Source of the DNA: Sphingobacterium sp. UBA4616
GTDB taxonomy: Bacteria; Bacteroidota; Bacteroidia; Sphingobacteriales; Sphingobacteriaceae
Direction of reading: 5' to 3'
Length of the DNA: 64,000 nt
Assembly (NCBI GenBank): GCA_002386525.1
Contig: DGIS01000008.1
Span: 124,001 to 188,000, forward strand
This document shows positions 1 through 64,000 of this stretch, in pieces (position 1 is the stretch's first letter; the number at the start of each line of letters is the position of its first letter). The translations under genes and the position numbers were made by a program. The notes beneath the pieces were generated by a model, which made no database searches, was not told the origin of the DNA, and saw only the letters and a list, made by a program, of their open reading frames with translations.

Positions 1-348
1 GAGTTCCAGCTGAATGGTGTCGCGGTTTTCAATTGCTTTTTTCGCTTTAGATCCGAAATTATAAAGAAAATAGATGGGAAGGCAAAAGAAAGCAAGAAAG
101 AGCAGGTACAGGACACCGAAAGTGGATAAGGCCCCCGCTGTGACATATTCGTCTGCACCGAGTGACAATGCGCTTGCGCCAAAGATCAGGCTAACCATGG
201 TGATGGCTGAGATGCCGATGAAAATAAAACAAACTATGGCCAAAAAATTAGCCCATTTTGCTGCTGAAGCTAAAAAAGCGAGTCCTGCTGGAGACAGTTT
301 AAGGTCTGCAGGTTCTAGAAAAGAAGAATTTTGAATACCGTCTTCCAT
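1..348 (-). CDS. Membrane protein, DUF5362-like, C-terminus beyond the window
   Basis: The reverse strand is open from an ATG at 346-348 to the window edge (116 codons, no stop). The product starts MEDGIQNSSFLEP, then has one hydrophobic segment (about residues 28-52, around FLAIVCFIFIGISAITMV) and a second (about 70-95, around FGVLYLLFLAFFCLPIYFLY), followed by a charged stretch. Two helices with a soluble tail fit the small DUF5362-type membrane proteins of Bacteroidota. The family name is from recall and the function is unknown. A plus-strand reading frame over the same bases is a shadow. Confidence 0.7.
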   Translation of the reverse strand, partial: MEDGIQNSSFLEPADLKLSPAGLAFLASAAKWANFLAIVCFIFIGISAITMVSLIFGASALSLGADEYVTAGALSTFGVLYLLFLAFFCLPIYFLYNFGSKAKKAIENRDTIQLEL

Positions 349-814
349 GAAGCGTAAAATATTAGGTGTGCGAATTTCAGAAATGTTCTTGGCTTTTGAA
401 ACAAGTTTTTATACAAAACGTCCAGCGTATACAATCGTTTAGATTTTTTCAATTCGTTAGGCTCTAGTCGTGCAATTGCTACAGGAAACTCAATTGTATA
501 AGGTAATTTTCAACTGTTAGGAAATTAGCTAAAAATTTTTAAAAAATTAAATTCCGATTGGAAGAATGTTGTTACAAAAAAAAAAATCCAGAATTGATGT
601 GGAAAACTATTTTTGATCAGACAATTAGCATGTAAATGCTGGTTTAAAACATCTTACAACGTTTTTTTTAGTGATAAATTATCTATTGATGTCCGATTTG
701 AGGTGTGGATTTCATGAAATGGGTGTGGTTTAGTGTGTTAAGTTTATATTAAGTCCTTTGTAATTTCAAATCTCTTAGTAATTTTGCTTAACATTTTTTA
801 ACAAATCACATTAT
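349..814. other. Intergenic region between divergent genes
   Basis: 466 bp of A+T-rich DNA separate the membrane-protein gene (reverse) from the Oar-like receptor (forward), so it must hold both promoters. I see no coding signal, no long hairpin and no match to the guide spacers found at 41-42 kb. A TAnnTTTG-like Bacteroidota -7 element cannot be assigned with confidence in the poly-A/T background. Confidence 0.5.
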
Positions 815-3800
815 ATGAAAAGATCTTTACTCTTTTTCGCTCTTGTTATGGCTAGTTATGGTGCTGTACAAGCTCAGGTTACAACAAGTAGCGTTACAGG
901 TATTGTAAAAGAGGCTAATGGACAGTTCACATCGGGAGCAACAATTAAAGCTACGCACGTGCCATCAGGAACTGTTTATTCTGGCTCGGCTAACGCTGCA
1001 GGTCGGTTCAACTTAGCTAATATGCGTGTTGGCGGACCGTACAAAATTGAAGTAACCTATGTAGGACAACAACCTATCGTGTATGAAGATGTTTATTTGC
1101 AATTAGGTGAACCATTCGTAGTAAATCCTGTTTTCGGCGATTCAGCGACTAATCTTGAAGAAGTAGTTGTTACAAGAGCTGGCGTCTTAAAAGGAGAGCG
1201 AAATGGAGCATCTACTATTGTTGGGCGTCGTCAGATCGAGAATTTGCCTACAATTACTAGAAGTGTAAATGATTTAACCCGTTTAACTCCTCAAGCTAAC
1301 GGTACTGCTATTGGTGGGGGAAATTACCGTGCCAATAATTTCAGTGTTGACGGAGCGAATTTCAATAACCAATTTGGTATTGGCCAAAATATTCCAGCAA
1401 ATGGGTCTCCAATTTCTATTGACGCGATAGAGCAGATATCGGTAAATGTAACTCCGTTTGATGTTCGTCAATCAGGTTTTACAGGAGCGTCTATTAATGC
1501 TGTAACACGTTCTGGTCGTAACGATTTCTTTGGCTCAGCTTTTTATAGTGGTCGTTCTGATAAACAACAAGGAAATCGTGTAAATGATGTGGTGTTTACA
1601 CCTAATGATCTAAGTGTAAAACAGTATGGTGTAAGTTTAGGTGGTCCAATTATTAAAAACAAGTTATTCTTCTTTGTGAATGTTGAACAACTGAAGCAAA
1701 CTGAACCAGGACCGACCAAAGTTGCTTCTGTAAAAGAATCTGACTATGGAACTACAAGTTATTTTGCAAGACCTACAGTTGCTTTTATGGATGAAGTGAG
1801 TAATTATTTGAAAAATACTTACGGTTATGATCCTGGTGCTTACCAAGGATATTCTTCGAAAAGTAATAATGATAAGATTTTTGCTCGTATCGATTGGAAC
1901 ATTGCTGATAATCACAAAATCAATTTTAGATACAACCAAGTTAAAGGGAAATCTCCTTCTAATTTGAGCTCATCGTTTAGTGGATCTAATATTGATACAA
2001 AGGTGTATCCAATGAATAGAACTGGAAATAATGCGTTAAGTTTTCAAAACTCGAATTATTTCCAAGAAACAAATTTATATTCTGCGACAGCTGAGTATAA
2101 CGGAAAGATTGGTAATTTGAATCATTCCGCCCGTCTTTCCTATGTAAACCAAGATGAGCCTAGAAGTGTTTCTGGAGATATATTTCCTTTAGTAGATATA
2201 CGTGATGGTATTGCTGGTACAGGTGGTAACATACTTACCTCTTTTGGAACAGATCCGTTTACGTACGGAAATCTTCGCTCAGTCAAAACTTGGACTGCAA
2301 ATTACGACGCTAACTATACCTTGAACGATCATTACTTTACTGGAGGTCTTCAGTTTGAGACATCTCGGACAGTGAATGGGTTTCAACGTTTCGGAGCAGG
2401 GTACTATATGTATAATTCTTGGCAAGACTTTATTGGGGGTAAACCTGCTGTAAACTATGCGTTGACTTATCCGTTAACTGCAGATGGTTCGCAAGCTATG
2501 CCAAGCTTCAAGTTTAACCAGTGGTCACTTTATCTACAAGATCAGTTTACAGTAAATGAAAAACTGAAATTAACGGGGGGAGTGCGTTTAGAACTTCCAA
2601 CATACCCAGATGTTTCAGAAATGAAAACTCACCCACTGTTGCAGAGCCTAGAATTTGCTAACGGACTTCATCTAAATACGGGTGCGATGCCTAAAACAAG
2701 AGTAATGGTATCTCCGCGTTTTGGATTTAATTATGATGTTAATGGTGATCGTTCATTTATTGTTCGTGGAGGTACAGGGATATTTACTGGTCGAATTCCT
2801 TTTGTTTGGATCGTTGCTCAATCAGGAGATTCTGGAATGCTTCAATATACAAAGACATATGCTGCTGGCGATGCAAATATGCCGTCATTTAGCCCGGATA
2901 TTAAAGCAAACTACCCTGCCACACCTGATGCTGCAGGAACTTCATTGCCAGGAAATATGTCAGCGATGGATGTTAACCTTAAATTTCCTTCAACTTGGAA
3001 ATCAAGTGTAGCTGTTGATTACAAGTTACCTTGGGGATTAGTGGGAACATTAGAGGCTATCTATAATAAAGATATTAATGCTGTTGTTGCAAAAAATGTA
3101 AACTTGGTTGATCCAACGGCAATGAATATCGCTGGATATGGAGATACTAGATTTATCTTCCCGAATGCAAACGCAGATAAATACCTATATACAATTGACT
3201 CAAAAGGACAACCTGTTAAAGGATCTTCAGGACAGTTTATTCCAACGTACATGACCAATGCGAAAGGTGGACATTATTATTCGGTAACTGCTCAATTGCA
3301 AAAAAGCTTCGATAAAGGATTCTCCGGAATGGTTGCATACACTTATAGTGGTGCTAAAAATTACGGTGACGGCGCTGGTGATCAGATTCAAAACCTATGG
3401 TCCATTCCTCTTCAAGCAAACGGTAACTCCAATAATCCTGAACTGGGATATACTACCAATATTGTTCCTCATCGTTTATTGGGTTCGGTTACTTATACCA
3501 ACAATTGGATTGGTAAATTGAATACCTCGATGACATTATTCTACAGTGGAAGTTCAATGGGTAGATTCTCTTACTATTATGGTTCTGATTTTAATCGTGA
3601 TGGTCAAAATAATGACTTAATTTATATCCCGAAAGATGCTTCAGAGTTGAAATTTATTGATATCGCAGCTGGTAACAGTAACTATGGTAAGAAAGCTTAC
3701 ACTGCGCAGGAGCAATCCGACATATTTTGGAGCTTAGTGGATGGCGATAAGTACCTAAGCGAGCACAAAGGAAAGTATGTTGAACGTAACGGCGCTGTTG

Positions 3801-4123
3801 CACCATGGAGACACCAGTTTGACTTCCATTTGTCACAAGAAGTATTTAGAGGAATTGGCGGCGGAAATAATTCGTTAGAATTCTTTTGGGATGTGATGAA
3901 TATTGGTAACCTATTTAATTCTTCTTGGGGTACTTATAAAATTAATAACAATATTTTATTGACTCCAAAAAATATTGATAAAGTGGAAGCAAATGGCACT
4001 ACAGTTCCAACATTTAACTTGGGCTATGCAAATGGCGATGTAATAAAAGAATTAAATCGACCGAACGAATCGATATCTTCAACTTATTATATGCAATTCG
4101 GTGTTAAATTTAAATTTAACTAA
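815..4123 (+). CDS. Oar-type TonB-dependent outer-membrane receptor
   Basis: This 1102-residue protein has a signal peptide (MKRSLLFFALVMASYGAVQA), a carboxypeptidase-regulatory-like beta-sandwich (about residues 22-100), a plug domain (about 115-235, with NGASTIVGRRQIENLPT and ANNFSVDGANFNN) and a long beta-barrel ending in an aromatic-rich YYMQFGVKFKFN strand. That is the Oar/adhesin-like TonB receptor layout, which places it in the outer membrane for energised uptake; the substrate cannot be read. No SusD partner follows. A strong terminator lies 30 bp downstream. The DNA after it holds decayed copies of the same gene type, so a tandem family once stood here. Length is normal for the family and the frame is intact. 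Confidence 0.93.
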   Translation: MKRSLLFFALVMASYGAVQAQVTTSSVTGIVKEANGQFTSGATIKATHVPSGTVYSGSANAAGRFNLANMRVGGPYKIEVTYVGQQPIVYEDVYLQLGEPFVVNPVFGDSATNLEEVVVTRAGVLKGERNGASTIVGRRQIENLPTITRSVNDLTRLTPQANGTAIGGGNYRANNFSVDGANFNNQFGIGQNIPANGSPISIDAIEQISVNVTPFDVRQSGFTGASINAVTRSGRNDFFGSAFYSGRSDKQQGNRVNDVVFTPNDLSVKQYGVSLGGPIIKNKLFFFVNVEQLKQTEPGPTKVASVKESDYGTTSYFARPTVAFMDEVSNYLKNTYGYDPGAYQGYSSKSNNDKIFARIDWNIADNHKINFRYNQVKGKSPSNLSSSFSGSNIDTKVYPMNRTGNNALSFQNSNYFQETNLYSATAEYNGKIGNLNHSARLSYVNQDEPRSVSGDIFPLVDIRDGIAGTGGNILTSFGTDPFTYGNLRSVKTWTANYDANYTLNDHYFTGGLQFETSRTVNGFQRFGAGYYMYNSWQDFIGGKPAVNYALTYPLTADGSQAMPSFKFNQWSLYLQDQFTVNEKLKLTGGVRLELPTYPDVSEMKTHPLLQSLEFANGLHLNTGAMPKTRVMVSPRFGFNYDVNGDRSFIVRGGTGIFTGRIPFVWIVAQSGDSGMLQYTKTYAAGDANMPSFSPDIKANYPATPDAAGTSLPGNMSAMDVNLKFPSTWKSSVAVDYKLPWGLVGTLEAIYNKDINAVVAKNVNLVDPTAMNIAGYGDTRFIFPNANADKYLYTIDSKGQPVKGSSGQFIPTYMTNAKGGHYYSVTAQLQKSFDKGFSGMVAYTYSGAKNYGDGAGDQIQNLWSIPLQANGNSNNPELGYTTNIVPHRLLGSVTYTNNWIGKLNTSMTLFYSGSSMGRFSYYYGSDFNRDGQNNDLIYIPKDASELKFIDIAAGNSNYGKKAYTAQEQSDIFWSLVDGDKYLSEHKGKYVERNGAVAPWRHQFDFHLSQEVFRGIGGGNNSLEFFWDVMNIGNLFNSSWGTYKINNNILLTPKNIDKVEANGTTVPTFNLGYANGDVIKELNRPNESISSTYYMQFGVKFKFN

Positions 4124-4152
4124 GAATAATATATAGTAAATTAATCTACTAC

Positions 4153-4190
4153 ACTCCAAAAGCTTGATGAAAGCTTTTGGAGTGTTTTTA
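4153..4190 (+). terminator. Intrinsic terminator after the Oar-like receptor
   Basis: A perfect 13-bp stem (ACTCCAAAAGCTT, 4153-4165, against 4171-4183) with a 5-nt loop is followed by GTTTTTA. This is a classical rho-independent terminator 29 bp after the receptor stop codon. Confidence 0.9.
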
Positions 4191-4408
4191 TTATAAAACT
4201 GATAATTAAAGTAGTGTTTTTATGCTGTTATCCCGCGTATGGATAAAGCGCTCCATAAGAATGCATATAACACAGTAATAGCGCTGTTTACTCAACAGTT
4301 GCGTAGGCCTATTGACAAAGGAGACAAGTAAAATAAGAGTACTTATCCAGTACAACTAAACTACAGAAAAAGACTTTGTTTACTTTTGGGACGCAAGACA
4401 TCAGTAGC

Positions 4409-4620
4409 GTTTTGATCTATTAGCCAAAATCTGTCAATGAAGTTGAATTTGTCAATGCCGTAGATAAAAGTGGAAAGGGATGATTTACTATAGACGAACA
4501 CAAAAAAGCGTACACGAAGTTTATCATTGATAATGGATTAACTAAATACCACGGTAAGTAAAAGCTGTAGCTGAATTGCCAGCATAACAATATTCCAATG
4601 GCTGAAAAATACGTTGCTTA
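4409..4620 (+). pseudogene. Decayed remnant of an Oar-like receptor C-terminus
   Basis: Forward translation gives LIY*PKSVNEVEFVNAVD, then a second stop, then KFIIDNGLTKYHGK and further stops. The same order of motifs occurs near the C-terminus of the next receptor (DLIYLPKNLNSLTF, then FVKDNGLEKYQGKYLPRNG). This is a heavily mutated receptor tail with several stops and no possible function. It shows that at least three receptor copies stood in tandem. From about 4621 to 5074 no clear homology is visible, apart from a ~57-bp repeat at 4653-4710 and a short reverse-strand coding-like stretch near 4960-5072. Confidence 0.65.
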
Positions 4621-5074
4621 ATATTACATCCATAAACCATAAAAATCTAAAGGATCTTTATCCGCAGAACTTCAAAAAATCAGCAGACCTGTAGTTCATA
4701 GGGCGGATACGTCTAAAGGCGCTTTCAGTTCTGAACAGACACTAATGAAATTAATGTATTTGATCATAAGGATATCGCAAAAAAATGGACGATGCCAATG
4801 CATAACTGGGGTTTGACCATATCCCAACTTTATATTAGATTTGGGGACAGACTAACACTGGAAAGAGTTTTTTTAGATTTTAATCTAATGACAAAGTTTA
4901 CGTTACACGCCCCGGATTGCACTTGTAGGGTGCTTAATAATACATATATGTTATTATCAGTCTTTCGATTTAATGTAGCTAAGAAAAGTTTCCAGTATCC
5001 TTTCAAATACTTCGGGTGAATAGTTTTCTAATTCTAAGTTGTTTAGAACTTTGAAATAGTTCAAATCGTCTGAT

Positions 5075-6466
5075 ACAGGAAGAGTTCCATTTGTTTGGTT
5101 AACAAATATGCCGACAAATGCTGGTGTTTTGCAAAATACTGTTGAGCCAGGAAGTTATGACGCAGTTTCTGGATGGATCAACAACATTAAATTTAACACC
5201 GATCCTTATTATTATTTAAACAACGTTCCTGCTGGTGCAGAAGCCGTATTTATTAAGACGCCTAAGGAAGGAGCTCCTTCTTCATTTGCTTTAGTAGATA
5301 GAGACTTCAAAATGCCTATGGTTTGGAGAACAAGCGTTGGTGCTGATTATAAAATTCCTAATTCTCCATTTGTTTTAACAGGAGACTTCTTGTATACCAA
5401 AGATATTAACGCGGTATTTCAATTGGGAGCTAATAGAAGAACGCCAAATACTTTCTTGAATTACGGTTCATCTGGTGAAGAAGGCGATTACGGCGACAAC
5501 CGAGCATTCTATCCTGCAGGTGTAAACGGAAGTGCTTATAATAGCAAAATTGGAGCAAATAATGCTACAGTATTGACAAATACAAATGTTAAAGGACATG
5601 CGGTTAGTGCGACTTTAGGTTTAAGTGTTCCTAATTATAAAGGACTAAGTGGAAGCGTATTTTATAATTATGCAAGTGCTAAAGAGGTTTCGGCAAACGC
5701 TGGATCAAGTGCGAGTTCTGCATGGGGAGGATCTGCGACCGTAAATGGGCCAAATGATCAAATTTTGCACCCATCCGCATTTGCAATTCCACATAGAGTT
5801 ATGGCACATTTAAGTTATAGGTTAGAGTATGCTAATCATTTAGCTACTACTGTTGGAGTTTATTATAATGGTTCGTCACAAGGTCGCTTCTCTTACACCT
5901 ATTATTCTGACATTAATAGAGATGGTCAAAATGCTGATTTAATCTATTTACCAAAAAATCTAAATTCATTAACTTTTGTTGATCGAGTTGATGCTAGCGG
6001 AAAAGTTCTTTTTACTGCAGCTCAACAAGCGGAAGCTTTAGAGAAATTTGTAAAGGATAATGGATTAGAAAAATATCAAGGAAAGTATTTGCCAAGAAAT
6101 GGTTTTATGATGCCTTGGTTAAATAGATTTGATGTCAAAGTGCTCCAAGATATATTTACTAATATTGGTGGACGCAAAAACTCTTTACAGTTAAGTCTTG
6201 ATGTCATAAACTTTGGTAATCTTTTAAATAAAAATTGGGGTATTCAAAGTCGTTTAAATAATGGACAATTGTTATATGGAAATAAAATGGTACCCGGAGT
6301 TAGTGGTGGAAAGCCTGTTCTAAATACAGCTACTACTCCAACTACAGGAATTCCAGAATTTAATATGAATGTTGTTAATGGCGAATTACCAACTACTCCA
6401 TTTCAGAATGTTAGTACTTTGGGTACTACGTGGCAGATGCAGTTAGGGGTAAGGTATACTTTTTAG
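5075..6466 (+). pseudogene. Truncated Oar-like TonB receptor (barrel half only)
   Basis: The open frame from the ATG at 5108 encodes 452 residues that match only the C-terminal barrel of the intact receptor at 815-4123. Shared features include SSQGRFSYTYYSDINRDGQN, RNGFMMPWLNRFDVK and the final WQMQLGVRYTF strand. Homology starts before the ATG at about 5075 (GRVPFVWLTN against GRIPFVWIVA in the intact gene), and no signal peptide, regulatory domain or plug precedes it. The rest of the frame is intact to its own terminator, so the truncation may be recent. It cannot work as a gated transporter. It could still be a donor for recombination with the intact copy; that is inference. Confidence 0.8.
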
Positions 6467-6486
6467 TAAATATTGATATAATATAA

Positions 6487-6519
6487 AGCAGAATAAACGA
6501 GTTTATTCTGCTTTTTTTT
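6487..6519 (+). terminator. Intrinsic terminator after the truncated receptor
   Basis: A perfect 12-bp stem (AGCAGAATAAAC, 6487-6498, against 6501-6512) with a 2-nt loop is followed by a T-run to 6519. It lies 20 bp after the receptor stop. Confidence 0.9.
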
Positions 6520-6665
6520 GGTTAAGTTTTTGATGAATTAATCTTGTGAACATATTATAGCCGAACTTGCCTGTTCTACTTTAAATCTCAGTATTTATAG
6601 GGTAAAGGTGTCAACTAGATAATTAATATTGATTAATTATATTCTATAATAATCCAAAATATGAC

Positions 6666-6794
6666 ATGATTATCACAACAAACCGAAACTTTGAAGACTG
6701 GGAAAACCTCTTCGGTGACGGGGTAATTGCTTCTGCTATTATAGATATGATTGTCCATCATACAACAATGGTAAAACTTAAACAAATATTATAA
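6666..6794 (+). pseudogene. IstB-like (IS21) ATPase remnant
   Basis: A 42-codon open stretch reads MIITTNRNFEDWENLFGDG, then VIASAIIDMIVHHTTMVKLK. This is the C-terminal signature of IstB helper ATPases of IS21 elements (family pattern: ITTN, W, FGD, A-I-D, HH). The rest of the ATPase and the IstA transposase are missing, so only a scar remains. The flanks (6520-6665 and 6795-6841) hold nothing else I can recognise. It marks past IS insertion at the edge of the defence-like island. Confidence 0.75.
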
Positions 6795-6841
6795 GTTCAT
6801 TGGAACTAAAAAGTTTTTTATCAATGTTGATAAGTTGTTCA

Positions 6842-7891
6842 TTATTTTAAAGCACAACGGAGGTTTCGATTTATATTATCAAGAGCAACTTTAACAAAGT
6901 TTTGTTTTGTAGCAAACAAGGTTCTTTTGCGATCACTCCAATTTTCTATCTTTCCGATTATTTGATCAACTGTGTTGATGTTTTCAGTTGCCTTTAGAAA
7001 ATCTACCGTTGATAACAACTCTAATCCGAAATTTGAATAAAATCCATTTAAAAACTTTTTAGTTTTATTTGTGATGTCTAAATATTTGTTGTTTTCCGGT
7101 TTATTTAGGTAGTCATTCACTTCTTTTTCAGACTCAAGAATAATTCCTATTTCTTCAAATGGTTTTTTATCTTTTGCACTGTACCCAGTAATATAGCTCC
7201 CATTTAAATAATAAAGTACATGTTTTACTTTACCTGAATATGGCCCGTAAAAGTTTTGTTTGAACTCAAGTTTGAAGACATCCATCGCACCGAATTTCTG
7301 TAAGAAGTAGGCAACCTTTTCAGCCGAAAATTCTGAGATAAACTCACCATTCTTAACAAGTTCGAACAATACAGATAATAACATCGCTCGAGCAGGTGTT
7401 AAGGCTACTCTTTCTTTCTTTAGTATTTCCTTTATAGCTTTATTTGGCTCAAAGATTGTAATCTCACAATCTAAATCTTTGAGTGAGTTCAAAAGCAAGT
7501 CTTTAATAATATTCCAGTCAAGTCCACCATTACCAGCTCCCAAAGGAGGGATGGCAATAGATCTAATATTTCTTTCTTTAATAATTTCGATTAGATCTTT
7601 TAACCCAGCTTCTATATAGGAGTATTCAGATGGCTTTCTCCAGGTCGTTTTTGTAGGAAAATTAATGATTAGCTTTTTCCCACCTAAGAGACTTTCTTCC
7701 TCGTACACGAATAATTTGCCAATGCCGATATCACCGTTTTTACAAGCTTTACGATATTCTTTGTAGTTGCCGGGATATTCATTCTTAAATTGTAGTGCAA
7801 TACCTTTTCCCATTACACCATCCGTATTAACAGTATTAACCAACGCCTCTGCATTGGAATCGAGTAAATTTCCTATTTTAAACTGTATCAT
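6842..7891 (-). CDS. darG: DarG-like macrodomain antitoxin
   Basis: The 349-residue protein begins with a macrodomain (about residues 1-150): GNLLDSNAEALVNTVNTDG, MGKGIALQFK and PPLGAGNGGLDW are ADP-ribose-binding signatures. The second half (about 165-345, starting LTPARAMLLSVLFELVKNGE) matches the extra C-terminal domain of DarG. DarG removes the ADP-ribose that DarT puts on thymidines in single-stranded DNA, and its C-terminal domain also binds the toxin. The gene starts 1 nt after the darT stop on the same strand, so the pair is co-transcribed. Function is inferred from family and pairing, both of which are clear. Confidence 0.9.
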   Translation of the reverse strand: MIQFKIGNLLDSNAEALVNTVNTDGVMGKGIALQFKNEYPGNYKEYRKACKNGDIGIGKLFVYEEESLLGGKKLIINFPTKTTWRKPSEYSYIEAGLKDLIEIIKERNIRSIAIPPLGAGNGGLDWNIIKDLLLNSLKDLDCEITIFEPNKAIKEILKKERVALTPARAMLLSVLFELVKNGEFISEFSAEKVAYFLQKFGAMDVFKLEFKQNFYGPYSGKVKHVLYYLNGSYITGYSAKDKKPFEEIGIILESEKEVNDYLNKPENNKYLDITNKTKKFLNGFYSNFGLELLSTVDFLKATENINTVDQIIGKIENWSDRKRTLFATKQNFVKVALDNINRNLRCALK

Positions 7892-7892
7892 A

Positions 7893-8516
7893 CTAGAAAT
7901 AATAGTTCGGTTTTATTACAATTTTTATTTCATCAATACCAAAACTAATTAGTTTAGCTTTAGCCGTCTCATTAAAACAAATATAGCCTAAAATATAGTT
8001 GTTAGGCAAGTCTTGTTCCAATAAAAATTCAGCTTCTTTTCTCCTTTTTTTATCGAGGTCATTTTCATCTTTCCAAAAAACAGCCTTGATAGCGTTGAAG
8101 TCTAGTATATCCTCCATGTTTGCCACCTGTTGCTTATCAAATTCATTCGTAAAAGAATCAATAGCATGTCCGTCTGTAAATATAAAATCGATATTCGAAT
8201 CTAAAACCTCTTTAATGGAAGTAATACAATAAACAATATTCTCGGCACTGGTAGGTACTACCCCATTGAGTCCTTTTTGAATGACAAATAACATAGGTGT
8301 TCTGTACCCAAAATAAAAAGGGATGTAATCACCCAATAATCTGCCATTCTTCAACGTTCTGGTATTCCGAGTGCTAATTAAAGAACTATCGCCAATAGGT
8401 ACATAATTAGCATTCGCATTGTCAGAAGTCCGATGGGTGAGACCATTACTGAGAATATGAGGAATGTTCCAAATATGTGTCATTCTGTAAAGATATATTT
8501 TACTAAAATCGGACAT
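7893..8516 (-). CDS. darT: DarT-like DNA ADP-ribosyltransferase toxin
   Basis: DarT (DUF4433) transfers ADP-ribose from NAD+ to thymidine in single-stranded DNA, blocking replication of host or phage. Seen here: YRMTHIWNIPHILSNGL at the start, the NANYVPIG NAD-pocket region, DYIPFYFGYRTPML, and RRKEAEFLLE near residue 170, which carries the conserved catalytic Glu. I place the start at MSDFSKIYLY (207 residues). The frame stays open to 8558, but the extra 14 residues are hydrophobic and unlike family N-termini. It is the first gene of a two-gene darT-darG operon, typical of a phage-defence toxin-antitoxin module. Confidence 0.9.
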   Translation of the reverse strand: MSDFSKIYLYRMTHIWNIPHILSNGLTHRTSDNANANYVPIGDSSLISTRNTRTLKNGRLLGDYIPFYFGYRTPMLFVIQKGLNGVVPTSAENIVYCITSIKEVLDSNIDFIFTDGHAIDSFTNEFDKQQVANMEDILDFNAIKAVFWKDENDLDKKRRKEAEFLLEQDLPNNYILGYICFNETAKAKLISFGIDEIKIVIKPNYYF

Positions 8517-8635
8517 GTACTGTGATAATATTAGAAGTTTTGATGTTAAAATTAACAATTAAAAAGCAATGTATTGCCATTACTTATTGACAGAAATTGA
8601 ATAAGAATTCTGAATTTGTTCGATTCATGTCAACA

Positions 8636-11600
8636 TTATAAAAGTTTTGTTTGTTTATTTTTAAATATCTGATAGCCTCCCTTTTTCATTCGTTTAGATT
8701 TATCGCCTATATAGTTATTTGCTATCATTAATTCGAAGAGCATTTCATTATATGAAGTATGTTCTAGATCCAAACTTTCATTTATATTTGTTGATAGGTA
8801 TCTGTGATATTCTCTGTCTCCTAGAAGTCCAATAATTTCCCTAATTTCAGATTGACTGAACCGGTCAAAGTAATTATTTAAGATCTGTACATTAGAAGGG
8901 TCAGATTTGTGATATGATATTGCTTCGATAATTTTTAAATTATTTACTGATAGGCCTTGATCTTCAGATAATCGATATTGCAAGTTAGATATAAATAAAT
9001 GTGATGTCCAGTCCGTTATATCATGTGTGCCTAGAATATTATTGATTTCATCTACTGAATAGGCATTTGAGTGCATTATTTGGGCTAAATGACTTTCATC
9101 CAACGTAAAGCCATCATCGACTTCTAAAAGTTCATCTTTATGACTTTCGAGATACAACAGCCCCAAGGAATGGAAATTCTCTAAATTATTATACACATTG
9201 TTATCAAGAGCGAAACTCTTTCTCTTAATCATAACTTCCAACCTATCTTTGGCAGTATTTTCAAAATCAAAAAACCGAATTCCAATACTGCTAGCCTTTA
9301 GAGTATGTTCGAACGCTTCATCGGATAAGAAAGATGATGCTAAGAGGTCTTTCCACATTTGTATGTTGGTCATTTTTCCTTCTTCGTTTTTGTCTTGTGG
9401 AACAGGCATAATTGATAGCAACTGAGCATTGTCCCCACTATTGATAAAATCCGCTATATCTTTTAAGATGTCTTCGTAACCACTATAAATGTAATGTAAG
9501 TTTTCCCAGGTAGGTTTGATTTTACTAATTGCTAGTAGATGAAACATTAACTCGTCATCGTTGATTACCGATATATCCGAAATAGTGGCTTCCATTCTAT
9601 CGCTGATCAGCTTACTATTATGGGGTTTAATATTCTTTTTATTAAATAGCTCAATCAGATCTTGTTCTTCCTCCTTTGTATTGGTTTCTATGCCTAAGTA
9701 AATATCTCTGACATATTTATCAATGTTATCGTCAATATATGAGATGATATGTTTATCACCAAAATTTTTTATAGCGGCGTAATTTGTGGTTTCAAAGGCT
9801 TTTTTATTCGTATCTTCTGCATTTATTTTTAACATCTGCAGTATGTTTTCCTTATTGATTCTGTAATGGTTGTTCCGGTATACGAAGTTAAATAGGCTTT
9901 TTGTGTCGTTGGTTGGTTCGTCTAGTTTATGGAATTTTATATTAAGTTCATGTATTAGTGTACTTATCTTTTTTTCAAGGTCTTTATTCCCTTTTGTATC
10001 TACCAACGACAAGAAGCTAGGGTTGTATGTTATCATTTCGATTAGCGAATCGTGATTTTGCTTCATTATATCCTCGACGTTCGCATGTGTTAAGATCAAC
10101 TGTAGGTAATTATTTATTTTGTCTCCTTGATAATTAGATTCTTCTGCTACGTAGTAAAAGAAATTCTCCCATTGCTTCGTTAGTTTATTTATAAAAATAT
10201 CGATAGGTCTGTTGTGATCAGCGACGTAGCCATCTATAAATTTTATTGATCGGTCGCCTTCGTCGCTTAGTAGTATGATAATAGCTTCGAATAGTGTTTT
10301 ATAGGTATTATAATTTTTGACCAAATAGTCGACAAGATCAAAATTCAAGATTACATCTCTACCGAAGTACCTCAAATCGATTCTCTCAAGTAGACCGTCT
10401 ATCTTACGTAGTTCGTATGTGAAGTCGGTTGGGATTCCACTTTTAACATTGCGTTCAAATAATATGTCTCTTTTGGTAACAGACCCTTCATGGAATTGGG
10501 AAATATAGTCGTTATAATTTTCATTTATATGCCCATTGATAATCAGGTTTCGCAACAGAGCATTGTTTGAAAAGTCCATTAGGTATTGGTCTGGATTGAC
10601 TTTTTCAAAAATTTGCTTTAATTCCCGAGATTTAACTTCATTTTTTTCACTAATTAATTTGTTAATGTCTTCTTTGAGGGTGTCTAAGCGATTTTTTGCC
10701 TTATCAATGGTTAGCTCAAGGCGGTCTTGGTAACTGTAGCTAATGTTGATTTCTTTTTCTATCTCTGAGAAGTTATAGTGAAATGGGTTTGACGAAATTA
10801 ATCTAGGATATCCATTTTGATTAACGATTTTGCTGAAAGTTAGTTTTCCATTTAGTAGTTTTTCAAATCCTTCATCTTCTAATAGTTCTTCTATAGATCC
10901 GTTTAAAACGGTATTCTCTGGTAATTTGGTGAGAACGCCATTGATATAAATCCCCCTTAATTCACGTACATTGTTGATGTTATGATTTTTGATCTCTTCT
11001 ATTTGATGCTCTTTTTCTATTATTTTCCCATCCAAAATAGAAATGAACTCCTTGATGTATTCCTTTTTATTGTGAATAAATTTATAGAGTTTACCTTGTC
11101 TATTGTTCAGTAATGAAAAGTCTTCAGGCTCAATATTTTTATACGTAATTATTGCGAAGAGATCTTCTGGTTTCGTTACGAACTCTGCTTTAAGAGCATG
11201 TCTGAATATAACAAACTCGTGGAAAATGTTAATCAATAACCGCATATCGATGTCATCGATAAATGTGACCACATCTGACATAAATTCTCTGGAGAAAATT
11301 TCTTCCTTTAGCCCAGCTTCTTTTATCAAAGTTTGTAACTGTTCTCTGGCGTTTGATGAGTTGATAAAAGGTATGACAGGTATGATGTATTCGAAAAACT
11401 TGACACGCTCTTTTTTGTCTTTGATCACGTCATCTCCAACGGCGTATATAAAATTAATTTTCCTTTCGGAAATTGAAGCCGAATTATTTAATAAAATATT
11501 TATTTCGCGTAATTTCGTAAAGATATCAGTATTATCAAATCGATCTAAGTCTTCTATTATTACGACATCATAATCTGTACGTTCGAAAAAGTATAGTATT

Positions 11601-12313
11601 TCTTCCAGATACTCATTAAATACAGATTTGTTGACATTGTCACCTAATTCTATTTCACCTTTTATATCGACCTTGTTTATCTTCGAATTGCTAAAAATTT
11701 GAAGAATAAATTTTGATAGAAGGCCTATTCCACTGAACGAAATGAGTATAAAAAATAATCCAGACCAACTAAATGACTGGTCTGTCTTCCAGGTTTCAGG
11801 ATTAAGTTTGTCAAGATAATCGTACTTGAGTAGCATGATCATGCTGATCACCCATATTACTAATAAAACGGCTATCAATAGAAATTGCCACCATTTCCGG
11901 TTAATTATTCGTTTAAATCGTGATTCAGGTATTTTTTCTGGTTTAACGTGATAAAAGATTTGTTGGAGTATACTCACCTCTAGCAACCGCTCCAATTTTT
12001 CTTTTTCGACAGGTTCCAGTTTCCCATCTTTTTGGTTGAAAGCTGCTAGTGATACATTAAGAATTTTATACTGCGGGTTAAGTGCTTTGAAAGTTTTCAA
12101 AATGGTACTTTTCCCAGAACCGTAACTACCGGTTAGCGCAATGTTATTCACGTCTTTTGCATCGATGGTCTCTTTGAGCTTGTTTATATAAGGCTGTATC
12201 TTTTCGATATCTTCCGGCTTCGTCAGTACTTTCGGGGCGAGCGAACTGATACTGCTTTCAATTGGTTCATTTAATGCCTTTTTGGAAGCGAAAAACTTGG
12301 TAAAAACATTCAT
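8636..12313 (-). CDS. YobI-like large P-loop NTPase with two membrane helices
   Basis: This 1225-residue protein has a Walker A motif (GSYGSGKST, about residues 62-70), two transmembrane helices (about 141-162 and 181-206) placed between the Walker motifs, and a Walker B-like VVIIEDLDRFD (about 250-260). The long helical C-terminus (about 400-1225) has no motif I recognise. The layout matches the YobI-like P-loop NTPases, relatives of KAP/STAND ATPases. It sits between DarTG and an AlbA_2-domain gene whose stop is 40 bp upstream on the same strand, so the two may form an operon. A membrane-anchored NTPase with a large sensor-like C-terminus in this setting suggests a defence role; that is inference. 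Confidence 0.8.
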   Translation of the reverse strand: MNVFTKFFASKKALNEPIESSISSLAPKVLTKPEDIEKIQPYINKLKETIDAKDVNNIALTGSYGSGKSTILKTFKALNPQYKILNVSLAAFNQKDGKLEPVEKEKLERLLEVSILQQIFYHVKPEKIPESRFKRIINRKWWQFLLIAVLLVIWVISMIMLLKYDYLDKLNPETWKTDQSFSWSGLFFILISFSGIGLLSKFILQIFSNSKINKVDIKGEIELGDNVNKSVFNEYLEEILYFFERTDYDVVIIEDLDRFDNTDIFTKLREINILLNNSASISERKINFIYAVGDDVIKDKKERVKFFEYIIPVIPFINSSNAREQLQTLIKEAGLKEEIFSREFMSDVVTFIDDIDMRLLINIFHEFVIFRHALKAEFVTKPEDLFAIITYKNIEPEDFSLLNNRQGKLYKFIHNKKEYIKEFISILDGKIIEKEHQIEEIKNHNINNVRELRGIYINGVLTKLPENTVLNGSIEELLEDEGFEKLLNGKLTFSKIVNQNGYPRLISSNPFHYNFSEIEKEINISYSYQDRLELTIDKAKNRLDTLKEDINKLISEKNEVKSRELKQIFEKVNPDQYLMDFSNNALLRNLIINGHINENYNDYISQFHEGSVTKRDILFERNVKSGIPTDFTYELRKIDGLLERIDLRYFGRDVILNFDLVDYLVKNYNTYKTLFEAIIILLSDEGDRSIKFIDGYVADHNRPIDIFINKLTKQWENFFYYVAEESNYQGDKINNYLQLILTHANVEDIMKQNHDSLIEMITYNPSFLSLVDTKGNKDLEKKISTLIHELNIKFHKLDEPTNDTKSLFNFVYRNNHYRINKENILQMLKINAEDTNKKAFETTNYAAIKNFGDKHIISYIDDNIDKYVRDIYLGIETNTKEEEQDLIELFNKKNIKPHNSKLISDRMEATISDISVINDDELMFHLLAISKIKPTWENLHYIYSGYEDILKDIADFINSGDNAQLLSIMPVPQDKNEEGKMTNIQMWKDLLASSFLSDEAFEHTLKASSIGIRFFDFENTAKDRLEVMIKRKSFALDNNVYNNLENFHSLGLLYLESHKDELLEVDDGFTLDESHLAQIMHSNAYSVDEINNILGTHDITDWTSHLFISNLQYRLSEDQGLSVNNLKIIEAISYHKSDPSNVQILNNYFDRFSQSEIREIIGLLGDREYHRYLSTNINESLDLEHTSYNEMLFELMIANNYIGDKSKRMKKGGYQIFKNKQTKLL

Positions 12314-12352
12314 AGTTAAATGGTTTGGTTAGGTGGGACATACGTTTTAACT

Positions 12353-14038
12353 TCAGATCACGCTTCCCATTAGAAAGTTTATTCCTCTCTGCGTTATCCT
12401 ATACTGTTGGTTAGGAGAGTTGGCTTGGGCTATCGTGTACTCAATTAATTTATGGCTCCTGAGGGGATTAAGATACCCATCCCTAAGCGAATCTTTCTTT
12501 TTATAGCCTAATATGTCGGTGAGTTCTTCAATAGATATAGGTAATATAGTAAATAGCAAAACCGCTAGTAGAACCCTGGTTCTCTTTTGTAGCAACTCTC
12601 CGGTTTTTTCTTCCCAGCTCCCCCCTTTTTTTAGGTTGGCGATAGTCAAGTTGTTGTTAATTAGTAGTCTAAGTTTTTCTAGCTCCCCCTTTTTTTCTTG
12701 CCAACTCCCCCCTAAAGTAATAGCCAGCTCATCCCAGTCCTTCACGTTTTTGAGTCTCGAATCTAGAGAAAGTCCTTTCAACTGCTCTATACGTTCGTGT
12801 CCCAACTGATCTTTTGTGAGGTCGGCAAGATGGAGATAAAGCTGATAGTTCTCTCCCACTAAATAGGTAACCATTGGGATCACGCTACGGAAAGACTCAT
12901 CCTCTATAAAAATAGGGTGCGTTCCGCCAGTGTATGCGACCACGAATTTGTTCATGTTTTTGACGCCCGAACCGATCTCATCTGCCCATGTCAAGACATT
13001 GAAAAATGCACGGATATTGGGGTTCTTAGGTTCAGCCTCAAAGGTGTCGAGATTTAACGGTCCTCTAAAACGTGGACGGCTCGGGTTTATAGTTTCCACA
13101 CGATCCTCATAGATTAGAACTTCGGTTGGCAGTGCATTGTTGTATTCCCTATGGATTATGATATTCCCGACCAGTTCCCTGAAGATCAGTTCACGTAGAT
13201 CTTTTCGCTCTCCGCTGTTGTCTTGGTAAAATTTCTCTGGCCACTTGGATTTTATGAAAGCCAGCGCTTGTAGGTACGAATCGATAAGATTGGTTTTTAG
13301 CAATAGCCGATCGTCCCATCGATCCAAATTGTGCCGGCGCTCTAATATATCAATACGATAGGCAGGTAAGATATTGCCTATCACCTCATCCGTTCCAAAT
13401 ATTAGTGCTGCTGCTAGTGTCAACCCTTCTTCACCTGTAGCAAAATCCCTTCGCAATAACCGCGCATCCCGTAGTATGCGCTCATTGGAAGCTTCGAGCC
13501 ATGGATGATTGGCATTGACCAGTGCGAGGCGTGAACGTACTTTATCAAATAGGGAACGATTAAGATCGGTTATTTGTAGGTGAGGGAAAATCTTGTTCTC
13601 CGTAAAGACGTTTCTTTTCCTAGCGTATAGATCGGCTATTCGAGCCTCATCGGTTACCCGGAAGTCACTGTCGTTCTCTCTGTCGTATATGATATTTTTG
13701 TGCTTGTGGACAAACGAGCTTAATGGTACACGTATATACAGTATCGTTCCATTAGGATGTACTACTTCCTCAACCGGAAGCGGAAAGATAGGGGAGAGGA
13801 CGTCTGGATTGTTTAATGTCGTGACAATATCTTGTTTTAGGTTTTTTAGATTCTGTTCGCTCAGCCCGAGTATGGTACCATCGTCATTCACGCCTAAAAG
13901 AATTATACCCCCTTCGTGATTCAAGAAAGAACATACCGTATCATATAAAGAAGCGGGAACACCATTTTGGGCTTCCTTAAATTCTATTCGAATTCCTTCT
14001 CCTTGATCGATGATTTTATCTAACTCTGTTTGGCCCAT
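12353..14038 (-). CDS. AlbA_2 (Schlafen-type) putative DNA-binding protein with ATPase-like C-domain
   Basis: The 561-residue protein starts with an AlbA_2/divergent-AAA_4 domain (about residues 8-130: RIEFKEAQNG, SFLNHEGGIILLGVNDDG), followed by an HATPase_c_4-type region (about 270-390: LVGNIIIHREYNNALP, RPRFRGPLN, EIGSGVKNMNKF). A winged-helix-like tail closes it. Such proteins are annotated as ATP-binding transcriptional regulators and recur in defence islands. The linker at about 440-490 repeats GGSWQEKKGEL as GGSWEEKTGEL, built on near-identical G-rich DNA. The YobI-like gene follows on the same strand. The real activity is unknown. Confidence 0.8.
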   Translation of the reverse strand: MGQTELDKIIDQGEGIRIEFKEAQNGVPASLYDTVCSFLNHEGGIILLGVNDDGTILGLSEQNLKNLKQDIVTTLNNPDVLSPIFPLPVEEVVHPNGTILYIRVPLSSFVHKHKNIIYDRENDSDFRVTDEARIADLYARKRNVFTENKIFPHLQITDLNRSLFDKVRSRLALVNANHPWLEASNERILRDARLLRRDFATGEEGLTLAAALIFGTDEVIGNILPAYRIDILERRHNLDRWDDRLLLKTNLIDSYLQALAFIKSKWPEKFYQDNSGERKDLRELIFRELVGNIIIHREYNNALPTEVLIYEDRVETINPSRPRFRGPLNLDTFEAEPKNPNIRAFFNVLTWADEIGSGVKNMNKFVVAYTGGTHPIFIEDESFRSVIPMVTYLVGENYQLYLHLADLTKDQLGHERIEQLKGLSLDSRLKNVKDWDELAITLGGSWQEKKGELEKLRLLINNNLTIANLKKGGSWEEKTGELLQKRTRVLLAVLLFTILPISIEELTDILGYKKKDSLRDGYLNPLRSHKLIEYTIAQANSPNQQYRITQRGINFLMGSVI

Positions 14039-14083
14039 ATTGGTTCTTAAAGTTTTCTAAGACCTCTAATTTACGAAATTGGG

Positions 14084-14323
14084 TTAAGTATTTTTGTGTA
14101 AACGATTATTCTTCAGTATTAATTCTAAAATGCCAGAAATTGAACCGAAACAACTGGCATCAACACTCCGAAATACCCAACTTTGCATCACCTGTATCCC
14201 TTCAACCATCAGTGCCAGATCGCTCCAGGACAATGCTTCATTTTTTACGTTAAAGTAAGCTAAAAATAAGATAATAGAAATACATATGTTTTTAGCCAAA
14301 ACACCTATGGGATAGTGCATCAT
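14084..14323 (-). CDS. Small hypothetical protein, possibly a remnant
   Basis: A 79-codon reading frame starts MMHYPIGVLAKNICISIILF and ends ILELILKNNRLHKNT. It has one hydrophobic stretch near the N-terminus and no domain I know. It lies between the AlbA_2 gene and scrambled IS3 remnants, in DNA with a near-repeat of GCCAAAACACCTATGG / GCCAAAATGCCTATGA (about 14297 and 14358). It may be the broken end of a larger gene. The DNA from 14324 to 14645 shows nothing else I can support. Confidence 0.25.
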   Translation of the reverse strand: MMHYPIGVLAKNICISIILFLAYFNVKNEALSWSDLALMVEGIQVMQSWVFRSVDASCFGSISGILELILKNNRLHKNT

Positions 14324-14645
14324 CGATCTGTTTCGTTATGGAATCCATAGGTTTCGAGCCAAAATGCCTATGAAAGAATAGCTATGTACGACACGGATTT
14401 TACGTTGTGCAAATTGACTTGTAAACTACTTGACACCTTCAATTTGATTTAAATTTCGCTTGATGAGATTTTAAAAAGGTATCACATTACAATAAGCTTT
14501 TTTGAGATTATTTGTTATTTTATCATCACCTACACAATACAATATATCTATATGTTCCCGTCTCTTTTCTCGGAACATATTCTCTTGAAGTTGCTACATT
14601 TGAGTGGACATCAAATTAAGAGAATTTGATAACTTAACAGACTTA

Positions 14646-15245
14646 TGTCGAAAGAAAAGTTTATAACAAAGAGTTCAAACTGATGAGTGTTGAACTAAGT
14701 AACACGCGTAGTGACCTTAGCGCGCTGGCTCGGGAATTGGATATTAGCCCTGCATTGTTGTATAGAGGTGGCGCAAGGAACATTCTGTAAGACAAGGGTA
14801 TAGTTTTCCCGGTAATGGAAAAGTAATTCTGAGTGAGCGAACAGGAGTTAGCACGATTAAGAAAAGAACTTCGGGAGACACAGATAGAACGGGATATATT
14901 AAAGAAGGCTGTAAGCATCTTCTCCAAGAGCGACACCAAATATTCAGGTTCATAAGGAACAATAAGTAAATATTTTCAATCGAGAAGATCTTCCGTGTGT
15001 TCAAGGTGAGCAGAGCGGGCTATTACAACTTTTTAATGGGCGTTCCTTCAAAGAGAAGTGTTGAATACCCATAGCTCGCTATGGCAATCCAAGATGCTTT
15101 TATAAATAGTAAGAAAACTTACGACAAGTCCACATATTACCCGAGAACTGCACAAAAAGAATATCAAAGTATCCATTTATTAAAAATTCTACAGGTGTAA
15201 GTTACCCTAGCGAAGAATGTGGACTTACAGTATTATACATCTATG
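14646..15245 (+). pseudogene. IS3-family transposase remnant (orfA plus start of orfB)
   Basis: Forward translation with frameshifts gives MSVELSNTRSDLSALARELD and ISPALLYR (the orfA helix-turn-helix), then [20 protein letters not shown] (the leucine zipper), ending KYSGS. The orfB start follows (IFSIEKIFRVFKVSRAGYYN), then further broken pieces. At least two single-base shifts and several stops make it inactive. The catalytic part does not continue in this direction; a piece of it lies inverted just downstream. This is a decayed, rearranged insertion sequence inside the island. Confidence 0.8.
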
Positions 15246-15521
15246 CCGAGGCACTAGCGTATTTTCTGATCGCAGTTAGGTTTTCAAACATGTAACTGTC
15301 CAATACATCCTGTCTGAAAGTTCTATTGAATCTTTCGATAAGACTATTTTAGTCGTTTTCCCTGGTTGGATGAAGTGCCATTCAATGCCATTTTGAGAAT
15401 ACCAACCCTGTAATACCTCCGCTAGAAATTCAGGGCCGTTCTCCGATCGTATGCATTCCGGTTTTCCTCGCCATTCTACAAGTTTTTCTAGTGTTATAAT
15501 TTTGCAATTTAAATATAGCAA
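15245..15521 (-). pseudogene. IS3-family orfB (integrase core) fragment, inverted
   Basis: The reverse strand reads LEKLVEWRGKPECIRSENGP, then EFLAEVLQGWYSQNGIEWHF and IQPGK, the DDE integrase core of IS3 orfB. After a frameshift it continues towards the tail (FRQDVLDSYMF-like). It is opposite in orientation to the orfA fragment at 14646-15245, so an inversion or two nested insertions scrambled the element. Both ends are missing and there is no function. Confidence 0.8.
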
Positions 15522-15658
15522 TATCTCTATATCAAAGCACCGCCATTTTTAATCGTTTAACACGCAAGTGATAGTCAATATAAATAAGTGGATGCATTCT
15601 ATTTTATAAGTTTTCGATAGAAGTTGTGATTTGTAGTTTAACGATAGTATTCCATTTT

Positions 15659-16813
15659 TTAGATAAAAAGTTGTACAAAAACTTCATTCCAATTAACATA
15701 ATTCCATTCAATTGATGACTTTACATTATTTATACACCATTTTTTTAATTCATCTAAATCTACTTCCCCGGGATCTCTTTTCCATTTACAAATTGTTGAT
15801 TCTAAGAAATGAAGTTGATGCCCATTAACGACCAACCATTCTATTATTTTTTCTGTTTCATCTTTGTTAAGCTGTAGATCGATACTCTTTGCAAGATGTT
15901 TATAGTTAGAGAAGTCTGAGAAATTAAATTTTGTAGAGTAAAGTATTTCAGTAAGTGTTTTGATGTCGGATATGAAGATTTGCCCCGAAGTGTAATCGAA
16001 GTATTCTTTATTTAACCAAGGATGAAGTTCGAAAAATCTCTTACTAGCATTGTTATACAGTTCTTTATCATCTATTATTATTTTATTCGGATTAAATACC
16101 CAATCCTTTTTTAGATCTAAAGAGAGGAACAGGGATTTAGTTGAACTTCGCCTTTTTGAAGTTAGTAAGATATCCTTCCATATTAGAACATCGCCATATT
16201 TGTTAGAAGTTTTATTACTATCCTCAAATCCTGGAGGGATAAGATTTCTAATTCGAAATTCGAAATCGGATATATTAGCCATTAATTCATCTAATTTTGT
16301 ATCACTTTTACTTTTGTTAATGAGTCTTTCTATATACTTTTGTCTATCCTCAAGCTTGAAGTTACTTTTTTCTGTGAGGACTTTTATTTTTGATCCTAAT
16401 GAGTTGATTTCATTCATCATTTGATCAATGAAATCTTTCTTGTTTACATAACCATTTTTCTTTGAAGTTTGATTATCAATTACCAATCTTGCTGTATCAA
16501 CTAAGAATTTTAGGTTGTTTTCTAGTTCTTTTAAACGCTTTTTATAGGGAGAAAAAACTAACTCTGAATTTGTACTTATTAGGCTATTATATTCTTGGAT
16601 CACCCAGATAGGAGTTACTAAAGAATTACAAGAGATTAAAGAATTGAACCATTTAGTCAATTCAAGGAACGAATCTTGATCTAGGCGAAGTGTCCAAATG
16701 AGAATATTTGTGTCAATGAAGACTAATTCATGACCAGTGTTGCGCTCAATAATTATATCAGCTAAATTACGATAGTATTGATCTACGTCTGAAACTTGTG
16801 AAATCACTTTCAT
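15659..16813 (-). CDS. PIN-like (PIN_8/DUF4935-type) predicted ribonuclease
   Basis: The 384-residue protein has an N-terminal PIN core: LVFIDTNILIWTLR (first acidic residue at D34) and PIWVIQEYN (Glu near 74). After a charged helical insert (about 90-190) come KYGDVLIWKDILLTSK and LFLSLDLKKDW, the remaining acidic positions of PIN_8-type domains. PIN proteins are metal-dependent RNases. The start codon overlaps the stop of the upstream gene by 4 nt (ATGA), so the two are translationally coupled. Codon use is as A+T-rich as the rest of the island. Toxin or defence effector is inferred; the specific target is unknown. Confidence 0.75.
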   Translation of the reverse strand: MKVISQVSDVDQYYRNLADIIIERNTGHELVFIDTNILIWTLRLDQDSFLELTKWFNSLISCNSLVTPIWVIQEYNSLISTNSELVFSPYKKRLKELENNLKFLVDTARLVIDNQTSKKNGYVNKKDFIDQMMNEINSLGSKIKVLTEKSNFKLEDRQKYIERLINKSKSDTKLDELMANISDFEFRIRNLIPPGFEDSNKTSNKYGDVLIWKDILLTSKRRSSTKSLFLSLDLKKDWVFNPNKIIIDDKELYNNASKRFFELHPWLNKEYFDYTSGQIFISDIKTLTEILYSTKFNFSDFSNYKHLAKSIDLQLNKDETEKIIEWLVVNGHQLHFLESTICKWKRDPGEVDLDELKKWCINNVKSSIEWNYVNWNEVFVQLFI

Positions 16814-18543
16814 TCCAAGATATTGTTTGCGTATTGTTTCGATTTTAAATAGATGTCAACACTTTTAGGTAATGAACCCGATAGTTTTAAACCTATTTCT
16901 CCATAAGTAGCTTCTTCTACATCGAGGCCATCCAATTGTATTGAGATAATTTTATGTTGGTAGAATTTTTCATTCTTCAAGGTGACTATATAATCCCCTT
17001 TTTTAACTGTCGTATTACCTTGTAATTCGATTATACCAATTGTGTTTTCTTTATAGTATTCTTTAGGTTTATTAAGTTGGATCCAGGAATCTGGAATAAA
17101 GTCAATGTATCCTGTTTTTTCAAATTCAAGTCTCGCCTCTTCTTTGGAAATGATTCCATCTTCAATGGCAAAGTATAGATTGAAGAGTTGCCATGTTGTT
17201 ATTAACCCTCTAGCGTCGTATTCTGCGTCGCTTATTTGATTCGAGGTAAAAGGTGGGTTTTGTCTTTTTCCAGCAGGAAGGTGCCTTTGATGATTAACAA
17301 TGTAATGTGCCATAACATCAAATTTTTTTCTTTGTAATTGACGTCTTGCTTTTATTTTGCCAATTTGGGAGCATTCATCATCTTTAGACGTTCCACCTAT
17401 GCCTTTAGTTTCTATTATAATTATCCCATTCTCATTTTCAATTAACACATCTTCTTCTTTTAGTTTGCGTCCTTCTATGGTATCTGCGTCCGTGACATTA
17501 GAGAAACCTAACCATTTTAAAAATACGACTAAAGCATGAACTAACTTATCATCAGTTCCAGTAATGAGGTCTTGTAAGAAGGTGTATTTCGACTGATTAT
17601 TAAGGATCTCATGATCCTTGTCATCAAGAGCTTTTTCAAACTTTTCCTTTAGTAATTTCCTCTCTTTTAGTAGTCTTTCTTGATTAGGCAAAGAGTATCT
17701 ACTTTCATTCAGCCAGTTGTTTTTTACAATTCCCGGAAATAAGTTAGGAAGATAGGTTGGGGCTATTTGTGTAATAAACTCTTCTAAAAAGGCCCCTTTA
17801 TTCTCTATATCAGGAAAAATAAATACTCCAGAATCACCTTGAATATGATAATAACTTACTAATTCCCCCTTGGTAGTATGTACAAGAGGTACATAGGCGG
17901 GATCAAGTATATATTGGTCTTCAACATATATTTTTGGAGATTTAAATGTAGCATGATAGGTAATTGTGTCATTATATTTAGAAAGAAATCTATGCATAAC
18001 TTTATCGGAAGTGGAGATTTGAACTCTTCTCCCTGTCTGACTTTTAATCTCAGGGATATCATCTATAAAGCTGTATAGATCATGTTGTACTTTCGGCAGA
18101 TTGTTAAAGTGATAAGTGATGTTTTTAGGCTCTCCACAGAAGCATATAATTAAAAAACCGTTATTTAAGTTGTTTTTAAGTTTAGTTGCTAGCATCATTA
18201 ACGAAAATGCACGAGGATCAAAAATGTTTTGAGGATAATGACAAACTATATGAAGATCAGACGTTGAATCAATTACCTTTCTTTGATGGTCTGAAAAATT
18301 GTAAGCGACAGTCTCAGTGTTAATCAAATCTAATATTGCAATTTCATATTCATGGAAATTGCTTGGGTATTTTAAATTAGGAAGACATTGTACAGTATTG
18401 TTATACATGCCGTATTCTAAATTAGTAATTTGCCCAAGACTACCATTAAAAATATCTATATTTTTATTCTTCAGGAAATCTATGGTATCCTTATCTAAAC
18501 TGAAACCACAAATTTGTGTTTCGCTTAATTGATCTAAGCTCAT
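16810..18543 (-). CDS. Protein with predicted PD-(D/E)XK nuclease domain, partner of the PIN gene
   Basis: The 577-residue protein has an N-terminal half (about 1-280) with no motif I recognise, a charged helical linker (about 290-330, NQERLLKERKLLKEKFEK), and a restriction-endonuclease-like core (about 335-400). In the core, LKWLGFSNVTDADTIEG, KEEDVLIEN and GIIIIETKG supply an acidic residue and an E-x-K catalytic pair. About residues 505-577 form a small beta-rich C-domain (QGNTTVKKGDYIVTLKNEKF). It is the first gene of a two-gene unit with the PIN nuclease. Two different nuclease folds in one coupled operon inside a defence island look like an uncharacterised defence module; that is inference. 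Confidence 0.7.
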   Translation of the reverse strand: MSLDQLSETQICGFSLDKDTIDFLKNKNIDIFNGSLGQITNLEYGMYNNTVQCLPNLKYPSNFHEYEIAILDLINTETVAYNFSDHQRKVIDSTSDLHIVCHYPQNIFDPRAFSLMMLATKLKNNLNNGFLIICFCGEPKNITYHFNNLPKVQHDLYSFIDDIPEIKSQTGRRVQISTSDKVMHRFLSKYNDTITYHATFKSPKIYVEDQYILDPAYVPLVHTTKGELVSYYHIQGDSGVFIFPDIENKGAFLEEFITQIAPTYLPNLFPGIVKNNWLNESRYSLPNQERLLKERKLLKEKFEKALDDKDHEILNNQSKYTFLQDLITGTDDKLVHALVVFLKWLGFSNVTDADTIEGRKLKEEDVLIENENGIIIIETKGIGGTSKDDECSQIGKIKARRQLQRKKFDVMAHYIVNHQRHLPAGKRQNPPFTSNQISDAEYDARGLITTWQLFNLYFAIEDGIISKEEARLEFEKTGYIDFIPDSWIQLNKPKEYYKENTIGIIELQGNTTVKKGDYIVTLKNEKFYQHKIISIQLDGLDVEEATYGEIGLKLSGSLPKSVDIYLKSKQYANNILE

Positions 18544-18610
18544 CTTTTTATAACTGTTTTAACGTTTGTTTACCTATGGGATGTTCTATTTACTACTCAC
18601 AAACCGTAGC

Positions 18611-18745
18611 TCATTTGAAGATATCTCCAAACGTCGACCAAGCTGCTGTGTTTGCATTGATGTTTGCTTTGGGATTGTTATAATAACCTTGAATATCCTC
18701 TGAGTATGTGGCTAAGGCTCCCCTTGGGTTCACAGTGTGGAGTTT
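18611..18745 (-). pseudogene. C-terminal fragment of an unknown gene
   Basis: The reverse strand is open for about 45 codons and ends YSEDIQGYYNNPKANINAN, then TAAWSTFGDIFK and a stop at 18611-18613. Residue composition looks like real protein, but no start codon, signal or upstream frame is visible. It may be the tail of a gene lost when the nuclease pair arrived. I do not recognise the family. Confidence 0.35.
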
Positions 18746-19655
18746 CCCCTAGCTATTTAAGGGCTAACCACTCATTTCCGGGACAGCTTCGTTCTACATA
18801 AACTTAAAGAATTATGAACAGAACGGTTTTAAATCGGTACCACTACCCAAAGCCACCTTAAAAAGGGGCCGCTTTACTGTTGAAGCAAAATTTTATATAT
18901 GAACTTCGTCGCTGCGGCCGAATAAATAATGCCATTATAGATAGCAAAGGGTGATGGACAATGCACGTTTGCAAAAGCAAATGACGCCTAAATCGCCCGT
19001 CCATCCTCAAAGGACGATTTTCACCTTTATGTTGTCTGCTTTACCCATCTCCAAAAACAAAATATGTGTATTTGATTGTTAATTGTATGGTTCAGTAAAG
19101 GCATTTTAATTCTGCGCACAACAAAAATATCAAAATTATATACCTTACAGTTTTGCTTAAAAATTATTTCTATAAAGCTAATAAACTAGTTTGTTAAAAA
19201 CAATATGGTGAGACATTATTGAGAAATTATCTGTAAAATGGTTATAAATGCTGAGACGAATTTCTTTTTTAGACTTCCTGCCGCTTTCTCCGCATTAATC
19301 AGTACTTGAAGTGAATGTAAATCCTAAATGCTTCGGATCTTCTTCGGAAGGTTACTGCAACAGATCAACAATTAGGGTGGTAATGACCAGGCCTTGACCA
19401 GATAATTCTTGATCGGACGGAGTCTGGCAAAGGTCTGGTCCGCATCTGGCTTTTATCTGCTAGCAGTCCGAACATGGGGCGAATTTGGTACGAACATATC
19501 ATCTTGCTTTACGGTTTAAAAAGAATAAACGAGGATCAAGAATAAAAATAAATGCTTTAAAGACTTTGTAAAAAAAAGCAATGGCTTTTTCGGAATTCTG
19601 ACAATTGCATCTTCTTAAGATTGTGGAAAGATTATCTGAGTAATACTTCAAGAGT
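18746..19655. other. Long non-coding stretch
   Basis: About 900 bp without an open frame I can support. I see fragments with mixed composition, small inverted repeats near 18990-19030, and near-direct repeats of GACCAG/TCTGG words at 19387-19450. It may be decayed mobile-element DNA. No tRNA, array or promoter was recognised. Confidence 0.4.
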
Positions 19656-20318
19656 TTAAACATCCTCCTTATACAACAACCACTTTTCAGCTGTTTTAGG
19701 AAGCTTTCGGTGTGGTAGCAACTTAGGTTTCTTACGTTTATTGGTCAGAGTTGTGATGGCGCGCGAAACGAGGATAGGACGGAAGGACTTAGGAAGTTTT
19801 ATTTCTCCAGATTCAGCTTTCGCTAATAAGTCGTGGTATAGTTTATAACCCGTAACACCCTCTTTAAAATATTCATTTCTCAGCCAATCTTCTATTATGC
19901 TTAGTACCAAAGCCTGGTCTTCGGGAGAGATGTCATAATCTGGATCTATTGGAAGGGAATAGGGCTCAATCACGGTTGACTTTCTGTTAAAACTGCCTGT
20001 TCCTTTAAATTTAATGATTTTCTTACCGGTCTTCTTATTTTCTATTTCTGTTTTCGTGGCATAAATTTTAATGGTGGCCTCCTCAAATGAGTCCTTGAAA
20101 AACATATCTTTGGGTTCTTTTCTCAAAACTCGAGCATAGAAATTAGTGTGATTTATATCGTAAGCAGAATCAGTCGTGAGATCCTCATTATCTTCTACCT
20201 CCTTGACGTCCTTGCCAATCAAGAACGCAAATTCCTCCTGTGTGTAGCCTTTGGCTTCACGATGCATTCGAACCGTGGTATTAAGCTCGTAAGAAAGTGT
20301 GGGTATGGTAATTGGCAT
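19656..20318 (-). CDS. HTH (XRE-like) domain protein of unknown function
   Basis: The 220-residue protein has an XRE-type helix-turn-helix near the start (about residues 10-60: LNTTVRMHREAKGYTQEEFA, FLIGKDVKEVEDNED). A lysine-rich middle and a helical C-terminus (about 125-220, ending KTAEKWLLYKEDV) follow. The opening helices suggest DNA binding, but the second half has no family I know. It lies 47 bp downstream of another small gene on the same strand, and the two probably form one transcript. Position next to the island suggests a regulator of acquired DNA or a toxin-antitoxin-like unit; that is a guess. Confidence 0.6.
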   Translation of the reverse strand: MPITIPTLSYELNTTVRMHREAKGYTQEEFAFLIGKDVKEVEDNEDLTTDSAYDINHTNFYARVLRKEPKDMFFKDSFEEATIKIYATKTEIENKKTGKKIIKFKGTGSFNRKSTVIEPYSLPIDPDYDISPEDQALVLSIIEDWLRNEYFKEGVTGYKLYHDLLAKAESGEIKLPKSFRPILVSRAITTLTNKRKKPKLLPHRKLPKTAEKWLLYKEDV

Positions 20319-20365
20319 ATAACAAATGATACAAATTCAAATTTAGGAAATAATGAGTAAAAGAC

Positions 20366-20914
20366 TCAATCTTCTTTCAATTCCATGTTGCGGACAAAGC
20401 GGATAAGTTTACCTTTCTTTTCGTCGGCTTCATTCGAATGAATTTTTAGTATTTTTCTATCTATGTATAAACTTTCTAAAGATGATGAAATATCTGAATC
20501 TGCTTTTTGGTCCTCTTTGGATAAAAAAGAATTATAATAAGAGGTGATTTCAGCACGTAGACGTGGGGTATCAAAATACCCATCCTGTATAAGTGAATTA
20601 AGTGCAGCTTTAATGCTCATCTTTTTCAGAATGGGTATTCTAGTTTTTTCTATTAGTTCATCATCATCCAGCAATTCATCAGGTAAAATATCCTGCATAG
20701 TTAATCCGAAATGGTTTAAAGCTTTTTTCATAAGCTCAGGAGAGTATTTCTCATTATTATATTCACTTTCAATACCGCCAACTCTTGTAGAGTTTGTTTC
20801 ATCTGTAATAATCCGAGAAAACTCTCTTCCTGATATTTCTTCTTCAAGATAGAGAACTCTAAATGTGTCTATAATGTGTTGAGCAAATGCTGTAATTTTC
20901 CCTTTTGGTTTCAT
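20366..20914 (-). CDS. Hypothetical protein, upstream partner of the HTH gene
   Basis: The 182-residue protein is mostly helical and acidic (LPDELLDDDELIEKTR near the middle), starts MKPKGKITAFAQHIIDTFRV and ends VRNMELKED. The N-terminal part could form a degenerate helix-turn-helix (about 25-75), but there is no clear signature. It is the first gene of a two-gene unit with the HTH protein at 19656-20318. Its upstream side faces a long imperfect inverted repeat at 21057-21177. Function unknown. Confidence 0.55.
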   Translation of the reverse strand: MKPKGKITAFAQHIIDTFRVLYLEEEISGREFSRIITDETNSTRVGGIESEYNNEKYSPELMKKALNHFGLTMQDILPDELLDDDELIEKTRIPILKKMSIKAALNSLIQDGYFDTPRLRAEITSYYNSFLSKEDQKADSDISSSLESLYIDRKILKIHSNEADEKKGKLIRFVRNMELKED

Positions 20915-21056
20915 TACAGCTAATACCGTTAAAATTTATAAAATCAAATGTTATGTTAAATTTGCATTTTACTAAAAATAGTGCTTATATTTGTTTAATT
21001 ATTAGAAGATTGAAAGTCTTCAATGGTGTTTAAATCAAAGAGTCTTGTGCCTGTAT

Positions 21057-21177
21057 TTTCTGACGCCACACCGCAAGACAGCAGATTAAACACCCATGTC
21101 TATACTTTTATGCTATATTTGCATAACAGATAGATGTGGGTACTGCTGTAAATCCGTGGTGTGTAAGGCGTCAGAAA
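21057..21177. repeat. Long imperfect inverted repeat (hairpin or MITE-like)
   Basis: The outer arms TTTCTGACGCC (21057-21067) and GGCGTCAGAAA (21167-21177) are perfect. Inner parts also pair with bulges: ACACCGC with GTGGTGTG, CAGCAG with CTGCTG, ACCCATGTCTAT with ATAGATGTGGGT. The central loop is about 20 nt. The whole could fold as a ~50-bp imperfect stem in DNA or RNA. It lies between the HTH gene pair and the leader of the SusCD operon. A small non-autonomous element, a structured RNA or a regulatory hairpin are all possible. Confidence 0.6.
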
Positions 21178-21319
21178 CTTTATTTCAGGTACGGTGTGCA
21201 GTCCCACATTTATCATTAGGCGACTAACCGACAAGACTCGTTACCAATAAAACGAGTTATGAACAAAAAGCAACAATCAAAGAACATCATCACAGCCCCC
21301 GAGTAGCTTGGCTGGTTTG

Positions 21320-21336
21320 GCCAAATAAGATTTGGC
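21320..21336 (+). terminator. Short hairpin followed by pyrimidines, possible weak terminator
   Basis: GCCAAAT (21320-21326) pairs with ATTTGGC (21330-21336), followed by TTCTCTT. It lies just upstream of the two guide-match sites in the SusCD leader and could block read-through from upstream. The T-run is poor, so this is weak. Confidence 0.3.
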
Positions 21337-21347
21337 TTCTCTTGCCA

Positions 21348-21369
21348 TGGAACGCGTAACGCCAATATT
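21348..21369 (+). promoter_or_regulatory. Secondary guide-RNA match in the SusCD leader
   Basis: The spacer that follows the last repeat at 42047-42082 matches this site at 18 of the first 22 positions, with mismatches at spacer positions 5, 15, 18 and 22; 13 of the first 14 bases agree (TGGAnCGCGTAACG). The similarity stops after that. It is on the same strand as, and 57 bp upstream of, the main match at 21405-21434. A worn second target is the likely reading, but the fit is imperfect. Confidence 0.5.
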
Positions 21370-21404
21370 ATACACTTTGTGACCCCTCATTCAAACGCGC
21401 TCTG

Positions 21405-21434
21405 GCTCCCTGAATGAATTAATTATTACTAATG
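21405..21434 (+). promoter_or_regulatory. Predicted target site of the sigma/dCas12f guide RNA
   Basis: This 30-bp stretch matches the spacer at 41538-41567 at 28 of 30 positions; only spacer positions 7 (A against T) and 26 (A against T) differ. The base just 5' of the site is G (context CTCTG). The site is on the coding strand, 92 bp before the first gene of the small-protein/TlpA/SusC/SusD operon. No convincing housekeeping promoter lies between. I read it as the place where the guide RNA brings the Cas12f-like protein and its sigma factor to start transcription. The match is direct observation; the role is inference. Confidence 0.85.
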
Positions 21435-21526
21435 TGAACTGAGTAACATCAGTCTCCCAATAAAAAGCTGATTTCGATCGGAGAGGGGGATGCTATGTAC
21501 TTTCGGTTACGAAGATTTACTGAAAA

Positions 21527-21901
21527 ATGAACAGGATTTTAGCGCTACAACTGGCTTTTGACTTGATGATTTTTGATGTCCATAAGGATGACTATGACCC
21601 TATTAAGGATATTGAAGCATTCTGGAATGAATATGCGCTAGAGACTATATCTGCTAATATATTACAACTGTTGAGCACGTACCTGGATGGTGGTTTAGAG
21701 GAAAATAAACCCCTTAAAGATGCGGATATGCAAGAATTTGCAACTGCCATTTGCCGCGTATTGATTGCCTACAGTATTGCCAATTATCGTCATATCGATC
21801 CTAGTAAAATGCAGCTGTCAGCAGAAGCTAAAGTGCGCATCAAAAGAGAGATCGAATTGAGCGGAGAAATCGCCGAGTTCTTCAGTAGGTTATCGAAGTA
21901 A
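21527..21901 (+). CDS. Small hypothetical protein leading the SusCD operon
   Basis: The 124-residue protein is helical and soluble, with no signal peptide (MNRILALQLAFDLMIFDVHK at the start, LSGEIAEFFSRLSK at the end). I do not recognise a family. It is the first gene after the predicted guide-RNA target and is followed after 18 bp by the TlpA-like gene, so it should be the first cistron of the operon. Its place ahead of thioredoxin, SusC and SusD genes suggests a link to the uptake system, but nothing in the sequence gives an activity. Confidence 0.65.
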   Translation: MNRILALQLAFDLMIFDVHKDDYDPIKDIEAFWNEYALETISANILQLLSTYLDGGLEENKPLKDADMQEFATAICRVLIAYSIANYRHIDPSKMQLSAEAKVRIKREIELSGEIAEFFSRLSK

Positions 21902-21919
21902 CCACTAAAAAACTAAACG

Positions 21920-24025
21920 ATGAATATCCTAAAATTACTAGCCTTTTTAAGGGGCTATATAACCTATATATTTCAAGTACCTGTGAAGCACTGCTTAAGG
22001 GCAGCTATAGCACGATTTACGCAACAGTTGCGTAAGAATGTTAGACTAATAAAGCGCTCTACTAGTGAAATTCAGAATCGAATAATAACAACTGTTTCCT
22101 CGGGAGGTCTTCGGCTTTTGCTTGACGAGCGTTCGACAATGCGTCGTACCAACGTCGCCTCTTCTTCGGGAACGCTTCGACTGTTGTTCGACTGCGCTTC
22201 GACTCCTACCCGAAGCGCAGTCGAAGCCCTGCCGAAGCCGAGTCGAAGAAGTGCCAAGCATGTATCGACCATGTCCCAAAGAAATCCCAAAGCTGAGCCA
22301 AAGGCCAGCCGACTAGGGGGAGAGGTATCACACTTTAAGGACTTTTTCCTGACCAACTTCGCCCCAACTCCTGCCTTTTATGCAGTCGGCCTCGGGTTTT
22401 GCTTTACCGTTGCTCGTATTTTATCCGAAGGAGACCCGAAGCCCACTCGAAGAAAATTCGAGCAACGCTGGGAGAAAGGGGGAAATTGGTCACCTATTGA
22501 GCAGGTATTGGCTGAGAAATTAGTAGTAGATGCTATGCCAACCAGTAGAGTTGAACTTAAACGATCTGTTTTAAGGTCTTTTAAGGCGATGTGTACCTCT
22601 CTTATATTACAACTTGACACTTTGCTTGGATTAATATGCTCAGTTGTTCAGCGAGCTTTAAAATACCTTTTATTCGTAGCAGATTATAAACAAGCCTATC
22701 GTATGATTTTGACAGGCTTGTTTTTATGTTTAGTTTCTATGTTTAGTTTATCGGCTCAGACGCCCCGCAAGGACAGCGGGGCCGATGGGCTAACTGCGAT
22801 ACAAGCGCTTGGAATAGGGGATACCATTCCGCAAAACTTGTGGAACCTCAAAATGCCTGTTTACAACGATAGCAAAGGACGGTCAACAATCTCCCTTAGC
22901 GATTATCAGGATAATAAACTGATTATCGTAGATTTTTGGGCCACGTGGTGTACCAATTGCATCGAAAGCTTTCCGAAATTGGATCAGTTGAAGGTTACTT
23001 TCAAAAACGATTTTGATGTGCTACTGGTCAATTGTAAGCGAACGCGCGACGATCAGGCAAGAATTGATAGGGTGCTCCACAAATACAAAGATACTTATCA
23101 GCTTAAAGTTCAGTTTCCGTATATTATTGGAGATACCATATTCAATGCCTTATTTCCGCATCGCGGAATACCCCATGTCGTGTGGATCGGAAACGACCGT
23201 GTCGTAAAAGCAATTACCTACACAACCGAACTTCAGGAGTCCAATGTGCGTCAGATTTTGGACGGCAAGAAAGCGGATTTCTATATGAAGGACGATTTTA
23301 AGTATAAAGTCCAGGATAGTCTGTCGACGGATACGCTCAAACTGTTCTCCTCTTACCTGAGTAAACGTAGGGAGGGAATCCGGGAAATGGGCGTACAGAT
23401 AAAAGAAAAGGGAGATGAAAAGGAATTTACATTTCTTAATTCATCGGTAGCCATGCGCATTTATGAATATTTGAGTGAAACTGGGCATCGTATAGAACGA
23501 AACCTTTGGGTATTTGATACGAATGTAGCAAATGAAATCCGTAGAACACTCAAAACACCTCAGCGTTATATGGATGAATATTGCTATTTTTTGCGGTACC
23601 CAAAAGATCGCATCGACTTTGATCCGTACCGGAAGATGATCCATGACATTCAGGATAATTTTGGGGTTAGATGGAAAATCAGGAAAGAAGTGATCGATGT
23701 ATGGCGCATCGACTCTACGCCTAAGGTTAGGCAATTTAAAACCAAAGGCCATATTCCACTTGAAGCAATTGACGCATCGAATAATAAAAAGTTCATTCAA
23801 AACGTTCCCCTGCGCAATAGTCTTCATGTACTCTCTTGGTTGTTGAATAAGCCTGTGCTGCTGGGCGATATTGAAGATATAAATGTCGACTTCGATCTGC
23901 CAGCGGATCTATTGACGTATACGGATACACAACTCCTACAGTTGTTGGAGCAGCTTGGAGCCAAGATAACTGTAGCACCGCAAGAAGTGGAGTATGTTTA
24001 TTTTTCTGCAGATAAGGGGGTATAG
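21920..24025 (+). CDS. TlpA-like thioredoxin-domain protein with a doubtful N-terminal extension
   Basis: The open frame encodes 701 residues, but the convincing protein begins at residue 262 (ATG at 22703). MILTGLFLCLVSMFSLSAQ is a signal peptide there, followed by a TlpA/thioredoxin fold with LIIVDFWATWCTNCIESFPK (redox CxxC motif) and a cis-Pro region HRGIPHVVWIG. A ~250-residue C-domain without known motifs follows. The first 261 codons include a palindromic repeat (22187-22225) and low-complexity Arg/Ser-rich sequence, so they may be an insertion that happens to stay open. SusC starts 2 nt after the stop. In such loci the periplasmic thioredoxin is thought to act on the imported substrate or its receptor. 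Confidence 0.75.
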   Translation: MNILKLLAFLRGYITYIFQVPVKHCLRAAIARFTQQLRKNVRLIKRSTSEIQNRIITTVSSGGLRLLLDERSTMRRTNVASSSGTLRLLFDCASTPTRSAVEALPKPSRRSAKHVSTMSQRNPKAEPKASRLGGEVSHFKDFFLTNFAPTPAFYAVGLGFCFTVARILSEGDPKPTRRKFEQRWEKGGNWSPIEQVLAEKLVVDAMPTSRVELKRSVLRSFKAMCTSLILQLDTLLGLICSVVQRALKYLLFVADYKQAYRMILTGLFLCLVSMFSLSAQTPRKDSGADGLTAIQALGIGDTIPQNLWNLKMPVYNDSKGRSTISLSDYQDNKLIIVDFWATWCTNCIESFPKLDQLKVTFKNDFDVLLVNCKRTRDDQARIDRVLHKYKDTYQLKVQFPYIIGDTIFNALFPHRGIPHVVWIGNDRVVKAITYTTELQESNVRQILDGKKADFYMKDDFKYKVQDSLSTDTLKLFSSYLSKRREGIREMGVQIKEKGDEKEFTFLNSSVAMRIYEYLSETGHRIERNLWVFDTNVANEIRRTLKTPQRYMDEYCYFLRYPKDRIDFDPYRKMIHDIQDNFGVRWKIRKEVIDVWRIDSTPKVRQFKTKGHIPLEAIDASNNKKFIQNVPLRNSLHVLSWLLNKPVLLGDIEDINVDFDLPADLLTYTDTQLLQLLEQLGAKITVAPQEVEYVYFSADKGV
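22187..22225. repeat. REP-like palindrome inside the TlpA open frame
   Basis: Perfect 15-bp arms TTCGACTGCGCTTCG (22187-22201) and CGAAGCGCAGTCGAA (22211-22225) enclose a 9-nt loop. Related TTCGAC/GTCGAA and CTTCGG/CCGAAG words continue from about 22095 to 22270. Such G+C-rich palindromes are usually intergenic repeats in Sphingobacteriaceae. Here they sit within an open frame. Confidence 0.75.
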
Positions 24026-24027
24026 GC

Positions 24028-27000
24028 ATGAAAAAAATCATATTAATGGTGTTATTCCTGATTATTACGGGGATGGCAAACTTCGCTATTGGACAGCACG
24101 CTGTGGCAAGAATGGCGGGGCGGGTTATTAATAGCGAAAATAAGAAGCCGATTGAAGGTGCCTCAATTATCATATTACGGGATAATAGTCAGGCAAAATC
24201 CGACCGTGACGGGGAGTTTGCGCTAAAGGCAAATCATGGTGACAGCGCATTGGTCAGCCATATTGGCTATCATAGTAAGACCGTGTTGTATAAGTCTGGA
24301 AGTTCAAGACTGACGGTTATGCTAGTGCCTTTGGCGAATGTACTGGATGAGGTAATGGTGAGTTCGGGATATCAGCAGCTGCGACCCAACGAGATGACAG
24401 GATCTTTTCAGGTATTGGATAAAAAAACACTCGACCAGCAGGTGGGAACCAATATCCTTGACAGGTTAAATAATGTGACACCTGGTTTCCGTAAGGGGAC
24501 TTTCGAGTTTAAGCCCAACCGAAATGATAAGCTAAATATTTCAATTCGGGGCCTCAGTACGATAGAGGCTTCTAAGGATCCCTTGGTTGTACTCGATGGT
24601 TTTATCTATGAGGGCGATATCGACAATATCGATCCGAATAGCATTGCATCAGTTACGGTGCTCAAAGATGCGGCAGCCACATCAATATGGGGAGCGCGCG
24701 CTGGAAATGGTGTCATTGTGCTTACCAGTATCAATAGTTCCAATAAATTGCAAAAGACGACGGTGAATATTTCGCATACCGTCACGACGAAACGCGTAAC
24801 GGATTACAGTAAGCTGTATCAGCCAGCTAATCTGGACTATATCTTAGCCGAACAGGAGCTTTTTAATGTAGGCTACTATGATGGGAAGATCGAGCAGAGT
24901 CCATACCTTGCCCTGTCACCTACAACCGAAGTTTTTCTGGCTCGTCGCAAGGGATTGATTTCGGCGCAGGATTCGGCCGATAGGATTGCCAGACTGTTGG
25001 TGATGGATGGTAAAAAGGCCTACAGAGATGCTTTTCTGCGAAATCCATTGTTGCAGCAGTCTTTTGCCAGCGTTTCAGGCGCGTCTAATGTAATCAGATA
25101 TAATTTTGGTGTCGGTAATACCGTGGATCTTTCCGAAAATAAAGCGAAAGACAATAAGATCAATCTTTACCTGAACAATTCATTTCATTGGAAAGACAAG
25201 TTTGAGTTAAATCTCAACGTGAATTTTCTCACCCAGAGACAGCGTTCTGGCACTCCGGCATTTGACCTATTTAAGTATGGCGGTAAATATGTGCCATTTT
25301 TTGAATTTATAAATGGAGAGGGGGGCGCATTGCCATTTAATACGGCTTATCGGGGAAACTACCTCAATGAATTTTATGGTGATAAGTTGCTGGATTGGAA
25401 CTATTACCCAGTGCATGACTATGAGCTGGATCGCACAACAACACGAAAAAATGAATTGTATTCCATCGTACAGGCTAAATATAATATTAAGCCTTACTTA
25501 ACAGCCACCGTGTCTTACCAATACCAGCTTCAGCGTAATACCATGGAACGGATCGCACAGACAGATAGTTATTATACGCGCAATATGATCAATATGTTTT
25601 CAAATATCGACCCGCAATCTGGTTTGGTAACATATCCGATTCCTATTGGAGGTATTTTTGATCTGAACAATGCGGATATCAGTTCATATACCTGGAGAGG
25701 ACAACTCAATTTTAACCGGTCATTCGGAGTCCATCAGATCAATGGTATTTTAGGTGCAGAGATTAGAGAAGTATTGTCTAAGGGTGCATCGAATACTTCC
25801 TACGGTTATAGTGCCGACCCGATACGCACAAAAGTGGTGGATTATGCCAACTTTTATCCAACACTGCCCGCGGGTGGATATGCTGCCATTCAGGGAAATT
25901 TGTCGCTCATAAAATCCCTGAATCGATTTGTGTCTAACTATGCCAATATGGCCTACCTATTCAAGCAAAAATATGGTCTGTCGGCAAGTATTCGTAAGGA
26001 TGGGGCAAATGTGTTCGGTGTAAATACCAATGATAAATTTAATCCGTTTTGGTCGGTAGGTGCTAGCTGGCAAATGGGGAAAGAGAAGTTTGTTGATTGG
26101 AAAGCGATAGATGTGCTGCAGCTGAGAGCCACCTATGGCTACAGTGGCAATATTGATCCCTCGCGGACACCTCTTCCCGTTGCTGAAACCACCAGCGGAC
26201 GTTATACCAATTATCCTGCTTTTGTGATCAGTACCTTGAATGATCCATCTTTGCGATGGGAAAAGGTGCGAACGTTGAATCTGGGTCTGCAATTTGGATT
26301 GTTCAAAAGTAGAATCACGGGAAGCATTGATTATTACGTGAAAAAGAGCACAGATCTCTACGGCAATTCATTAATAGATTATACAGTATTTGGCAAAGCC
26401 AACACGACAGTAAAAAATAACGCTTCAATTAAAAGTCAAGGTGCCGAGTTGAATTTGACTGCCGAAGCGATCAGGATGCCGAGCTTTAGCTGGCGGCCTG
26501 CGGTGCTATTGAGCTTGAATAAGAATAAAGTACTAGAATACTACAATACCCAGTTTGGTCTCATCAATTTGGTGGGAAATGGCACGGCTACTATGCCAAT
26601 AGTCGGTAGGCCGCTCAATTCCATCGCCGCATTTAATTGGGGTGGATTGGATCGAAATGGCGACCCACAAGGTTTCTTAGATGGTGAACTGTCCACAGAT
26701 TATCAAAAGATAAGAAACTCAACTGTAGGGGAAATTAACGATAACCAAACCATTGTATACGTAGGATCGGCGGTCCCACAATTGTTTGGAAATTTGATCA
26801 ATACATTTTCCTATCGCAATTTTGAACTGTCATTTAACCTTTCCTTTAAAGCAGATTACTATTTCAGCAGACAGGCAACCACTAGCGGCAATTTTTATAC
26901 GTACGGCAAAGCGTATGCGGATTATGAAAAGCGATGGCAGGCAGCAGGGGATGAAAACTATACACAGGTACCTCGGGTAAAATATCCCATCGATGCGAAT

Positions 27001-27249
27001 CGCGATGCTTTCTATCAGGGAAGTAAAGTCAATGTGCTGAAAGGAGATCATGTCCGTATGGAATATATTAATCTCTCTTGGCGCAACCTTTGGCAGCTTG
27101 GTAGCAAAAAGGTGAATTCCCGTGTGTTTTTTAATGCCAGTAACCTGGGGTTGATCTGGAAAAGCAATAAGGAGCGGCTGGATCCTGATTTTCCTGGACG
27201 GTTAACACCGAACCCTACTTATGCTTTAGGGCTTAATGTCAGTTTTTAA
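24028..27249 (+). CDS. SusC/RagA-type TonB-linked outer-membrane transporter
   Basis: The 1073-residue protein has a signal peptide (about 1-22), a carboxypeptidase-regulatory-like domain (about 28-108), a plug (about 112-235: VMVSSGYQQLRPNEMTGSFQ, ISIRGLSTIEASKDPLVVLD, GARAGNGVIVLTS) and a beta-barrel ending YALGLNVSF. SusC proteins form the pore of a two-part importer closed by a SusD lipoprotein lid and powered by TonB. The susD-like gene starts 9 bp after its stop. The substrate may be a glycan, peptide or chelate and cannot be read. The operon leader carries the predicted guide-RNA target, so expression is probably under the sigma/dCas12f system. Confidence 0.95.
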   Translation: MKKIILMVLFLIITGMANFAIGQHAVARMAGRVINSENKKPIEGASIIILRDNSQAKSDRDGEFALKANHGDSALVSHIGYHSKTVLYKSGSSRLTVMLVPLANVLDEVMVSSGYQQLRPNEMTGSFQVLDKKTLDQQVGTNILDRLNNVTPGFRKGTFEFKPNRNDKLNISIRGLSTIEASKDPLVVLDGFIYEGDIDNIDPNSIASVTVLKDAAATSIWGARAGNGVIVLTSINSSNKLQKTTVNISHTVTTKRVTDYSKLYQPANLDYILAEQELFNVGYYDGKIEQSPYLALSPTTEVFLARRKGLISAQDSADRIARLLVMDGKKAYRDAFLRNPLLQQSFASVSGASNVIRYNFGVGNTVDLSENKAKDNKINLYLNNSFHWKDKFELNLNVNFLTQRQRSGTPAFDLFKYGGKYVPFFEFINGEGGALPFNTAYRGNYLNEFYGDKLLDWNYYPVHDYELDRTTTRKNELYSIVQAKYNIKPYLTATVSYQYQLQRNTMERIAQTDSYYTRNMINMFSNIDPQSGLVTYPIPIGGIFDLNNADISSYTWRGQLNFNRSFGVHQINGILGAEIREVLSKGASNTSYGYSADPIRTKVVDYANFYPTLPAGGYAAIQGNLSLIKSLNRFVSNYANMAYLFKQKYGLSASIRKDGANVFGVNTNDKFNPFWSVGASWQMGKEKFVDWKAIDVLQLRATYGYSGNIDPSRTPLPVAETTSGRYTNYPAFVISTLNDPSLRWEKVRTLNLGLQFGLFKSRITGSIDYYVKKSTDLYGNSLIDYTVFGKANTTVKNNASIKSQGAELNLTAEAIRMPSFSWRPAVLLSLNKNKVLEYYNTQFGLINLVGNGTATMPIVGRPLNSIAAFNWGGLDRNGDPQGFLDGELSTDYQKIRNSTVGEINDNQTIVYVGSAVPQLFGNLINTFSYRNFELSFNLSFKADYYFSRQATTSGNFYTYGKAYADYEKRWQAAGDENYTQVPRVKYPIDANRDAFYQGSKVNVLKGDHVRMEYINLSWRNLWQLGSKKVNSRVFFNASNLGLIWKSNKERLDPDFPGRLTPNPTYALGLNVSF

Positions 27250-27258
27250 ATAAAGAAA

Positions 27259-28623
27259 ATGATGAAAACAAATTATACTATAATCACACTATTGGGAATT
27301 TTTATGGTCTTGTGTGGAATGCTTTCATGCAGTAAGTTTCTGGAAGAAAAATCAAACTTTTCCCTTCAAACGCCAAATACACTGGAAAGTCTCCAGGGGA
27401 TATTGGATAATTCGATTGATATGAACATGAATGTTCCGGTATTTGGCGATATCCATTCAGACGATTATTTCTTCACTGAAAAGGAATTTAATGCGGTGGA
27501 TGATCAGTCGCGCGGATTTTATACCTGGGTAGGTTTTCCCTACAATTATCCGGACGACTGGGCGCTAATGTACGTGCCGGTCTATCAGGTTAATGTGGTA
27601 TTGGATGCTTTGCCAAAGGTAGGAGGCATTCAACGTGAAAAAGATAGAATTAAAGGAGCTGCACTCTTTTACCGGGCTTACCAGTACCTGCAGGGAATGT
27701 GGGTGTACGCTAAAGCATGGGATCCAAAGACTTCCGACACCGATCTGGGAATCGTATTGCGGCAGACCTCCGACCAGTCGGTCCCTTCAACACGCAGTAC
27801 GGTATCAGCCTGCTACCGCCAGATCATCGGGGATTTAGTAACAGCCGTAGAATTATTGCCCGAGCTTGCTGAATCGCCGATGCGCCCATCGAAAATTGCC
27901 TGCTATGGGGCATTGAGTAGAACTTATCTTTCTATTGGCAAATATGATAGTGCATATTATTATTCGGATAAAGCCTTAAAAATTAAGGAAGACTTGATAG
28001 ACTACAATGACTTTTCTTCGACAGATCTTTCGAAACCCTATCCATTAACCCGTTTGAATAAAGAGACGGTTTTTTATGCTCAGCTGACAACATCTTATCC
28101 CAATCTGCATCCGAGTTATGGACTCGTGGATACATTGCTGTATGCCAGCTATGGGGATAATGATATTCGGAAAGCATTATTTTTCAAGGCGAGGAATGGG
28201 TACTATAGTTTTAAGGGAAATTATACTTCCGCTTTCAACCTATTCGGAGGAATGGCTACTGATGAGCTATTTTTGACGCGGGCAGAGACTAGTATCCGAA
28301 TGGGAAATGTTGACAGTGGCTTGGATGACCTGAATGGGTTATTAACGAAACGAATCAAAAAGGGTAAATTCACGCCATACGTGGGACTTAACCAAGAGGA
28401 GGCCCTCAAGTTGATAAAAAAAGAAAGACGGAAACAGTTGCTGATGCGCGGGCTGCGATGGATGGACATTAAGCGCTATAATAAATACGATGGCGAAGAT
28501 CTTAAATTGCTGCGGTATATAGATGGAAGCAAGTATGAACTTGAGTCGAATTCAAATCGCTACGCTTTACCTTTGCCTACTGATATTATCCTGCTAACTG
28601 GAATGGAACAAAATCCGTTATAG
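27259..28623 (+). CDS. RagB/SusD-type outer-membrane lipoprotein
   Basis: The 454-residue protein has a lipoprotein signal ending MLSCSKFLEEKSN (lipobox Cys near residue 25), TPR-like helices (GAALFYRAYQYLQGMWVY, the typical SusD helix) and a C-terminal SusD signature (ERRKQLLMRGLRWMDIKRYN). It forms the extracellular lid over the SusC pore and captures the substrate. Length is close to the family norm. It is the last forward gene of the operon, and a G+C-rich hairpin follows 10 bp after the stop. Confidence 0.93.
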   Translation: MMKTNYTIITLLGIFMVLCGMLSCSKFLEEKSNFSLQTPNTLESLQGILDNSIDMNMNVPVFGDIHSDDYFFTEKEFNAVDDQSRGFYTWVGFPYNYPDDWALMYVPVYQVNVVLDALPKVGGIQREKDRIKGAALFYRAYQYLQGMWVYAKAWDPKTSDTDLGIVLRQTSDQSVPSTRSTVSACYRQIIGDLVTAVELLPELAESPMRPSKIACYGALSRTYLSIGKYDSAYYYSDKALKIKEDLIDYNDFSSTDLSKPYPLTRLNKETVFYAQLTTSYPNLHPSYGLVDTLLYASYGDNDIRKALFFKARNGYYSFKGNYTSAFNLFGGMATDELFLTRAETSIRMGNVDSGLDDLNGLLTKRIKKGKFTPYVGLNQEEALKLIKKERRKQLLMRGLRWMDIKRYNKYDGEDLKLLRYIDGSKYELESNSNRYALPLPTDIILLTGMEQNPL

Positions 28624-28632
28624 AGTTTAATC

Positions 28633-28665
28633 GAATGCCCCGGAGAAATTAATCTCGGGGCATTC
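28633..28665. terminator. Hairpin between convergent genes
   Basis: GAATGCCCC (28633-28641) pairs with GGGGCATTC (28657-28665); inner GAG/CTC extend it. There is no T-run on the forward side. It separates the SusD gene from the oppositely oriented DUF6520 gene and probably ends transcription from one or both sides. Confidence 0.55.
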
Positions 28666-28701
28666 GTACAGTATAAACATCGTTAGACTGCATTGCATCG
28701 C

Positions 28702-29100
28702 CTACAATTTATTGATCGGTGATATAGGTTGGCTACCCGGGGCACTTGCCGAAGTATTTTTCGACGGAATGAATTGTGAACCCACGGGGTTCGCATTCAG
28801 TGTAATCCTGCTCGGATTTAAAGACCTCGAACCGGCACTACCTGTAAGATCGGACGCATCAACCTCCATGGCACATGCTGCATTATTTCCGGAACCGCAA
28901 TCTTCGTTATTTGGTGTTTCAGTCCAAAGTGACTGGTTTTGAACATCTGACGGAGAATTGGTACTTCCGTGGAAATAAAGTGTCACAGGATCTAATTTTT
29001 TTCCTGCATAAGCCTCAGCACCTTTAAATGCTGAGAATCCGATAATCATGGCTCCTCCTAATATCATGTAGCCATAATTGTTTAAAAATTTGGTTAGCAT
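28702..29100 (-). CDS. DUF6520-like secreted small protein
   Basis: The 132-residue protein has a hydrophobic N-terminal segment (MILGGAMIIGFSAFKGAEA, likely a signal or anchor). A short mature part follows with VTLYFHGSTN, SLWTETPNNEDCGSGNNAAC and a Ser/Pro-rich tail. The two-cysteine pattern and length fit DUF6520, a family often found beside SusCD and MauE genes in Bacteroidota. It overlaps the start-proximal MauE-like gene by 77 nt in another frame, which is unusually long. Function unknown; the family call is from recall. Confidence 0.65.
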   Translation of the reverse strand: MLTKFLNNYGYMILGGAMIIGFSAFKGAEAYAGKKLDPVTLYFHGSTNSPSDVQNQSLWTETPNNEDCGSGNNAACAMEVDASDLTGSAGSRSLNPSRITLNANPVGSQFIPSKNTSASAPGSQPISPINKL

Positions 29101-29782
29101 ACGCTACCCTCCTTTCTGTACTGCAGTCCAGCAATTGATGAGTAAAGCTGCTAGCCTGCAAACGTTTGGTAAATAATTGTCGGTACGGTCCTTTGTACCG
29201 ATCGTATGTGTCGTAAATGCTATTTGGTGCGTACCACATATCCTTCGACTTTGTATCGTGGATATTCCAGTAGCTGATGGCTCCCATTGCCATAAAGCCT
29301 ATTAGAAATAATGCAATATGTGTTCTGCCCGTCAGTGAACGCGCGCTATAATTGATCGCTGTATGATGTAATCGCCATCCAGTTATCGATAGGCCAAGAA
29401 TAATGAGATTAAAAACCAAATGTGCTGTCCAGGAAATGTTGCTCAAAAAGCTGGTACACATGCAGGGTTTCTTTTCATATACATTCAATACCCCCAGACC
29501 GATATATATACTAAAAACGAGAATCAGTATCGTCGAAACTTTCCAACCCCAAGCGCTCAACCTTGCTGATGGTATCCCCAGCAATACGCCAATACCGATT
29601 TCCACTAGCGGAAGCAGCCAAAAGAGCATCGGAGCCAGATAACTGATCAAGGGCTGCTGCTCAAGAGCGATCTTGAATGCACCGAGCTGCCAGAGCTTCT
29701 CCATCCCCACATAGATCCAAAAAAGGATCATTACTGCCCGGATGACCTTATATAGCATGTTGCCAGTTTTATTCGCTTCCAT
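29024..29782 (-). CDS. MauE/DoxX-like membrane protein
   Basis: The 252-residue protein has about five membrane helices (for example AVMILFWIYVGMEKLWQLG, LAPMLFWLLPLVEIGIGVLL, VSTILILVFSIYIGLGVLNV) and a KKPCMCTS cysteine pair after the third. This is the MauE layout; such proteins are thought to pass electrons or thiols to periplasmic thioredoxins. With the TlpA-like protein across the hairpin it could form one redox set. The extra ~70-residue soluble C-tail overlaps the DUF6520 gene and is not typical. An earlier natural end lost by frameshift is possible. Confidence 0.7.
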   Translation of the reverse strand: MEANKTGNMLYKVIRAVMILFWIYVGMEKLWQLGAFKIALEQQPLISYLAPMLFWLLPLVEIGIGVLLGIPSARLSAWGWKVSTILILVFSIYIGLGVLNVYEKKPCMCTSFLSNISWTAHLVFNLIILGLSITGWRLHHTAINYSARSLTGRTHIALFLIGFMAMGAISYWNIHDTKSKDMWYAPNSIYDTYDRYKGPYRQLFTKRLQASSFTHQLLDCSTERRVAYANQIFKQLWLHDIRRSHDYRILSI

Positions 29783-30183
29783 AACTTTAATTATTTATAG
29801 CATCGTATTCATCATTTCCTATCGCTATTTTACTATTTTTCGTCGTTTCAAAAACAGGGCGCCATACCTGTGCCTCCATTGGATATAGCGGCCTGCTCGA
29901 GCGTCAGCTTCTACTTTCTCGTACGCTGTAAAACAAAGGTAGTACGGAAAATAGGCTGGCGTAGGTGTAATGAAATGCCTTATTCTACCGGTTTAGCGGC
30001 TTCTTTTTGATCTAAATGAATTGTGGGGTGTAACGAAGATGTAGTATACGGTAAAAAGCTGTAGAGAGAATTCCTGGTGAAACAGTCGGTTTTCGCATAA
30101 TCAGCACTGTTTTTAATCGTTAGAATGAATACGTTTAGGAGGTGTAGCGGTGCCATACCCCCTGTTTTTTAAATTTTTGTGTT
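29783..30183. other. Intergenic region upstream of the MauE-like gene
   Basis: 401 bp with no open frame I trust. It should hold the promoter of the MauE/DUF6520 pair. I searched it by eye for the seven guide spacers on both strands and saw no match. Confidence 0.4.
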
Positions 30184-31272
30184 TTATTTATTTAAGTCAG
30201 GAAACTGTCTATTCAGTTCGTCAAGCATCGTATGCAATACCTTGCGGATACGGAGCGCTGTATGAAACTCGGCGCTTTTGTCCATCCGGGTTAGGCTATG
30301 CGCAGAAAGTAAGGTGCCTTCCCTCGTTTTGACGAGCCTGGAAAACACTTCGGCAACTTCTTTTTTCTCCGACGACCACATAATGTTCGCTTTAACAGAT
30401 ATATGCATCCAAAGTTTGAGCTCTTTGCCATTGAAATTGCTTTGAATAAATTGTTGGGGATAATCCTGCCCTGTTGCTGACGAAGAGATTTTTTCACCCT
30501 CCATATACGCACGCATCAACTTCAGCAGACTTCTACGGTTGCTATCATACGCAAAGTCTGGGATACAGGAGAAATGTTTTGGGAAGCGTAACAGGGCATC
30601 CATAAAGGATGGGTCCGAATTGTACAATTCTTTCCAGCGGTTGAAGAAGCCCATGTGGTTAAAATTGAAGTTGACCATCAGAATCAAAAAGCGGTAATGC
30701 CAGTTTTTACTCTGGCGCTTGTCTTCAGCCAATTGGCAAAGTGATTCGATCATTTTGCTTAGGTAGTCCTGATGTCGGTATTGAATATAGGGAATCTTGC
30801 CATTTTCAAATAGGCTGTCCATACCCGAAAGGATCTCGGTGAGATAGGCTTTCGGTATGTTTTTCTCAGCCAATCTATCCAGGATATAGGGCATATGTTC
30901 GTATACATAGTCATGCAGCCTCAGATAATAATGCTCCGGCAGCGGCGTACAGGGATCAAGCTCTTTTTTAAAGAGCTGTTCGATACGCTCAAGTAATTCT
31001 TCTAGGGCAAATAGCGCTGCAGAACGCACAATTTGACGCGCGTTACAGAAGCTATACAATAAAGCGTGTAGCCGCAACAATTGCGTATGGTAGATTTGGA
31101 TAGCCGGACGTGCATTATTTACCTGAATAATCTCCCGATGGGCTTGTAGTGCCAATGCAAAATTAGTATTGCAGGCCTCGGTGATCTCACCCAAATGGTT
31201 TGGAATAGCTTTGTTATCAAGATAATCCAAGGCTTCGATAAGCATGGTCAGCTTGTGTAAACTTACGATCAT
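30184..31272 (-). CDS. Hypothetical helical protein
   Basis: The 362-residue protein is soluble and almost all helical, with no signal peptide (starts MIVSLHKLTMLIEALDYLDN, ends LDELNRQFPDLNK). No motif I know is present. Its start codon overlaps the stop of the upstream membrane-protein gene by 4 nt (ATGA), so the two are translated as a pair. Its position beside the SusCD/TlpA/MauE locus suggests a part in the same system, perhaps as a cytoplasmic partner of the membrane protein. That is context only. Confidence 0.65.
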   Translation of the reverse strand: MIVSLHKLTMLIEALDYLDNKAIPNHLGEITEACNTNFALALQAHREIIQVNNARPAIQIYHTQLLRLHALLYSFCNARQIVRSAALFALEELLERIEQLFKKELDPCTPLPEHYYLRLHDYVYEHMPYILDRLAEKNIPKAYLTEILSGMDSLFENGKIPYIQYRHQDYLSKMIESLCQLAEDKRQSKNWHYRFLILMVNFNFNHMGFFNRWKELYNSDPSFMDALLRFPKHFSCIPDFAYDSNRRSLLKLMRAYMEGEKISSSATGQDYPQQFIQSNFNGKELKLWMHISVKANIMWSSEKKEVAEVFSRLVKTREGTLLSAHSLTRMDKSAEFHTALRIRKVLHTMLDELNRQFPDLNK

Positions 31273-31964
31273 CTGTACCTCCTTTTGATATTTTTATGGT
31301 ACCATGGCCAGCCAAATCTCCCGGGATGCAGCTGGAGATTGAGCTTCCCGCCTTCTTTTGCTTTTTCATACAGTTTAGGATGCACATCCATTGGCAGCTG
31401 ATACTGCCGTTCTGCATAGGCAAAAGAAAGCAGTAGCTCATGAATATCACAGCACACGGGACATTTTTGGATAACAATGGCAGGTATGCGGACAACTTTT
31501 GCATTTGGGATGTTTTGGCAATTCGCCATGATCAGCAGCATACGGATATACCAGGTACATGCAATGATCATAATGGGAAATTGAATTCCATAAAGTTTGA
31601 AAAGATTTGTCTTTTTCCAGAAAAACAGATGGGCCATCGCGCAGATGATAAAGGCTGTCGGCACCCCTTTTTTTACAGCGGTCCAAAAAGGCTGCGAACT
31701 GATCAATAGCTGATAAGGGAGACGGTCATATAAAACAATGCTACTAACCTGAATACAAACAAAAAGGATAAAGAAGAGCTGCATGACGCGTTGATGGCCT
31801 CGGATTTCCAAGAATGGGATAAGCAATACCAGGATACCTATACTATATACACGCTGATCATGTGTTCGTGCCCAGAAAATCCCATATAGTGTAACTAGAA
31901 CAGCAATGGTAATAAATACATAATTTCGGCTAAGTGGCAGTTCTTTTTTATTTATCGTCCTCAT
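31269..31964 (-). CDS. Polytopic membrane protein with a CPVCC motif
   Basis: The 231-residue protein has about five hydrophobic segments (NYVFITIAVLVTLYGIF, QLFFILFVCIQVSSIVLY, GVPTAFIICAMAHLFFW, FPIMIIACTWYIRMLLIM). A soluble tail begins IQKCPVCCDIHE. The cysteine cluster after the last helix suggests thiol chemistry, as in MauE/VKOR-like proteins, but the fold is not clear. It is the first gene of a coupled pair with the helical protein at 30184-31272. The family is not recognised. Confidence 0.6.
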   Translation of the reverse strand: MRTINKKELPLSRNYVFITIAVLVTLYGIFWARTHDQRVYSIGILVLLIPFLEIRGHQRVMQLFFILFVCIQVSSIVLYDRLPYQLLISSQPFWTAVKKGVPTAFIICAMAHLFFWKKTNLFKLYGIQFPIMIIACTWYIRMLLIMANCQNIPNAKVVRIPAIVIQKCPVCCDIHELLLSFAYAERQYQLPMDVHPKLYEKAKEGGKLNLQLHPGRFGWPWYHKNIKRRYR

Positions 31965-32382
31965 GATCTATCGTTTAATAATCAGTGAAGTTTTACACTT
32001 TAAATTTACCCATAACGGCACAAAATGTTAGTGAATATCCGCTTCATTTCAACGAAGGCCAATTTTTTACAATAAGGGCCGGTTTCCTGACAACGAAAGA
32101 GCAATTTCAGACATCAAAGGAGTAAATTTCCATCCGGAGGGGTAATTATTTGATCCATAAAACGATGTCAAAGCATGGATTGAAGTTAGTTGGATGCCGT
32201 TTTAATAAATAATTGGCTAAATTTATATACAAAAATTTCTTCGATAGGGGAGTTTTTCACGGAAGTTCTCCAGCACTAGGCAGTCATGTAATGCCGGATA
32301 AACGTAAGAGGTGAAAGCTATAGAGGAAGAAAGTATAAATCTGATAAGGATGTGAATTTTAATAGCGTTTTTAAAATGACGT
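31965..32382. other. Intergenic region between divergent genes
   Basis: 418 bp separating the CPVCC membrane-protein gene (reverse) and the LytTR-like gene (forward). I see no open frame, array or long hairpin, and no spacer match. Confidence 0.4.
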
Positions 32383-33417
32383 TTGTACATGAAAAGTTTT
32401 AGCAAGAATGGATATCAGGATAATAGGAAATTGACTGTGCAGTATCCCGATGGGATCTGGCAATTGATTGCATCTTTCATTTTTGGAGGGTTCTGTTGGT
32501 ATCTGGGCTATCGCGGCGCCTTGGCGAACTGGCTTTTAGACTGGCCTGTCGCCTATAGCTATCTATTTTTCGTATTGATGGTAGCAATTATTTTCTTTTA
32601 TATACGATTGGCTATCGTGATATTGGACAAAAAGCACAACTGGCTGGTTAACCCGGAAAAACGCGCCGGTATGCAATTATTGTTTTGCTGCATACTTCCG
32701 ACATTTTTATTGTTCTGGATTATTGGCCCTGACCCACAGGCGAAGGAGGAATGGTTGGTGTTTCCTTTAATGGTCATATTTAGTGGCATATTGGTCCTGA
32801 ATATGTGCTATACAGTTTATTTCTACGTCGCTGTTTACCACAGGCAAAGAATATTGATTGTAGAACAGAAAGAAACTATCCTGGAGAAGGAATCCAAAAC
32901 AAGAGAGCTCCAGGAGCAGATCGAGCTGCTTTCTCCGGGCATCGAAGAGCTAAAAGAGATGCTGGAAACAGCCGGGGAGGATAGGGAGGTGGATTTCCTG
33001 GATGAAATAGACTTAACCCTGTGCAGGTCCATGGATCTGGAGCAGGAGGTATTCCTGCTCAATAATAAAATCTTGTCCCAAAAGATACGCTATAAGGATA
33101 TGGGGATCTTTACGTATAAAAATGGTATGATCAGCTTTTATTTAAGAAGTGCGATGGACGAAAATCTGACTTGTGGCGAGCAGCGCAGCTTAAAGGAGGT
33201 GGTTAATATCACGAAGGGATTTGTACAGAAGATTGACCGGGATAAAGCCATACCCTTGGATATGATCCAAGCTTGCCACCAACTGAAACGGGGCCGGTTG
33301 CGTATCGTGCTTAAAATACCTTTTGAGGGACGGTACCATTTTGAGGTGTCCGACAAGATTGCAAAGCATATCAGGGAATGGGTCATGTTGCAGGTGCCAA
33401 TAGAAAAAGAGCAATAA
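32383..33417 (+). CDS. Membrane protein with coiled coil and LytTR-like C-domain
   Basis: The 344-residue protein has four likely membrane helices in the first ~155 residues, a charged coiled coil (about 160-200: ETILEKESKTRELQEQIELL), and a C-terminal domain (about 235-340). Its pattern (IRYKDMGIFTYKNGMISFYL, QKIDRDKAIPLDMIQ, GRLRIVLKIPFEGRYHFEVS) resembles LytTR DNA-binding domains. A membrane sensor fused to a DNA-binding module would be a one-component regulator, perhaps of the adjacent uptake genes. The LytTR call is from pattern only and the Lys/Arg contacts are not certain. A small cysteine-containing protein follows 31 bp downstream. Confidence 0.6.
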   Translation: MYMKSFSKNGYQDNRKLTVQYPDGIWQLIASFIFGGFCWYLGYRGALANWLLDWPVAYSYLFFVLMVAIIFFYIRLAIVILDKKHNWLVNPEKRAGMQLLFCCILPTFLLFWIIGPDPQAKEEWLVFPLMVIFSGILVLNMCYTVYFYVAVYHRQRILIVEQKETILEKESKTRELQEQIELLSPGIEELKEMLETAGEDREVDFLDEIDLTLCRSMDLEQEVFLLNNKILSQKIRYKDMGIFTYKNGMISFYLRSAMDENLTCGEQRSLKEVVNITKGFVQKIDRDKAIPLDMIQACHQLKRGRLRIVLKIPFEGRYHFEVSDKIAKHIREWVMLQVPIEKEQ

Positions 33418-33448
33418 AATAGAATAGGTAAACTTTAATAGATAGATT

Positions 33449-33757
33449 ATGGAAAAAGTAAGGGACAATACCTGGAAATGCCGTGCTACTGGTAAAGTTG
33501 GATTTCCTTCTTTAATTGAGGCGCGATGGGCAATGCTTCATTTTAAGTTCAGATCTCGGTTGAGGAACAAACTGGATGGTAAACGTATCAAACACAGGAT
33601 GGGTAAAAACGCCTGCAAAAGGGCTTATTATTGTAAGTTCTGTAAAGGTTACCATATGACCACCTGGGAAAAGGGTCACTTTAATGATTATAAGGCCAAA
33701 GCCGAATCTTGGGAGATACCAAAAGTATTAGGAAATTGGAATTTTTCGATAGAATAA
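33449..33757 (+). CDS. Small basic protein with zinc-ribbon-like cysteines
   Basis: The 102-residue protein is rich in Lys and Arg. It has a cysteine near the start (WKCRATGKVGF) and a YYCKFCKGYHMTTWEKGH cluster (CxxC plus His) near the middle, which could bind zinc. Similar short proteins are common and uncharacterised in Bacteroidota. It follows the LytTR-like gene by 31 bp on the same strand. An IS3 fragment begins about 30 bp after its stop. Confidence 0.6.
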   Translation: MEKVRDNTWKCRATGKVGFPSLIEARWAMLHFKFRSRLRNKLDGKRIKHRMGKNACKRAYYCKFCKGYHMTTWEKGHFNDYKAKAESWEIPKVLGNWNFSIE

Positions 33758-33784
33758 TCCCGTCTTCTATTTTATGTGATATAT

Positions 33785-34028
33785 TAAAGAAGGCCATAGC
33801 CAAACACTTCTGTAGAAGCCATTAGGATGGCTATTAGAAACCGAAGTGTCAAAGATGGCCTTATCTTCCATTCAGACAGAGGTGTACAAGTATGCCTGTG
33901 ATGAATTTAGGAAGGTAATTGCAGAAAATAAAATACGTCAAAGTATGAGTAGGAAAGCGAATTGCTGGGACAATGTAATGGCTGAAAGCTTTTTTTAAGA
34001 CTTTAAAAGCAGAAATGGTCTGTCATCC
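33785..34028 (+). pseudogene. IS3-family orfB fragment, left of the AbiE pair
   Basis: The forward strand reads MAIRNRSVKDGLIFHSDRG, then VQVCL (a shift), FRKVIAENKIRQSMSRKANC and WDNVMAESFF before a stop and a further shift. This is the IS150-like integrase core (HSDRG...SRKANCWDN...ESFF). Both ends of the element are gone. It abuts the stop of the AbiEii gene, and a related fragment in the opposite orientation lies at 36130-36440 on the other side of the AbiE genes. Confidence 0.8.
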
Positions 34029-35006
34029 TTATGGTTTTATGTTCCATTCTATTGGTTTCAATCTATCCGCTACCGTTGTCAAAGTTTTCAGTATGTCCTT
34101 TTCGGGTGGAAGTTCGCCAAAAACCAATTCGCTGAAACTCCCTGTGTAAGCGTCTTTGATTTTATTCCAAGTATCTTCCGTATCAGAAAAAATAATTGCT
34201 GTCTTTGGATGATTGGCTAACCACTCATTGTTGTTTTTGAAATTTGCGATGTCATCATTTGCTACTCGCAAAAGCATTGTTTCAAAGTCGTCCGATTGAA
34301 AGAAAGATTTTAGATTTTCATTTTTCAACATCAAATGAATGTCGTAAGTATGTCTGATTTTGTTTCGTAAATCAGTAATGGGTTCTTTTGTTTGAGAAAA
34401 ACGCACCAAGCTCATAATTTTCTCACAGAACGTTCTTTTTGGGTTCAATACCAACACTTCAAACGCATTCATTCCGTATTCGTCAATGAGTGATTGCTGA
34501 TTGTTTTTCAACATCATTTCATAAATGAACGAACTTACATTTGCTGTTGTGTACGGCTCAAAATTCCCTAACCAAGTAGATTCAACAATGACAATATCAC
34601 GCACTTGTCCAAAATGTCCTGTGAAAGTTCGTGGGTAATTATGTGCTGTTTTGCGTATCATTCCAACTTTGTTGGTAATTCCGTCAATGTCCATTTCGGG
34701 AAGTACACCTGAAACGCATTTGGAAATCTTTTTGATTTTTGTTTTCAGTTGGTTTCTCGTTTCGGTTTCATTTCTCAACACGACCAAATCAATATCTTCC
34801 GAAAACCGTTGTATCAATTCAAAGCATTTTGATAATGCTGTACCTCCTTTAAAAACGGTGTCTTTGCCTATATCATTTTTGAAAATATGGAATAAAGCGA
34901 ATGTCACCCAATAATCCTTTTCTATATAAATTTCTTTTATGCCTAATTGCTGTGATGTGGCAATAATGGCATCTTGGAACAGCTCCTTATTTTCTTGTAA
35001 TTTCAT
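34029..35006 (-). CDS. abiEii: AbiEii-type nucleotidyltransferase toxin
   Basis: The protein (325 residues from MKLQENKELFQ) has the nucleotidyltransferase core of AbiEii/AbiGii toxins: VFKGGTALSKCFELIQRFSE and DIDLVV (GG[ST]xxK and DxDL motifs), with a helical C-half. Such toxins, which include MenT relatives, add nucleotides to tRNA or other targets and cause abortive infection. I chose 35006 because its ATG overlaps the stop of the antitoxin gene by ATGA; the frame is open to an ATG at 35018. It forms a toxin-antitoxin pair with the upstream gene. Confidence 0.88.
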   Translation of the reverse strand: MKLQENKELFQDAIIATSQQLGIKEIYIEKDYWVTFALFHIFKNDIGKDTVFKGGTALSKCFELIQRFSEDIDLVVLRNETETRNQLKTKIKKISKCVSGVLPEMDIDGITNKVGMIRKTAHNYPRTFTGHFGQVRDIVIVESTWLGNFEPYTTANVSSFIYEMMLKNNQQSLIDEYGMNAFEVLVLNPKRTFCEKIMSLVRFSQTKEPITDLRNKIRHTYDIHLMLKNENLKSFFQSDDFETMLLRVANDDIANFKNNNEWLANHPKTAIIFSDTEDTWNKIKDAYTGSFSELVFGELPPEKDILKTLTTVADRLKPIEWNIKP

Positions 35007-35728
35007 TTTATATTCCAATTTTCTGCGGTTGCTAATTGTCTTTCGCTAATTCCGTATTCATATTCAGAAAGCGGGTTTAAACTTGTTTTTAATGTAGTTA
35101 AATCGCTTTCAGTGTTGATGTTTTCCAATAAAGCACCGAGAAAACTCCGTACTCGTGGCGGATAAGCCAAACCGCACTTTATCAAAAGTTTTGTTTCTGT
35201 GGAATTGAGTTCTTTCAGTTTTGTTAAAAGTATTTTGATTGCAGAACTTTTATCCAAGTCAGGAATTTTTTTGAAATCCTTTAATGAATCCAATAACTCC
35301 AACAAGTAAAAATTTTGATCGGTTACGTCCACATAACTTTTTACCGGACTTGCTTTTACGTTACCGTTTGAAACGGTAATCCGTTTATCCCGACTTGCAA
35401 TTTTTATACTCTTTGGAACTTGTGTTGTTAAACCCAAACCGTTGTATAGCGAAGTTCCTGTGATGTAGGCAATACGTTTGCCTTTTTCAAAAAGGTAATG
35501 TTTTAAAATTTCTTCTTCGTTAGGTTTTAATTCGCCAAAAACAGTTTTCTTAGGCTTGTAAAACACACCTGTTGAAACTCTTTTGATAACACCTTTGGCA
35601 ATCAGTCGTTCAATGGCTTTGGCTGTCGCAGAAAACTCCTGTGGCTCAATATCCAATTGCTCGTATTTGAACGTAGTTCCGTCGGCCAACTTACTGATTT
35701 GTTTCTGTATTTTTTGTGTAACACCCAT
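35003..35728 (-). CDS. abiEi: AbiEi-type antitoxin (DUF6088)
   Basis: The 241-residue protein has a winged-helix N-domain (about 1-65: KLADGTTFKYEQLD, IERLIAKGVIKRVSTGVFYK). A DUF6088/AbiEi C-domain follows (AYITGTSLYNGLGLTTQVPK, LLIKCGLAYPPRVRSFLGAL). Antitoxins of this family bind their own promoter to repress the operon. The gene is first in the pair, with its stop overlapping the toxin start. Upstream 35729-36000 is A+T-rich promoter DNA. The pair lies between two inverted IS3 fragments, which suggests transfer. Confidence 0.88.
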   Translation of the reverse strand: MGVTQKIQKQISKLADGTTFKYEQLDIEPQEFSATAKAIERLIAKGVIKRVSTGVFYKPKKTVFGELKPNEEEILKHYLFEKGKRIAYITGTSLYNGLGLTTQVPKSIKIASRDKRITVSNGNVKASPVKSYVDVTDQNFYLLELLDSLKDFKKIPDLDKSSAIKILLTKLKELNSTETKLLIKCGLAYPPRVRSFLGALLENINTESDLTTLKTSLNPLSEYEYGISERQLATAENWNIK

Positions 35729-36000
35729 TACTCTGCAAAGGTAGTGAATATTATTCTTTTGTCAAGTAAATGGAATAGAATACTTGACATTTATAAAAAT
35801 ATATTATCTGTTAATCAATTATTTGTAAAATATTTATTTGCTTATTTTTTTATTCTGTTTCAGAAATTATCTTGAAAATTACTTTTTTCTGTCTATCGCT
35901 TGGTCTACTCTGCTGTTTAAAATTACACCAAAACAACCATATTATCCTCAATGACTAATGTGTTTATAATACCATTAATTTTACATCTTTATCATAAAAT

Positions 36001-36078
36001 ATGGATTTCATCATGAACGAGCAAAAAGATATTAAAATTACTAGGTATGGACAGCTTTTTGGTGGAATTGCAACTTAA
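36001..36078 (+). other. Very short open frame cut near an IS3 end
   Basis: A 25-codon frame (MDFIMNEQKDIKITRYGQLF, then GGIAT and stop) looks like the start of a protein. It ends just before the IS3 fragment that begins about 50 bp on. It may be the broken 5' end of a gene, or chance. Listed only because the region 35729-36129 otherwise holds nothing. Confidence 0.2.
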
Positions 36079-36129
36079 AATAGGAGACTTTTTTATGCTG
36101 CCACTTTTTCTCTTTTTCATCAATATCTC

Positions 36130-36440
36130 TTATCTGCTTAGGGATTTTATACCATAGGCAGAATGTGTTCTTTTGGTATTGTAAAATCCCTCAATATATC
36201 CTAAGATCTCCAATTTAGATGAATGTTGGTCCACGAATTTTCTATGATAGACCATTTCTGTCTTTAATGTCTTGAAAAAACTTTCAGCCACTACTTTGTC
36301 CCAGCAATTCGCTCTCCTGCTCATGCTTTGAAGTATCTTGTTTTCTACAATTACTTTCCTGAACTCATCGCTGGCATATTGGACGCCCCTATCCGAATGG
36401 AAGACAAGTCCATGCTTGACACCTCGGTCTTTGTACTTTA
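36130..36440 (-). pseudogene. IS3-family orfB C-terminal part, right of the AbiE pair
   Basis: The reverse strand is open over about 100 codons: HGLVFHSDRGVQYASDEFRK, SRRANCWDKVVAESFFKTLK, then FYNTKRTHSAYGIKSLSR and a stop at 36130. This is the C-terminal integrase region of an IS150-like orfB. The N-terminal two thirds and orfA are absent, cut about 6 bp from the lipoprotein gene stop at 36446. It is a relative of the fragment at 33785-34028 but inverted. Confidence 0.85.
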
Positions 36441-36445
36441 AACTA

Positions 36446-36913
36446 TTATTTTTTCAGCTGCACTTTCAGCGGCTTTGATCGCAAATCAATCGAAATGTTT
36501 TCTTCATTAATAAATAAATCGGAGTACCCAAGGCTACCGCCGCTTTTCTGAACCTTAACCTTGATTGTTACATCATCATAACCTTTAATTTTTAATATGC
36601 TTTCAGCATATTGGTTATTCGCAGCCTTTAGGTTCACAAACAATCGCAGTTTTTTATCCTGTCCATCATTTGTAATTTCCATGTTCTTTGGAAGATCGAG
36701 GTTTGCGTTATTTTGCAGGATTTTTTCGCCTGAACTCGTAACGTAATAAAGATCCAGATCAGCAAGTGTTAGTTTTGAATTTAGGACATTCACGCCATTT
36801 TCATCTACTAAAGTTAACTGTACTTCACTATAGACGTTTGTATTTAACGCTTCTGTTTTCTTGCAGGCAATAATGGCAAGAAGACTTGCAAATATTAATA
36901 ATAACTTTTTCAT
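36446..36913 (-). CDS. Lipoprotein, partner of the C10 protease
   Basis: The 155-residue protein starts MKKLLLIFASLLAIIACKK, a lipoprotein signal with the Cys at about residue 17. The mature part is beta-rich (VQLTLVDENGVNVLNSKL, IKGYDDVTIKVKVQKSG). The frame is open upstream to 37006, but that would overlap the protease gene and lose the signal, so 36913 is the start. It follows the protease stop by 7 bp on the same strand. C10 proteases in Bacteroidota and streptococci are often paired with small inhibitor proteins, so an inhibitor or immunity role is possible, but not shown. Confidence 0.7.
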   Translation of the reverse strand: MKKLLLIFASLLAIIACKKTEALNTNVYSEVQLTLVDENGVNVLNSKLTLADLDLYYVTSSGEKILQNNANLDLPKNMEITNDGQDKKLRLFVNLKAANNQYAESILKIKGYDDVTIKVKVQKSGGSLGYSDLFINEENISIDLRSKPLKVQLKK

Positions 36914-36920
36914 ATTGATA

Positions 36921-38165
36921 TTATTTGTAAATAGAATAGACCATATCGCGTTTATATTGATAGTTTCCGTTTCCTGAATCTGCACTTGCATAACCAAACC
37001 AACCATTATTCTGACCGCCCCATCCCCAGTTCATGTGAAACCACAAATATCCGCCTCCTCCAATTGTAGAACCATCCGGCAAAGTTTCGGGACAGTTTAT
37101 ATACTCGTGAACTCCATCTGCCACCCAACAATGACCACCGGAGTATGAATTTCCAGCCTTTGAACTATAGCCTGTTAATATTACTGGTCTATTCGCTTTT
37201 ATTTCACTCTCAACTATTAAATAGTTAAAGCTTGTGGCAGTTGCAGTAGGTGAATATCCAAATGTTTTAAGGGTGGAAGAAATGGCATTTGTATTTGCCG
37301 CCGCTCCTGTTCCGGTGCAATTATAACTCGAACCTACATCATCTGCTGCTCGCCACATCAGCCTTGATATTTCATTTGCTCCTGCGGACACATCATTATA
37401 ACCTGAAACCGCATTAGGCATAATACTATAATTATATGTGGTCGGATACTGATGGTATTTCATCACTTGTGCCATTGCGGTGGCTACACAACCAGTATAT
37501 GCTTTACCATTGCAATAGTAAGGAGTACAACTCATTGCAGGCATATAATTGTTATATCCACCTTCTTGGCTCCAATTTGTTGATAATAGAGGACCTATCA
37601 TTAAATTAATATCCTCACATTTAGGCGGGTTGGGTTTGGCAACATTTCCTCCGGACGCCTTTGTTTTTATAGTAGATACCGTGGTGCCGGATAATAGCTC
37701 AGCATATTTGCCCTTTTTCAATAGCTTATCCGCTATGTTTGCGTTCCGCATTCCTTTTGCTTTGATATCTTCAATTTCAAGCTTTGTATCATTCAGCCAA
37801 GCATCAGCAGCAATTGCGACAATACCAGAATGAAACGAAGATTTGTCTGAATAGGCAAGCACTGGATTTGCTCTGCGGTCTGCTGCTAAAATAATGAATC
37901 CGCCATTCGTATAGTTAAATATACGCATCACAACCGTTCCATCACTACCCGTAATTTCTTTTTCGAGAACTGTATTGTGGGCTTTATTTATGCCTGTGCT
38001 GGCTTTCACTTTGTGATGTAATATGAACTGTTGTAAAGAGTCTGCAATGGTTTTGCTCTCCTTCAGAGAAATAAAATTCTCATCATTTAAGTTATCCTGC
38101 TTTAAATCTTCTCTACTGCATGAAAAGAAGATAAGAATAGCTAAGTACAAATAAACTTTTCTCAT
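36921..38165 (-). CDS. C10-family (streptopain-like) cysteine protease, lipoprotein
   Basis: The 414-residue protein has a lipoprotein signal (LYLAILIFFSCSRED, Cys near 16), an inhibitory Spi-type propeptide (about 40-150: NYTNGGFIILAADRRANPVL), and a C10 catalytic domain (about 185-414). The nucleophile is the Cys of KAYTGCVATAMAQVMKY, the catalytic His lies in YSGGHCWVADGVHEY, and WFHMNWGWGG carries the supporting Trp/Asn region. Family members are secreted zymogens that cut host or competitor proteins. The lipoprotein downstream is probably co-transcribed. Length is normal and the key residues are present. Confidence 0.92.
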   Translation of the reverse strand: MRKVYLYLAILIFFSCSREDLKQDNLNDENFISLKESKTIADSLQQFILHHKVKASTGINKAHNTVLEKEITGSDGTVVMRIFNYTNGGFIILAADRRANPVLAYSDKSSFHSGIVAIAADAWLNDTKLEIEDIKAKGMRNANIADKLLKKGKYAELLSGTTVSTIKTKASGGNVAKPNPPKCEDINLMIGPLLSTNWSQEGGYNNYMPAMSCTPYYCNGKAYTGCVATAMAQVMKYHQYPTTYNYSIMPNAVSGYNDVSAGANEISRLMWRAADDVGSSYNCTGTGAAANTNAISSTLKTFGYSPTATATSFNYLIVESEIKANRPVILTGYSSKAGNSYSGGHCWVADGVHEYINCPETLPDGSTIGGGGYLWFHMNWGWGGQNNGWFGYASADSGNGNYQYKRDMVYSIYK

Positions 38166-38640
38166 AATTTTATGTGATGGTTAATGACATAAATATACAA
38201 ATTAAAAATTGTTACTCATTAAATAAAGAAAGTTATCTTCGCTCTTAAGATTAATAAAAATTAAATCAGATCCGTTGTTATCTATTTTTTTTAATTTGCA
38301 AACAGGATAAGGTTAACCTTAGAGTGATTAAAACATATGTTGGACACCTCTATAGAAGTAGACAATGATAGTTTTAATGATCTTCATCCTCAGAACTTCA
38401 AAAGATCCGTTGGGTTGTAGTCATAGGGCGGACACACTATATCCAAAATACAAATTGCCAATTTTTATAAAGAGACTAAGTAGATTGATAAATGTAAGCG
38501 TTTGGCCAACGAAATTTTGAATTTTCCGGTCAAAGTTGCCTCTAGAGCAACTGAAGAAATAAAAATAGAAATGTTAGATATTCTATATCTTAAATGTGGG
38601 ATTTTGCTTGATTAAGGTATTAGGGTAGAAGTTCCCTATA
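38166..38640. other. Non-coding region with a diverged repeat
   Basis: 475 bp that hold the protease promoter on the left. At 38379-38435 there is a stretch about 80% identical to 4653-4710 (shared CAGAACTTCAAAA and TCATAGGGCGGA words). No other feature is seen. Confidence 0.45.
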
Positions 38641-39384
38641 TTAATTATATGGATCTTTTTTTAATATTTTAAAAACCTCCTCTCGCTCAAGAAGCCACAT
38701 TCCAAGGCGATCTTTTGCTATTCCACTTTCAAGTTTATAGGTAAACGTAATATCGCCATTAGATAAGTTGGTCTTTAAATATTTTAAGTCGATGTTTTGC
38801 TTTGATGAAAGGTTATTCCCTATTTCTGTAATATGAGAAGATATAATAAAAACACAATTTCTTATTTCAGAAAAGCTGGTCATTAATCGTTCAGATGCCT
38901 CATATGCATCCTGATAGTTTGTGCCCTTAAATAGCTCATCTAAAACAATTAATAAGTTTCCGCAGGACTTTATTTTCATTGCGATATCCTTAACTCGTCG
39001 GACTTCGTTCAAAAAATGGCTATAACCTGAAACTATATCATCTCCTAAATTAATTGTGGTAAATAGGCCTCCAAATAAACTAACTGTCATTTGATCTGCA
39101 GGGACAGGAAAACCTAAATGAGCTAAATAGACCGAAGTAGCAATAGATTTCATAAGGGTAGATTTCCCTGTCATGTTTCCTCCGGTTAAAAACCATATGT
39201 TTTTATTTGAATTTATCATAACATCATTTTTGATCGGATTGAGAATAAGCAAATTGTATAATTGCTTTATTTCTAAAAAGCCTAATTTCTCTTCTTTTGT
39301 AAAACTGGGAATAGTAAGATCAAATTCAATAAGTGCCTTCGAAATGCCAAAAAGTGCATCAAGGTCATAGATTAAAGAAAGCAT
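38641..39384 (-). CDS. MutS-like ATPase, C-terminal half
   Basis: The 247-residue product carries the MutS-family ATPase: Walker A WFLTGGNMTGKSTLMKSI, the N-2/ABC-type region SLFGGLFTTINLGDDIVSGY, Walker B LLIVLDELFKGTN, and a His motif FIISSHITEIG. It lacks the upstream core domain, which is encoded by the next reading frame 17 bp upstream. Together they would make a ~435-residue MutS-related protein of the kind Bacteroidota carry besides true MutS. The frames differ and both have stops between, so the gene is probably broken by a frameshift, or is naturally split. Confidence 0.7.
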   Translation of the reverse strand: MLSLIYDLDALFGISKALIEFDLTIPSFTKEEKLGFLEIKQLYNLLILNPIKNDVMINSNKNIWFLTGGNMTGKSTLMKSIATSVYLAHLGFPVPADQMTVSLFGGLFTTINLGDDIVSGYSHFLNEVRRVKDIAMKIKSCGNLLIVLDELFKGTNYQDAYEASERLMTSFSEIRNCVFIISSHITEIGNNLSSKQNIDLKYLKTNLSNGDITFTYKLESGIAKDRLGMWLLEREEVFKILKKDPYN

Positions 39385-39401
39385 TTTCGTTAACTTTTAG
39401 C

Positions 39402-39968
39402 TTAACAAGTTTCTATACAGATAGTCATATTTGGCAATTTTTTTAATGAAATATTTTTGAAAGAAAGTAATTTTAGTTCCTCTATGTCTAGTTCTTTGGT
39501 AAGTTGTTTAAATTCCCGCTCGATCAGTTTAATAGTTCCGGTGTCTTGTAATGTATCGATATTATTGAAAAAGTCATTTAGATTCAAAATCAATTCAGAG
39601 ATTTCGCATATTGACCTTTTCAAAAAAAAAGCATCTTTCTTACTCTTTAGTGAAAAAACACTATATATGTTTAATATTAATTTATTATATGTAAGATCTG
39701 TAAATGGTTTATTAGTTAGGTTAAGATACCGTTCTAAATCCATTAGAATGTATCTATCTATTAAATAGTCTACTTTATTTTTCGATAAAAAACAGATTGT
39801 CTTTTGTCTATTAGTAATCTCCTCAATATTATCAAGAGGATTTTCAAAATATTCCGATATCCTTTCGTTTCCCCCATCGGTTACAGCTTTTCTAAATAGA
39901 GACATTAAATTATTGTTTTCGCTATTTAGTCCTAAATCCAATAGGGTCTGTTTATCAATACTGTACAT
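39402..39968 (-). CDS. MutS-like core domain, N-terminal half
   Basis: The 188-residue product matches the MutS core/lever region: ISEYFENPLDNIEEITNRQK is a typical motif before the ATPase, and ELKLLSFKNISLKKL lies near the end. It ends with a stop at 39402, and the ATPase half restarts at 39384 in another frame. Read as one gene it would be a short MutS-family ATPase without mismatch-recognition domains. The frameshift makes normal function doubtful unless the halves assemble. Confidence 0.65.
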   Translation of the reverse strand: MYSIDKQTLLDLGLNSENNNLMSLFRKAVTDGGNERISEYFENPLDNIEEITNRQKTICFLSKNKVDYLIDRYILMDLERYLNLTNKPFTDLTYNKLILNIYSVFSLKSKKDAFFLKRSICEISELILNLNDFFNNIDTLQDTGTIKLIEREFKQLTKELDIEELKLLSFKNISLKKLPNMTICIETC

Positions 39969-40087
39969 AACGCTAATTATTTATACGCTCCTTTTTTTTG
40001 ATACTAATGTATGATTAAGCTTTGAGCTTTGCTTTTTATTTTTTGAATGAAATTAATTCGAAAAACCGTAGTTAAAGTTATATCATC

Positions 40088-40225
40088 TAATGTTTCCAAG
40101 TGAATCCAGGAAGAATTGCTGACCAATAAATTTTAATTTTCCCTTCTCATAGCTTGCCAGCTGATAAATTAATGGTGTGCCAATGTTTTTAAAATGCAAA
40201 TTCCAGAGTAAATTGTCTCGTCATA
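40088..40225 (-). pseudogene. C-terminal fragment of an unknown gene
   Basis: Reverse translation gives NLHFKNIGTPLIYQLASYEK, then GKLKFIGQQFFLDSLGNIR and a stop, with protein-like composition but no start. It may be the tail of a lost gene. The surrounding 39969-40312 holds no other feature. Confidence 0.3.
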
Positions 40226-40312
40226 TGATTGGAATTATTTAGATTTGAACATAGCTAATTAGGGGAGATTACAAACAATAACACCGAATAGTAGTTTTAT
40301 TGTCCGACGCGA

Positions 40313-40816
40313 TTATTCGTTATACTTCTTAACAGGTTTCGCAGAATGTAGTTTTCGGTATTCTTTATAATTTCCATGTTTTTCATATTCCAAGGTTCCT
40401 TCCTCACAGTAACCGCTGAGATAAACAGAGAATTTATTGCTTTGGTCTTTGTTGGCATTCAGCTGTTGGATGATATCAGAAACACGACGGGGTATCTCAA
40501 AGAAGTTGGAATTATAAACAAGGTCATCCAGTTCTTTAGTTAGTTCGATACGGCGTTTTGACTCTGGTGGGATATTGTAGAGCGGTGTTAAATCAATCTC
40601 TTTTTTGAATATCTTATGTGGTTGGATTTTCAGCGCACGGCAGATCAGAATAAAGTTGTTCAAGGAAGAGCCTTTTCCTCTTTCAATAGCTGCTACCGTA
40701 TTGGTTGTCAATCCGGTCATATTCGCCACATCTTTCAGGGTATAATAGATTTTTTCCCGTTGAATGCGCAATTCCTCACCAATTTCCTCCAGTATGTTCT
40801 CGTTAATATCTGCCAT
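40313..40816 (-). CDS. XRE-family transcriptional regulator beside the guide-RNA locus
   Basis: The protein (167 residues from MADINENILEEIG) has an XRE helix-turn-helix (about 10-65: ELRIQREKIYYTLKDVANMT, TNTVAAIERGKGSSLNNFI, CRALKIQPHKIF) and a helical C-domain with no known family. It is divergent from the guide-RNA arrays and the sigma/Cas12f-like operon. An 18-bp perfect palindrome (40867-40884) and a half copy lie in its own promoter, and a third copy of the core lies ~110 bp before the first guide scaffold. I infer that it represses itself and controls the guide RNAs. Confidence 0.8.
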   Translation of the reverse strand: MADINENILEEIGEELRIQREKIYYTLKDVANMTGLTTNTVAAIERGKGSSLNNFILICRALKIQPHKIFKKEIDLTPLYNIPPESKRRIELTKELDDLVYNSNFFEIPRRVSDIIQQLNANKDQSNKFSVYLSGYCEEGTLEYEKHGNYKEYRKLHSAKPVKKYNE

Positions 40817-40831
40817 ATACAAATGGAAGAC

Positions 40832-40845
40832 TTATTTGCGCATAA
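40832..40845. promoter_or_regulatory. Operator half-site candidate
   Basis: TTATTTGCGCATAA repeats one side and the core of the palindrome at 40867-40884, 22 bp closer to the XRE start codon. Two spaced copies fit binding of the XRE dimer at its own promoter. Confidence 0.45.
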
Positions 40846-40866
40846 TTTAAATAATAATATTTGTGT

Positions 40867-40884
40867 TTTATTTGCGCAAATAAA
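40867..40884. promoter_or_regulatory. Palindromic operator candidate for the XRE regulator
   Basis: TTTATTTGCGCAAATAAA is a perfect 18-bp palindrome about 50 bp upstream of the XRE gene. XRE dimers bind such sites. The core TTTGCGCAAA recurs at 41200-41209, upstream of the first guide scaffold. Confidence 0.6.
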
Positions 40885-41196
40885 TATTCTTATGTATATT
40901 TGTTTCAACGAAAGCCGATAAACTAAATGTGAACTGTGAACCATACCAATAATTGTGGACTCATAGTGCAAAACTATTATTGTACGATTAAAATGCAAAT
41001 AATGAGAAAATTAAGTATTAAAAATATAGTAAAGTCACCGGAATAAAACTCATTACTATTTTGTAGATTTGTATCTAGTATCCTATGTTGATAACCCCTA
41101 TTATTGACGTGTTCTGCCATTCAAAGCATAGGATTAAGAAAAATAAAATTATTTGAATCGTTGAAATAGACTCAGTATTGAGTTTATTCAAAAGTT

Positions 41197-41214
41197 GTGT
41201 TTGCGCAAAAATAA
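41197..41214. promoter_or_regulatory. Second palindromic operator candidate, upstream of guide unit A
   Basis: The 10-bp perfect palindrome TTTGCGCAAA (41200-41209), flanked by AAATAAAG, repeats the core of the site in the XRE promoter. It lies about 110 bp before the first guide scaffold, where the guide transcript should start, so the regulator may control guide-RNA supply. Confidence 0.5.
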
Positions 41215-41278
41215 AGTAATTATTTTGCGTAGAGGATGTTCTTTGACTTGTTGGTATTGGAAAGGGAAATAAAATATT

Positions 41279-41306
41279 GACCGATCGGAAATTTTGTCGA
41301 TCGGTT
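41279..41306. repeat. Hairpin just before guide scaffold A
   Basis: ACCGATCG and CGATCGGT form a perfect 8-bp stem around a ~10-nt A/T-rich loop, 13 bp before the conserved scaffold. It may be the 5' end of the guide transcript, a regulator site, or a terminator for read-through. Confidence 0.5.
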
Positions 41307-41318
41307 TGAATAGGATAG

Positions 41319-41440
41319 GAGGCATCTTGTGATTCCGTAGGGTGAGCGCAATGGCGACTCACTAAATACCTTTTTTAAAAAAAATTTGGGTTACATTCCA
41401 CACTATGTTCTTGATTATTATTACGATACTAGGAGTTGGG
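41319..41440 (+). ncRNA. Guide-RNA scaffold, unit A (tracr-like)
   Basis: This 122-nt element is about 80% identical to 41794-41912, including an unbroken conserved block (GTAGGGTGAGCGCAATGGCG and the next 14 bases). The block folds as GTGAG/CTCAC with an inner GC-AATG-GC hairpin. It runs straight into the first repeat of array A. ACATTCC (41393-41399) can pair with GGGATGT at the start of that repeat with one G-U pair, like a tracr/anti-repeat. I infer a structured RNA that loads the Cas12f-like protein. Duplication and conservation without coding capacity support an RNA function. Confidence 0.75.
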
Positions 41441-41667
41441 GATGTTAATGATCATAAATTGTGGGGTATACACAACGTTCAGTTTAATTTCCTCTTGATA
41501 TGCGATGTTAATGATCTTAATTGTGGGTATACACAACGCTCCCAGAATGAATTAATTATTACAAATGGATGTTGATGATTTAGAGTGTAGGGTATATTTA
41601 ACGGGCGCTTTTCGGACTTTTCTCAATCCTTGAAGTTAATGATTTCAAAAAGCAGGGTATACACAAC
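41441..41667 (+). CRISPR. CRISPR-like array A: four degenerate repeats
   Basis: Repeats at 41441-41476, 41504-41537, 41568-41602 and 41632-41667 (34-36 nt) share GATGTTAATGAT at the start and GGGTATACACAAC at the end, with a variable middle. Spacers are 27, 30 and 29 nt, and about 30 nt follow the last repeat before GATGTTGAT at 41698 (a possible worn fifth repeat). The second spacer (41538-41567) matches 21405-21434 at 28 of 30 positions. The array has no adaptation genes, and the repeats are too diverged for a live adaptive CRISPR. It looks like a fixed guide bank. Confidence 0.8.
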
Positions 41668-41793
41668 TGAGTCTTGTTTGTGAAACGTGAGAAATTTGAT
41701 GTTGATTATATGCAATTAGCGTATGAGCTACTACCGTAATTAATTCCTTTGCGTAGAACTTGAAAAGTAAGAAAATTTTCAAAATTATATATT

Positions 41794-41912
41794 GAGGCAT
41801 CTTGTTATGCCGTAGGGTGAGCGCAATGGCGACTCACTAAATACCCTTTTTAAGAAAATGTTGGGTTACATCCTGCGCTATGTTCTTGATTTATTACGAT
41901 AATAGGTGGTAG
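41794..41912 (+). ncRNA. Guide-RNA scaffold, unit B (tracr-like)
   Basis: A second copy (119 nt) of the scaffold at 41319-41440, with the same conserved hairpin block and the same following GGGTTACAT and CTATGTTCTTGATT words. TTACATCC (41866-41873) can pair with GGATGTTAA at the start of the next repeat. Unit A uses ACATTCC with GGGATGT, so pairing is kept although the bases differ. It leads directly into array B. Confidence 0.75.
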
Positions 41913-42082
41913 GATGTTAATGGTCTCAAAAGGTAGGTTATATACAACATCTTATTTGCCCATTTAGTGTAGGTCGCGGATGTTGACGATTTAAAAAATA
42001 TAGGGTATAGATAATCAGCTTAAATTTAGGCAAACTTTTCGTTGAGGATGTTAATGATCTCAAAATAAAGGGTATACACAAC
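41913..42082 (+). CRISPR. CRISPR-like array B: three degenerate repeats
   Basis: Repeats at 41913-41948, 41979-42015 and 42047-42082 (36-37 nt) belong to the same family as array A. The spacers between them are 30 and 31 nt, and a last spacer starts at 42083. That last spacer (TGGACCGCGTAACGACAG and on) matches 21348-21369 at 18 of 22 positions. The array ends about 150 bp before the sigma factor gene on the same strand. I infer that it yields guide RNAs for the Cas12f-like protein. Confidence 0.78.
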
Positions 42083-42238
42083 TGGACCGCGTAACGACAG
42101 TATCTCCCGTTCAATACCAATAAGTTTTATTAACCAGATAACAATTTACACTTACCCAGCTTCGGTTTCCATAAAATCCGTCAAATTCCGCCGGAGCTGC
42201 GGTAAGTGATTTTCGCTTTAACCAAGAAAGGACGAATT

Positions 42239-43048
42239 ATGAAACTACTTTTACGAAAACAAGAGACCATACGCGCATTAGAAAACCTCCGCCAAGGGGA
42301 AGAAAGGGGGCTTAAATTCTTCTACCAAAAATTCTATAAACATTTCCTTTTTCGTGCACACCGCGCAACAGATGACGAATGTACAGGTGAAAGTATTGCC
42401 CAAGAGGCCTTTCTACGCCTTTGGCTGTTCAGAGAAAATGTACATTCCGAAACTGAAATCTTCGACTTTCTGAAAGTTCAGGTGAAAACCGCGGTTCAGG
42501 CTTTTTACAAAAAATCAAAAAATAAATTTCAGCGAAGCTTACTGCGGCTCGATAGCATAGAGGATTATCAGGAGTTTATGCTCGGCTATGAACTGGAAGA
42601 GGAAAACGAAGACGATGTGCTCTATATTGAGCAACTGGAATTGGAAAAGAAAAAGAGAATGGATCAGCTTAATGCTATTCTTCCAAACCTCAACCGCGAT
42701 CAACAACTCTTTATTCGTCTCTGTCTCAAATATAGTTTTAACTATGAACGTATCGCGTACTATATGGGAAACATATCAGATTATGAGGTTAGTCTACAAA
42801 TTGAAAATGCAATCGAATACCTACGTGCCATCGTCCATAGTGAAGAGAAAATGCAGCTTGTAGCCAAGCCGGTCGAATTTAAGTTAAATGGTGAAATGAC
42901 CGAAGAGGAAGCTGAAGTATTTCGCATGCGCTACGAATTGCAATATTCCTTCGACAAAATTTCGGAAGCATTGCAGCTGGATGGGGGACAGGTAAGGACG
43001 TTGTTTATTAATGCGCACGCAAAAATTAAATCAAAAAAAATAGCATAA
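42239..43048 (+). CDS. ECF-like sigma factor, partner of the Cas12f-like protein
   Basis: The protein (269 residues from MKLLLRKQETIR) has a sigma-2 region (about 20-95: GLKFFYQKFYKHFLFRAHRA, SIAQEAFLRLWLFREN, a core-polymerase and -10 binding module). Two sigma-4-like helix-turn-helix units follow (about 146-198: LNRDQQLFIRLCLKYSFNYE; about 217-266: MTEEEAEVFRMRYELQYSFD). An ECF factor normally has one. I chose 42239 because AAGAAAGGA precedes it; the frame opens at 42206. It ends 16 bp before the Cas12f-like gene. I infer that it joins RNA polymerase to the RNA-guided protein, with the extra module perhaps binding that protein. Confidence 0.8.
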   Translation: MKLLLRKQETIRALENLRQGEERGLKFFYQKFYKHFLFRAHRATDDECTGESIAQEAFLRLWLFRENVHSETEIFDFLKVQVKTAVQAFYKKSKNKFQRSLLRLDSIEDYQEFMLGYELEEENEDDVLYIEQLELEKKKRMDQLNAILPNLNRDQQLFIRLCLKYSFNYERIAYYMGNISDYEVSLQIENAIEYLRAIVHSEEKMQLVAKPVEFKLNGEMTEEEAEVFRMRYELQYSFDKISEALQLDGGQVRTLFINAHAKIKSKKIA

Positions 43049-43064
43049 AAAAAATAAAAGCAAT

Positions 43065-44159
43065 ATGGCAGCTGATACAATGGTGTTGACCCGGAAAATA
43101 CAGGTGTTCGTGGATTGTGACGATAAAGAAAAACGGTCGGAATATTTTAACAAACTCTTTGAATGGCAGGATCTCGTATTCCGTGCCGCTAATATGGTCA
43201 TCACCCACCAATATGTGCAGGAAAATCTGAAAGACCTGATTTATTTGCAAGATGATGTTAAAATTAAACTGGCCGATAAGGCAAAGGATCCCGAAGGTGT
43301 ATTGAATACTTCACGCATGAACACTACTTACCGCGTGCTATCTAATTATTTTAAGGGACGAATTCCTACGGATATTCTATCACAAATAAACACGGCTTTA
43401 ATCAAATATTTTCAGGCAGATCGTCTCTCCTATTGGAAGGGTGAAAAATCACTTCGCAATTACAAAAAGGATATGCCCATTCCCTTTCCTGGAAGACGAA
43501 TTAACTTGAGTAAAGATGAGAATGCTAGAGATTTTAAATTCACATTATTCAAAATACCGTTTCGCACCTACCTCGGTAAAGACCGGTCGGATAAACGAGT
43601 GCTGCTACAACGTGCATTGGTCGGACAAATCAAAGTCTGTAGTAGCGCAATCAAAATCGTCAAAGGTAAAATCTTTCTGCTGTTGGCCCTCGAGCTCCCA
43701 AAGAAAATCCAAGAATTGAAAGATAACATTATCGCCGAAGCGTCGCTTTCAATTGAACATCCCATAGCAGTGACCATCGGAAAGGAGTCCTTTCAGATCG
43801 GTAATAAAGAAGAGTTTACTTACCGACGTATGGCCATCCAAGCAGCACGGCATCGCTTGCAAAAAGCTGCCGCTTTTGATAAAGGTGGGCGTGGTCGTAA
43901 GCGGAAAATGAAAAGCTTGGAGCACTTCAACGAAAAGGAGAAAAATTATGTAGACACCAAGCTCCATCTCTATAGCCGCCGGTTAATTGAACTTTGTGTG
44001 AAAGCACAGGCTGGTACCCTCTTGTTGGTCAACCAATCCAATAAGGAGGAAATTGCCAAAGGCGATAAATTTCTGTTGCGCAACTGGAGCTACTACGGTC
44101 TTATTGAAAAAATTAAATACAAAGCTAAAATGGTCGGGATCAACATTATTATCGAGTAG
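43065..44159 (+). CDS. Nuclease-dead Cas12f/TnpB-like RNA-guided protein
   Basis: The 364-residue protein has the Cas12f/TnpB order: a WED-like start (MVLTRKIQVFVDCDD), a helical REC part (about 25-135), FKIPFRTYLGKD, then a RuvC-like half. RuvC-I reads ASLSIEHPIAVTIG where the family has a DLGIKxP-type motif, so the catalytic Asp is Ser227. The RuvC-II strand reads AGTLLLVNQSNKEE, so the Glu is lost. The protein ends at YKAKMVGINIIIE, just where RuvC-III and the zinc ribbon (CxxC) should begin. It should bind guide RNA and DNA without cutting. No TnpA or cas1/cas2 is present. With the sigma gene upstream it fits RNA-guided transcription. Confidence 0.85.
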   Translation: MAADTMVLTRKIQVFVDCDDKEKRSEYFNKLFEWQDLVFRAANMVITHQYVQENLKDLIYLQDDVKIKLADKAKDPEGVLNTSRMNTTYRVLSNYFKGRIPTDILSQINTALIKYFQADRLSYWKGEKSLRNYKKDMPIPFPGRRINLSKDENARDFKFTLFKIPFRTYLGKDRSDKRVLLQRALVGQIKVCSSAIKIVKGKIFLLLALELPKKIQELKDNIIAEASLSIEHPIAVTIGKESFQIGNKEEFTYRRMAIQAARHRLQKAAAFDKGGRGRKRKMKSLEHFNEKEKNYVDTKLHLYSRRLIELCVKAQAGTLLLVNQSNKEEIAKGDKFLLRNWSYYGLIEKIKYKAKMVGINIIIE

Positions 44160-44160
44160 A

Positions 44161-45135
44161 TCAATCCAATTTTTTCCCTTTGTAAAACTTGCTCCATGCA
44201 TCCCCGGCATAACCGTTATCCAAATATTCAAAGGTGGAAGCACTCGCCCCCTTCAACTCCTGGCCGCGATAGAAAACCGTCCAGGAGTCTTTTGCATACC
44301 CTCCCCCAAGTGCTTTAAAGGTGGATGCCGAAGCGCCGTTAACTTTTATTCCCTGATAATAGACTGCCCAGGGGTCTACGGCATAGCCATTTCCGATTGA
44401 TTTGAACGAGTTGGGGCTGCCGCCCTCGACTTTAATTCCACGGTAAAAAAGATTCCAGGCGTCTTTGGCATAGCCATCATCAAGGTATTCAAACGTTGAA
44501 GCAGAAGCCCCTTCCACTTTCTGATTTTTATAAAAAACAGACCAATTGTCCTTGGAATATTGACCGCCAAGAGGCTGTGTGGTAGGACCAGCAAAGCTCT
44601 CGTTCTTTTCGCCCCTATAATAGCTGTTCCAATGATCTTTCGCATATCCCCGACCGAGATTCTCAAAGCTCGAAGCGTTTGCTCCATTAATTTCCTTGCC
44701 TAAATAGTAGACTTTCCACGCGTCTTTGCTGTAACCATTTCCCAGTGTCTTGAAGGTGGAAGTTGTTGCGTCCAACAATGGCTTGCCATAAAAATAAACT
44801 CTCCAGGCATCACTAGCATAACCGTCGCCAAGAAATTGGAAAGTAGATGGGCTGGCATCAGTTAGAATTGACCCTCGAAAATATACCTTCCAGGTATCCT
44901 TGGCGTAACCCGAACCTAAAAATTGAAACGAACTGGCATTCACGTTTGGAATTTCTTTGCCACGATAATAAATGCGTGATCCGATTTTGCTGTAACCATC
45001 ACCCAGATGATCCTGAAAGAAAAAAAGAGCAGGATTAGCAATCGCTACTTTAGCGCACATCGCAGGTGTGGCTGTACCTAATAAGAAAAGGATTAGGATG
45101 GTTTTAAACGTAAATTTCAACATCATATGGGGCAT
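44161..45135 (-). CDS. DKNYY-repeat secreted protein
   Basis: The 324-residue protein has a signal peptide (MMLKFTFKTILILFLLGTA, cut near AMCA). About ten ~28-residue repeats follow, each of the form GGYAKDSWTVFYRGQELKGA-SASTFEYL (K/S-D-x-W-x-V-Y-Y, then G, then ASTF). This is the DKNYY family of predicted surface or periplasmic beta-repeat proteins; function unknown. The MPH before MMLK is probably not used. It converges on the Cas12f-like gene with 1 bp between the stops and no visible terminator. Nothing ties it to the guide-RNA system beyond position. Confidence 0.8.
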   Translation of the reverse strand: MPHMMLKFTFKTILILFLLGTATPAMCAKVAIANPALFFFQDHLGDGYSKIGSRIYYRGKEIPNVNASSFQFLGSGYAKDTWKVYFRGSILTDASPSTFQFLGDGYASDAWRVYFYGKPLLDATTSTFKTLGNGYSKDAWKVYYLGKEINGANASSFENLGRGYAKDHWNSYYRGEKNESFAGPTTQPLGGQYSKDNWSVFYKNQKVEGASASTFEYLDDGYAKDAWNLFYRGIKVEGGSPNSFKSIGNGYAVDPWAVYYQGIKVNGASASTFKALGGGYAKDSWTVFYRGQELKGASASTFEYLDNGYAGDAWSKFYKGKKLD

Positions 45136-45322
45136 AAGGCTAAATTTGAAAGCAAATAATCATGCTGCACTCTTGGTAGTAAGACCCCTATATTGTATTA
45201 AAGTTTAGTCATCAATTAATTATTTATTTTTTGGAAGTACTGCGATCGAAAATAGAGGGGGCATGAGGAAGATTAACTCGCTAATAGTGAATGGTTGAAC
45301 ACAATTTTTGAATAGGTAACAC

Positions 45323-45652
45323 TTATTTTGTTGGCTGCAAATGTAGTTCAGGAAAGGAGTAGGTTGAATCCTGTACGGTGGTAAAAAGTGAATAATCGGT
45401 GTAATCCGGAACGGCTATCTTTAGAAGATAGCTCCCCTTTTTTAACACCTTGATCTTAAATTCGCCATTGCTATTTCTAACGGTATCCCGACTTAATAAG
45501 GCCAAGGGTTCCCTTTCCTTATTGGACACAAAGGTTTCAATAATAAAATATCCAACGGGATTGTACTGATGGTCAACCAAACGGCCGGTAATACGGTAAG
45601 ATGAAGTAAACAGTCCGTAAAGTGAACAAGAGAGTAGTAGTAGTTTTAGCAT
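45323..45652 (-). CDS. Small secreted protein, carboxypeptidase-regulatory-like fold
   Basis: The 109-residue protein has a signal peptide (MLKLLLLSCSLYGLFTSSY) and one beta-sandwich resembling the carboxypeptidase-regulatory-like domain: YRITGRLVDHQYNPVGYFII, SNGEFKIKVLKKGSYLLKIA. Such single domains stand alone or serve as adaptors on the cell surface. It is a lone gene. The 136-bp gap to its downstream end-mate at 45789 holds no feature. Confidence 0.6.
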   Translation of the reverse strand: MLKLLLLSCSLYGLFTSSYRITGRLVDHQYNPVGYFIIETFVSNKEREPLALLSRDTVRNSNGEFKIKVLKKGSYLLKIAVPDYTDYSLFTTVQDSTYSFPELHLQPTK

Positions 45653-45788
45653 ATTTTTTCAAGTGTGTAGCGCGATAACATACGCGTATCCAGCTGATGA
45701 ATCTTAAAATGGAGACCGCCACCTCACGAATTGAACGACGATCTACACAAAGTTAAGCCCCTTGCTTTATTGAATAGCTATCACAAGT

Positions 45789-46754
45789 TTATGAAAAACT
45801 ATCATTTTGCATGTTCTGCTTGTAGGTAGAAGGAGAACAGCCGGTCATCTTTTTAAAAAATCGGGAAAGATTATTAGGGTCACTAAAATGAAGTTCAACG
45901 GCAATTTGGGCGATAGACTGCTCGTCTAGCAGAAGCCGCTGTTTAATCTCCTGTATTTTTCGGTGTTGGATTAGGTTGATTGGACTGTGGCCTGTGTAAG
46001 CTTTAATTTGACGATTCAGCTCATTTCGGTGTATTTTCAGTAGGTCCGCGTATTGATTGCAGTTGAGGTTGGAATTGACGTGCTCCTCCATGAGCATTTT
46101 GAATCTGGTGAGTAAATTATTGTTGCAACTGTCATTAGCGATACGGTGAAATGCACGAAATCGCCGGTCCAGGCGGAGCAAGATACTCGCAAGAAACGAT
46201 CGGATCATGTTGAGGCTATCGGATCGAAATGTCCCGATTTCAAAAACAATTTCGGAGAGCAGGATTTTAAATACCTCGAAATCATGAGTTGCTGCGACAA
46301 TATAGGGCGCAAATGAATAGTTGTAAAAATAGGGTAGTTTATATACAAGTGTCTTATCCTGAAAGAACGATTCCAAAAACTCAGGTTTGAAGATTAAATG
46401 GAATCCTTTGACGCTATTTTTATCAAATTCATATTGCTTGATCTGATTGGGAAAAGCGAATAAAATGGTTCCTGGGCATAGATCAATACGTTTTTCATTG
46501 GTATATGCCACCCCGCTTCCCTGTTCAAAAAACATGATCTCAAAAAAGTTGATGGTGTGTGGTTCGGCTTCAAAAATCAGGTCGGTATTGTCCTCAAACC
46601 GATGGGCATCCATCGCTAAGGGAAAGCCGTATTTACTGTTTTCAAAATCAAAATATCGCATACTCATGTATTCAACTAAATTGCAGCCGTTTAAACGCTC
46701 AGGCTGCAGTGAATAAAGATAACAGTTTTTATGAATTTCTATCAACCCCGACAA
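45789..46754 (-). CDS. AraC-family transcriptional regulator
   Basis: The 321-residue protein has a cupin-like sensor half (about 1-190: NFFEIMFFEQGSGVAYTNEK, LCPGTILFAFPNQIKQYEF) and two C-terminal helix-turn-helix units (about 225-315: CNQYADLLKIHRNELNRQIK, SIAQIAVELHFSDPNNLSRF, the classical AraC signature ending CSPSTYKQ). It probably senses a small molecule. Its neighbours are unrelated small genes, so the target is unknown. The start codon MSGLIEIHK has no strong ribosome site, which is normal here. Confidence 0.9.
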   Translation of the reverse strand: MSGLIEIHKNCYLYSLQPERLNGCNLVEYMSMRYFDFENSKYGFPLAMDAHRFEDNTDLIFEAEPHTINFFEIMFFEQGSGVAYTNEKRIDLCPGTILFAFPNQIKQYEFDKNSVKGFHLIFKPEFLESFFQDKTLVYKLPYFYNYSFAPYIVAATHDFEVFKILLSEIVFEIGTFRSDSLNMIRSFLASILLRLDRRFRAFHRIANDSCNNNLLTRFKMLMEEHVNSNLNCNQYADLLKIHRNELNRQIKAYTGHSPINLIQHRKIQEIKQRLLLDEQSIAQIAVELHFSDPNNLSRFFKKMTGCSPSTYKQNMQNDSFS

Positions 46755-46846
46755 ATAGAGGGTTGACCTGTCAGATCTTGGTCAATACGCAAGGTAAAAA
46801 TCGGGAATATTTGGTCAAGTCGTATTTTTTTTATATATTGCTGGTT

Positions 46847-47152
46847 ATGAGTTTTAAAGAAAAATTAGAGAACTGGCGCACGTCAATCAATCGCGCCGGT
46901 AGTGGTGAGGAATTGTATATTTTGCTTTTGAACTACAAAAAGTTTATCAACAAAAATTGGATGGACGATTTTGGCGATCCAGGCAACTGGAAATCGGAAT
47001 TAAATCAGGTCATCAGCAAAGTAAGAAAGAAAGTGGATGTGGCAGAAATTCAAAATTGCGACGATCTCTCGTCCTACAAAGACGACGCTCGGCAAACAGC
47101 CCATTCGCTCAATCATACATTAAGATATCACCACTCATTGACAAAAGAGTAG
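46847..47152 (+). CDS. Small hypothetical protein
   Basis: The 101-residue protein starts MSFKEKLENWRTSINRAGSG and is polar and helical (WMDDFGDPGNWKSELNQVIS near the middle). No family is recognised. The frame is open upstream to 46559, but that part overlaps the start of the AraC gene on the other strand and is a shadow, so I use 46847. Its stop codon lies inside the left arm of the terminator that follows. Confidence 0.6.
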   Translation: MSFKEKLENWRTSINRAGSGEELYILLLNYKKFINKNWMDDFGDPGNWKSELNQVISKVRKKVDVAEIQNCDDLSSYKDDARQTAHSLNHTLRYHHSLTKE

Positions 47153-47170
47153 GCTAGGCCTACTCTTTTT
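47143..47170 (+). terminator. Intrinsic terminator overlapping the stop codon
   Basis: AAAAGAGTAGGC pairs with GCCTACTCTTTTT around a 3-nt loop. The gene's TAG (47150-47152) lies in the stem. It may also serve the convergent gene at 47185-47448. Confidence 0.85.
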
Positions 47171-47184
47171 GAGTTTATAGGGCT

Positions 47185-47448
47185 TTACTGTAAAGGAATC
47201 AAAACATTTTGTTCCAGACGGACAGGCACCTGCTTCACCGACGTAAAGCCGTCTTCCTTGGAAATAATATTAGAAAGATCAAGCCCCCTTTTGGAGAATG
47301 TACTGATCAAAGCTGTTCTGAAGGTAGCTTTCGATGATCCCCAGCCTTGTCCTAAAATGGTGTCGTTGTTGAGCTGGATCAGTTCATCTGTTGAATAATA
47401 ACTGAATTTTTCCAGTAAGTGTTGGTAAAGATTTGTTGTTGTAGCCAT
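47185..47448 (-). CDS. Small hypothetical protein
   Basis: The 87-residue soluble protein starts MATTTNLYQHLLEKFSYYST and has a central GQGWGSSKATFRTALISTFS stretch. No signal or known domain. It is converging with the small gene at 46847-47152 and shares its terminator. The region 47449-47814 upstream is A+T-rich and shows no feature besides the promoters it must hold. Confidence 0.55.
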   Translation of the reverse strand: MATTTNLYQHLLEKFSYYSTDELIQLNNDTILGQGWGSSKATFRTALISTFSKRGLDLSNIISKEDGFTSVKQVPVRLEQNVLIPLQ

Positions 47449-47814
47449 ACAATTTAAAAATTTAAAGGATTAAACCATAAACTGTATCCAGATTACTTTG
47501 GGAAAATAACCGTTGTGTAACGTTTATTTTGGTCGAAACCCGTATTAATTTACCACCGCGGTGCCTTCACTCGGTTGGTATTGCATCATGCAATTCTGAA
47601 TACTCTACAAATATAGTAGATTATTTTTTATAATAAAATTTTTTTTGTCTTTACTGCTATTAAACGCTGATAATCGAAAACAGCAGCAAAACAAGCTGGT
47701 CGCTTTGACTTTGATTTGGGTATAAAGCGGTTAGCTGATTGGGAAATTTATCATGTTACTGTAATCTCATCGAAAATACTTTAAAAAGCAGAGAGAACAC
47801 AATACTTTTGCGGC

Positions 47815-48585
47815 ATGAATAGAATTGCGGAAATTAACGAATACATTGCTACCGAACGCGAAGTATTATTGCAACACCCTTTATACCGTAAAATCAAAAC
47901 GATCAAAAATTTACGTTCTTTTACCGAAGGGCATGTGTATGCTGTATGGGATTTTATGTCTTTATTAAAAGCTTTACAGATCAAATTAACCTGTACCACA
48001 CTTCCATGGTTCGCCAGTGAACATCCTTCAACGCGCTATTTGATTAATGAAATTGTATTGGCAGAGGAGTCGGATGAATATATCGATGGACGTCGATTAA
48101 GCCATTTTGAGATGTATCTCGACGCAATGTCTGCTATGGGAGCCGACCTCCATTTGATCAATAAATTTATTGCCAATGCCAAAAAATCGGATAATATATT
48201 CGATGCTATAGCATTGACAACATTGGACAAGCGAATCAAAGATTTTCTTAATTTTACATTCGAAGTAATAGCTGAGGGTGAAGTGCATAAAATTGCGGCG
48301 GCATTTACCTTTGGACGTGAAGACCTCATCCCCGGAATGTTTACGTCTATTTTGGAAGAAATTAAAGGGAATTTCCCTACAGCCAATTTAGACAGTTTTA
48401 TTTATTATTTTCAACGGCATATTGATTTAGATGGCGACGAACACGGTCCATTGGCCATGCAGATGATAACAGATCTTGCGAAGGACGATGAGGTTAAATG
48501 GGCCGAAATGAAAGAGATTAGTAAAATTGCGCTACAAAAAAGAATCCAGCTGTGGAATGCAATAGAAGATTCCTTATACGGATAA
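47815..48585 (+). CDS. DUF3050 protein (haem-oxygenase-like fold)
   Basis: The 256-residue protein matches DUF3050: LRSFTEGHVYAVWDFMSLLK, CTTLPWFASEHPSTRYLINE, EESDEYIDGRRLSHFEMYLD and FQRHIDLDGDEHGPLAMQMI. The spaced His/Glu residues fit a di-metal or haem-oxygenase-like helical bundle. Its reaction is unknown. It stands alone, followed by a strong terminator 20 bp downstream. Length and motifs are complete. Confidence 0.85.
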   Translation: MNRIAEINEYIATEREVLLQHPLYRKIKTIKNLRSFTEGHVYAVWDFMSLLKALQIKLTCTTLPWFASEHPSTRYLINEIVLAEESDEYIDGRRLSHFEMYLDAMSAMGADLHLINKFIANAKKSDNIFDAIALTTLDKRIKDFLNFTFEVIAEGEVHKIAAAFTFGREDLIPGMFTSILEEIKGNFPTANLDSFIYYFQRHIDLDGDEHGPLAMQMITDLAKDDEVKWAEMKEISKIALQKRIQLWNAIEDSLYG

Positions 48586-48605
48586 TCTATTATTATACCA
48601 TCGAG

Positions 48606-48642
48606 AAAGGCCTTTCAAATCACGATTTGAAAGGCCTTTTTT
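48606..48642 (+). terminator. Intrinsic terminator after the DUF3050 gene
   Basis: A perfect 16-bp stem (AAAGGCCTTTCAAATC, 48606-48621, against 48624-48639) with a 2-nt loop is followed by T residues. Confidence 0.9.
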
Positions 48643-48734
48643 ATGTGCTGTGCAACAAGTCTTATTTATGCGTTACCTTGCAATATCATGCACCAGCTGT
48701 TTATTGAAGTCGCGTTCTTTTGAAAGCCAGTCAA

Positions 48735-49631
48735 CTACTTCAAAAAGTCTGGCGATTGATAGGCTGGATTGGGATAGGTATAGAATCCTTCACCGGTAGC
48801 GACGCCTAGTTTGTTCTTGTCTATAAAATGTTCTTTGAGATAGGCCACAGTTTTGATTTTTACGGGGTCATTGGTAGCCTCAGCGTTTATTTTATTGATG
48901 TTATAAGCTGTCGTAATACCGACGATATCCAGTATACCGAAAGGACCTGTTGGGGCTCCAGTGGCGACCATCCAAGTTTTGTCTATCGTTTCGGCATCAG
49001 CTATCTCGTTGACCAAAAGATCCGTTGCCGCCGAAAGTAATGGGACAAGTAAGGAGTTTACAATATAGCCAGGCTGCTCCTTATGCAGTGGCAGGGCAAC
49101 CATGCCAATGGATTTTGCAAAGTTGACCACCTGCTCAAATACGGTTTTGTCTGTGCCTGGATGGCCCATAATTTCTGCTGTATTGTGCTTCCAGATCTCA
49201 TTGGCAAAGTGTAAGGCCAAGAACTGTTTGGGGCGGCCGGTCTCCTCAGCAAACTGACTTGGTAGCAGCGTTGAGGAGTTTGTCGCAAAAATGGTTTTTA
49301 CAGGAGCGACCTTTGCCAGCTCGTTATAGAAACTAATTTTAATCGCCGGATTTTCGGGAATTGCTTCGATCAGAAAATCTGCGTTCGCTACTGCCGAAGT
49401 GAGGTTTGAATCGTAACTGAGTCTGTCGAAGGTTGAAGCCAATTGTTCTTGACTGGCATGAAGATCATGTGCGAAGGCCTTCGCCATAAGATCAAATTTA
49501 GCTTTCGCTTTGTCAAGTACCTCATCGTTGATATCATAAACGGTGACATCGTAGCCATGAAAAGCAGCTTGGAAAGCAATTTGATAACCTAAAACTCCGC
49601 TGCCTGCTATCGTAATATTTTTAAAGTCCAT
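48735..49631 (-). CDS. 3-hydroxyacyl-CoA dehydrogenase (NAD)
   Basis: The protein (298 residues from MDFKNITIAGSG) has a Rossmann NAD site (GSGVLGYQIAFQAAFHGYDV), then FLIEAIPENPAIKISFYNEL with the ATNSSTLLPSQFAE loop and ALHFANEIWKH (catalytic His). The C-domain follows (PTGPFGILDIVGITTAYNI). It oxidises 3-hydroxyacyl-CoA in fatty-acid or butanoate metabolism. The frame allows MKKNNNIM upstream to 49652; the shorter start aligns better with the family. It lies 66 bp from the oleate hydratase gene on the same strand, so a shared fatty-acid role is likely. Confidence 0.88.
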   Translation of the reverse strand: MDFKNITIAGSGVLGYQIAFQAAFHGYDVTVYDINDEVLDKAKAKFDLMAKAFAHDLHASQEQLASTFDRLSYDSNLTSAVANADFLIEAIPENPAIKISFYNELAKVAPVKTIFATNSSTLLPSQFAEETGRPKQFLALHFANEIWKHNTAEIMGHPGTDKTVFEQVVNFAKSIGMVALPLHKEQPGYIVNSLLVPLLSAATDLLVNEIADAETIDKTWMVATGAPTGPFGILDIVGITTAYNINKINAEATNDPVKIKTVAYLKEHFIDKNKLGVATGEGFYTYPNPAYQSPDFLK

Positions 49632-49697
49632 GATGTTATTATTTTTTTTCAATTCGTAAAAACATACGCCGCGAAACCATGGCGCATGCTGTGATCC

Positions 49698-51638
49698 TTA
49701 TCCTTTAATTCCTTTTAACCAATCTTTGAATTTGCTGATCTGTTCTGTGAGAAAGGATTCCTGCTCTTCCTCGTCCGCGGAACCAAGCGGTAGGATATGT
49801 TCAAAGTAAGTGCCTTTCAAAAGTTTACGCAGTAAACCTTCTCCTACAAATGGTTTGTCGTCATTTAACGTTTTGGCCGCTTTTAAGAGATGACGGATGT
49901 CGTATTGAAGGGGATTGATATCTGGAACCTGTTTATTTAGATTTAAAAGTTCATATACGGCAATCCGTGCAGTACGTACCGAGCTTTCCATGGTAAAGAC
50001 CACATCGTTATTAGTTTCGACAAACTGGCCTACTAAACCTAGATTTTTACATCCTTCTGGTACCACTCTCGGACGGTCACCCTTCGCTCTAGGCATAAAC
50101 ATAGACGTAATGTAGGGCATAAACGCCGTACGCACAATGGTATTTGTGATGACATCGTCCAGTCGCTCAATAATGCCTAGATGGTAACATAACTCGGCTA
50201 GAATTTCATCTCCCGTACATTGGGGCATTGGCTTTTTAATGTAATTTCCTTCTTTATCCATAAATAAGGCATATACCCACAAGACAAGGACATCGTCTGG
50301 CTGAGCTGGAAAGTGAGGCTGCCTATTACAAGTGAAACTCACCAACCAGTTGGAATCAGTAATGGTGATAATACCGCCAGTAACTGTTTTGCCCGAATAG
50401 GGGTCATTGACCGAATATTCTTTGAGTTTTTCAACCAAAGCCGAAGGCTTACAAGTCAGCGTTGCAGACTCCCAGGCTGATTTTTCGATGTTACTGCAAA
50501 ATTTTTCGGGCCTACCAAATATAGCTGATTTGGCGGCAAGGTTTTTCCAGAGCTTCCAGCCTGCGCTTTGACCGCTGCTGCTATTGTCTATACCAATGAT
50601 CGGTGCGTTTTTGTTATCTCCATAAAAGGTGTCTTCGGTCATTGATCCGGTGGTAACAATGACGAAATCGTCTTTTCCAATTGGAATTTTCACCGCTTTA
50701 CCATCTTGTTCTGTGATAAGCGCCTCTACGACTTTTCCTTCGGTATTGCTTTGGATATCGAGGTCTTTGACCAGCACATTAAACTGAATGTTTACGCCTT
50801 TGCTTTGGAGTACTTTGCGCAATGGGGTTACAAAAGTATCGTATTGATTGTATTTAGGGAATACCAATGACGAAAGGTCGTTCAGTCCATCGATCGCATG
50901 TAAAAAACGATGCATGTACAATTTCAGCTCAAGTAAACTATGCCAGTTTTCGAAAGCGAACATGGTACGCCAGAAGGTCCAGAAATTGCTGGATAAAAAT
51001 GATTCGCTGAAGTAGTCTTCGATGGTTAAGTCATCTAAGTCTTCTTTATTTTTGAGCAGCAGGCGAATGATGGCCAGCTGATCCATTTTGCTCAATTCAA
51101 ATTTACTGAAATCTTTTATTTCACCCAGTTTATGAATGAGCCTGGCTTTCGAGTAATTGGGATCATTATCATTGATCAAACGGTACTCGTCCAAAACACT
51201 GTACGGGGCAGGCATCTCCAATGCAGGGATATCCTGAAACATGTCCCAAAGATTTTCATAGGTCATATCCATTTCCCTGCCACCGCGGATGATATAACCA
51301 TCGGCTGCATTACCGGCACCATCTAACGAGCCACCTTCCACATGGAGCTGTTCAAGAAAGGTGATGTTCTCCGAAGGAACATGTCCATCGCGGATAAAAT
51401 AATAAGCCGCGGACATCCCTGCGATACCACTTCCGACGATGTAGATTTTACTGTCTTTATATGATTTTGGGGGAATGCCTTTATTGCGCTGATAATTACC
51501 GATCTGATCAGAAAAAGGCATCGATTTCTTTGGTGTATTACGTTGAACCTCTTTGCTCGAATCAGGTTCATGATTAACGTTTCTATATTCGGCAGATGCA
51601 TTCAATACGTTGTCGAATTTGGAGGTGATTTCTTTCAT
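49698..51638 (-). CDS. ohyA: Oleate hydratase (FAD)
   Basis: The 646-residue protein adds water to the cis-9 double bond of oleic and similar acids, giving 10-hydroxy acids, and is an FAD-dependent, peripheral-membrane enzyme. Seen here: the FAD-binding [33 protein letters not shown] (with the catalytic acid), [20 protein letters not shown], and the late [20 protein letters not shown]. Length matches the MCRA/OhyA family. Neighbours are the hydroxyacyl-CoA dehydrogenase and a divergent-lying AraC gene, fitting host-fatty-acid detoxification or use. Confidence 0.95.
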
Positions 51639-51734
51639 GATACGTATGGTTTTTAATCCTTGACTAAAGTTACCGATACCGTCTGAAACATTTGTGCCCT
51701 CAAATTCGCTATTGTTCTACCGAATTTCCGATTC

Positions 51735-52655
51735 CTACATATTTTGTTGCTTTCGGTATTCAGATGGCGATAAAGTGGAGTATTTTTTGAAAAAGCGACC
51801 GAATGCCGAAATGGAATGGAAGCCGATTTCATACGAAATTTGTGAAATTGTTTTTTCGGGGTTCCCCAGCAGCACATAGGCTTCTTTAAGTACATACTCG
51901 TCAATAATTTCATGCGGCGTTTTACCAGAGGCTCTCTTTACAACATGAATAAGGTATTTGTTTGAAATAAACAACTTATCGGCATAATACTGTACTTCTT
52001 TGTATCGACTTCCATAGCGTTGAACTAAGTTCGTAAACTTATAGAACAGATGATTTGTTTCTTGGGTACTGTCTGCAGGAATTTGGTGTTCGGTAGCCAA
52101 TTCGTCGGCGATTTCCAATAATAAATTAAAGATGATTGTCCGAATGATGTCTGCTGTAAAACGTGTCGTCCGTAAAGTAACATCCTTAAGGTAATCTATT
52201 AATTTTATTAATTTGTCGACAAGATTATCTTTAGCATTAACGATTGTAAAGGTCGAATTCTTAAAAAATCCCAGTTGCTCAATAAAAAATGGATTGACAA
52301 TATGTTTAAGAAGAAATGCTTTATCAAAGAAAATAAGCTTCATTCTAAAGTTAGGACTGACCTTTGAAAATCGGATAATTGTTGTCGGTGCGGATACGAG
52401 AATCTTATGCTTTGAGAAATGGTATTCCTGATTATCGATTTCAATATTGATATCCCCTTCGGTACAGATACAGATCGCATAAAAGTCGATACGAAAAGCA
52501 TTACTGGGGTATTCAAAAATCGGATTGCCAGAAGAAATGTAATAGGGGCGATGACAATTTACGCCAAAGAATGATAAGGTATCCTGAAGGCTTTCGTGTG
52601 CGTTACAGTTTGTTTTTACCTTAAGCTTCATGGATTTTTTGTTTGACTCGGGCAT
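51735..52655 (-). CDS. AraC-family transcriptional regulator
   Basis: The 306-residue protein has a cupin-like half (NIEIDNQEYHFSKHKILVSA) and an AraC DNA-binding domain at the C-terminus (about 210-305: VQYYADKLFISNKYLIHVVK, ASGKTPHEIIDEYVLKEAYV, ISQISYEIGFHSISAFGRFF, ending SPSEYRKQQ). It lies 96 bp upstream of oleate hydratase on the same strand, so it may regulate ohyA and the dehydrogenase in response to a fatty acid. That is inference from position. Confidence 0.9.
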   Translation of the reverse strand: MPESNKKSMKLKVKTNCNAHESLQDTLSFFGVNCHRPYYISSGNPIFEYPSNAFRIDFYAICICTEGDINIEIDNQEYHFSKHKILVSAPTTIIRFSKVSPNFRMKLIFFDKAFLLKHIVNPFFIEQLGFFKNSTFTIVNAKDNLVDKLIKLIDYLKDVTLRTTRFTADIIRTIIFNLLLEIADELATEHQIPADSTQETNHLFYKFTNLVQRYGSRYKEVQYYADKLFISNKYLIHVVKRASGKTPHEIIDEYVLKEAYVLLGNPEKTISQISYEIGFHSISAFGRFFKKYSTLSPSEYRKQQNM

Positions 52656-52695
52656 GGGCTGAGAAGATTGTTTCTAATAAACGAATGGGCTTTGT

Positions 52696-53196
52696 TTATT
52701 TGGCTGCGGTTCGTTTAAGGATCAGTTTTTCGGTCGCAATAGCCTCTTCGATCCCGACGAAAAAACTCTTGAATCCGAATTTGCTTAACAGGCGTTTCGA
52801 AGCGGTGTTATCGGGATCAATAATGCCGATGACATCCTTATTTGGATCCAATGCTGTCGCTAGTGCGAGCATTGACTTACAAATCTGCGTCCCTAAACCT
52901 TTGCCCCAGTGTTCCTTGCGGAGCAAATAGCCTATTTCAAATACGGTTGCATCTTTTTTGTAGTTAACGAGCTTACAGTCCCCTAAAAGTTTTTGCGTAT
53001 CTGCTTCAATTACTTTGAAATAACCTAAATCCGGATCTTGGTTGAGTTCGAGAATCGACTCGAATTTTTTTCGCGCCTGCGCGTTGGACAAGCCTTTGCC
53101 AGTAATATATTTCATGACATCATCCTCCTTCACCAAGTCGTGGAAGTCGGTGAAATCACCAGACACATATTTTTGAAAGAGAAGGGTATCAGACAT
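52696..53196 (-). CDS. GNAT-family N-acetyltransferase
   Basis: The 166-residue protein has the RimJ/RimL-type GNAT fold: YLLRKEHWGKGLGTQICKSM (the R/Q-x-x-G-x-G/A acetyl-CoA loop) and DPDNTASKRLLSKFGFKSF. It transfers an acetyl group from acetyl-CoA to an unknown amine. It lies 40 bp before the AraC gene on the same strand. Confidence 0.88.
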   Translation of the reverse strand: MSDTLLFQKYVSGDFTDFHDLVKEDDVMKYITGKGLSNAQARKKFESILELNQDPDLGYFKVIEADTQKLLGDCKLVNYKKDATVFEIGYLLRKEHWGKGLGTQICKSMLALATALDPNKDVIGIIDPDNTASKRLLSKFGFKSFFVGIEEAIATEKLILKRTAAK

Positions 53197-53447
53197 AGCT
53201 TAATGTGTTTAGTTACAAGATAAGGTTGTTTTCCCTTAAATCAAATTGTGAGATCATAAATCATCATCTTTCTGTCTTATTTAGCTTTTTTACTGGTTTT
53301 AGTTTTGCAATTGAGTTAAATTGCGGTTACGAAAGGCGAAAGTTACGGCCAATATAAGTACACGGCATGCTTCATACCCATCCGATCTTATATTGACATC
53401 GCGAGACAACTACACATGAATGCGAATAATTTAAAATGATATAACTT

Positions 53448-53900
53448 ATGATACAAGGTTTATATGAAACCCATATTCAAGTGCGGGATTTAACTAAATC
53501 TGTCGCATTTTATACAGAGGTATTGGGATTACGTGTGGCACATCGCGATCCGACGCGTCCCATTGTTTTCCTATGGATTGGCCCCGGAAAAGACAATATG
53601 TTAGGCTTATGGCAGGAAGAAACAAATTTTCAGCCGAGACATTTTGCTTTTAGAGCGGATAAAGAAGATATACTGAATTACGCCGTGGACTATCTGAAAA
53701 CTCGTGACCTGACCCCTTATAATTTTTTAAAAGATGGGATCGAAGCACCGATGGTCTTTGCATGGATGCCGGCATTGGCCATTTACTTTAATGATCCGGA
53801 TGGCAATCAATTGGAGTTTATTGCAGTTTTGGAAGGAGAGGGTAGACCCGAATTAGGGGTGCTTTCCTATGAAGATTGGCTCAAACATACCGCATTATAA
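53448..53900 (+). CDS. VOC-family (glyoxalase-like) protein
   Basis: The 150-residue protein has one VOC domain: GLYETHIQVRDLTKSVAFYT at the start, RHFAFRADKEDIL in the middle and YFNDPDGNQLEFIAVLEG at the end. His/Glu metal positions are present (H of ETHIQV, H of RHFAF, E of QLEFIA). Members include dioxygenases, glyoxalases and resistance proteins; the substrate cannot be told. It is a single forward gene between two reverse GNAT genes. Confidence 0.88.
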   Translation: MIQGLYETHIQVRDLTKSVAFYTEVLGLRVAHRDPTRPIVFLWIGPGKDNMLGLWQEETNFQPRHFAFRADKEDILNYAVDYLKTRDLTPYNFLKDGIEAPMVFAWMPALAIYFNDPDGNQLEFIAVLEGEGRPELGVLSYEDWLKHTAL

Positions 53901-53916
53901 TGCGCTTTTTGGCAAA

Positions 53917-54456
53917 TCACAGTGCGGTACTCCATTCTTCGGCGAGGATAGCAAATACCACATCATCTTCCCATTGACCGTTATGGAAATAGCTTTTTAC
54001 AAAATGAGCTTCCTTTCGGAACCCGAGACTTGTTAAAAGCTGAATGGAAACCTTGTTTTCCGGCGCTACTGAGGCAATGATCCGGTGTTTATTGTACTGA
54101 CTAAAGAGTGCTTGCATGACCACTTTCAGGCCTTCTTTGGCGTAACCTTGTTGCTGGAATTCCTTTTTTATCGTACAGCCCAGTTCGACCTGCAGATTTT
54201 CATTGCCAAAAAAATGCACACCGATATCTCCGATTACAGCGTTTGCTATTTTGTCGGTCATAACGAGCTGAAACCAGGACTCTGGAAGATTGAAGGTGTT
54301 TGGGTTTTTTGCTATAAATTCATCGACTTCTGCCAAAGAACTTGGAATCCAGCCTTGGTATTTATTGGTTTCTTTATCCGAACGGTAACCGAATACTGCC
54401 CGACTGTCTTCCGGCATGATGGGCCGAATCAATAATCTTTCTGAGTCAATCTTCAT
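53917..54456 (-). CDS. GNAT-family N-acetyltransferase (RimJ-like)
   Basis: The 179-residue protein has ERLLIRPIMPEDSRAVFGYR at the start, the acetyl-CoA loop KKEFQQQGYAKEGLKVVMQA, and ENKVSIQLLTSLGFRKEAHF. That is the RimJ/RimL-type GNAT pattern. It converges on the VOC gene (16 bp between the stops). It starts 3 bp after the stop of the DUF4180 gene on the same strand, so the two are co-transcribed. Confidence 0.88.
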   Translation of the reverse strand: MKIDSERLLIRPIMPEDSRAVFGYRSDKETNKYQGWIPSSLAEVDEFIAKNPNTFNLPESWFQLVMTDKIANAVIGDIGVHFFGNENLQVELGCTIKKEFQQQGYAKEGLKVVMQALFSQYNKHRIIASVAPENKVSIQLLTSLGFRKEAHFVKSYFHNGQWEDDVVFAILAEEWSTAL

Positions 54457-54459
54457 GGC

Positions 54460-54822
54460 TTAACTTTTTGAAAATCTGGTTATAGCTTCTTCACGCGTAC
54501 CTGCAAAATTGATTTTTTTTGATTTATTGCTTTCGTAGATAAAATCGTTTAAACTTTTGCTGTTGTATCTGGAGAAATCGCCAACGATGGCAATGTCAAA
54601 GCCGTATTGAGTATATTTTTGAAGGATTTCACCGGCAAGTTTTGTTTTAAGTTCGAAAAAATCGTCTGTGATGTTCTCCTGATAAATAATTGCTTTGTAT
54701 GCTTCTTGCGCGCCACAGTCGACCATAATCTGTAGACCATCATCGAGATTATGGATAAAGACGCCTGAACCTTTAACTTCAGCAATGTTTTCGTCACCTA
54801 GCTGAATAATAGTGATTTCCAT
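54460..54822 (-). CDS. DUF4180 protein
   Basis: The 120-residue protein matches DUF4180: GDENIAEVKGSGVFIHNLDD, a central ADP-binding-free soluble core, and the family's C-terminal KKINFAGTREEAITRFSK. DUF4180 function is unknown. It is the first gene of a pair with the GNAT at 53917-54456. The 168 bp up to the hydrolase gene hold no clear feature. Confidence 0.85.
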   Translation of the reverse strand: MEITIIQLGDENIAEVKGSGVFIHNLDDGLQIMVDCGAQEAYKAIIYQENITDDFFELKTKLAGEILQKYTQYGFDIAIVGDFSRYNSKSLNDFIYESNKSKKINFAGTREEAITRFSKS

Positions 54823-54990
54823 TTTTTTTGTTGTGTCGTTTTAAAAATAAATTTGTGGGACCATACTCCATGATCCATAGCACTTCGTTGGGATATCCTG
54901 TTGAAAATGATCCGTAAGATAAGTTGTTGTGAGTGCTGTATAGCCTTGCTAATCTACAAATAAAATCCGTGGTGAGGATAGACTTTCTCG

Positions 54991-55800
54991 TTACTTAACT
55001 GCGGTCTGCTGATATAATCTGACGATTTCATCAATGACCAGATTCGGTTCATCGTAAAAGACATGATGCTCCGCATGTTGAGCCAAAAGGTAACTGCGGT
55101 TGCTTTTTTGATCGGCAAATTTTTTAAGGGCAGCAATAAATAAACTCCGGTCGGGTTCTTCAAAAGGTGATTTTCCGGAGCCAATGATGGTCGTCGGTAC
55201 ATTGATTTTATCTGCAACCTCATGTAAAAGAGCTGTGGACGCTTCGTAGTTTAAAACGAGGTGATAGAACCCTAAGCTTTCTTTCTTGATGTTATCAAGC
55301 TCACTTGCATATTCCCTCTTCAATGATTTGGATCGCCCCATTGTCATGAAATAAGGGGATACAATATCGATCATTACTGTTCCAACAACCTGACCTGGAT
55401 TGGTTGTTATAAATTTCATCGTATAATTACCACCAAAAGAATGGGCGACGAAGAAGTACCGATCTCGGTACCCCAATCGCTGCAATGCAGTTTTGAGATC
55501 CTTGACTTCATTTGCTAGGCTAATGTTCACCGTGTCAATTTCACTTTTCCCAAAGCCCGCCCGGTCGTAGGTAATCAAAGGAGCGCCCAGTTTGTTGGAA
55601 AGTGGTTCCAATAAGCTTCGCCAAACAGAACCGTCATTTCCCGCTCCGGACTCAAAGACTATAGGGATTCCTTTCCCTTTCATTAGAGTAAAATGGAGAT
55701 TATGCTTTCCCAAATTGATCAGTGTATCCCTAAGCTGGGCTTTTAAGGCGAGTCCGAACGCCGTTAGCCACACGATAATAAATAGACGGAGTTTATACAT
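54991..55800 (-). CDS. Secreted alpha/beta hydrolase
   Basis: The 269-residue protein has a signal peptide (MYKLRLFIIVWLTAFGLALK) and an alpha/beta-hydrolase core: PIVFESGAGNDGSVW (oxyanion region), YDRAGFGKSE, the nucleophile elbow FVAHSFGGNYTMKF (Ser of HSFGG), VPTTIIGSGKSPF, and the His in LAQHAEHHVFYDEP. It probably acts in the periplasm as an esterase or lactonase; the substrate is unknown. Its start overlaps the methyltransferase stop by 8 bp, so the two genes are coupled. Confidence 0.9.
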   Translation of the reverse strand: MYKLRLFIIVWLTAFGLALKAQLRDTLINLGKHNLHFTLMKGKGIPIVFESGAGNDGSVWRSLLEPLSNKLGAPLITYDRAGFGKSEIDTVNISLANEVKDLKTALQRLGYRDRYFFVAHSFGGNYTMKFITTNPGQVVGTVMIDIVSPYFMTMGRSKSLKREYASELDNIKKESLGFYHLVLNYEASTALLHEVADKINVPTTIIGSGKSPFEEPDRSLFIAALKKFADQKSNRSYLLAQHAEHHVFYDEPNLVIDEIVRLYQQTAVK

Positions 55801-56578
55801 AAGCCCTCACATCATTCATTTTAAGTGTCATGCATGTCGCTTCTGTTTCTATCCATCTTGTATATTCCTCCATAGCCTGCAAGCGAAGTTCGTCTGTAAT
55901 ATAACCTTCGATGACCATTTGTCTCGATTGGGCCACTTTGTTCCAGATGGCTAAGTTTACTTCAAAATTGTCTTCGCCTCTTTTATAAACTTGATCAGCA
56001 TTGATCACCTCAATTGCTTTGAACCCTGCTTCTTGTAGAAGTGCGGCTATTGTATCGGCAACCCGATTATTCATGCCTGCATCTTCTCGCCATCTAAGGA
56101 AAGTACGATAAAATTCAAGCATGCTCTCTGGTGGAGCAGGATTCCACTCGATCGTGGTATGGTTGTAATCTAAAATAGAAATTTGCCCAGCAGGCTTTAG
56201 CCAGGATTTGAAAAAATCCAGTGCTTTAGGAATATCGCTTAACCACTGCATGGTGCGCGCTGTAATAATCAAGTCAAACTCATGCGGCGGCTGGTAATCA
56301 AAAATATTACAGCAGACAAGACTTAAATTTCTAGTGCTAGCATACAGCTCCTTTCCACTGTCTATAAAATCAGCAGTGTTATCCAGACCGATTATTGTCC
56401 CGTCACCGATATGTGCCGCAACCTCATTCGTCAGTGTACCTGTACCGCAGCCTACATCCAATATTTTCATTCCAGGAGACAGTATCGGAAGTAGTGTTCT
56501 GTAATCGGAGCATAAAGTTCGTCTTTCGAATATTTTATGAGCTTGCTGATCTTTTCTGTCAATAAATTTCTGTTTCAT
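55793..56578 (-). CDS. Class I SAM-dependent methyltransferase
   Basis: The 261-residue protein has the SAM motif GMKILDVGCGTGTLTNEVAA (motif I), IGLDNTADFIDSGKELY (motif II acidic residue), FDLIITARTMQWL and LKPAGQISILDYNHT. This is the UbiE/BioC-like methyltransferase fold; the substrate cannot be told. The hydrolase gene follows with an 8-bp overlap. The upstream region carries a G+C-rich palindromic repeat (56758-56822). Confidence 0.9.
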   Translation of the reverse strand: MKQKFIDRKDQQAHKIFERRTLCSDYRTLLPILSPGMKILDVGCGTGTLTNEVAAHIGDGTIIGLDNTADFIDSGKELYASTRNLSLVCCNIFDYQPPHEFDLIITARTMQWLSDIPKALDFFKSWLKPAGQISILDYNHTTIEWNPAPPESMLEFYRTFLRWREDAGMNNRVADTIAALLQEAGFKAIEVINADQVYKRGEDNFEVNLAIWNKVAQSRQMVIEGYITDELRLQAMEEYTRWIETEATCMTLKMNDVRAYV

Positions 56579-56757
56579 TAGCGTTGGTTTAGGTTTCTGT
56601 AAATATAGCTTTTGCTTTCGTGTTAAAAAAGGCCCTATCGATCCTTAAAATCCCATGATTTCTAAGTGATACAAAAAGCACCCTATTATTTACTTAATAC
56701 CAAAGCTATACCAAGGCCTACATTAACCGTGATATAACACTAAGACAACAGGGGTAT

Positions 56758-56822
56758 AGCAGGGGGTTAACAGGGATATACCCCTGTTAACCCCCTGCTA
56801 ACCCCCTGTTAACCCCCTGTAA
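56758..56822. repeat. Palindromic/tandem repeat of TAACCCCCTG units
   Basis: A perfect 18-bp inverted repeat (AGCAGGGGGTTAACAGGG, 56758-56775, against 56782-56799) with a 6-nt loop is followed by two more copies of TAACCCCCTG. The G/C-rich units can fold several ways. It is an intergenic repeat of unknown role, 179 bp from the methyltransferase start and 210 bp before the lipoprotein gene. Confidence 0.8.
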
Positions 56823-57031
56823 ATACCTTGTTAGTTTACCAGTTGGTATAGTTTAAGTGTCAATTTGTGCACAAAACAATAGCACCCCTATAAATACAGA
56901 TCAATGCCCTTTTAAGAGAGAAATAGTCACATTTTTTTTATATTATTTCACTGTATTCTTTAGAATAATCTTTATCTTGTTGAACAACGATTCTATTACC
57001 GTTAATAGTTGCACTAAAATATCCTGATGTT

Positions 57032-57865
57032 ATGCGAAAAGTATTTAAAATGCTCATGCCAATTTATTGTGCTGTTTTTCTTTCAGCCTGTTCTTCTAAC
57101 TACCTCATGACATTCAACGGCGAGAATGTAAAAAAAGATGAAGACAAAGGAACATTTTCTTTTAATAATGATACGCTGCAAATCGATTATTCCTTTGCCG
57201 ACGGGGATGGTAGAATTTATCTGCGGATAGAAAACAAAATTGATAAGCCGATCTTATGGGATCTTAAAAGTTCGGCCTTGATTATTAACGGTAAAGCGGT
57301 AGGCTATTCCGCCGAAAAAGCCGATTTTGACGGAAAGGTGAACGCCTCTGTTTCCAATATAGATACTCGGAATACAACGTTATTCAACGACGCATGGGTT
57401 AATGGTTATATTACGGGATCGGTAAGTTTGCCTAAAGATGTGGTACTTATCCCGCCACATGCCTATGTAGATGGGCATTATTTTGATTTTAAAAATGATG
57501 TGAAAACCATTGTACGATCATCTCCAAAAGAGAAAGTGTATATGTATGATATGAATGGGGAGAGTTATGCGGTAAAACTTGCTCGATTTGAAGGTGCTGC
57601 ATCACCTTACAGCTTAAGGAGCTATCTAAGTTATTCTATTTTGGAAGATGGTAAAGCGGTCGCTAAAACGACGGAGCAAAGATTTTATGCTGCCCAGCTT
57701 TGGCAGACGGGAGCCGTAGCGCTTAACAATATTATTGAATTATATAATAAGCGTGGGGATGTGATGGCTGTTAAAGAGAAAAAAGGACAAGGAGTGATGA
57801 TTGTTGGGGGAGCTTTGGCGCTCACCGCAGTGGCTGCCGCAATTGACCCCAAAGAAGGGCAATAG
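57032..57865 (+). CDS. Lipoprotein of unknown function
   Basis: The 277-residue protein has a lipoprotein signal (YCAVFLSACSSNYLM, Cys near 20), then a beta-rich part (YSFADGDGRIYLRIENKIDK, DKPILWDLKSSALIING, typical of uncharacterised Bacteroidota lipoproteins). A short hydrophobic stretch follows near the C-terminus (GVMIVGGALALTAVAAAI), so it may span or associate with a membrane at both ends. No family is recognised. It shares a terminator with the convergent efflux operon. Confidence 0.7.
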   Translation: MRKVFKMLMPIYCAVFLSACSSNYLMTFNGENVKKDEDKGTFSFNNDTLQIDYSFADGDGRIYLRIENKIDKPILWDLKSSALIINGKAVGYSAEKADFDGKVNASVSNIDTRNTTLFNDAWVNGYITGSVSLPKDVVLIPPHAYVDGHYFDFKNDVKTIVRSSPKEKVYMYDMNGESYAVKLARFEGAASPYSLRSYLSYSILEDGKAVAKTTEQRFYAAQLWQTGAVALNNIIELYNKRGDVMAVKEKKGQGVMIVGGALALTAVAAAIDPKEGQ

Positions 57866-57938
57866 CATCCAAGCTTAACAAGGATAGCTAGACTGACCAA
57901 TAAGAAAGGCAATGTATGGGAATTTAAGAAATTTTAAG

Positions 57939-57970
57939 AACCGAACCCGTCTCAATCGGGTTCGGTTTTC
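57939..57970. terminator. Bidirectional intrinsic terminator
   Basis: AACCGAACCCG (57939-57949) pairs with CGGGTTCGGTT (57957-57967) around a 7-nt loop, with T's on the forward side and A's on the other. It ends both the lipoprotein gene and the reverse efflux operon. Confidence 0.85.
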
Positions 57971-58003
57971 GTTAATTATGGTAACTTCAATTTCATAAGC
58001 GTC

Positions 58004-59101
58004 TTATTTGACCGGGGTACCATCTGTAATCTCTTCATCTGCTTTGCTGACCAGTGTAACGCCCTCCTTCAAGTCACCAAAAATTTCGATCTGACCATCT
58101 ACGCTGCGCCCTTTCTGGACCGGGAGACGTTGTGTTTTGCTACCGACTACAGCGATCACAAAACTTCCTTCTCCCGAGGTAAATACGGCGGATTTCGGTA
58201 CAACGAAAGTACTGTCTTTGGAGGTTAAAGGCAATTCGACCTCGGCGACCATGCCCGGCAATAGTTTGTTGTCCGTATTGATAATGTCAATTTCTACTCG
58301 TTCAGCCCTTAACCTGCTGTCTAAGGTACCCGATTTACGTGCAATCTTACCGGAGAAGGTTTGTCCGGGCAATGATTTAACCGTAAATTGCAAAGATTGG
58401 CTTTCCACTAAAAAACCGGAGTATTGCTCTGGTACCGCTACAGCTAGTCTGAGCTTACGTTGTTGTTGAATAGTCATGATCGGCATCTCCGAGCCACGGC
58501 CAGCAGGTCCGACGTAAGCACCCTGATTGACATTTCTTGTAGCGATTACACCGTCAAAGGGCGCCCTGATTTCTAAATAATTCAATAGATTTTGAACTTC
58601 TGCGTAGGCGGATTTAGCGGCTTGATATTGTGCAAAGTCGGCATTCTTCTTTGCTTCGGCCACCTCTAGATCCAATCTCGCCACAGTTCCCTCGACTTTA
58701 CTGGTTTCAAAGAGCCTGTCGTAAGTGCTTTTGGTCGCCATATAGATGGCCTCCTGGGATTTGAAACGCGATTTTGCTGCTGACAGTTGTGAACTTAATT
58801 CGGGAGCCTCCAATACAGCTAATAGCTGACCGGCATGCACTTTACTTCCGATGTCTACATTCAAGCTCTTGACATAACTGCTCACCTTGGCATAAATCTC
58901 CACCTGCTGAAACCCGCTGATTTCTCCAGGAATCTGCATTTTATTTGTTAATTTCTGTTTTAAGGGTACAAAGGTCTCCATTGCCGGAGCTGCAGCTTCC
59001 GGACTTTCTTTTTTTGCATTTTCCTCACCTGCCGAATGACATCCGGCTAAGGATGCGATCAGACCGGCGATAGCTACTATTTTGAACAAATTATTTTTCA
59101 T
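58004..59101 (-). CDS. RND efflux periplasmic adaptor (membrane-fusion protein)
   Basis: The 365-residue protein has a lipoprotein signal (IAGLIASLAGCHSAGE, Cys near 21), a biotinyl-lipoyl half (VSSYVKSLNVDIGSKVHAGQ, LLAVLEAPELSSQLSAAKSR), a coiled-coil hairpin (about 115-170), and a beta-barrel part (IRAPFDGVIATRNVNQGAYV; LLPGMVAEVELPL). This is the AcrA/MexA-type link between inner-membrane pump and outer-membrane channel. It is the last gene of a TolC-RND-adaptor operon, 21 bp after the pump gene. The unusual order TolC first is common in Bacteroidota. Confidence 0.94.
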   Translation of the reverse strand: MKNNLFKIVAIAGLIASLAGCHSAGEENAKKESPEAAAPAMETFVPLKQKLTNKMQIPGEISGFQQVEIYAKVSSYVKSLNVDIGSKVHAGQLLAVLEAPELSSQLSAAKSRFKSQEAIYMATKSTYDRLFETSKVEGTVARLDLEVAEAKKNADFAQYQAAKSAYAEVQNLLNYLEIRAPFDGVIATRNVNQGAYVGPAGRGSEMPIMTIQQQRKLRLAVAVPEQYSGFLVESQSLQFTVKSLPGQTFSGKIARKSGTLDSRLRAERVEIDIINTDNKLLPGMVAEVELPLTSKDSTFVVPKSAVFTSGEGSFVIAVVGSKTQRLPVQKGRSVDGQIEIFGDLKEGVTLVSKADEEITDGTPVK

Positions 59102-59122
59102 ATTTTATAGATGATACTGCTT

Positions 59123-62100
59123 TTACGATAAAGGTTTTAATGCGGCAATATAGTGCTTGCTGTCTTTGTCTTCAGGATCTAATGAGATCGATTTTGTGCT
59201 GCTTTTTTCTTGCGCCCAGGCAAATATGAGCGGTAAGATGACGAGTACGGCAAAAGTCGAAAACAATAAGCCTCCAATGACGGCCCTGCCGAGTGGTGAA
59301 ACCTGCTCGCCACCTTCGCCATGACCAATGGCCATAGGTAGCATACCTACAATCATGGCCAAACTGGTCATGATAATAGGCCGAAGCCGTAAGGAGGCTG
59401 CCTCACGGGCTGCAGCCAGCGCATCGCCGTTATGCCGACGTATTTGCTCGGCATTGGTGATGAGCAGAACGGCGTTCGCTATGGATACACCCACCGACAT
59501 GATGATCCCCATGTAGGATTGTAAGTTGAGGGTCGAGCCTGTCAACAACAGCAGAATCAATGAGCCCAGCACAACGGCAGGTACAGTGGTGAGCACGACC
59601 ATAGAAACTTTGAACGATTGAAAATTAGCCGATAACATCAAAAATATGACGATAATGGCTACGGCGAGCCCAGATTCGAGGCTACTCATGGTCTCTGACA
59701 AGACTTTTCCGAGACCTATCTGTTCCATAGACAGTCCCCGGGGAAGATCACCAAGGGCTTTGATGCTACGTTGTACATCTTTAGATGCTGTTTTTAAATC
59801 AGTATGGTCAATATTTGCAGTAACAGATACGTAAGGCATTGCCCCTAAGTTGTCGTTCTCGCCATAAGTAAAAGACGGTGTGATCGTCGCAACGTCGCTC
59901 AGAATAGGACGCGCTGAATTTTTCAATAAAGGGATTTCACCGATTTCTTTCTCATCTTTCATTTTATCGATAGGAACCTGAACCTGGACGTTGTAGGAAA
60001 GCCCGGCTTTTTCATCGATCCAGGTATTCTTTTCCGTATAGCGTGAAGAAGAAGTGGAAGCGATGAGCGATCGTGTCACTTCACTCAGGTCGACGCCCAA
60101 TTGTGCGGCCCTGATTCGGTCTATCTTAATGTCGTACGAAGGATATTTGATGGATTGTGCCAGTTGCACATCTCTAAAGTAAGGGATTGTTTTTAATTGT
60201 GCAATCAATTTATCTGCGTACTTCTCGTTGTTTTTTTTGTTTTTTCCTGCAATCCGAACTTCAATTGGTGTGGGCGATCCCTGACTTAACACTTTATCGG
60301 TAAGTTCGATCGGTTCAAAAGATACTTGTACATCTGGCAATGCAGCCTGAAGCCGCTTGCGGTATTCATCACGGAAACTATCCATATCGTGATGGTAGTC
60401 TTTCAGTGCAATCTGGAAAACAGCTTCATGTGGACCAGCCATAAAAAGATAGATTGGCGAAACGGAAAATTGCCCCGGATGTTGCCCGATGTAAACAGAT
60501 GATATACTGATATGATCTTTCCCAACCAGCTTTTCGAGTTCGGCCAGTGCCAATTTTGCTTTCTCTTCGGTGCGTTCGATCCGTGTGCCTTCCGCTGCGC
60601 GAAGACGCATTTGGAACTGTCCCGAGTTGACCCTCGGAAATACATCCTGGCCGATTGTGGAAAGTAAAATGCCAACGAGACTAATGGCGCCAAGAAGATA
60701 AACTACAGTAATGGTCTTTTTCCTTTTGAAAAGGCGATCAATCATTTTCATGAATCTGTTTCTGAACCGTTCAAAAATACTCACCTTCCCATCGTTGTTA
60801 AAGTCTTCTCGCTCAACCAGGAGTTTCTTCTGATCCAGGGTGTCCTGTTCGGATGCCACGGTTAGTCCAGTTGCGGCAAATTGAGCTTCATCTGCATTTA
60901 AGCCCGCTGGTTCGGTCGCGTGTGGCGCTTTATGCGCATGATCTTTCATAAGCCAGTTGGCCATGATGGGAACGAATGTCTGCGAAAGGAGAAAGGATAT
61001 GATCATTGAAAATCCGATGGACAATGCCAAGGGAAGAAACAATGACCCTGGAATTCCTGTCATTGTAAATGCCGGAGCAAACACGGCCAGTATACAGAGC
61101 AAAATCAATAATTTTGGTAAAGCGATTTCCTTACAGGCATCCCAGATCGCCAAGGCTTTGGGTTTGCCCATGTCCAGATGCTGGTGTATATTTTCTATCG
61201 TTACGGTACTTTCGTCGACCAGGATACCTATGGCTAAGGCCAGTCCACTCAGGGACATGAGGTTGATGGTCTGCCCGAAAAGTTTGAGGAAGAGTACGCC
61301 CGAAATCACGGATATCGGAATGGTGAGGATGACGATAAGGGCTGCTCTTCGATCTCCTAAAAATAACAGGACCATTAACCCGGTGAGAATCGCACCGATC
61401 GCCCCTTCGGTAATCAAGCTCTTTACCGAGTTGATGACATAAACGGATTGATCAAATTCATAGGATAGTTTGACGTCGTCGGGTAAATTTTCCTGAATCT
61501 TTGGTAAGGCTGCTTTTAAATTCTGCACGACCTCCCAGGTTGAGGCATCGCTGGCTTTGGCAATGCTGACATATACGGATCGTTTGCCGTTGACAAGTGC
61601 GTAGCCCGCAGTAACATCGGCTCCGTCCTTTACAGTAGCAATATCACCTAAATAAAGATTTTGTACGCCACCTTTAAACAATGGAATTTTTTCAAAATCT
61701 TTGACATCTTTGATGGTATTGTTGGTTGGCGTAATATAGTTTTTATCCTGAATGCGGACGTTTCCTGCGGGCGCTGTTTGATTATTGAGTTTTAAGACTT
61801 CTACAACCTGATCGGGTGTTATCTGGTGACTGCGCATTAAATCGGGATCAACGTTGATCTCGATGGTACGTGGACTCCCACCAAAGGGTGGGGGGGATAA
61901 TAATCCTGGTATGGACGTAAACGATGCTCGGACGTAGACGTTGGCCAGATCTTGGAGTTCATTGTTTGAACGCTTGCTACTGCTCAACACCAGCTGACCT
62001 ACAGGAAGCGACGAGGCGTCAAACCGGATAATGAAAGGCGGTTGTGAGCCCGGAGGAAAAGAAGCCTGGATCCGATTAGCAAGGGCACTTAGCTCGGCAG

Positions 62101-62413
62101 CAGCCTGGGCCATGTTGGTGTCTTCGTAATAGGATACTTTCATCAACGTCAGACCTTGAATATTCTTGGTCTCAATCGATTTGACCCCATTGGCGAAAAG
62201 AAGAATATTGACGTAGTTTTTGGCAAAATAAGCTTCCATCTGATCTGGTGAATAGCCACCAAAGGGATGGGCGATATAAATAACCGGAAGATTCATTTTG
62301 GGCAGGATATCCACCTTGATCGATCGAACGGCACCTATGCCAAAGACAATAAGTCCCAATACGAGTACGAGGACAGCTATCGGCTTGCGTAAGGCAAAAC
62401 GTATTAAATTCAT
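59123..62413 (-). CDS. RND-family efflux pump (AcrB-like)
   Basis: The 1096-residue protein has twelve membrane helices in the usual RND pattern (first at LRKPIAVLVLVLGLIVFGIG) and two large periplasmic loops. Signature stretches are GLALAIGILVDESTVTIENI and TSLAMIVGMLPMAIGHGEGG. It pumps drugs or other compounds by proton exchange with TolC and the adaptor. The central cytoplasmic loop is longer than usual and carries DFNNDGKVSIFE (60770-60805), a match to the EF-hand calcium-loop pattern. The gene follows tolC by 10 bp. Confidence 0.95.
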   Translation of the reverse strand: MNLIRFALRKPIAVLVLVLGLIVFGIGAVRSIKVDILPKMNLPVIYIAHPFGGYSPDQMEAYFAKNYVNILLFANGVKSIETKNIQGLTLMKVSYYEDTNMAQAAAELSALANRIQASFPPGSQPPFIIRFDASSLPVGQLVLSSSKRSNNELQDLANVYVRASFTSIPGLLSPPPFGGSPRTIEINVDPDLMRSHQITPDQVVEVLKLNNQTAPAGNVRIQDKNYITPTNNTIKDVKDFEKIPLFKGGVQNLYLGDIATVKDGADVTAGYALVNGKRSVYVSIAKASDASTWEVVQNLKAALPKIQENLPDDVKLSYEFDQSVYVINSVKSLITEGAIGAILTGLMVLLFLGDRRAALIVILTIPISVISGVLFLKLFGQTINLMSLSGLALAIGILVDESTVTIENIHQHLDMGKPKALAIWDACKEIALPKLLILLCILAVFAPAFTMTGIPGSLFLPLALSIGFSMIISFLLSQTFVPIMANWLMKDHAHKAPHATEPAGLNADEAQFAATGLTVASEQDTLDQKKLLVEREDFNNDGKVSIFERFRNRFMKMIDRLFKRKKTITVVYLLGAISLVGILLSTIGQDVFPRVNSGQFQMRLRAAEGTRIERTEEKAKLALAELEKLVGKDHISISSVYIGQHPGQFSVSPIYLFMAGPHEAVFQIALKDYHHDMDSFRDEYRKRLQAALPDVQVSFEPIELTDKVLSQGSPTPIEVRIAGKNKKNNEKYADKLIAQLKTIPYFRDVQLAQSIKYPSYDIKIDRIRAAQLGVDLSEVTRSLIASTSSSRYTEKNTWIDEKAGLSYNVQVQVPIDKMKDEKEIGEIPLLKNSARPILSDVATITPSFTYGENDNLGAMPYVSVTANIDHTDLKTASKDVQRSIKALGDLPRGLSMEQIGLGKVLSETMSSLESGLAVAIIVIFLMLSANFQSFKVSMVVLTTVPAVVLGSLILLLLTGSTLNLQSYMGIIMSVGVSIANAVLLITNAEQIRRHNGDALAAAREAASLRLRPIIMTSLAMIVGMLPMAIGHGEGGEQVSPLGRAVIGGLLFSTFAVLVILPLIFAWAQEKSSTKSISLDPEDKDSKHYIAALKPLS

Positions 62414-62423
62414 GTAATGTTAT

Positions 62424-63812
62424 TTATAGTTCGTTGTTAAAAATATCAAAATCTCCCGCGGCTGCGGCTTTGAGTAACAGTGACTGCCAGAGATTAATGT
62501 GGACGATCTCACGATCGGTTTCGGCTCGATTTAATGTATAAAAGGTCTGCGTAACGTCTACAAGTGTCGCCAGCCCGTTTTTATACATTGTCATTTTTTG
62601 GAGGTAAGCCTGTCTGGCCGCTGAGACTTGTCTGGGAGCTTCTAGATCACTTTTCAGAGCCAGTTGGATCTTTACGTCTGCGGCATCGAGCTGTGCTGTC
62701 AATTGGGCCTCTATAGTTTGGTATTCTTCTCTTAGGGCATCGTTCGTAAAGCGCTGTGCACTGATTTTTTTATTAATACGCGCAATCGAAGTCAGGTTCC
62801 AGCTGATGCCCAATCCCAAAAGATAGTTTTGCCGACTAGGACGAACCCCTTGCCAATAATTTGTGCTGTAGGCTTGTAAATCGGTGATGTAGTCACTCTT
62901 AAAACCAGATCCCCTGGTCTGAAAGACACCGAATGCGCTTACCGTAGGAAGATACTCTTTGGTGGATAGTTTTAATTGTTGTTCGCCAAGTTTAATGTTG
63001 CTTTGATAAAATTGCAGCAAAGGATTGTTTTCAATCAAATTGTCGGAAAGAGGAGTCCGCTGCACAGGTGTTTTCTCCACCAGGGCAGTATCTAGTTGCA
63101 GGTCCTTGGCTGGAATCCCCATTAATACGGTCAACTTATTGTTTTGCTCCTTCACATTTTCACGGGCCTGATTGAGACTGATTTTGGCACGCGATACTTC
63201 CGCCGAAGCGAGGGTAGAATCTACGCCGGGCAATAGTCCGTTTTTTACTTTAGTGGCAGCAATATTTAAAAAGACCAGTGCGCGTTCCAGATTCATCTGT
63301 TGATTTTTTTCTAATCGTTGGCTGGCCAATACATTGAGGTAAGCTGCGGCAATCTTGATTTTATGCTGGAACTTTTCCTGACCGAGATCCGCTTGTCGTC
63401 TTTTAGCATCAGATTTAGCCAATTCGATACGTTCTTTTTTCCGTCCAAAGGTGTAAATGTCCCAATTGACATTGGCTAGATAAAGAGCACCAAATGCGGC
63501 ATTCCAATTTTGTTCCGGAAGGGCGACTCCCGACGAAGCCACACCAAGTCCACCAAATCCATACAGCGGGCCATTTTGTCCGTTAATGGTCCCAAAATCC
63601 TGTTGAGCGACGATGTTCAGGTTGGGCCAAAAGTCGCGTTTGACTTGTTCATTGGTCTGTAGGGAAGACTGGAGATAATATTCCTTTGCCTTAATCATTC
63701 CATAATTTGCAATGCCTTTTTCCACCGCGTCTCGGAGCGTAAGCTTCTGAGCGAAGGAAGAGCATGTCGCAAGTGATACAGCCAGTGATAGTACTAAATT
63801 TAATTTCAGCAT
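62424..63812 (-). CDS. TolC-family outer-membrane channel
   Basis: The 462-residue protein has a signal peptide (MLKLNLVLSLAVSLATCSSF) and two long OEP repeats (about 25-220 and 240-455: NLNIVAQQDFGTINGQ, NLERALVFLNIAATKVKNGL, MYKNGLATLVDVTQTFYTLN, the last being the TolC signature). It forms the outer-membrane channel of the efflux system. It is first in the three-gene operon; the promoter must lie in 63813-63978. Confidence 0.93.
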   Translation of the reverse strand: MLKLNLVLSLAVSLATCSSFAQKLTLRDAVEKGIANYGMIKAKEYYLQSSLQTNEQVKRDFWPNLNIVAQQDFGTINGQNGPLYGFGGLGVASSGVALPEQNWNAAFGALYLANVNWDIYTFGRKKERIELAKSDAKRRQADLGQEKFQHKIKIAAAYLNVLASQRLEKNQQMNLERALVFLNIAATKVKNGLLPGVDSTLASAEVSRAKISLNQARENVKEQNNKLTVLMGIPAKDLQLDTALVEKTPVQRTPLSDNLIENNPLLQFYQSNIKLGEQQLKLSTKEYLPTVSAFGVFQTRGSGFKSDYITDLQAYSTNYWQGVRPSRQNYLLGLGISWNLTSIARINKKISAQRFTNDALREEYQTIEAQLTAQLDAADVKIQLALKSDLEAPRQVSAARQAYLQKMTMYKNGLATLVDVTQTFYTLNRAETDREIVHINLWQSLLLKAAAAGDFDIFNNEL

Positions 63813-63978
63813 AGGTTATCTATCATTTATGGACACGAAGATAGTAAGCACAGCAACCCCGATGTCCCTTTAAAATGATCTATGGCATTTAAAAGTGACC
63901 AGTTGAATTCATCATTTATTTTTCTCCTCTTTTGAACTTAAAGCTTTTACTTTGTAACAGAATCTTAACAAAATAAGG

Positions 63979-64000
63979 ATGATGAGAAAGGTTTTGGAGA
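63979..64000 (+). CDS. Possible start of the next gene, cut by the window end
   Basis: ATG ATG AGA AAG GTT follows AATAAGG, a fair ribosome site, with a TACTTTG -7-like word at 63950. Only seven codons are visible. It is listed as likely rather than certain. Confidence 0.35.

Follow-up and report, generated by a model that had tools for sequence, protein, structure and literature searches.

Gene Content of the Locus

The window, i.e., the whole 64-kb stretch of Sphingobacterium DNA that was analysed, carries on its + strand a SusCD operon, a repeat-spacer array, and the genes of a sigma factor and a Cas12f protein. The operon opens with a gene of 124 aa (21527-21901), which is predicted to be all-helical and belongs to a paralogous family, followed by a thioredoxin/TlpA-like protein (21920-24025, ORF start uncertain), a SusC-like TonB-dependent receptor (24028-27249), and a SusD-like lipoprotein (27259-28623). 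SusCD operons determine glycan or peptide uptake in Bacteroidota.

The operon is preceded by a leader with three TAnnTTTG motifs (20957, 20986, and 21114) that resemble the Bacteroidota housekeeping -7 element, and the operon may thus have a housekeeping promoter as well. By motif similarity, TATATTTG at 20986-20993 is a candidate housekeeping promoter, and the same -7-like TATATTTG recurs at 21114-21121 in the middle of a palindrome. A preliminary description of this DNA had counted a housekeeping promoter that fully explains the transcript against its own reading; promoter-like motifs do lie upstream, as candidates by motif. The stretch 21037-21310, which contains the palindrome, is strongly structured (folding z-score -6.4), and its closing arms, AGAGTCTTG and CAAGACTC, may have other pairing partners. 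A similar element is found ahead of a Pedobacter dCas12f locus (L024, around 8189), and a search of 20800-44200 against Rfam at E up to 0.5 gave no match. As well, the leader holds an ORF, MNKKQQSKNIITAPE (21260-21307), whose stop codon lies inside a hairpin-like CCGAG-TAG-CTTGG stretch; ORFs of this kind, ending in APE or SPE at a similar stretch, were seen in 11 of 41 leaders, the window's included.

Elsewhere, the window has a defence-like cluster (8636-16813) with a Tmn/YobI-ATPase, a Schlafen AlbA_2 protein, and a PIN_8 protein; a C10 peptidase with a Spi inhibitor domain (36921-38165); and a protein with MutS domain V (38641-39384), adjoined by a 188-aa gene at 39402-39968.

In the array there are two blocks, one from 41320 and the other from 41797; a conserved tracr-like guide scaffold (41320-41440 and 41797-41912) opens each of them, and repeats and spacers follow. 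The seven repeats of the array are degenerate, 34-37 bases long and mutually about 65-89% identical (41441-41476, 41504-41537, 41568-41602, 41632-41667, 41913-41948, 41979-42015, and 42047-42082), and each is followed by one of seven spacers of 27-31 bases, namely s1 (41477-41503), s2 (41538-41567), s3 (41603-41631), s4 (41668-41697), s5 (41949-41978), s6 (42016-42046), and the terminal unit s7 (42083-42112). The predicted fold of the scaffolds comprises hairpins that are conserved and a stem that closes on the initial bases of the repeat, and the scaffold hairpin is nearly invariant among 15 aligned scaffolds from the window and eight relatives. Since the covariation term is about zero, with two-sided changes in 2 of 36 pairs, conservation and energy are what support this structure.

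The gene at 43065-44159 encodes a protein of 364 aa, which matches PDB chains named 'Nuclease-deactivated Cas12f' (9n9c, 9n9m, 9n9o, and 9n9q) over residues 3-363 at E = 1.6e-123, with 44-46% identity in the Foldseek alignment; PADLOC also assigned it to Cas12f. The entries 9n9c and 9n9m, released on 2025-12-24, bear the titles 'dCas12f-gRNA complex' and 'dCas12f-gRNA-DNA complex (partial R-Loop)'. One chain named TnpB also matches, at E = 7.8e-24, behind the dCas12f and Cas12f chains. The AlphaFold model of the protein is poor (mean pLDDT 54), and the structural matches are supported by residues 206-364. The VDLG stretch of the aligned Cas12f chain 9nzo reads ASLS here, with Ser227 invariant in 16 aligned sequences; opposite QMERL stands LLLVNQ, which holds no glutamate, and the match stops about 90 residues short of the chain end of 9nzo. 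We take the aspartate of VDLG and the glutamate of QMERL to be RuvC catalytic positions. The RuvC domain of the window protein is therefore predicted to be inactive, and the protein is called dCas12f below.

Directly upstream of dCas12f lies a sigma factor gene (42239-43048, 269 aa), whose sole strong PDB relative is chain C, 'RpoE', of 9n9q (E = 1.3e-39; next E = 0.15). Moreover, the top PDB match of a Sphingobacterium RpoA is the RNA polymerase alpha chain of 9n9p/9n9q. Because 9n9q combines dCas12f, RpoE, and RNA polymerase, the window pair is read as a pair for RNA-guided transcription. Of 21 relatives inspected, 19 have the sigma gene directly before dCas12f as well; in the two exceptions, the scan found another ORF (L020) or a broken ORF only (L030). 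Both window genes are intact, and both proteins are conserved across the aligned relatives; from alignment A3, one sequence with stop codons (L023) was excluded. The guide array, the nuclease-dead Cas12f, and the sigma factor that guided activation calls for are thus all present, with homologues solved together with RNA polymerase. By its testable protein and target features, the flank aside, as judged from the sequence, the window system belongs to the dCas12f-sigma kind of RNA-guided transcription.

Targets of the Window Spacers

The preliminary description had proposed that spacer s2 matches the leader of the SusCD operon, and this was borne out. Spacer s2 is identical at 28 of 30 bases to the + (coding) strand site 21405-21434, with mismatches at spacer positions 7 and 26, so that 24 of its first 25 bases match. 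A match of at least 28/30 is expected about 2.4e-9 times in 64 kb on both strands, and chance is negligible, as had been stated. The site is separated from the ATG at 21527 by 92 bases, and the base directly 5' of it (21404) is G. Apart from the spacer itself, no other strong match of s2 is present in the window, where the runner-up reaches 19/30. This 30-base site is likely a working target of s2.

Among the remaining spacers of the seven, the best full-length match inside the window is 20/30. Over its full length, s7 reaches 20/30 in the same leader, by itself at chance level. Nevertheless, s7 has a putative second target at 21348-21368 on the + strand, flanked by GCCA, where 18 of its 21 flank-proximal bases match (6e-4 expected, for a 21-base length picked post hoc). 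Taking the first 20 bases of s7 instead, 17 match at 21348, and 0.024 matches of at least 16 are expected.

A joint change of spacer and leader among relatives, which had been proposed as a check, was observed for the s7-type guide in two genomes (G004 and G009). In both, the terminal spacer and an own leader read TGGAGAG; the corresponding window sequences are TGGACCG and TGGAACG, so the joint change is small. No own match of an s7-type guide was found in G001, G003, or G093, and in G069 it is 21/30.

The claim that the guide names the one operon under control did not hold. Five of the seven spacers have matches in leaders of the paralogous SusCD family, s2 within the window, which was the own-genome sequence compared, and s1, s3, s5, and s6 in other genomes only. 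Spacer s1 matches paralogous leaders at 22/27 (L119) and 23/27 (L206), s3 one at 23/29, s5 two at 24/30 (L122) and 25/30 (L206), and s6 one at 29/31. For s4, no target was found in the loci examined. An identical spacer is present in the array of another genome (G082; L192, 2533), where the degenerate repeat behind it begins in the same way. In addition, s7 partly matches the leader that s2 matches, and s2 agrees at 30/30 with a leader of another Sphingobacterium (L148). A single guide for a single operon was rejected because of these five spacers, together with the many spacers of relatives that match leaders of the family.

Spacer Matches in Related Genomes

A genome scan returned 30 dCas12f loci, 28 of them in Sphingobacterium records; among the closest, nine carry multi-spacer arrays built like that of the window. 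Paralogues of the first operon gene occur in 9 of 10 close array-bearing genomes, with up to 8 per genome, and in 5 of 12 more distant ones. Since the operon family is found in only 5 of these 12 distant array-bearing genomes, guides in the distant group must mostly aim elsewhere.

The main set comprised the ten arrays of the window and nine relatives. From these, 153 spacers (134 distinct) were extracted, and removal of those shorter than 26 nt or beyond the array limits left 138 instances and 121 distinct spacers of at least 26 nt, among which some end-of-array pseudo-spacers are retained, one of them in the window at 41732. They were compared with 41 loci (40 regions and the window) that reach from -4 kb to +4 kb of the first-gene start, or less at contig ends; from 42 first-gene rows, one of the two rows of a split gene (the second, in G004) and a copy with a stop (in G008) had been excluded. 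At 76% identity, 48 of the 121 spacers matched the coding strand, against 1 antisense match (AT-rich), 0 reversed, and 1 of 363 shuffled spacers; at 80%, the counts were 45, 0, 0, and 0 of 363. For 43 of the 48 best matches, the start lies before the first gene (28 of them within 500 bases), and for the other 5 it lies at +34 to +362. Among relatives, the spacers with a match follow, as a rule, the coding-strand, promoter-side pattern stated for s2.

Other settings were also counted (sense, antisense, and reversed), and the two further spacer sets proved equally one-sided. Within the own genome only, the 121 spacers gave 15, 1, and 0 at 76% and 12, 0, and 0 at 80%. A further set of 115 spacers from 14 loci, for which a looser repeat-end rule and 47 regions were used, other genomes included, gave 12, 0, and 0 at 76%, with one of the 12 at +1283. 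For 42 spacers from four genomes with near genome-length contigs, the counts were 19, 0, and 0 at 80%, 21, 1, and 0 at 76%, and 26, 2, and 2 at 73%; in the own genome, they were 7, 0, and 0 at 76%, and 2 matches were found at 80%. When 144 instances of spacers of at least 23 nt were compared with their own genome for a 5' pyrimidine-pyrimidine-purine (YYR) flank together with at least 16 of the first 20 bases, 20, 1, and 0 were obtained; with at least 14 of the first 20 bases, the counts were 35, 16, and 13.

No match in the loci of the SusCD operon family was found for 73 of the 121 spacers. Some guides match leaders of other genomes better than any own leader, and some sites lie 1.7-3.1 kb upstream, in part inside genes of the opposite strand, or within the first gene. 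One spacer pair (G003 and G009), whose own targets lie 1.94 kb upstream, agrees at its variable base in G009 and not in G003. This spacer type matches 1.9 kb before the operon in an opposite-strand gene (L086 5116-5145; L087 near 3561), which at the G003 site encodes an HNH endonuclease. The spacer pattern TTSTTCC..., allowing up to 3 mismatches, was found in 5 places, in arrays only.

Taken together, the matches suggest that the array likely addresses several operons of this SusCD family, with two guides (s2 and s7) for the operon of the window, and that most sister guides are likely aimed at such operons as well.

Flank and Seed of the Matched Sites

The bases 5' of the sites played no part in the matching, and across 41 sites the most informative positions between -30 and +110 were -1 to -4. 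A YYR flank was present in 24 of 34 independent groups, against a background of 12.7% (p = 1e-14). At position -1, the 34 groups have A 17, G 14, T 3, and C 0, and positions -2 and -3 are mostly pyrimidines. Each site of the five matching window spacers is preceded by YYR, including that of s2, whose flank is TCTG (21401-21404). The preliminary description had taken the single 5'-G as the flank; this G is indeed present, but the matched sites as a whole give YYR rather than G alone, so YYR took the place of the single 5'-G.

Mismatches are also rarer in spacer positions 1-15 (44/510) than beyond (73/495; p = 0.003). Among the matches within the own genome (18), spacer positions 6-15 are clean (13/180 mismatches), but positions 1-5 are not (15/90). 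No motif at a fixed distance downstream of the matched sites (+30 to +110) stood out. In sites that were found by similarity alone, the YYR flank and the seed appear as a signature of Cas12-type recognition.

Leaders without Guides and Turnover of the Arrays

The leader site of the s2 type is present in 9 of 93 Sphingobacterium genomes, at 17 places; the 13 places newly read all belong to the same leader, with up to three copies per genome. Of these nine genomes, whose assembly completeness is unstated, four have a full-length dCas12f, three have none, and two have remnants. A leader kept in relatives that have no guide locus had been named as evidence against the guide, and as far as the assemblies go it is what was found, in the five genomes without full-length dCas12f. 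The short remnants (G080 C1:100389-100613; G079 C1:3334699-3334779) amount to a natural loss experiment. Special conservation of the s2 site was rejected, with a value of 0.969 for the site and 0.960 and 0.970 for its flanks.

Spacers of the s2 type were found neither in the four genomes with both the leader and a full-length dCas12f (G002, G005, G069, and G089) nor in the arrays of relatives that were read. As the leader is present without full-length dCas12f or an s2-type spacer and shows no extra conservation, it does not seem to have been made for the guide; rather, guides follow leaders.

The dCas12f proteins of G069 and G093 are 98% and 99% identical to that of the window, and by eye only the terminal, s7-type spacer is shared between their arrays and that of the window. 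One G093 spacer matches the window leader at -156 with 27/29 bases, and no s2-type leader site was found in the G093 genome with up to 3 mismatches. Cas1 (PF01867) was detected in 1 of 10 array-bearing genomes, of unstated completeness, and in 9 of 14 control genomes. The arrays thus turn over between close relatives although Cas1 was found in only 1 of 10 genomes.

Proposed Function of the Array

According to these features, dCas12f loaded with the s2 guide would bind the site 21405-21434, and the sigma factor that partners it would bring in RNA polymerase, so that transcription would start toward the SusCD operon. We consider it probable, from the sequence features taken together, that dCas12f with s2 and the sigma factor activates this operon, and that the array addresses several operons of the family, this one likely through both s2 and s7. 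Production and processing of the guides, binding, and activation rather than blocking are what we infer here. Of the earlier picture of a transcription-activating guide, the machinery, strand, and position fit, but the one-operon reading and the G-only flank were given up.

An alternative that is compatible with this explanation is that the intended target of s2 is a paralogous leader in another part of the genome, with the operon of the window as its 28/30 secondary target. The complete agreement of s2 with the L148 leader raises the possibility of a better-matched paralogue outside the window, and genomes can hold up to three copies of such a leader. However, s7 also matches the window leader on its flank-proximal side, and s2 does so at all but one of its first 25 bases, and we regard this alternative as possible, if rather unlikely.

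The guides might instead block transcription, in that dCas12f on the leader would halt a polymerase coming from an upstream housekeeping-like promoter and the array would silence unused SusCD operons. Dead Cas12-type roadblocks work best when the guide pairs with the template strand, as a sense guide does here; the three TAnnTTTG motifs all lie upstream of both the s2 and s7 targets; and the leader is kept in genomes without full-length dCas12f, so the operon can presumably be expressed without dCas12f. Against this stand the sigma gene directly before dCas12f, whose homologous pair was solved with RNA polymerase, and several sites whose distance upstream of the operon exceeds 1 kb. Blocking is thus improbable; activation is favoured by the sigma partner and the solved complex, a choice that DNA alone cannot decide.

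That the array is a decaying relic, with spacers as fossil copies of leaders that have no present role, is most improbable: the repeats are degenerate, relatives contain dCas12f remnants, and many spacers have no own-leader match in the loci examined (own-genome matches at 80% for 12/121 and 2/42), but dCas12f and sigma are intact and conserved, the scaffold hairpin barely varies, and mismatches are depleted in the flank-proximal half of the spacers.

With activation as the preferred reading, a broader role can be put forward tentatively, to which we give somewhat less than an even chance. This self-addressed array without Cas1 might serve as a rewritable switchboard: by some route, strains would copy stretches of SusCD leaders into it and thereby choose which of many paralogous operons, newly acquired ones included, is transcribed. 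If so, a CRISPR memory would have been turned into a regulatory address book that differs from strain to strain. How a cell chooses among its many SusCD paralogues is, to our knowledge, still poorly understood; in this case, short and readable DNA letters would spell out the choice, so that the regulon could be read from the array. Since arrays differ between close relatives with Cas1 so rarely found, the question is raised of how new guides originate from leaders.

Comparison with Known Systems

TldR proteins are nuclease-dead TnpB repressors (PMC13418256). They resemble the window system in that a nuclease-dead, RNA-guided DNA binder acts as a transcription regulator; TldR, of TnpB descent, is a repressor, whereas the window protein is a relative of Cas12f with a sigma partner.

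With Type V-F CRISPR-Cas (Cas12f), the window system shares the Cas12f family, a repeat-spacer array, a tracr-like scaffold, and a 5' flank of pyrimidines and a purine. The flank of Cas12f nucleases is TTTR. Unlike in Type V-F, the RuvC residues of the window protein are replaced, the protein is shorter, Cas1 was found in only 1 of 10 array-bearing genomes, and the matched spacers aim at chromosomal operon leaders on one strand. Type V-F immunity is thus not supported at the level of sequence, neither by an active RuvC nuclease nor by Cas1 in the genomes scanned.

A 2025 preprint from the Sternberg laboratory is said to have described dCas12f-sigma(E) RNA-guided transcription complexes, which reportedly have SusCD-linked targets and a minimal 5'-G flank. 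The window system is like these complexes (PDB 9n9c, 9n9m, 9n9o, 9n9p, and 9n9q) in its dCas12f, its RpoE-homologous sigma factor, and the RNA polymerase alpha chain in the entry. It appears to differ from the dCas12f-sigma(E) systems in having multi-spacer arrays with two scaffold blocks and several guides per genome, several target positions per leader, and a 5'-YYR flank instead of the minimal 5'-G reported for them. The dCas12f-sigma kind itself is already known and solved, and the window system is a variant of it whose multi-guide arrays are directed largely at one SusCD operon family.
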